Position numbers and translations under genes: made by a program. This document shows positions 1 through 25,702 of a DNA stretch of 25,702 nt, piece after piece. How positions within the stretch are numbered: position 1 is the first letter of the stretch; every line of letters starts with the position of its first letter. Under the pieces are notes generated by a model. The model was not told where the DNA came from. It saw only the letters and a list, made by a program, of their open reading frames with translations, and did not search any database. Origin of the DNA: a virus; the IMG/VR virus record IMGVR_UViG_3300020470_005538, positions 1 to 25,702 of that record; one strand, written 5' to 3'.

Positions 1-1124
1 ATCTTTAATTTTCTAGTAGAAGTACCAAATCTAATTTCTCCATCAGGAACTGTTAAGTTACCAGAGGAGTCCATTGCCAATTTGTGAGTAGTACCAAATT
101 GAATTTCGGTATCCTGATCAAGAATTAAATTATTACTACCATCAAACTCTATAATCTTCTTAGAATTAGAATCTCCAAAACGTAGTTTTGATCCAGTAAG
201 TTCTAAGACACCATTATCATCAAAGAATAATTTGTTACCACTACCAAAGTCTAAATCCTGACCACCAATATCAACTTTACCAGACTCATCTTCACTTAGA
301 ATTCTATTGACTGATCTGATTTTAACTGGATTAGTAACACTAAGTTCTTGAGATTGGTCAGCACCAGTAGCAGCTACTTGAATGTAACCACGTGCTGCAC
401 CATTCTCAGCAGTAAATGATGTAAACGTAGCGTCTGCTTTAGCACCAGTAGAGTCTACAATTTCCAGACTGGTACCAGCCTTCATAACACTGAAACGTAA
501 TCTAAACTTCTCTTCTTGTGTAGAATCTTCTGAAGATAATTTAGAAGCAATGGTACGAGTAGCACCAGTGTCGATACTATTAACTGTATGTGATTCTTCC
601 TTCTTTCGCTTAAATGATCCTCCATCCTCAGATATAGCAGTATCACCAATCCAAAGTGAAGCACTGGTTAGATAAAGATCTCTGAAACGTAATGTAGAAG
701 AACCCAAGTCATAAGCATTATCAGTATTAGGAAGTAAGTTTGTAGAAATAACAACCTCATCACTACCATTGTTGGTAAGATTTGTTATTGCAGATCCACC
801 ACCTCCACCACCTTGTAGATCGTCGCCTGGCTGCCAGCGAGCATTTGCAGTATTCCACTTAAGAACCTGTCCGTTAGTAACCCCGCTAACGTCCACGTCA
901 GTAAGATTTGATGCTGCTAATTGTCCCTCCGTAAACGTACTACCATTCCATTTAAGGACTTGGTTCGTTGAGGGTGAATTAATTGTTATCTGAAGGTTCG
1001 TTTGATCTCCGAGATAGTCATACAACTCATTAATAACGTTATTGAGTTTAATGGCACCGTCTCGTAAGGTATCTCCAGTTCCATCATTGGCACTCACACC
1101 AATGTTAAGTGTCTGCTTAGCCAT
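1..1124 (-). CDS. Fibre-like virion structural protein, N-terminal part (runs off left edge)
   Basis: A stop-free frame starts with ATG at 1124-1122 and leaves the window at base 1, giving 374 residues and no stop. The N-terminus (MAKQTLNIGVSANDGTGDT, then an amphipathic stretch to about residue 40) is of a type I recognise at the start of fibre and baseplate-associated proteins of marine T4-like phages. Two VLKWN motifs follow (residues 56-60 and 87-91), then a hexaglycine linker (105-110), a fibre repeat of the form NAYDLGSSTLRFRDLYL (136-152), a Lys/Glu-rich patch near 172-178, and beta-repeats rich in RFG and LDxD motifs to the edge. This suggests an elongated trimeric fibre; the receptor-binding end would lie outside the window. 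It begins 27 bases after the previous gene. No clear Shine-Dalgarno is seen (AACCCCACTACT precedes ATG). A T4-like late promoter lies just upstream. The assignment as a virion fibre is inferred from motifs; which fibre it is cannot be said. Confidence 0.85.
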   Translation of the reverse strand, partial: MAKQTLNIGVSANDGTGDTLRDGAIKLNNVINELYDYLGDQTNLQITINSPSTNQVLKWNGSTFTEGQLAASNLTDVDVSGVTNGQVLKWNTANARWQPGDDLQGGGGGGSAITNLTNNGSDEVVISTNLLPNTDNAYDLGSSTLRFRDLYLTSASLWIGDTAISEDGGSFKRKKEESHTVNSIDTGATRTIASKLSSEDSTQEEKFRLRFSVMKAGTSLEIVDSTGAKADATFTSFTAENGAARGYIQVAATGADQSQELSVTNPVKIRSVNRILSEDESGKVDIGGQDLDFGSGNKLFFDDNGVLELTGSKLRFGDSNSKKIIEFDGSNNLILDQDTEIQFGTTHKLAMDSSGNLTVPDGEIRFGTSTRKLK

Positions 1125-1148
1125 AGTAGTGGGGTTTTTCTACAGTTT

Positions 1149-1156
1149 TATTTATG
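1149..1156 (-). promoter_or_regulatory. T4-like late promoter (CATAAATA)
   Basis: On the minus strand the octamer CATAAATA spans 1156 to 1149 and matches the NATAAATA consensus of T4-type late promoters, which gp55-like sigma factors recognise without a -35 box. With usual spacing, transcription would start near 1142, leaving a leader of about 18 bases before the ATG at 1124. The motif overlaps the TAA stop (1154-1152) of the upstream gene. The match and spacing are seen directly; activity is inferred. Confidence 0.6.
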
Positions 1157-2885
1157 TAAGGTCAAATTCATAATTAGTTAAATCAAAACGCACATCATTT
1201 CTAGTAAAATCTGGATTCGTGTTATCCCTATCAAGTGGGATCGAAGTCATATCAAATTTACCTATATTGCTATCCCACTTCAAAACACCTGAAGTATCTT
1301 CACCACTAGTACCACCAGTGACAGTTAGGATAACAAGGTTGGACGCAAGCGGAGAATTGGATGCTTGCTGAGGTGCACCAATAGGACCAGTAACGATACA
1401 TCTAAATCGATATCCAGTCATATATGCTTGTGCTACAACTGAATATGTGGTCGCATTTGCACCAGTAATATTTGTCCAAGCAAAGCCACCATCAGTAGAA
1501 ACTTGCCACTGATAGTTCTTTGGACCATCTTCAGGTTCAATTACAGCAATCAAACTAAAGGATTGAGTACCACCATTAGCAATCGTCGCATTAGTCGGCT
1601 GATTGGTAATGATTATACTTGGAGCAGCAGGTGGATCTCCACCACCTCCAGGATCTCCACCACCTGTCTCTTCTCCAATACCTTGATTTGCTGGTATATT
1701 TAAAGTCTCTTTAGAAGATAAACCAAAGATATAAGGAAACTTAGGAGTTAAAAACCGATTAGGTACTACTTCAATGGTACTAGAACCACCCATTCCAGCG
1801 TGAGCAGCACAGTAATAGTAAAGAGTTGCTGGTGCATCTCCTAAAGGAGTGATCTCTACATACGCTCCAGCATCACCAGGTGTACCAACAACAGTAACAC
1901 CATCAGTATATTCCGAACCACCACCGTGTAATCCATCTGAAGCAGTAGAAAACCTTAGTGGATGAGTTGCATTAGTCGCTTCTGATTGATCAAACTTATA
2001 TGTACTTCCCTTAATAAATTTTAAATTAGGAGTTTCTACACCATCAATGTAGAACTTACCATCAGATGTAGTAACAGTATATGTTTTACTCTCAGTTTCA
2101 TCACCCCAAAGGGTTAAAAAGTAAGCAAAAGTACCGTTTGGATACTCAGGAGTATAACAATAGCGACCATTATAAACATCTAAATGCCTCCCAGGTTTGT
2201 CAACGTTGTACTCATAGTCCTCCATTAGTGAACCACGTGGAGGATTTGCTGTTGTATTACCATATGCAGGTCTATTTACAGCAATAGTCTCTTTCATTTG
2301 ATACCCTGTCTCCATCAATACTACAGCAGAATTATTATTCTGAGGAGAATCATATCCATAAGGACCATATACAGGATAACCATCAAATGCAATACCTAAA
2401 ATCTTAGAGTGTCCGTCAGGGTGACGCATATTGTCACCAACATACTGACTTAGACCATAGTAATCATTGTAACCAGCCATTACCTGGTTATTCTTCCAAC
2501 AACTTAAGAAGTCACCATCGTGATAGTGATACTGATTATTCTCATTAGGATGACCACCACAACTATCTTCACCAAAATCAACCATACCAAAATCAGCAGT
2601 CGCTACCCAATGAAATCCTACTGGTGGATTTCCACCATCTCCAGCGGAGGGATTAAAGAGTGCGACACCGTTTGCAGATATACCGACTATACCTAGAGGG
2701 AAACTTCCTCCAGCTTGTGTATTATCACCGCCTCTATATGTAAAAGCGTGGCTAAAATTATACGCAGTTGCTGTATTGGGGTTGTTATCATTAGGAAAAG
2801 TACCTTTAGAAACTGGGGTGGGCATCCCATCCCCAGTAACCGTTAGTATATCAGTGCCTGGATTGTACGAACCGTTAGCTGCCAT
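1152..2885 (-). CDS. YHYH-domain virion protein with inserted cupredoxin-like domain and C-terminal Ig-like domain
   Basis: This is a complete 577-residue protein; ATG at 2885-2883, TAA at 1154-1152. Domains in order: a short beta N-terminus beginning with a TYDPxTG-like half-motif (SYNPGTDILTVT); a YHYH domain (about 41-262) with the diagnostic YHYH at 119-122 and FDGYPVYGPYGY at 167-178; a cupredoxin-like insertion (about 267-375) with candidate type-1 copper ligands H308, C359, H362 and M365; the closing KFPYIFG strand of the YHYH fold (382-388); a Gly/Pro-rich linker (about 400-422); an Ig-like domain (about 423-524) with YQW at 458-460; and a tail with VLKWDS (534-539) and two FDLT motifs. 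The start lies 8 bases after the giant gene stops, with AGGA only 2 bases from ATG, so translational coupling is likely. No signal peptide is seen. YHYH domains have no firmly known function; a role in the phage particle is inferred from context. Confidence 0.9.
   Translation of the reverse strand: MAANGSYNPGTDILTVTGDGMPTPVSKGTFPNDNNPNTATAYNFSHAFTYRGGDNTQAGGSFPLGIVGISANGVALFNPSAGDGGNPPVGFHWVATADFGMVDFGEDSCGGHPNENNQYHYHDGDFLSCWKNNQVMAGYNDYYGLSQYVGDNMRHPDGHSKILGIAFDGYPVYGPYGYDSPQNNNSAVVLMETGYQMKETIAVNRPAYGNTTANPPRGSLMEDYEYNVDKPGRHLDVYNGRYCYTPEYPNGTFAYFLTLWGDETESKTYTVTTSDGKFYIDGVETPNLKFIKGSTYKFDQSEATNATHPLRFSTASDGLHGGGSEYTDGVTVVGTPGDAGAYVEITPLGDAPATLYYYCAAHAGMGGSSTIEVVPNRFLTPKFPYIFGLSSKETLNIPANQGIGEETGGGDPGGGGDPPAAPSIIITNQPTNATIANGGTQSFSLIAVIEPEDGPKNYQWQVSTDGGFAWTNITGANATTYSVVAQAYMTGYRFRCIVTGPIGAPQQASNSPLASNLVILTVTGGTSGEDTSGVLKWDSNIGKFDMTSIPLDRDNTNPDFTRNDVRFDLTNYEFDLT
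1314..1619 (-). other. Ig-like domain (C-terminal part of the 577-residue protein)
   Basis: Residues about 423-524 show the pattern ITNQPTNATIANGGTQSFSL, then NYQWQVSTDG with the core Trp, then TYSV and FRC before a closing VILTV strand. This matches bacterial and phage Ig-like folds common on virion surfaces. It resembles the Ig-like end of the giant protein (YQWQKKD, TWTNIQGA), suggesting shared ancestry. Confidence 0.75.
1620..1691 (-). other. Gly/Pro-rich interdomain linker
   Basis: Residues about 399-422 are almost only Gly, Asp, Pro, Glu and Ala (GGGDPGGGGDPP). They join the YHYH/cupredoxin unit to the Ig-like domain and probably act as a flexible spacer. Confidence 0.7.
1761..2087 (-). 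other. Cupredoxin-like domain with complete type-1 copper ligand set
   Basis: Residues about 267-375 read as a small beta-sandwich: LKFIKGSTYKFDQ, then ATHPLRFS carrying His308, a Gly-rich loop, and YYYCAAHAGMGG carrying Cys359, His362 and Met365. The C-x2-H-x2-M loop has the same spacing as amicyanin (C-x2-H-x2-M), with the first His upstream as in plastocyanin-type proteins. Copper binding is inferred from ligands and order only. Similar HP...YYYC..H.GMGG segments are familiar to me from marine phage proteins. Confidence 0.7.
2100..2765 (-). other. YHYH domain, main part (in the 577-residue protein)
   Basis: This covers residues about 41-262. The YHYH tetrad is encoded at 2531-2520. It is followed by a Cys (C129), the conserved segment GIAFDGYPVYGPYGY, and then DVYNGRYCYTPEYPNGTFAYF near the end. 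The last strand (FPYIFG) is separated from the rest by the cupredoxin-like insertion. The giant protein carries matching segments at its window-edge end, so the fold occurs in both neighbours. Confidence 0.85.
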
Positions 2886-2890
2886 AGTCC

Positions 2891-2897
2891 TATTTAG
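2891..2897 (-). promoter_or_regulatory. Possible late-promoter-like motif CTAAATA overlapping the giant gene stop
   Basis: CTAAATA runs from 2897 to 2891 on the minus strand, overlapping the TAA stop (2896-2894) of the giant gene and followed by GGACT and the next ATG. It differs from NATAAATA, and its expected start site would fall at or after the ATG, giving a leaderless message. It could be chance or a weak site; AGGA at 2891-2888 is more likely used as a ribosome-binding site. Confidence 0.25.
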
Positions 2898-5800
2898 TTG
2901 TCATCGAAGATTTGATCAGCAGTGAAGTTGTCTACAGTAGAAGCACCGATGTTAATTGTAAGTATTGCAGACTGTGAAAGTGTTGGAGTAGCACCCGTAG
3001 ATGTGAGACCAACTCTAAACTCATCTCCACCATCACCCTGAGTAGTAGCAGGTACTGTGTACGTAGGAGCTGTAGCACCTTGGATGTTAGTCCAAGTGGT
3101 TGTGCCATAATCCTTCTTCTGCCACTGATAATTAATAACTCCACCAGCAGGTGTTGTGGATGCGATCACAGTGAAGTTAGCGGTCTGACCCTGGTTAACG
3201 GTTGTATTAACAGGTTGTGACTCGATAGTGATGTAAGACTCACCGACTGGATCTGTTTCGCCAGGAGGTACGTACTCAGGGTGGTAAATGTCAATACCGC
3301 CATTGACTCCTTCACCCGTAGGTCCAAGGAATGTGTCTGCGACAGTAGTATTAACTGCGACAGATGGCATTGTATAACCCTGACCAGCGTTCTTAACATC
3401 AATACGTGCGAGACCAACTAGTGCCTTGATCTTGCCACCGAAACCAGAGGAGGAAATCACATCAACGTTTGGACGTGAAGTGAAACCATCACCAGAGTTG
3501 GTGAGGATTGCTTCAGTGATACGACCTCTTTCTATGTTTGCAAGTGCTTGTGCGTTACGTCCACGTACCGATCCAGTGTATTCGAAGGTAATTAGTGAGT
3601 TAGAAGACTCAATTAGAGCAACAGTTCTTGGGAACTCTTCACCTTCAATCTCTAGTAAGTCACCAGCTTCGATTGGTGGTACGACTGTTGCTGCGATAAC
3701 GTCAACGTCAGAACCAACATAAGAGAAGGCAACAAAGGTTGAACCTGCACGAGGTACTTCAGAGAATATAATACGTGAACCAACTAGTTCAAAACCGATA
3801 CCTGGTTCCTGAATAACACCATTTAACTGACAAATTATATTATTTTCAGGTCTAATTGTATTAGACTGAACACCTTCAGTCAGTGTCAAGGAGTAGAAGA
3901 CTCCACCTAACTTCAAGTTAAAGGAGTTACGTAATGAGTCAAAGTCGAATGAGATATCATCTAACTGTCTTAGTTTACCAATGTAAACACCGTGGAATGT
4001 TGAGTTAACAGCAGGTGCTTCAGTGAACTGGATGTTATCTGAGAATGCAGTGAAAGCATTGTTACCGCCAGGAGGTTGTAGAATACCATTCACGAAGATC
4101 ATCATATGACCTGCGGGATCTGGGAAGTATGGAGTACCGTTTAATTGTGTAAGTTTAAAGTCTTTAGTTACACCATCAAACCCTCTGAAGTATCTTCTTA
4201 CGCGACCACGTAGATACTTGGCAACAGAACAAGCACCTCTAAATCCATTGTCACCAATGATTTGTGCGTTCTTAACAAAATCTCCAGAAGTATCACCTAG
4301 GTGGATAATTGCACGTAAACCAACCTGTTCAACTTTCTCAATCTTACCGTAAGCAGTTGTTGGGGTAATTACAACAGCAACGATTGCAGATGTGTATACA
4401 CTTGGGAAGTTAGATCCAGCAGGAATCTTAGCGAGTTGATAAGCAACATCACCAGCGATTACAGTTAAATCATCACCAATACCTACGTATCTACCTGTCT
4501 CATTTGCAAGGTATACGTTCTTGTTTGGAATATCGTGTTCAGTAACAACGAATGTATGACCAACTGACTGACCTGCGTTCTGAAGTTGTAGAACATCACC
4601 AACATTGAACGTATCATCAACACCAAAGTCAGTAATTAGATCTGCATAGTTGAACATTGTAATTTCAGTTGAGTGTACGTACTCACCGAAACCAGGGAGG
4701 ACATTAAATCCTTCAATCTCAATAATTTGATCAGTAACAGAACCGTAAATAACATCACCAGCAGCATATTGTCCGACAACGGATTCGATGTCAAATGTTA
4801 CACGACCTGACTGATTATCAAGTAGAGCACCATCATTATTACGTACAATTAATGCCTCTGCTTTACTTGTAGCATTCTTAGCGTAGATATAATCAGTAGC
4901 AATAAACTCACCCATTCTGAAGTTAACTAACAAGCGTCTATGAGTGCTAGATCCAACAGTTGCCGTGGCACCAGATGTAGTGCCTTCGATAGGATCTGTA
5001 GCAGCAATAGTACCTGCTGTTACAATCAGTTTCATATATGTCTCATTGTCTGTTGCTAAACATATACCCTTATTACCTGTAGCACCTGTCTTAACAACTT
5101 CCTCACCAAGTTCAAATACTTCAGGATCACTAGTAACTGTTATTGGTAGATAAGTTACTGCATAAAGTATATCTGCGTGATTGTCTTGAACCCTAATTAC
5201 TTCACCATATGCTCCAGATGTATCACCGAAGAATATGTCAGCAGGTTGGATACCACCAGAAATAGGAGTAGGAACAATACGCTCACCATATGTTGATGCA
5301 ACACGTACAATACCAGTCTCATCTACAACAGATAAACTATGAAGTTGTCCAACAGTTCCTGGTGACAATGATGTGATCTTATCTCCATCAATTTCTTCTG
5401 CCAACCACAATAAAGTATCAGTAGAATCTGGATGGATATAGTATTCTGTCTTATCTAATTCTGGAATTGCAGTACCTAGAACAACATAAGTAACACGATC
5501 ATAAGCAATAAATGGATGTCCTAGAGGAGCATCTATAGAACCATCAGTATTAACATCAACACCAACATCAACCTGATGCTTAATGAATGTTGTAGGTAGA
5601 ACTGAACGGTTAAGTGCAACGTCAATTAAATGATAAAGTTGTCTAATCTTATGTACAGCACTTGCTGTAGGACGTAATTCAATATTCTTATAAGGTACCT
5701 CTAAGTTATAAGGTCCAGGATTATCACAATCTTGTTCGATTGTATCGATAATCATCTCTAAAGCAGCATCTGCGTGGAAGATTAGATAAGTTCTAAAGAT

Positions 5801-8800
5801 TCCAGGATATGCAACGAAGTTACCTTCAGAGTCAAACCAACTATTAACTAATTCAAGAGTCTTGATATTTCCATCAGTAACTAAGTCATACAAGAATGCC
5901 TTACGGATAGCATCACCAAATTCTTCTTCACCTGTATATCCTGCATATGCTTGTAATGTTTTATAGTAAGATTCACGTTTGATGTAAGTATCATTGAACC
6001 ACAACAACCTTGCTGCTTGACGATACATTCCAGGTGCACGACCTAATGTATCTTCTAAGAGGTCAGACAACGTTGCCATAGCAGACGTTACGTTGTAACA
6101 AATACCACCACCAGAATTTAGAGTGTTATTTGTAAGTGGAGCATTTCTTGAAATACCTTGGTTAGTAAAGTAGTTACCACTTCCAGAAGCAGCGTCTGCA
6201 ATCACACCCATAGGATATGAGAACAATGTCATAATTGTAGATGCTTCAGTTGCACAAGCACCACTACCTGCCTGATCATAAGTGATTGTTATATCACGTT
6301 CAGCAGCACGCTCACCTGTTAATGGCCATTCACCTGGTAGGGTTCTGGTTATATTATTGAGATAAGAAGTTGGGTTACTTGCACCTGAACCGAATAGATT
6401 GATAGGAATACCCATCAAAGTTGTAATAGCAGATGCTTCAGTTGTACAACGTGTAGCACCACCACCTGTGAATGAGGTGACAGCGTTGTTGGCAGAAGTA
6501 ATAAACGTATGATTATAAGCACCACCAGTGTGTACTGCTGCCCTTCTAATACCGTGAGCAGTTGCACTTACAAATGTGTGAGTTGTGGTGTTAGTAGAAG
6601 GTTGAGTTGCTAGAACTTGAACATCAAATGTACTAGCAGTTGCATTTGAAATTGTCAAAATTCTACGACTTGAATAGTCACTAGCTCTTGGATATGAGTG
6701 CTCAGTTGCATTGCTATCTTGAGCACAAGTGAATACTAATGAATTATCATCAATAATAACTCCATCGCCATCAGACCATCCGTGTTCAGGAACTGTTAAT
6801 GTCATTACACCCGTTGTTGGGTTATAGGAAGCATTAGTTACAGTGGTCTTCGCTTGACCTTCCCAAGCGTGTGTGTAAAGTCCACCACCACGTACTGCCA
6901 TTCCCCTAGAACTGACATACTTGTGCTCATAAGCACCACCAGCAACAATCTTAGGCTTACTAATTGAGTTAGAAGCGGCAGAAACAAATGTATGAACTGT
7001 TTGATTACTTGTAGGAATATCTTCCAATACCTGAATACTAAACTGATCTAAAGTTACGTTATAGATCTTCAGTAACTTACCGCTAGCTGGGTCAGTTGCT
7101 CTTGGATAAGCGTGGTTAGAACCATTACCATCCTGTGCACAAGTGAATGTTACTGCACTATCAGCAAGTTTAATGTACTCTCCTTCGTGGAACTGGTGAC
7201 CAACTATGATCGCACCAGAAGTAGCAGTGTTAAATGTATGTGCTGTAGAGTTACTAATAGGACCAGCACCACCATTTACGTTAACAGTAATTGTAGAATT
7301 GGTTGTACCAGTAATTCTAATTTCCTTATCAAGGATATAATCCTTACCATCAGGAGTATTAGCACCAGATGAACGAGGATATGCCTTAACAGCACTATTA
7401 CCATCTTGTGCACAAGTAAAGGAAATACCACCTTCCTTAATCTTAATCTTATCACCAACCTTTAACTTATGGTTAGCACCAATAGTTAACTCCATATCAC
7501 CTGTAGAAGTGTTATAAGTTGCTCCAGTTGGTGTATATGCAAGGTTACCAAGAACCGTCAGACGCATTTCACCAGTCTTAGGATCATATGTAGCACCTGT
7601 TGGTGTCCAAGTATCTGTGGTGTTAACGTAGTTGTGAGTTGTAGTGTTAGAAGATATACCAACATTAAACTGAATAGTTCCATCTGGATGATCAATGCCA
7701 CTTGTAGTTGCTGATACGAATGTATGAACAGTCTTATCAAGGTTGGCCTTACTTACACAAACATCAAACTCATCAGTAGTTACATTTCCTATTGGTAGAT
7801 ACTCATCATAAGATGGATCAGTTACTCTTGGATAAGAGTGAGTTGTGGTATTATCATCTCTAGCACAAGTAAATGTGATAGAATTCTCCTTCATCTTGAT
7901 CCTATCATTTGCTTTCTCAACACCATTAGAAACAGCAGAAACGAATGTATGAGTAAAGTCAACTGAGATAGCACCTTTACCGAAGAAGTAACCTGTATTT
8001 ACGTGGAAATGATTTGTACTTACGTTATGAACTACTAACCACTGGTTAGAAACTGGGTCTGTAGAACGTGGATAAGTATGGTTTGTAGCATTATTATCCT
8101 TGGAACAGGTGAATGTTAATGAGTTATCATCAATCTTAATACGATCACCATTTCTAAATCCGTGACCAGCAATAGTTAATCTTAGATCACTGGTATCTGG
8201 ATCATACTTAGCAGCAGTAACTGTATGTCTAGTAGAGGCATTAAACCCGTGACTTGGTACAGTCAATCTCATTACACCAGTAGTAGGATCATACTGAGCA
8301 TAGGTTGCTGTCTTATGTTGCCAACCAACCTGATCTATGTTGATTCCACGCTGATAGAATGGGTCTCTCTTATGAACAAATCCACCAGTCTTAGACTTAA
8401 TGAAGTTGTGAGTATATAAACCACCACCTCTAATAGTTGCACGTGTGCAGCAATTAGCAGCAGCACTTACAAATGTGTGAGCAGAGATATTAGTAGAAGG
8501 TACAACATCTAAAATCTTAACGTTGAATGTGTCATTAGTTACGCTAGAAATTACACTCCACTTATCCCAGAATGGGTCTGTCTTACGTGGGTATGTGTGA
8601 TTAGTAGCGTGACTGTCTCTATCACAAGTAAATGTGAGAGACTCCTCAGCAAACTTAACCATATCACCTTCTTCAAATCCGTGACCAACAATAGTCACAG
8701 TCATAATTCCTGTAGTAGGAATGTAAGTGATAGCAGTAGGTGTCTTACCTACTTGTGGCTGGAATACGTGAGTAGTTGTGTTAGTGGAAGGAATATCCTT

Positions 8801-11800
8801 CAATACATTCAATGATATTGAAGTTGCATCAGCATCAACAACAGCAACAGCAGTATCGTGATTAGGATCACGCTTAACGTGAATACCACTTGCTGTAGCA
8901 GACTGGAATACGTGAGTAGTAGTATTTGTTGATGGGATATTATCAAGAACTCTAACCCTAAACTGGTTAGAACTCAAAACATTAACTGGAACCCATCTTC
9001 CTGACATTGGGTCAGTAGATCTTGGATAAGAGTGATCTGATGCCTGAGCATCTTGATCACAACGGAATACTAATGAATCATCAACAAACTTAATACGATC
9101 ACCATCTACTAATCCGTGAGATGTAGTTGTCTGAATTGTCATATAACCTGTAGTAGGATTATATGTTGTACCAGCACCAGCAGTTAACTGATCGTAAGTT
9201 TCACGTGGATAGTAATGTGTAGATGCTTGACCATCTTGATCACACTTGAATCCTAATGAACCAGTAGCAAGTCTTATGCTATCACCATAAAGTGTGATTC
9301 CATTTGTAGTTGCAGACTGGAATGTATGTGCAGTTTCGTTAGTAGAAGGAGTAACTTCTAGTACCTTAACGTGAATATTAGTGTTTGTAGCATCAAGAAT
9401 TTCTATCCATTGACCACTAACAGGATCACTTTCTCTTGGATATGCGTGGTCTGATGAATTACCATCTTGAGCACAACGGAATGTTAATGAGTTGTCAGCA
9501 AACATAATTCTGTCACCAGCACCCATTCCGTGCTTACCAATAACCTGAATGGAATCAGCAGTCGCTGAAACAAACTTATGAACAGTTGTATCAGTAACAG
9601 CACCTTGTCCACCGTTAACATTAACAGTTATTGTATTTGTGCTTGTTTCATATATTGGGAGATCTGTTTGATATGCATAGTCAGCACCACTAGTTGTCGA
9701 AGCACCTGAAGCACGAGGATATGCTGTATTTGTTGCATAGTTGTTGTTATTATAATCACAAGCCATTGTGATACCACCAGTAGCAATTCTGATGATGTCT
9801 CCTTTCTCTAAATCGTGAGGACCAATGTCAATTACAAAGTCACCGCCAACTGGATCATAATCAACACCAGTAGGTGTATAGGTCTTACCAGCAATGGTAA
9901 TATCCATAATACCTGTGGAAGGATTATAATCTACTCCAGATGCAGTAAACTTCTTCTGTGGTGTAAACTTATGCTCACCAATGGTTAGCTTCATTACACC
10001 TGTTGAAGGATTGTAATCAACAGCAGAGGGATCAAACCCAGTAGTAGGTGTTGTGCCGACATTAACCTGGAAGGTATTTGCAGCAACATTCTCAATTACA
10101 ATCCACTTCTTACTAACAGGATCTGTAGGACGTGGATATGAATGATATGTGGAATGATGATCCATTGAACAAGTGAATGTCAAAGCACCATCTTCAAACA
10201 TAATGAAGTCACCATTAGAGTAACCGTGGTTATTGAGTGTTAAGGTGATATATCCTGTTGCTGGATCATAAGTTGCTCCAGTTGGAGTAGCAGGATGTGT
10301 ATCTCCTCTAGGATATGAATGATTAGTTGCATTACTGTCTAATCCACAAGTAAAGACTAGTGAGTTAGGAGCGATTCTAATATTTTCGTGTCTGCTTAGG
10401 TAATGGTTACCAACAGTTGCATCTATAGTACCTGTGATTGGATTGAATACAGCAGCACTAATATCAAGGTCTACAGTAGGTGTTTGACCAACGTTAACTG
10501 TGATCCAACCATTCTGCTTCTTAAGTCCACCAGGAGTAAACCCAGTAAAGATATGAGCGAAATTACCAGCAGAAGATACACCAACATTAACCTTAAAGGT
10601 ATTGTTGGTGGTTGCAGTAATAGGCATCCAATGACCTGCTTCTGGATCATCCTTCCTAGGATATGTGTGAGTAGAACCGTGACTATCCTTAGCACAAGTC
10701 ATTGAAATTGAATTCAAGTCAAACTTAACTAAATCAGGTGCAACGTGAACACTGTCAGGAACAGATGCTTGGAATCTATGAATACTTTGATCAGTAATAG
10801 CACCACCCAAAGCAGATGTACCAACATTAACTGTAAATCTGTTTTGTGTAGCGTGCTTAACTATTAACCACTGATCGTGAGCAGGGTCTGTTGTTCTTGG
10901 ATATGGGTGATTAGAACTGTACTGGTCTTTAGAACATCTAAATGTAACTGCACCAGTTTCAAATTTAATACTCTCACCATTAGCAATACCGTGATTAACG
11001 CTGTATACTTCCATATCACCTGTACTTGGATCAAATGAAGCCCAAGTAGGAGATACAGTACGTGGTCCTTTAAATCCGTGACCATTAAGAGTACACTCAA
11101 GTTCACCAGTTATAGGAGTATAATCTGCATCAGTAATAGTATAAGCATCGTGTCCTGCTTCTTTCATCTGTAAAGCAGTGTTTCTAGCAGGGTCAGTTAG
11201 ACGTGGATAAACGTGCTCTGAAGCGTGACTATCCATATCACAGGTGAATGTTAATGCTTCATCTGCAATCTTAATACCTGTACCTTCTAATAAGTGATGA
11301 GCACCAACTTTAAGCTGTAGATCACCAGTTTCACCATCATACTTAGCATCACCAACACTATAGAATACAGCCTCGGTCTTACCAACATTAACTGTGATAG
11401 AACCAGATTCTAATTCAAGACCATCAGGAGTAGCTTCTATGAACTTGTGAACATAATTACCACCTGTTGTTACTGCATTAGGAGCAGCAGAAACAAAAGT
11501 ATGAGAAGTTGCATTAGTAGATGGTAATACAGGTAGAACCTGAACAGTAACAGAGGTTGCTGTAGTACCTGTTACTTCAAGTGAATTACCGTATACTGGG
11601 TCAGTAGACTTACTAATACAGTTGTATACAGCAGACTTAAAGAGGTGAGTATAGTTACCACCTGTTGTTATAGCAGCAGGTTCAGCACTCTTAAAGATAT
11701 GAGCTGTTGTATTAGAAGAAATACCAACATTAATTGTTATTGTGTCATCCTTCTTGACAATTCCATTAGTTGTACCAGATACAAATGTATGGTTAGTAGT

Positions 11801-14800
11801 ATTCGTAGAAGGAGTATTACCATCAAGAATCTGACAGCTGAAAGTAGATCCAGAGGCATTAAACACCTTCAACCACTTGTCGCTGGCTGGATCTGATGCT
11901 CTTGGATATGCGTGGTTAGTAGCACCACCATCTTGAGCACAATTAAATGTTACTGCACCATCTCTAAACTTAACATAATCACCATTTATCATTCCGTGAG
12001 CAGAAGATGTGGTAACTGTCAATACACCTGTTGTTGGGTTGTAAGTAGTACCAGATGCAGCAGTCATTGGAGTACCTTCGTACTTAATTTCGACTGATGA
12101 ATCGTATGCTTGGTCTTTCTTAGAAGTTAATGAACCAGAAACAGCAGAAACATAAGTGTGTGAGTAAACACCACCACCTCTTACAACTGCTCTAGCGATA
12201 CTGTTTGAAACAGCACTTACGAAGTTGTGAGTTGTAGTGTTAGTGGAAGGTACATTATCAAGAACTTGAACATCAAATGTACTACCAGTTACATTAGAAA
12301 CAGGGATAAACTTATGTGAAACAGGGTCAGTTGCACGAGGATATGAGTGATTAGTTGCATAACTGTCCTCATTACATTGGAAAGTAAATGCATTATTATC
12401 AATCATTACGTGCTCACCGTTCATTAAACCGTGATTAGCAACTGTAATTGTCATAACACCTGTTGTTGGGTTATATGCTGCCAACGTTGGAGTCATCTTA
12501 GTTGGAGCAACCCAAGTATGTGGAGTTACGTTAGTTGAAGGAACTGTTTGTAGAACCTGAACTGTGATTGTAGTATCAGTAGTAGCAGTGATTGGGCAAG
12601 CAGTATCATAGAATGGGTCATTCTGTGTAGCACCACCTTGACCTGATGCACGAGGATATGTGTGCTCAGTAGCGTAGTTATCTTGTCCACACTTGAATGT
12701 TAATGAATTATTAGCAATTCTTACGGAATCTCTACCAGCAGTAAAGTTATGCTGACCAATAGTCATAACCATTAAACCTGTTGCAGGATCATAGGTTACA
12801 AGTGAAGGATCATAAGCAACTGTAGGTGTCTTACCTACGTTACAAGTAAATGTTGTAGCACCAGTTACATCAATCTCTAACCACTTACCAGATACAGGGT
12901 CAGTTGCTCTTGGATAAGGATGGTTAGAAGCATTACCGTCCATAGAACAGGTAAAGGTAATAGCACCATCATTAAACTTAACTTTGTCACCATCCTGAAG
13001 ACCGTGACTAGCTTGTGTTGTAATTGTTAAAACACCAGTCTCAGCGTTATAAGCACCATTACTAATGTCTGATACTGTATAAGTTGTAGGACGTGGATAT
13101 GGGTGATCAGTAGCGTGACTATCTTGAGCACAAGTGAATACTAATCCACCCTCAGATATCTTAAGGTGTGTACCAGCAGTAAGACTGTGATCACCAATGG
13201 TTAGAACCATATCACCAGTAGAAGGGGTGTAAACCGCATCTGTTGGTGTGAAACTTACAGTAGGAGATTCTCCAACCTTAAATGTAAATGTATTTGTAGA
13301 AACTGCTTCAATTCTCATCCAAGAATCAGCTGCAGGATCATCTTGTCTAGGATAAGAGTGCTCAGAAGCGTGTCCATCCATAGAACAAGTCATCACCAAA
13401 CCATCTTTGGCAACCTGAACCATTTCACCAACCTTAAATCCGTGGTTAGCAACAGTAACAGTTAAATGACCATTAACAGGATTGTAAGAAGCATCTGTTG
13501 GAGTTACTTGAGTTACAGTAGATCTTGGATAGGTATGGAATGTAGCATCATCATCTTCCTTACAAGTAAATGTCAAGGAATTAGGTGCTATCTTAAGATG
13601 TGTACCAGTAACTAATCCGTGTACACCAAGAATAAGTTCCATACTTCCCGTTGTTGGGTCGTAGTTAGCTTGAGAAGGTGTATAGTATTTCAGAGGACTC
13701 TTACCAATAGACATATCAAATGTATTTCTAGTTACATTAGAAATTGGTAAGTAACGTCCACTAGCAGGATCAGAAAGTCTTGGATATGTCTTCTTGCTGT
13801 AATGCTCATCCATTGAGCAGGTGAAGGTCATAGAATCGTTCAAAATCTTGATCCTGTCACCATTTCGGAATCCGTGATTAGGAACAGTAACTGTTAGAAC
13901 ACCAGTTGTTGCAGTGAAATCAGCGAATGTAGCAGTATGGTACGTAGATCCAATAGCTTCAATATCAATTGCTTTGTCAACTACTGGGTCAGAAGAACGT
14001 GGATACTTATGAATAGTCTTGTAATTATCCTGAGCACAACGGAATAGTAATTCGTTCTCAAGAATCTTAAGTGTTTGACCAACTCTTAGACTATGTGATC
14101 CAACATCTATAGTTAATAAACCTGTCTCTGGATCGTAAGTAGAATACTTGGCATCAAAATTAACTCTTTCAGTGATTCCAACATTAACTGTTATATCAAG
14201 ACCACTTACATTAGTAACTGGTAGTAATGAATAAGCAGCAGGATCACTAGGACGTGGATAAGTATGCTGAGTCTGATGATCATCTTGATCACAAGTAAAG
14301 ACTAATGAATTTGTATTAATTCTAAGAGTGTCAGCAGTTGTTAATCCGTGACCAGTCTGTAACGTAAGTACCAAGTCACCTGTTGCAGGGTTATATGTTG
14401 CAGCTTGTGGGGTATGAGTAGCACTTCCAGAAGATTGATCAATAGTAATTGTTTCATCATATACTGGATCACCTTCGGTATAACCGTTAGTGGTAATCAA
14501 TTGCTGTCTCATTACTTGAATTGCAAGATCACGTGCTTGCTCAAAGACATACTTAACTTCAGTTGCCTGAGAATTGATATGCTGAATAGCGTTAGCATCA
14601 GTAATATAGAACTCAGTTGCATACCATAGTTTGTTGTTACCACCGTGCTTAAGGTTGAATACAGTTGCTTCTAATACATCAACAACGTCATCAACACAAC
14701 TCTGATAACCATATCCACCAAATCCTAACGATGGGTATTGAGTAATAGCACGACCAACAGCAGTAGTAGCGATAAACCTTATATTATTATGAATTTCATT

Positions 14801-17800
14801 TCCAGCATCATAGTATTTGTTACCAACAGAACCAAGACCACGAGCATTATCGTAATAAGGATCACGCTGCTCATTAGTCATCGTGTCAGGATAGGGATTA
14901 AACCCAAGCTTGTTCTGGATGGCGAGGACCGTCATATCTCTAGCCATCTGCATAGCAAACTTAGTTTCAGCAGGTTGATCAGTAACGTGCTTCAATCCAT
15001 TCTCACTATTCAGATATAATAATGATGCATCATATACAGCAGAGTTAGAACTAAATCTAAGGTCGTGGCATATTGCTTCTAATACATCAACAATGTCATC
15101 TTCACAATGTACCTTTCCACCTTTAACACTGAAGTTATAATGCTTGAATGCAGAGCACTTAACCATAAGGTCAACTGCTTCCTCAGCAATAACTCTCTTA
15201 TTTCTGTCTATCATATCAGCAGCATCTAATGCACGCTGAGAACCTGCATAGATCTGAGTGTCAAATAAGAAGGTAGGTTCAGTTGTTACATCCTTACGAT
15301 ATGCAGCAATATCCGTATACTCGAACTGGAAGAAATCATCAATAGTGTTAGCATTTGTTCCAGTAAGATTAGCAAGGTTTTCGTTACGTGATACAAGAGC
15401 ATTTTGTAATGCTTTCTCCATCAAGAACTTAGAGTAACCAATAGCATCAAGCATTGGAAGGATCTGTTGATCCACTTCAATAATCTTACCAGTAGAATCT
15501 ATGTAATTATCAATAATTGACTGTACATTAGCATTACCACCAGTTAATAAGTCACCAGCAATAGCAGGAATAATATGATCTCTAATATCTCTCTTACATT
15601 TCTCAGTACCAGGTGAACCACCAGGAATAGTTAACTTATCTACTTGTACAAAGTTGATCATAACTTCGTACTGTGCCTCTAACCACTGTACAACCTCATC
15701 AGCAATACATTTACGGTTAAAGTATAGTAAATCAGCACCATCTCTAAATCTGTTGCCTGTAGGTCCAAGAACTAATAGTATACTATCTACAAGATCGCTA
15801 ATGAAACCAGTAATAGTTGAACCAGCAGGTGATGAGAAGTAATTAGGAATACGAACACGTTGTGTATATTCTCCACTTAAATCATCTTGATTAAGAGTAA
15901 TAATCTCGTTGCAAAGCTTACCAACTTCTCTCCAAGCATAAATGGACTGAAGTAATTCATCATTAACGTGTGCTAATTGACCTTGCTGGTTAGCAAGATA
16001 TCCTCTTGCAGCAACAATACTGTTATAATTACCACCATATCTAAGGTCAGCAACAATAGCAGGAATGATATACTCGTAAGTATCCCTCAAGCATAATTGA
16101 GTACCTTGATCTGAAGTACCAGTATCACCAGGTATCACAAAGTCAGGATACTGTGCCTTCATTCTTCCAACTGCTTCTTCAGCAATGAAGAATTTATTCT
16201 TATCGATTATATCTGCACACTCTCTAAAGTCATCACGAGCAATATCAACACACTCGGTCATAATTTCACTACGCCATAACTCTACACCATCAGCAGTACA
16301 GGTAGAAGTTATAGTATCACTATAAGTTGCATAAATTTCACCTTTAATAATAGGAATAGGTGCTTCACCATCAAATCCAAATTTAAGGTTTATATCAGTA
16401 GCATCATATGTTGAACTAGGTGTAAAGCTTGTACTGTACTCAGAAACACCTAACTTAATCATCAAGTTCTCTATATTTCCAGTAAATGCTTGTGCATTAG
16501 AAGCATTAGCACCAATCTTAACTGGCATATTGCCATAGTTGGTTGCATCATTATAATCAACACCTTCCTTAGTACCACCAACAAATAATCTAGTTAAACC
16601 AGAGTTACGTGTTATAGCGATATGAGTCCAAACATTTGCCTGTAAACTAGCAGAAGAAGTGATCCTATCTGTGTTAGCAGTATTCCAACGAACTGTATTA
16701 TTAACAAGAATCAGATATCCTTCAGTTGTAGATGCAGTAGCAGTCCTGAAATCAAGCAACATCTGTGTAGTATTAACAGCAGTTGGTTTAATCCATAGTT
16801 CAATAGTAAAGTCACCAGCAGCACCAGCACCATCACCGAAAGCAACTTTTGAAGTTGATGGGTGTGTTAAATATGCAGTACCATCAAATTCAAGGGATCC
16901 AGTACCAACAGCATAATCTAAGTTGTCTACAGTTACATTAGTATTAACTAGAAGACTATTAGTGATATATTCTCCAGCACTAAAGGTTCCTGTTGGGTTC
17001 TTAGTATAGATCCACTTATTACCAGCATTAGATCCGATAATTTCAGCAGAAGCACCAGAAGTTATACCTTTAACTGTATCACCAAAAACGAAGAATCCAC
17101 CAGAAGACTTATCCTTATATGCCATCTTGATAGACTTAAGTGTCTCAGAATCTTGGAAAGAATAAGGTGGCTCAACTCTTGTTATATTACTTGTTGCCCA
17201 AGGATATGTACCAGGAGTAGCACCAGTAGGATCCTGTAAAGTATCTGTGATTATTGCAAAGAAGTTAGTAATCGCAGAAGTTATATTGACACAGGAGTTA
17301 GTAGCAGGAATAGTATTCAGTGCTGTGCTAGGTATTGTACTTGTATATGCTGCTTCAAATGCTGCTAAAGTTCCAGGAGAAGCAGTAGTACCTAGGGCAT
17401 TAATCACAATATCCATCAGGGTGGTTATTGTTGAAGCAACTGTCTGACAAGCAGGTGATGCACTGTCAGCAGTAATGCCACTATCAGTAACTTGTGTCCA
17501 ACCGTGTGAATTATCTTGCTTGGCGACTGCAATATTTCTCATAATATCGATTGCCATAGTCTTCACTTTGGTATAAGCGTCAACCATAGTATCAATATCA
17601 CCAGTTACAGTACCATATTGTATAGTTCTATGGGTTGCTTCATAAATGTGATCGTTACCACCGTGAGCAGCGTTATATGATAATGCTTCGACAAAATCAA
17701 CAATGTCAGATAAGCAATGAACATCTCCACCAGATACTGTATATCCTGGATTCTGTTGCTTGGCATAATATAATGCTTCGTGAGCAATGTACCACTTGTT

Positions 17801-20800
17801 AGCAAGTAGTAAAGTTCTAGCATCAGCGTGACTGTTATCAGTAGGCTGATAGTCAGCAGTAATTGTTAAATCACGCCATTGTTGGAGAGTTGTATGAGTA
17901 GTATCAATACTTTCCATTCTGATGCACTTAAGAGCAAGATCTCTTGCCTTATTCATTGCATATACTACTTGTGGAACTTCACCATCAACGTGATATACAG
18001 TAGATCCTTGAACGTAAGTATTGGCAATATCATAGACTTCAGAGTTACCATCGTGCTCTAACTGCCAAGCCATCATATAAAGTGCATCAACGATATCATC
18101 GTGACAATCTTTATCGTGATTTAGACCAGGAACTACGAAAGAGGGGTAGAAATCGTGCATTAATCCCACGGCTTCTTCAGCTATGAACAATGCATTCTTT
18201 TGCAGTGTTTCAGCAGCATCACCACGTCTATTATCGTGCTGTCTTCTTAACGAAGAGTTACCGAAGTATAGTTTCTTAAGTCTAAGTTCATCACCAGCAA
18301 CAAAGTCAGTACCAGTTAGATTCTTATAACGAATCTCTTGATTACGTACATTCTCAAAGTCTAGGAAGTCTTGGTTGTTTGCAGTAGTAGTATAAAGTTC
18401 AGTTGGGTTAATAACTGTCTCACCAATGTTATCGAGGATAACGTTAGGGAAGGTAATTGAAGGAACTCTCTGGAATACTAGTGCAAAGAAGGAAGAACTA
18501 GGTGATAGGTCTACCTGATCAATAATCTGATTAGATATATCATCCTGATAAGGTGCAATACTAGTAATTAAAGAACATATCTTAGAACGTGCAGAATATA
18601 TGATATCGTTAAACTTAAGATTAAATTCTCCAGTTTCAAACTCAGCAGTACCAGATGTACGTGAAACAACTAACTCATTAGTGATAACACCATCTTCTAA
18701 GTTATTTTCTTCAATTATAGCGAATCTACCTTGTAAATTAGTAATTCTTTCACCTTGCTCGTAGATAGTCTTAGAAGTAAGTCCATTTACAGCAGAAAGT
18801 ATAGAAGCAAATCCAGTAGCACTAGAATTGACTTCTTCATTGATTTGGAAGGTTCCTACTATGTTAATGACATCAATATAGTCAACACCAGAATCAATAA
18901 CAGTTGCAGTTGCTTCAGAGATCAAACCACGAACAGTATTACCCAAAAGTGGGAAAATACCACCAATGGTACTGAATGTCATCCTAGTAATTAACTGTTG
19001 TTGATATACAATCTCACGGAACTTAATCCTAGAAGGTGCTTTAGGTGCTTCAGTAAAGACTACAGAAGGTCCAGAAGTAGAGAAGGCAGTACCTGGTGCC
19101 TGTGCAACACCATTCAGCAAGATAAACATCTGATTATCTGTTGCTGTTATGGATTCACCTTCAACATTTAGAGGGAACTGGGTTTTAATCCCATCAAAGT
19201 CATCAGAGACGTTATCAATCTTCTTAACAATAGAAGTCAGAATTTCCTCTGAGTTAGTCAGTCTCTTCTGTCTAAACAGTACCTCAGTGTTATTGAACTG
19301 AGTATAAATGGGTTGTGCGTTAGCAAAAGAGGTAATTTGATTAATATTAGTGAATGCATTAATATTAACCTCTTTAATAAGGTCAGATATAACTTTTCTT
19401 CCTGAAATATCCTTACCACCAGTAATTGCTAGTTCACCAAACAGGTTGAAACCAACAGGGTGATTTGTTTCTAATACAGGCTTTCTCCAAGTATTAATGG
19501 GTGTTTCAGACTTAATAACGTAAGAGAAGTTCTGATAGAAGTAAGAGTCTTGTATTTTCTGTACAATTTCAGATGGTTTACCAACGTCATCGATAAACTG
19601 ACCAGGAGTATTGGTTAGAGAAGCGATATTCAGAGTACCACGAGCGATTGATAGGTTATCAATCAAACCAGAAGCACGAGAAACTTCACCAGTTACACGC
19701 TCTCCAGCTCTCCAAACACCATCATAGTTCTCAAGTTTAAGGATTCTAGGTCCAATCTGCCAACCTTCGTTAGTAGAAACATAACCAGTAGCAGATGCTA
19801 GTGCTAATGAAGTACCTTGATAAACAAGTTCACCAGCAAGGAATCTTGAAGTTTCAACGATAGCAGTTGCTTTACCACCAAATACCTCGGTGAGTAGTAC
19901 CTGTCTACCTTCACCTTGAGTCAAGAATGTGATATAAGAACCAGATTCAGCATCTAACTTAGTTAAAGAGATACGTAACTGGTCAGATTCAAGTGAATTC
20001 TCATTACCAGCAATAGCATAGTAGACCTGATTCTCAACCAAGCTAGTTAAACCAGCAGAACTTGGTTTTGGTAGAATACCAACGGTAGATCCTAGATCTT
20101 CTGCTCTTAATGTAACTTCAGCACCAGTTGTGATACCGTGTGGGAAGTTAAACTGTAAATAACCTAAGTCAACGTTAACAACGTAGTTAAATTCCGATTT
20201 AAGGGTAACTGTTGGTTCAGAACTGTATCCTGCACCTGGATCCTTAATAATAATCTCAGAAAGACGATTGTTCTTAACTATTGCCTCTGCTGATGCACCA
20301 GATCCACCTCCACCAGTAATTACAACAGCGGGAGTTGAAGTATATCCAGAACCTGGGTCAGTTATCTTGATCTCTGCGAGTAAAGCGGTATTAAACAGCT
20401 GAAGGTTCACAGGGAAAGTTATTTCAGGTCTCAGTGTATAATCGTGTGAGTAACCGAAACCAAACTCATTATTCTTAAGTTTCTTGATCTTACCAATAGA
20501 TTTACCTTGTAAGAACACAGAAGCACCTGATCCTTCATCAGGAATAACAACTTCAAGAACTCCACCAGAACCAGCAAGTAAAGAACCAAGAATACCTGGA
20601 ATTGCATCAATATCGATAGATGCAGTCTTATATCCTTTACCAGCAGAAGTTAGAGTAACATCAGTGATAACTCCAGTGAAATCTCCATCATCAGTAACTG
20701 TAATGTTACAAAGAGCACCTTCACCATCTCCATCAATAGGAACATTATAGTAAACACCATTTACGTACTCAGTACCACCATTAAGGATACGAACCTTCTC

Positions 20801-23800
20801 AATTTCTCTGTTAGAAGCAATATCAGTAACAATTGGTAGTTTCTGATAGAATCCACCTGGGTTTACCAGCTTGATATCAGATATTGGACCGATTGCCTTG
20901 ACAGAGGTTGTTGAGTAAGAAGAACGAGGCTGATCAAATTCGTTGTTACCAACAGGAGCAGTAGTTTTTTCTGGTTCATCTAACATCTGGAAATCAAATG
21001 TCTTACCAGCGTTACTAACACCAGATACTCTAAATGTACCATCATAAGGTGATTTAATAACGTCGATGAATGATCCTTCACCTACAGGAGAGTCTGCACC
21101 TGTCCTTGAAGGGTCAAAGTAGTATGAAATATTAGTAACATCCTCATTAATGACGAATTTAACCAACGGAGTTGGTGAATCATCATCAGTGAAACCTGGT
21201 GTACCCTCTCTAATGATGTTAATAAACGGATATTCCAGTTTATACTGGTTATCCCTAGAGAATGATAGGTAATATCCAAGGTTAGAAGGATCATCAAGGT
21301 CAAATATGTACTGATGACCTCTAACAAAGAGGAATTTAGGATGTTTTGCGTAAATATTGACATTCGTTACTGAAGATCCACTACCAGAGAAGGAAGGATC
21401 CTGTACAGCAGTAGATCTCATACGGAAGAGGAAGTCTCTTGAGTTAAAGATCTCTTCTACGAAGAATGAACCGTTATAATCATTGGTAGCAAAGTGTTCT
21501 GTAAATATTATCTCATTTACTACGAAATTGTGTCTACTAGAAGCAGAACAATATACCAAATCAGTATTTGTAAGTGCACCAGCAGGGATTACATCCTTAT
21601 TTAATTTTGCAACTAAGGATATCTTCTGTACACCAAGCAATCCAGTGAATGTGGCGATCTTACCAGTAGCATCAACAGAGAACTGTAAGTTAACTGCATC
21701 AGCATCAATGGTATCTCCTTTGATGAATGCGGAATCTTGATAGATTTCTTCAATCTTGATGGTGTAATCAGATGCTGAGAAAGGCTTCCAAGAAGCAAAA
21801 GTTCCTAATGTACTACCACCATAAGAGGTATCTGCAAGATCTACCTCATATATGCCAGATGCAGAGGTATATGCCCAAGTTACACCACCATCAGATACAA
21901 CACCAACCTCGTGAGTAGGTGCAATAGTACCAGATGTACCAGCAGCCGTTGCTGTATAGAGCTTCTTATCATTATAAACTACATCACCAATGGCATAAAC
22001 GAAGTTTGTAGCCCACTGAGCTTCAGCTTTGGTCTCTGTAAAGTTCCATTCTAGCTCGTTTACATCATTATGAGTAGATTTTAGTAGTTTTTGATTGTCA
22101 AAAGTACCAACAATCTTACCAATCTTGACAGAATTAGTTCCAACCTCAACAACTACACCATATGCAGAGATAACATCATTGCCACCAATGACTGAATACT
22201 GTTGTAAAGTAGTTCCTTTACTGAAAGTAGCAGCCTGGTTGAACGTAAGTGTCTTAACTAGGTCAATTTGAGAGTATTTTGCATCCCTGAAGTAGAATTT
22301 AGGGATAACAGTAGTTGTTAATAGTAGTTTCTTACCACCTGGAGTCGGGATAGTAGCAGTTCTATTAGCAAATATTTCATCAGTAGACGTAATAGTAAAG
22401 GTTCCAGGTACGTGAGTTGAAACAACATCACCATAATCAAGGATCTGAATACCAGCAGGACCTATAGACCAAGGATTTATCACTACCGCTTGGGTATTAA
22501 ACGTATAATTGCTCGCAGCGGCGACGTTTAGGGTATGTCCTGTCTCAACACTGTTAAGAGTAAATGATCCAAGTTGTGTCTTGTCCCTATCAACTTTATA
22601 AACAAACCCTTGCTTAACTGAATTTGTACCAGTTATAGCAACTTCAGAAGGAGTAAATGCTTCTACGTACTTAGCAACAGGTGAAACAACGAAATTATCA
22701 ATCCAACCGATCCAGTTGTTAATAGAACTAGGTGCACCTTGAGGTCCAAGAGTTGCATCCTTCAAATTAACATCAACAGTTGTACTGGTAAGAACTTGTG
22801 TCTCAATACCATTAACATATAAACGATACTTATAATCACCAACTCCAACACGTTCTTTAGCAAATGCAACGTGAATGAATGCTTCATTATTGAAAATAGC
22901 AAAATAAGCAGAAGCACTAGAGAATGTAGTTGATCCTGCTATGTCAATATATGTCTTACCGTAATTTGGTGATGACTGGTCAGCATCTAAACCACACTTA
23001 ACAATATTACCAACGTTGTCTTCTATTGAATACCATTCTGGTTTTGTATTAGCACCACTATACTGAGCAGTAGAAAGTGCCCAGAATCCTTCAAGACACC
23101 AACTAGTTGCTACGTCAGCACCATATTGTAGTGTAAGTTTGTTAGATGCGTCTAATTTAACCGCAGATGCTCCAGCAAACTTCTTAGTGTCATCAATTAC
23201 AGCATTACCAGTTGCGTGCCAAGCTTTGTTGGTAGCAGTCCTTAAAGTGTCATTATAAGTATCATCTAACAAGTTATCAGCAGTATCCCAGTTAAAGATT
23301 GCTAATTGATCAGATTCTAGTTTGTTACCAACAACAATAGTATCACCAGAATTGTCATTATCAACAGCAATAGGTCTAAATCCAATACCATTAGTTTCTG
23401 ATACGTTAGTAGCAGAAATAACGTTACCTGTATTCCAACCAATCTTAACAGTTACTGATTCTGCATTATTGAAATCTCTCTCAACAGCAGCAGATAAATC
23501 AACATTACCAAAAATGTCAAATTTAACACCACCATTCTTTACTCCGTGATATTCACCAGTAGGAACAAATATTTTGCTCTGAACAGGAATACTAAAGTCG
23601 TTGTTATCAAATTTAACGTATATAACACCATAATCCTTACCATTAGTGTCTTCTGCTGTAGCAGTTACATATACAGCACCATATTCATCGATAGAGAACG
23701 TGGGATCCTTAAACTTATAAGAAGCATTAGTAATCTTCTTAGCCCACTGAAGTTCAATAGTAGCAGTATCGTAATAAGTTTCACCAATAATGATGTCACA

Positions 23801-25702: not shown

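Follow-up and report, generated by a model that had tools for sequence, protein, structure and literature searches.

The window analysed here, IMGVR_UViG_3300020470_005538, is an entire virus record of 25,702 bases that probably represents a fragment of a genome. Because the record is probably fragmentary, its phage host can only be inferred, and we take the source to be, probably, a marine phage of a cyanobacterium. All features described below lie on the minus strand. The gene of interest (1152-2885) encodes a 577-amino-acid tail or baseplate-region protein composed of a YHYH domain, an inserted domain predicted to be a cupredoxin, an Ig-like domain and a C-terminal tail. Upstream of this gene is a giant ORF (2894-25702) that is open at the window end and whose 7602-amino-acid product is a putative giant baseplate or virion protein. 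The next gene (3-1124), which is cut by the window end, encodes a T4 gp9/10-like baseplate wedge connector (PF07880, 39.9 bits).

The nearest deposited orthologues of the 577-amino-acid protein are carried by the cyanophages S-SZBM1, P-TIM40, S-WAM1 and P-RSM6, where they are flanked, in the same gene order, by a giant protein and by baseplate wedge genes. The giant ORF occupies the position of the S-SZBM1 ‘baseplate wedge initiator’. Searches against PHROGs match virion, baseplate and tail-fibre families to the YHYH region, the insert and the Ig-like segment. The initial annotation had called the product a virion protein, and this assignment is supported by homology, as evident by the baseplate wedge neighbours, the gp9/10 relationship and the PHROG tail and virion families, without proteomics of this particular phage. 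Virion proteomics of the cyanophage S-SM1 is reported to have identified 41 proteins, including the T4-GC969 product, and orthologues of S-SM1 virion proteins are marked there in other cyanophages together with data for S-PM2 and Syn9 (PMC3037559).

The giant ORF also has features of its own. Six helical repeats between positions 14447 and 18262 resemble phycobiliproteins (17858-18262, 17462-17866, 15860-16264, 15380-15784, 14864-15268 and 14447-14851). The best PDB match to a profile of these repeats is a phycoerythrin of the beta type (E 6e-5), and among the best 60 matches listed all are phycobiliproteins or bilin-type relatives; PF00502 scores 39.5 bits, over its cutoff, on a 2000-amino-acid stretch of the ORF. 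In all six repeats, the bilin-binding C-x-R-D motif has an invariant Cys and an invariant Asp, and among 26 aligned repeats from other cyanophages the Cys is kept in 23 and the Asp in 25. Giant proteins with three to nine such repeats were found in eight of the ten phage genomes searched. These repeats may possibly form a phycobiliprotein-derived scaffold in cyanophage virions, or might even bind bilins. A repeat of the C-x3-D-x5-H-x-Y-P-R type, in which a single Cys and a single His lie a constant distance apart, occurs at least 22-25 times in the same ORF, which also has a second, partial YHYH domain at its start (25349-25672; 96.6 bits) that is cut by the window end.

Pfam recognizes the YHYH domain (PF14240) and nothing else in the 577-amino-acid protein. 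This domain (residues 65-258, positions 2112-2693) scores 103.6 bits against a cutoff of 25 and has been predicted to be a Zn-dependent hydrolase (PMC7824862); the insertion lies in the last loop of this domain, whose predicted metal site differs from the copper site considered below. Alignment with the four cyanophage orthologues reveals that the copper-site segment is extra sequence. The YHYH domain extends up to the sequence GTFAYFLTL, which is followed by the insert of ~115 amino acids (residues 264-378, positions 1752-2096) and then by FPYIFG (residues 383-388, positions 1722-1739), the last conserved YHYH segment as defined by alignment with insert-free relatives. In those relatives, FPYIFG is preceded by a linker of 10-14 amino acids. 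The range originally proposed for the domain, 1761-2087 (residues 267-375), lies within it and is slightly too short. The Ig-like domain (residues ~424-522, positions 1320-1616) matches PHROG head and tail families of Ig type, and a stretch of similar sequence closes the giant ORF. Within the insert, the four residues initially annotated as a type-1 copper ligand set are all present at the residue numbers claimed: H308 (1962-1964) as the N-terminal equatorial ligand, C359 (1809-1811) as the thiolate ligand and sole Cys in the domain, H362 (1800-1802) as the second equatorial His, and M365 (1791-1793) as the axial ligand.

We retrieved relatives from IMG/VR with patterns taken from the YHYH-bearing protein rather than from the ligand loop. 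These relatives fall into two classes, one with a short linker (14 distinct sequences) and one with a domain-containing segment of 126-145 amino acids (17 distinct sequences), and His, Cys, His and Met are all kept in each of the 17 distinct inserts. Together with the insert of the window, these represent nine versions at less than 90% identity, with 43% as the lowest pairwise value, and only 28 of the 114 domain columns are invariant among the inserts retrieved in this manner. For a first set of 14 orthologues, identity to the window is 64% in the insert, 82% in the YHYH domain and 85% in the Ig-like domain. By this measure the insert is the fastest-diverging part of the protein, but its ligands are fixed. 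Many YHYH relatives at 58-66% identity are devoid of the copper-site insert. A general rule whereby the two domains regularly co-occur was considered and rejected, as ORFs with a YHYH motif contained just 2 of the 66 distinct viral copies from the first scan; the pairing nevertheless recurs in cyanophage wedge proteins. Computation, working from sequence alone, demonstrates a modular insertion and a domain that is transferable between proteins.

An AlphaFold2 model of the insert, built with 40 homologues, is predicted with high confidence (mean pLDDT 93, pTM 0.86). Its top Foldseek match in the PDB is the cyanobacterial plastocyanin 1baw (E 2.5e-4, TM 0.55-0.59), followed by rusticyanin, three-domain nitrite reductase, a pseudoazurin with an engineered amicyanin loop (2ux6), small laccase and amicyanin. 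The best VIA-align superposition is with the N-terminal domain of the three-domain nitrite reductase 2dv6 (Z 9.2, rmsd 3.6, 99 aligned), and rusticyanin 2cal yields Z 8.7 and rmsd 2.8 with 102 aligned. The TM-scores of the structure matches are moderate (0.55-0.60), and Z values of ~8-9 are likewise moderate by themselves; the weight of this evidence comes from the fact that the listed matches are all cupredoxin domains and from the register of the ligands. The initial annotation had described the sequence as beta-sandwich-like and had suggested superposition on amicyanin or plastocyanin as a check. Both points are borne out by a confident model that superposes on cupredoxins with Foldseek and VIA, and there is very little doubt that the insert is, as modelled, a Greek-key beta-sandwich with the cupredoxin fold. 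A model of residues 1-400 also presents a well-folded insert (blocks mostly 72-94) beside a poor YHYH domain (pLDDT 53 overall). Because the YHYH part is poorly predicted, this longer model is unusable for interdomain geometry. Beta-sandwich proteins of the giant viruses Pithovirus and Marseillevirus (BFVD A0A481Z6J5 and A0A481YVH3) match the insert model more weakly (E ~2e-7).

Searches with single sequences return only weak matches, to plastocyanin (E 0.015) and also to immunoglobulin heavy chains, and therefore profiles and structure are needed. The weakness of these matches is what could be said for a chance likeness to amicyanin in an Ig-like domain, an explanation that the structure, profile and conservation evidence contradict and that we find scarcely credible. 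The window domain reaches 13.3 bits with PF00127, under the curated cutoff of 21.2, and is not matched by the amicyanin family TIGR02657 of NCBIfam (cutoff 110.2 bits). PF00127 matches 8 of 40 relatives, with a best E of 0.0075. Because the PF00127 cutoff is missed, the window domain is considered a separate branch near this family rather than a member of it.

A profile of the window family is unconvincing when aligned by hhalign with plastocyanins alone (prob 31), and thus a bridge through short marine cupredoxins is needed. Short marine proteins from Prochlorococcus (L198) and Flavobacteriaceae (L196) share the pattern HPFYIKT...YYxCxxHx(2-4)M, and both pass the PF00127 cutoff of 21.2 bits (29.8 and 27.5 bits, respectively). 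A copy in a P-SSM2 tail fibre (L193), which groups with L196 and L198, just misses this cutoff at 20.3 bits and scores 20.4 bits with TIGR02657 (cutoff 110.2). When aligned with these three sequences, the window-family profile yields prob 97.3 and E 2.3e-11 with the ligands in register. Against the PDB, the profile gives two weak matches, one to pseudoazurin through the C/H/M loop and one to the multicopper oxidase 6vox through the His-Pro strand.

Conservation was evaluated for 238 distinct copies, all of which span the site and share 27-69% identity with the window. Of the 115 columns, the four that hold the ligands rank highest in conservation: H308 is retained in 99.2% of copies, C359 in 99.6%, H362 in 99.6% and M365 in 97.5% (with Tyr or Gln in its place in four copies). 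The prior chance that four named columns would occupy the first four ranks is 1.4e-7. Ligand patterns are HCHM in 232 copies, HCHY in three, and HCHQ, DCHL and EGTL (all ligands lost) in one each, such that substitutions of one ligand alone affect almost exclusively the axial Met. Free loss of single ligands among homologues had been named at the outset as a result that would refute the copper site, and this pattern is not seen. The axial variants, in which Met is replaced by Gln (stellacyanin-like) or by Tyr, were noted in P-RSM6 (L215, record positions 87712-88077) and at three other loci (L046, L048 and L053).

Conservation is inflated by those copies that were retrieved with patterns containing the ligand loop, and two less biased sets were used for this reason. 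The first comprises the YHYH-retrieved inserts, all intact as described above, and the second is a subset of 33 copies drawn from complete genomes of phages and from loci located through YHYH, with 31 HCHM, one HCHQ and one EGTL. The earlier argument that retention of four ligands is not random is upheld both by the ranking of the columns and by the 17 intact inserts. A disulfide involving the Cys was ruled out, since there is a single Cys in 229 of 236 intact copies. The analysis supports a true cupredoxin domain in which the type-1 copper ligand set is intact; its fold, ligands and constraint are computed and the metal is inferred.

Cupredoxin folds without copper exist, as in the ephrins. 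With this precedent, and with the ligand loop lost in some phage copies, the domain might be viewed as a metal-free adhesin in which His, Cys, His and Met serve packing or hydrogen bonding. However, a lone near-invariant Cys accompanied by two His and a Met is preserved in type-1 order down to 27% identity, and decaying sites lose the loop as a block, which makes this explanation improbable. It is very probable, by inference, that a metal is bound at the site formed by H308, C359, H362 and M365, although there are no metal, absorbance or EPR data and the ligand distances are unmeasured. Copper is the likely physiological metal, again by inference, and Zn(II) could be an alternative occupant.

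Whole-genome searches of 19 phages revealed one to five domain copies in each. Many phage copies are intact at less than 40% identity, such as the domain at the C-terminus of the gp9/10 connectors (HPFRIQSS...YYQCTIHAAM). The Cys-His-Met loop is missing as a block from other copies, for example from the second one in the wedge proteins of S-SSM5, P-SSM7, Syn9, S-H35 and P-SSM4, and ACG-2014d has an intact copy in the equivalent wedge-protein region. The N-terminal His persists after loop loss in a few copies (S-SZBM1, P-RSM6). Loss of the loop as a block points to decay of a functional unit, not to free loss of single residues. Five T4-GC399 wedge proteins (L083, L087, L088, L089 and L200) were observed to combine, in one polypeptide, an intact copy immediately ahead of a YHYH-like region with a ligand-less, decayed copy inside that region.

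These arrangements bear on the possibility that the site is structural only, with Cu or Zn stabilizing the sandwich in a protease-rich, salty sea and with no host contact. Metal staples are known in phage tail fibres, as exemplified by the HxH iron of T4 gp37 (PMC11705849), and ligands that stay fixed while the surface diverges would also be expected of such a site. The T4 gp37 and marine phage HxH sites resemble the present proposal in placing a metal ion on a tail fibre, but the gp37 site holds an octahedral Fe between the HxH motifs of a trimer, and its fold and ligand chemistry are unrelated to those of the copper-site domain. What counts against a purely structural site is that ligand-less copies persist beside intact ones in the same polypeptide in the five phages with block loss named above, which suggests that the sandwich is apparently metal-independent and that intact sites do more. 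We regard a structural role alone as rather unlikely, but less easily dismissed than a metal-free domain.

The domain matched 369 deposited phage records by tblastn, almost all from Synechococcus, Prochlorococcus, Pelagibacter, Methylophilales or marine phages, both myovirus- and podovirus-like. A profile-guided scan of IMG/VR confirmed at least 593 stretches. In phages, the domain is set in gp9/10 connectors, wedge subunits and tail fibres, and the gene equivalent to the gp9/10-like neighbour carries a second, C-terminal copy at two related loci (L001 and L005). In genome assemblies, the domain lies on contigs that are probably from phages, and also in bacterial proteins that bear a lipoprotein signal (e.g. 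SAR86 ...FILAACGGGG). Short lipoproteins with poly-Gly linkers and all four ligands were observed in SAR86 and related bacteria (L115, L126, L132, L144 and others). The open-licence literature searched yielded no description of phage virions with a cupredoxin or a type-1 copper site. Cupredoxins are already known, but a mobile, virion-borne branch is apparently unreported in that literature.

Plastocyanin (PF00127), including host and cyanophage petE, has the same fold and the same His, Cys, His, Met order, and provides the best Foldseek match. However, plastocyanin uses C-x2-H-x4-M and H-N where the window domain has C-x2-H-x2-M and H-P, and is a soluble lumenal carrier rather than part of a virion protein; in phages with the copper-site domain, petE is a separate gene. 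The C-x2-H-x2-M spacing originally noted is correct and is common to amicyanin and 2ux6, which are also structural matches, but sequence identity to these proteins is low (14-20%). The label ‘amicyanin-like’ holds for the loop spacing and fails at H308, which is followed by Pro (H-P-L) and not by Asn as in amicyanin. Asn is usual after the N-terminal ligand His of small cupredoxins, and His-Pro is typical of type-1 sites in multicopper oxidases. The window domain shares HP-[FIL] around this His with the type-1 sites found in multicopper oxidases (6vox) and in three-domain nitrite reductase, but is a single domain without a trinuclear or type-2 site. The short marine cupredoxins L196 and L198 are homologous by profile, but are small stand-alone bacterial proteins rather than virion modules.

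The best explanation overall, which we hold to be probable but not secure, is a genuine cupredoxin domain in a tail-region protein that binds one copper and most likely serves as a metal-centred host-contact module. The apo domain would fold in the cytoplasm and, once folded, would take up one copper ion from lysate or seawater, such that the mature particle would carry bound copper. Close to the particle surface, the Cu-His-His-Cys-Met core would fix the end of the beta-sandwich that bears the loops, with the surrounding surface free to diversify. A host-contact module fits because of the connector, wedge, fibre and surface-lipoprotein settings and the rapid divergence around a fixed core. 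This role is inferred from location and divergence only, and the chances for and against it seem to us evenly balanced.

Nothing in the evidence calls for electron transfer. Nonetheless, a redox-active or copper-delivering site might exchange electrons with, or present copper to, host surface proteins, given that the type-1 set is complete with its axial Met, that light-dependent adsorption has been reported for several marine cyanomyoviruses (PMC2984593), and that a Trojan-horse role has been proposed for iron on the fibres of marine phages in a publication that also reviews the gp37 iron (PMC11705849). However, no redox partner is known in virions, there are no data on potential or exchange, and the domain also occurs in pelagiphages and other non-cyanobacterial marine phages. 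We consider such a site unlikely, and a redox role in general possible but unsupported. A bolder and doubtful conjecture is that the tails of marine phages harbour working blue-copper centres, with several in each set of virion proteins, and that the redox state of the copper or the metal itself is used in host recognition or entry, which would tie infection to light, redox state or the supply of copper at the sea surface.

The recurrence of an intact domain leads us to infer that copper is probably carried on marine phage particles. If copper is bound, the abundant marine phages represented by these deposited records and IMG/VR stretches would be copper-carrying particles, and phages might serve as ligands for the trace copper of the ocean. 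A step of infection might then depend on copper, light or redox conditions, and the host-contact proteins of marine phages would be open to simple metal assays on cultured phages.

Follow-up and report, generated by a model that had tools for sequence, protein, structure and literature searches.

Phycobiliprotein-like domains in a giant virion protein encoded at the gp7 position of a marine T4-like cyanophage

The stretch of DNA analysed here (the window, 25,702 nucleotides) carries a 5'-truncated gene that almost certainly encodes the gp7-position virion protein of a T4-like marine cyanophage (Kyanoviridae). Within this giant protein lie six domains that we regard, with high confidence, as homologues of phycobiliproteins, and we tentatively propose that at least some of the copies bind bilin. 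Retention of the bilin-site cysteine and aspartate in each domain hints at a light-absorbing virus protein. Even without pigment, the phage would be reusing a host antenna protein as a structural tail module. We call the domains phycobiliprotein-like because they are embedded in a chain of ~9 kaa; phycobiliproteins are free-standing subunits of 160–180 aa, and none of the phage domains stands alone in this way. Coordinates are collected in Table 1.

Table 1. Features of the window, with strand and supporting evidence
Feature	Position	Strand	Remarks
Giant virion structural gene	2894..25702	-	7,602 codons in window; ~9,022 aa estimated; phrog_701 over whole length
YHYH domain PF14240, start incomplete	25349..25672	-	Residues 11-118 of open frame, E 1.4e-27
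Phycobiliprotein-like copy 1, C-H-D-D	17891..18223	-	Profile hit 7e-14
Phycobiliprotein-like copy 2, C-L-S-D	17384..17899	-	Profile hit 1e-6; PF00502 1.4e-4
Laminin_G_3 / ConA-like lectin domain	16457..16855	-	E 1.1e-18; between copy pairs 1-2 and 3-4
Phycobiliprotein-like copy 3, C-L-R-D	15743..16312	-	AlphaFold2 model; PF00502 5.0e-5
Phycobiliprotein-like copy 4, C-K-R-D	15449..15745	-	Profile hit 9e-14; modelled with copy 3
Phycobiliprotein-like copy 5, C-E-D-D	14945..15295	-	Profile hit 2e-9
Phycobiliprotein-like copy 6, C-V-D-D	14483..14818	-	Profile hit 6e-13
Bilin-site-type Cys codon, copy 3	16091..16093	-	Sole invariant column of 58 copies
Equivalent Cys codons, copies 1, 2, 4, 5, 6	18104-18106, 17714-17716, 15596-15598, 15104-15106, 14696-14698	-	
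~25 diverged ~105-aa repeats, C-x2-D-x5-H-x-Y-P-R-x2-D	6473..14470	-	Some close relatives have no block or a short one
C-terminal Ig/PKD-like domain	2954..3238	-	phrog_613 2.7e-11; PKD_4 0.0044
Downstream virion structural gene, 577 aa	1152..2885	-	YHYH domain and plastocyanin-like segment 1746-2102
gp9/gp10-like baseplate wedge-tail fibre connector gene, truncated at left edge	3..1124	-	PF07880 5.9e-10; phrog_677 4e-28

The giant gene and its neighbourhood

Read on the minus strand from the right edge (25702), the frame meets no stop until the codon at 2894, a distance of 7,602 codons plus the stop. The other reading frames of the window hold 442–1,091 stops each, so the giant open frame did not arise by chance. 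The only further long ORFs in the window are the two downstream genes (1152–2885 and 3–1124), and searches of the window for RNA genes and tRNAs found none. The right end of the record, at exactly 25,702 bases, truncates the 5' end of the gene, which continues past the window as the earlier note had supposed. In 13 close IMG/VR relatives with an intact flank, 85–89% identical to the window across the last 400 codons, the ATG adjoins a stop and lies 1,420–1,421 codons further upstream than the position homologous to the window edge. This indicates where the start that the earlier note had wanted found probably lies and gives an estimated full length of ~9,022 aa. An exact 31-mer search from the right edge found no overlapping contig of the same virus among the viral contigs, so the start is taken from relatives at 85–89% identity. 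The edge itself codes for a YHYH domain (PF14240, E 1.4e-27), again as had been read there.

The frame is real and under selection over its full extent. Codon-position base composition is uniform over the whole giant gene, and each 600-aa segment, compared with the nearest complete relative, shows most change at third positions. An intact giant gene is present in 24 independent IMG/VR contigs (6,356–9,922 aa). The S-SZBM1 ortholog, S-SZBM1_208 (6,619 aa), was detected by LC-MS in CsCl-purified virions with 71 peptides and 13.5% coverage, in a gel-free analysis whose detection of the protein is no proof of a single unprocessed chain (PMC9146016). These observations uphold the earlier description of one uninterrupted phage structural gene kept open by selection for the full-length product. 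Misassembly, which had been named among the possible refutations of that description, is not borne out. A false long frame made by collapse, expansion or chimera formation would fit a metagenome contig with a long repeat array inside the gene, but the longest exact DNA repeat within the window is 27 bp, a comparable gene is intact in the 24 contigs and in several isolates, and the window can be aligned to its closest relatives right across the repeat block, at 60–84%. We reject this explanation, to which we attach negligible probability.

The profile phrog_701 matches the giant protein from end to end: its positions 1414–6129 are found across pieces of the window, and positions 1–1412 in the N-terminus of a relative, a region absent from the window. 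In the window, as in the isolates P-RSM6, S-WAM1, P-TIM40 and S-SZBM1, the giant gene is followed by the YHYH virion gene and then by the gp10-like gene. Upstream of the giant gene the isolates carry gp6 and gp25, a part of the genome that in this virus falls beyond the window edge; the gene order in the isolates is gp25, gp6, giant gene, virion protein, gp10-like. Phrog_701 is filed under 'head and packaging', whereas the place of the gene and the annotation of isolates indicate the baseplate. Sequence homology to T4 gp7 was sought and gave no clear match, and the name 'gp7' rests on position. In one relative the N-terminal 1,420 aa had no match in the PDB; 29 residues of a relative's N-terminus match phrog_964, a wedge family of 1,030 aa (E 0.0017).

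The giant protein consists of a conserved core of ~6.5 kaa and a variable array of ~105-aa repeats, and the array sets the length. Length follows 6,523 + 105 × the number of repeats, with r = 0.986 over 13 homologs and r = 1.000 over six close relatives. The repeat block occupies residues ~3745–6410, counting from the window's right end, and among the searched records it occurs in cyanophages and marine viruses only. One relative (G005), with ~80% identity at the right end of the window, is without the entire block; ~2,650 aa are absent between flanks that align at ~60–95%, which may represent either a natural deletion or a state before expansion. Within these YPR repeats the Cys, Asp, Tyr-Pro-Arg and further Asp are invariant and the His nearly so. 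The repeat may be a metal or ligand site, present ~25 times, and a sequence search of the PDB returned no clear relative for it.

Giant size is not unprecedented in Kyanoviridae, and the gene is of a known kind. Versions in isolates run from 6.6 to 8.6 kaa (CPXG_00128 of P-RSM6, 8,573 aa; gp7 of P-SSM4, 7,312 aa), and IMG/VR versions reach 9.9 kaa. Within this virus family, then, a length above 7,600 residues is not the new extreme that the earlier note took it to be. Its suggestion of an unusually long appendage tells only part of the story: the protein may form an extended appendage or a compact baseplate mass, the extra length proves to be a countable array of ~105-aa repeats, and the six phycobiliprotein-fold domains had been missed.

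Two further elements merit mention. The ConA-like lectin domain of the giant protein (16457–16855) is a possible sugar-binding element. Segment 1746–2102 of the 577-aa downstream gene is plastocyanin/cupredoxin-like, with a His, a Cys and a His conserved and a Met mostly so, which is the copper-ligand pattern. The top PDB hits of this segment are plastocyanins but weak (E 0.013 with a single sequence, 0.09 with a profile), and PF00127 matches at 8.9e-4 in one relative.

Relationship of the six domains to phycobiliproteins

Six helical copies, arranged as three adjacent pairs, are present in the window and in close relatives. The Pfam Phycobilisome profile (PF00502) scores 34.4 bits on a window piece with several copies, against a cut-off of 22.2; single window copies score 16–18 bits, under the gathering cut-off, and only summed copies pass. 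A profile of 58 copies run against the PDB returned phycobiliproteins in every one of its 60 best rows (best E 6.8e-7), and in this alignment the phage C-x-x-D falls on the bilin site C-x-R-D. With a profile of copy 3 orthologs, 31 PDB sequences were matched at E <= 10 and all but one (30/31) are phycobiliproteins. Profile–profile comparison with phycocyanins by hhalign gave E 2.2e-7. The sequence alignment spans ~60–75 residues, the remainder of the domain resting on the predicted fold.

AlphaFold2 models were obtained for copy 3 (pLDDT 77, pTM 0.73; input rows taken solely from the window and IMG/VR) and for copies 3 and 4 together (pLDDT 80, pTM 0.77). Foldseek matched these to phycobiliproteins at probability 1.00, in each of the top 50 rows for copy 3 and in 49 of the top 50 for the pair. 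Comparison of the predicted models with phycobiliproteins by VIA gave Z 17.0–17.7 and rmsd 2.2–2.6 Å over 143–147 residues. In the model of the pair the listed structural matches are confined to the first domain, and the assignment of copy 4 therefore rests on sequence similarity to copy 3, which is also the basis for copies 1, 2, 5 and 6.

The relationship also holds in reverse. When seven whole cyanobacterial genomes were searched with the phage profile, all hits were ORFs of 163–212 aa, and every hit that was scanned (10/10) carries PF00502 with E below 1e-40. PF00502 matches 17 of 18 cyanophage records, as against one of 14 control genomes (Synechococcus elongatus). A phycocyanin query was used purely as bait for host genes, and every comparison was made with the genes so fetched. 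Convergence, in which an unrelated helical domain would resemble phycobiliproteins by chance, draws on the greater frequency of chance high scores for helical folds and on Foldseek E-values for the copy 3 model of only 0.01–0.1. We consider it very unlikely, given a profile search whose listed hits are all of one family with the functional cysteine aligned, a reciprocal genome search that yields phycobiliprotein genes only, Z values above the 13–14 given as noise for helical models, and the restriction of the domain to phages of organisms that own the phycobiliprotein family.

A search of 50,697 phage records with the stretch spanning copies 3 to 6 gave 359 matches; one is a marine single-cell virus and the rest are cyanophages. 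In structural comparison with viral proteins, the best matches are cyanophage tail or structural proteins, together with uncultured Caudovirales and a number of unnamed entries. Beyond the close relatives, S-PM2 has five copies in S-PM2d218, P-HM2 two in gp7 and S-SKS1 one in SWZG_00012. The S-SKS1 domain (Llyrvirus, a Synechococcus phage) is the single copy of a 928-aa protein encoded at 11596–14382 of the S-SKS1 locus. S-PM2d218 mutated during chemostat coexistence of the phage with its host (PMC9910659). No close phage-like copy was found in 244 cyanobacterial genomes at E <= 1e-7, in a search run without a known positive, and none of the plasmids searched had a match. A partial literature search with few terms found no mention of phycobiliprotein-like content or PF00502 in cyanophages.

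The bilin site and possible roles of the domains

Across the 244 distinct copies in the analysed loci, conservation peaks at the motif cysteine (98%, or 226 of the 231 ungapped copies). Next comes the aspartate at +3 (96%), which is found in 231 of the 244 copies. Equivalents of Cys84 and Asp87 are present in all six window copies. In phycobiliproteins this cysteine carries the bilin and the aspartate holds the bilin pyrrole nitrogens; both are invariant in the aligned phycocyanins. The motif reads CxRD in 113 of the 244 copies, CxDD in 81 and CxSD in 20. The equivalent of Arg86 is invariant in copy 3 orthologs, and its retention in only about half of all copies (113/244) counts against bilin binding. 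So does P-SSM4, whose gp7 has three detected copies, all without the motif cysteine, in a genome that encodes a bilin reductase and CpeT. Since these three copies have no cysteine, the site is dispensable in P-SSM4.

The main rival to bilin binding is that the captured phycobiliprotein fold is now a purely structural module free of pigment, its cysteine and aspartate serving for helix capping, packing or contact. The P-SSM4 domains, retained without the cysteine, fit such a role, as do the variability of the site arginine and the setting of the domains in a very large structural protein with an ortholog found in virions. Phycobiliproteins, moreover, assemble naturally into rings and rods, and the six copies make three pairs. 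A pure scaffold, however, would need neither the cysteine nor the aspartate, and these two are the top conserved residues across 244 copies that are often ~20–30% identical. We regard the structural reading as possible though somewhat doubtful. Another ligand in the pocket (heme, non-covalent biliverdin or a metal), or use of the cysteine as a redox or disulfide switch, is improbable: the invariant columns include no proximal histidine and the match is specific to phycobiliproteins. What speaks for it is that globin-like folds bind several tetrapyrroles, that the adjacent YPR repeats have invariant Cys and Asp with a near-invariant His, and that the next gene has a plastocyanin-like Cys/His/Met set. 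It is more improbable still that the domains mimic phycobiliproteins so as to engage host phycobilisomes or assembly factors after infection. Their occurrence in cyanophages only and their close relation to host antenna proteins would suit mimicry, but the ortholog is a virion protein and baseplate proteins normally remain extracellular. The domains are also present in the Prochlorococcus phages P-RSM6, P-TIM40 and P-HM2, whose hosts are without phycobilisomes.

If at least some copies bind bilin, the pigment could come from either partner. Among 14 records examined, nine have a bilin reductase (PF05996) and 11 a CpeT (PF06206). S-WAM1 and S-SZBM1 have the domains without a bilin reductase, and would therefore need host bilin. 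No clean correlation of the motif cysteine with bilin genes was found in the few genomes compared, P-SSM4, S-WAM1 and S-SZBM1 being exceptions. A further point against bilin binding is that T-type lyases, CpeT among them, act on the Cys155-type site and not on Cys84. Two cyanophage contigs (G003 and G006) each have two adjacent apparent CpeT genes.

We propose that a host phycobiliprotein was the ancestor of the domains, which would have been captured and incorporated into the baseplate/tail protein. In that case bilin, supplied by the host or produced by a bilin reductase that the phage encodes, would be bound by at least some of the copies, and the mature virion would thereby carry a covalent tetrapyrrole. 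The simplest use would lie in the adsorption apparatus, as a component that responds to light or is tuned by it. That bilin is bound by the domains in virions we hold to be the likeliest reading, if a tentative one. A part for the domains in light-dependent adsorption is unlikely and speculative, and we think it similarly unlikely that baseplate bilin domains are a virion photoreceptor or light-tuned switch behind such adsorption and one substrate of phage bilin reductases and lyases. We know of no identified sensor for the light-dependent adsorption of cyanomyoviruses. Light is reported to be required for the adsorption of several marine members of the group (PMC2984593, PMC5082946). Prochlorococcus cyanophages carry working bilin-synthesis genes although their hosts are without standard phycobilisomes, and the benefit has been described as unclear (PMC2984593). 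One candidate answer, both to light-dependent adsorption and to the benefit of phage bilin genes, is a virion protein whose six phycobiliprotein-fold domains have the attachment residue.

Comparison with known systems

The closest known counterpart is the giant gp7-position protein of Kyanoviridae (phrog_701), as in P-RSM6, P-SSM4 and S-SZBM1_208, the last annotated 'baseplate wedge initiator'. The closest isolates share the downstream gene order, the profile match runs end to end with ~42% identity in the end pieces, and the order of the phycobiliprotein-like copies is shared by close relatives and by most of the isolates examined. The window member is longer, at ~9,022 aa, by virtue of its ~25 YPR repeats, and IMG/VR relatives extend to 9,922 aa. 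T4 gp7 is several times shorter than the cyanophage giant protein and is without a clear sequence match to it; the likeness lies in the position after gp6 and in the virion or baseplate annotation of relatives.

Among the other cyanophage proteins with the domain, S-PM2d218 and P-HM2 gp7 share C-x-R-D in most full copies, whereas the surrounding proteins of these two and of SWZG_00012 are unlike that of the window, and S-SKS1, which encodes SWZG_00012, lies outside the T4-like group. The phycobiliproteins themselves (PF00502: phycocyanin, phycoerythrin, allophycocyanin) differ in being subunits of 160–180 aa, in contrast to six copies within one giant chain, and in an identity of ~15–20%. They share with the phage domains the predicted fold, the order of helices, profile similarity in both directions and the C-x-x-D bilin site, which takes the form C-x-R-D in phage copies 3 and 4.

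Follow-up and report, generated by a model that had tools for sequence, protein, structure and literature searches.

A giant virion protein encoded in the window analysed here (the whole stretch of 25,702 nt) carries an array of 25 small modules that, judging from their predicted fold, resemble barrels of the E1-FCCH/phage-endosialidase type with an added hairpin. On balance, these barrels probably form an expandable appendage on a giant baseplate protein, which would provide reach and multivalent glycan contacts, with structural roles for the conserved Cys and YPR residues. Sequence, conservation, predicted fold, gene slot and copy-number variation are direct results of the analysis; the packing of the side chains, the binding of glycans (by analogy of fold) and the position of the protein on the particle are inferences.

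The window originates from a T4-like cyanobacterial myovirus, with marine cyanobacteria as hosts, and contains the following genes and regions of the giant protein.

2894..25702, minus strand: ORF of the giant virion protein, 7,602 aa or more, continuing past the window edge at its 5' end
25349..25672, minus strand: YHYH domain of the giant, close to its visible N-terminal end (Pfam PF14240, 1.9e-27)
16457..16855, minus strand: Laminin_G_3 (concanavalin-like lectin) domain of the giant (Pfam PF13385, 4.2e-18)
6458..14446, minus strand: array of 25 barrel modules (PHROG 1276), linkers and partial elements included
1152..2885, minus strand: YHYH virion protein (PF14240, 1.8e-29; PHROG 25852)
3..1124, minus strand: gp9-like baseplate/tail-fibre connector (T4 gp9/10 N-terminal domain; PF07880, 5.9e-10; PHROG 677), truncated by the window end

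The PHROG 701 alignment of the giant starts at family position 1414, so that approximately 1,400 aa are missing from the window; the full-length protein comprises about 9,000 aa. The homologue of P-RSM6 is encoded by a CDS of 25,722 nt. The giant sits in the T4 gene 7 slot of cyanomyoviruses: the gene order is gp25-gp6-giant-gp9 in the relatives S-TIM4, P-SSM7, S-RIM8 and P-SSM3, from which the neighbours on the gp6 side are known, the window itself covering the gp9 side, and in deposited records giants of relatives are annotated as gp7 or as 'similar to gp7'. With the N-terminal profile of the giant family, representing a region that falls outside the window, only T4-type gp7 was matched among PDB sequences at E values up to 1, and weakly so, with E values of 0.042 and 0.093 for alignments of 28-29 residues. 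In S-TIM4, a match to PF23786 Baseplate_wedge was found (1e-7). The giant resembles T4 gp7 in its gene position between gp6 and gp9/gp8 and perhaps, given this weak match, in its N-terminal part, but T4 gp7 consists of 1,032 aa and has no such arrays, whereas homologues of the giant comprise about 6,400-9,000 aa. The giant is presumably located on the baseplate of the particle; its PHROG category, 'head and packaging', counts against this placement.

All 25 modules are matched by the PHROG 1276 profile, which gave 25 matches across the window, the strongest at 3.3e-25. Their hairpins are located as follows, all on the minus strand.

14252..14293, minus: module 1, C..D.....H.YPR
13997..14038, minus: module 2
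13778..13819, minus: module 3, Lys in place of His
13523..13564, minus: module 4
13346..13387, minus: module 5
13091..13132, minus: module 6
12908..12949, minus: module 7
12650..12691, minus: module 8
12335..12376, minus: module 9
11900..11941, minus: module 10
11201..11242, minus: module 11
10895..10936, minus: module 12
10655..10696, minus: module 13
10307..10348, minus: module 14
10130..10171, minus: module 15
9713..9760, minus: module 16, loop longer by two residues, without Asp at C+3 and without His
9434..9475, minus: module 17
9203..9244, minus: module 18
9020..9061, minus: module 19
8585..8626, minus: module 20
8066..8107, minus: module 21
7826..7867, minus: module 22
7373..7414, minus: module 23, Lys in place of His
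7100..7141, minus: module 24
6686..6727, minus: module 25

An earlier note on this DNA had counted 25 copies with Cys in 25/25, Asp at C+3 in 24/25, His in 22/25 and YPR in 25/25, and recounting gave the same figures. All YPR motifs lie between aa 3815 and 6337 of the ORF on the minus strand, at window positions 14260..6694. The Cys is located 11 residues before the Tyr in 24 modules and 13 residues before it in one, and the three modules lacking His two positions before the Tyr have Lys, Lys and Thr. The full motif C..D.....H.YPR occurs 22 times versus 0 in 20,000 shuffles, and C-x10-YPR 24 times versus a shuffle mean of 0.001. These residues had been described as the only near-invariant positions, which could not be confirmed: across relatives, other columns equal C-YPR in conservation, and in the window further conserved columns are F/M at C-2 (25/25), T/S at C+7 (23/24), H of HG (21/25) and G of GD (20/25). 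The statement that each module has a single, never paired Cys was not confirmed either, as 7 of the 25 module-plus-linker segments contain one or two extra Cys residues. The spacing of the modules is irregular (59-233 aa), with partial elements in between and no regular tandem arrangement.

The fold was predicted with AlphaFold2 from the last two modules.

6458..7255, minus strand: segment of modules 24-25 used for structure prediction

Module 25 was predicted as a small beta-barrel with pLDDT values of 90-96. A hairpin is added to this barrel, and its two paired strands hold Cys and YPR. The hairpin register was deduced from the couplings 31-44 and 33-42 together with DSSP of the prediction, whose strand ends concur; couplings to column 34 (Cys) were disregarded because they stem from a few outlier rows. 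In this register L30, F32, C34, T41, H43 and Y45 are on one face, suggesting that the Cys points inward, in phase with the core residues L30 and F32. The monomer prediction proposed in the earlier note yields a confident small barrel in which, under the deduced register, Cys, Asp and His would share one face and one end of the hairpin.

In structural comparisons with VIA, the module barrel matched best the E1 FCCH (6dc6, Z 7.9, rmsd 3.0 over 79 residues), the endosialidase of phi92 (4hiz; Z 7.6 and an rmsd of 2.5 for 83 residues) and barrel residues 424-512 of the K1F/NF endosialidase (3ju4, Z 7.2, rmsd 2.2 over 82; 1v0e, Z 6.9); all of these values are below 8, a range that may reflect a common arrangement. 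A Foldseek search with the module barrel gave no PDB match at E <=0.001. Independent sequence matches pointed to the same two families: Pfam PF16190 E1_FCCH matched window 9905-14800 above its cut-off (4e-7, 30.4 versus 29.5 bits) and PF12195 End_beta_barrel remained below its own cut-off of 35 (1.4e-6, 28.6 bits); single modules seldom pass Pfam cut-offs. The modules also contain the strand-turn-strand signature HGL-x2-GD-x-V/I, of which HGL-x2-GD is matched by the PF12195 model. Matches to WSS_VP, Cthe_2159 and similar Pfam families each occurred in one member of 46 and were regarded as spurious. With the module profile, nothing credible was found among PDB sequences (iota-carbonic anhydrase at 0.025, BURRH at 0.21).

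The E1 FCCH half-domain does not contain the catalytic Cys, so the module Cys is unrelated to E1 catalysis, and the ubiquitin E1 FCCH (PF16190), despite its likeness to the module barrel, differs from it in that the module has no ubiquitin chemistry. The endosialidase barrels (PF12195) of the K1F, NF and phi92 tailspikes, to which the predicted module fits with an rmsd of 2.2-2.5 over 81-83 residues, share the phage tail setting with the modules. However, the endosialidase has a single barrel inside a catalytic trimer, whereas up to 25 barrels with an additional Cys hairpin are present in one chain of the giant, in which no catalytic domain was found. The barrel of the K1F endosialidase contains a polysialic-acid site and is a hotspot of host discrimination (PMC12632334). 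PHROG 1276, to which the modules belong, is a phage family entry without fold or function, and no description of the barrel module was found in the open-access literature. The barrel assignment is new for this family, as are the H/K exchange and the hairpin register. The earlier statement that no function has been characterised still applies to the family, but the fold appears recognisable.

In module alignments across related phages (Neff about 330-400, up to 407), Cys is conserved in 99.8-100% and YPR in 96-100%, next to 98% each for D of DP, G of TG and H of HTF and 95% for H of HG. In the column two before the Tyr, His accounts for 69-77% and Lys for 19-25% (weighted), and Asp at C+3 is replaced by Gly, Asn or Ser in about 9% or absent altogether in a short-loop variant. 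About 16 modules lack both Asp and His, yet retain Cys and YPR. When the Cys and YPR columns were masked in the search, C...YPR was still found in 543 of 560 full modules. It is Cys and YPR that stay constant in the module, and the proposal of probably essential residues holds for them. A metal ion bound by the Cys, Asp and His within a module would agree with their common position on the hairpin, but the three putative ligands are not conserved together, Cys and YPR staying where His and Asp are exchanged or lost, which makes such a site very improbable. A Cys-Gln thioester link was rejected, as Gln is present at C+2 in only 20-27%.

The conservation of one such Cys, identically placed in all modules, would also be consistent with disulfides between chains or neighbouring arrays, which would staple several chains into a fibre once lysis exposes them to oxygenated seawater. 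In the deduced register, however, the Cys is in phase with the core and opposite Thr/Ser41 and is therefore probably unexposed. Moreover, T4 gp7 is present as one chain per wedge, so that a parallel homo-oligomer is not expected, and disulfide stapling appears unlikely.

Homologues differ in module copy number, which ranges from 0 to 25 (one module in S-RIM8, 10 in P-SSM7 and 16 of a long-loop type in P-RSM6), and the barrel module also occurs in separate tail-fibre ORFs; the barrels are thus not needed for the baseplate core. Between close relatives, blocks of two to four modules have been gained or lost while the module order is preserved. This variation would also fit modules that are pure spacers, with selection acting on the length and flexibility of the appendage and the barrels binding nothing. 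However, orthologous modules of close relatives are mostly 60-80% identical versus 43-57% for paralogues, so that many array positions retain an identity of their own, a stronger constraint than a plain spacer requires, and a glycan-binding barrel is among the closest relatives in fold. A pure spacer role is therefore conceivable but doubtful.

In the favoured reading, the 25 barrels would be strung along the giant baseplate protein as a dispensable, expandable appendage. This would extend the reach of the baseplate and let it bind glycans of the host surface through many contacts, each of them weak. The roles of Cys and YPR-DP would be structural: the Cys would pack on the core at the hairpin tip, opposite the conserved Thr/Ser and beside His/Lys, and Arg and Asp of YPRxxDP would close the turn. 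Against this reading, such near-total invariance is unusual for a buried structural Cys, for which an occasional Ser, Ala or Val would be expected. Asp (C+3) and His/Lys may form secondary, tunable loop contacts.

Just upstream of the barrel array (14492-18229), the giant contains six helical repeats.

17912..18229, minus strand: phycobiliprotein-like repeat 1 (CHDD)
17528..17827, minus strand: phycobiliprotein-like repeat 2 (CLSD)
15896..16225, minus strand: phycobiliprotein-like repeat 3 (CLRD)
15392..15751, minus strand: phycobiliprotein-like repeat 4 (CKRD)
14894..15235, minus strand: phycobiliprotein-like repeat 5 (CEDD), the modelled one
14492..14815, minus strand: phycobiliprotein-like repeat 6 (CVDD)

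Repeat 5 was predicted by AF2 (pLDDT 89, pTM 0.84) to have the globin-like phycobiliprotein fold. All 50 Foldseek matches listed are phycobiliproteins or the related fluorescent protein 8u0f, with TM values among the matches listed of up to 0.75 but E values of 0.04 or more, and VIA aligned the repeat with a phycobiliprotein at Z 11.5 (rmsd 2.1 over 104 residues). The repeat profile matches phycoerythrin alpha at 3.7e-5 with Cys and Asp aligned, and PF00502 was found in 21 of 68 family members. Compared with the bilin motif Cys-x-Arg-Asp, the family has Cys in 83%, Asp in 89% and Arg at C+2 in 41%. The six repeats are thus phycobiliprotein homologues retaining the bilin-attachment Cys-x-x-Asp, and look like borrowed light-harvesting domains; in the open-access literature, no phycobiliprotein-like domains were found described in cyanophage virions. 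It seems a long shot that the giant is a virion chromoprotein with putative covalent bilins at the conserved Cys of repeats derived from the host antenna. If true, this would explain why heme oxygenase, PcyA, PebS and the lyase CpeT are essentially confined to myoviruses among cyanophages: the bilin genes would decorate the phage's own particle, and bilins could have a second site of attachment at the invariant Cys of the barrels. CpeT is encoded on one of six barrel-carrying contigs, an uninformative count as these contigs are fragmentary.

Few proteins of T4-like cyanophages are as large as the giants in the gp7 slot, which lack an assigned mechanism. Recognition of endosialidase-type barrels allows a testable hypothesis of adhesion to be framed for a 'virion structural protein', for which the copy number of 0-25 provides a natural series. 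The phycobiliprotein-like domains raise a testable question about the role of bilin genes in cyanomyoviruses, and may outweigh the barrel modules in importance.

The window represents the baseplate region of a T4-like myovirus of cyanobacteria. The record as a whole is a viral contig of 25.7 kb, and the window is occupied by three minus-strand ORFs:

2894-25702, minus strand: giant protein, 7,602 aa, continuing beyond the window edge
1152-2885, minus strand: YHYH virion protein (PF14240)
3-1124, minus strand: gp9-like connector (PF07880)

The order gp25, gp6, giant, gp9 and then gp8 is found in S-TIM4, P-SSM7, S-RIM8 and P-SSM3, and the deposited name of the giant is gp7 in S-RIM8, whilst in P-SSM3 it reads 'similar to gp7'. 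A YHYH-family structural gene immediately follows the giant in S-SZBM1, P-RSM6 and the window. When a profile of the giants' N-termini was compared with the PDB, T4-type gp7 gave the only matches, which were weak; gp7 is highly divergent among T4-like phages, and 41 proteins were detected by mass spectrometry in S-SM1 virions (Sullivan et al., PMC3037559). The giant's family, PHROG 701 (related phage loci L082-L092), carries the PHROGs category 'head and packaging', which looks wrong, as both the gene order and the weak match to gp7 indicate the baseplate. Because the giant is aligned to PHROG 701 only from position 1414 of that family, about 1,400 residues are missing here and the complete protein has ~9,000 aa. 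In P-RSM6, the homologue is encoded by a CDS of 25,722 nt. YHYH domains occur in the giant (25349-25672) and in the next ORF (1152-2885), and YHYH proteins are widespread across cyanophage records.

The repeated module of the giant is predicted to be a hairpin-bearing barrel of a known fold class, present in an unusual number of copies; the protein itself is poorly understood. The earlier note was right about a real repeat, and its counts (Cys 25/25, Asp at C+3 24/25, His 22/25, YPR 25/25) were exact on recount, with all 25 YPR within aa 3815-6337 and no motif in the shuffled sequence. It misread the repeat in part: these are not the only near-invariant positions, since F/M at C-2 and T/S at C+7 in particular are equally fixed, as are D of DP, G of TG, H of HG and H of HTF across relatives, and there is not always one Cys per module, as seven segments have additional Cys. 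The modules are unevenly spaced (59 to 233 aa), and partial elements lie between them.

The module family, PHROG 1276 (annotated as function unknown), was found in 267 phage records, all from cyanophages or marine viruses, and also in many marine viral contigs. In a weighted set of relatives (effective number of sequences 331, then 407), Cys (99.8-100%), Pro (100%), Tyr (98-100%), Arg (96-98%), Asp of DP (96-97%) and Asp at C+3 (91%) are conserved, but His reaches only 69-77%, with Lys there in 19-25%. With a profile rebuilt with the Cys-YPR columns masked, C...YPR was kept in 543 of 560 full modules; in most of the others the loop is shorter and has lost the Asp, with C, H and YPR retained. 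Thus Cys and YPR are fixed and Asp and His are not, which argues against the Cys/Asp/His metal site, one of two alternatives in the earlier note.

Structure prediction on a segment of two modules, with an alignment of 46 rows, gave a confident barrel for module 25 (pLDDT 90-96) and a low-confidence intermodule linker. In structure comparison with VIA, the top ranks went to the E1 FCCH domain and the phage endosialidase barrel, at modest Z scores (< 8); among Pfam sequence matches to the same families, E1_FCCH was above and End_beta_barrel below cut-off. The best matches in the viral library were cyanophage proteins. The hairpin register derived from couplings (columns 31-44 and 33-42) agrees with the DSSP strand ends of the prediction, and would place Cys, Phe and Leu of one strand and Thr/Ser, His/Lys and Tyr of the other on one shared face. 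Related giants have a barrel-like stretch near the N-terminus with the same HGL-x2-GD start and without the Cys hairpin, suggesting that the barrel is older and the hairpin a later addition.

Copy numbers differ among the homologues examined.

Long-loop module copies
Window: 25
P-RSM6: 16 (plus 2 short)
P-SSM3: 11
S-SSM7: 11
P-SSM7: 10
S-TIM4: 6
S-RIM8: 1
S-SZBM1: none detected

In MED4-213, Sf-CH1b and ACG-2014j, a few copies are encoded in separate tail-fibre ORFs. Between close relatives, module order is preserved while blocks are gained or lost; window modules 10-15, 20-22 and 25 correspond to modules 1-6, 8-10 and 12 of the related locus L005. The barrel string would be a dispensable, expandable part of a baseplate protein. 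The main rival explanation is that the array is a pure spacer. In the K1F tailspike, a barrel of this predicted fold contains a polysialic-acid site and contributes to host discrimination (PMC12632334); the expandable string is best read, with this parallel, as serving multivalent glycan adhesion or reach, with glycan binding as a putative function. A Laminin_G_3 lectin-like domain (16457-16855) lies between helical repeats of the giant and is a possible second carbohydrate-binding element.

These six helical repeats (14492-18229) carry C-x-x-D, retaining the Cys and Asp of bilin attachment, adjoin the barrel array in the same chain and are phycobiliprotein homologues by sequence and predicted fold. 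PF00502 matches the respective window segment (1.5e-9) and 21 of 68 family members. Their profile retrieved phycoerythrin and phycocyanin from the PDB (from 3.7e-5), in alignments that pair the Cys and Asp with those of the bilin site. Phycobiliproteins were the matches to the predicted fold (pLDDT 89, pTM 0.84) all down the list, with Z 11.5 and an rmsd of 2.1 over 104 residues. In the family, Cys is conserved to 83%, Asp to 89% and Arg at C+2 to 41%. Relatives in 351 phage records of the collection searched all belong to cyanophages except one marine virus. A seventh, diverged copy without Cys (5729-6025, aa 6560-6658, E 0.0008) follows the barrel array, so that helical repeats flank it on both sides.

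Among 153 cyanophages, HO, PcyA, PebS and CpeT were found in myoviruses only, except for one podovirus PebS (review, PMC10452541). We hypothesize a link between these myovirus bilin genes and the helical repeats, which may or may not carry bilin. At locus L091, from Synechococcus phage ACG-2014j, a gene for a CpeT-like protein (bilin lyase; 10119-10643) is immediately upstream of a tail-fibre gene of 12 kb (10933-23106) with the barrel module, and another ACG-2014j record has phycobiliprotein-like repeats within a short-tail-fibre gene.
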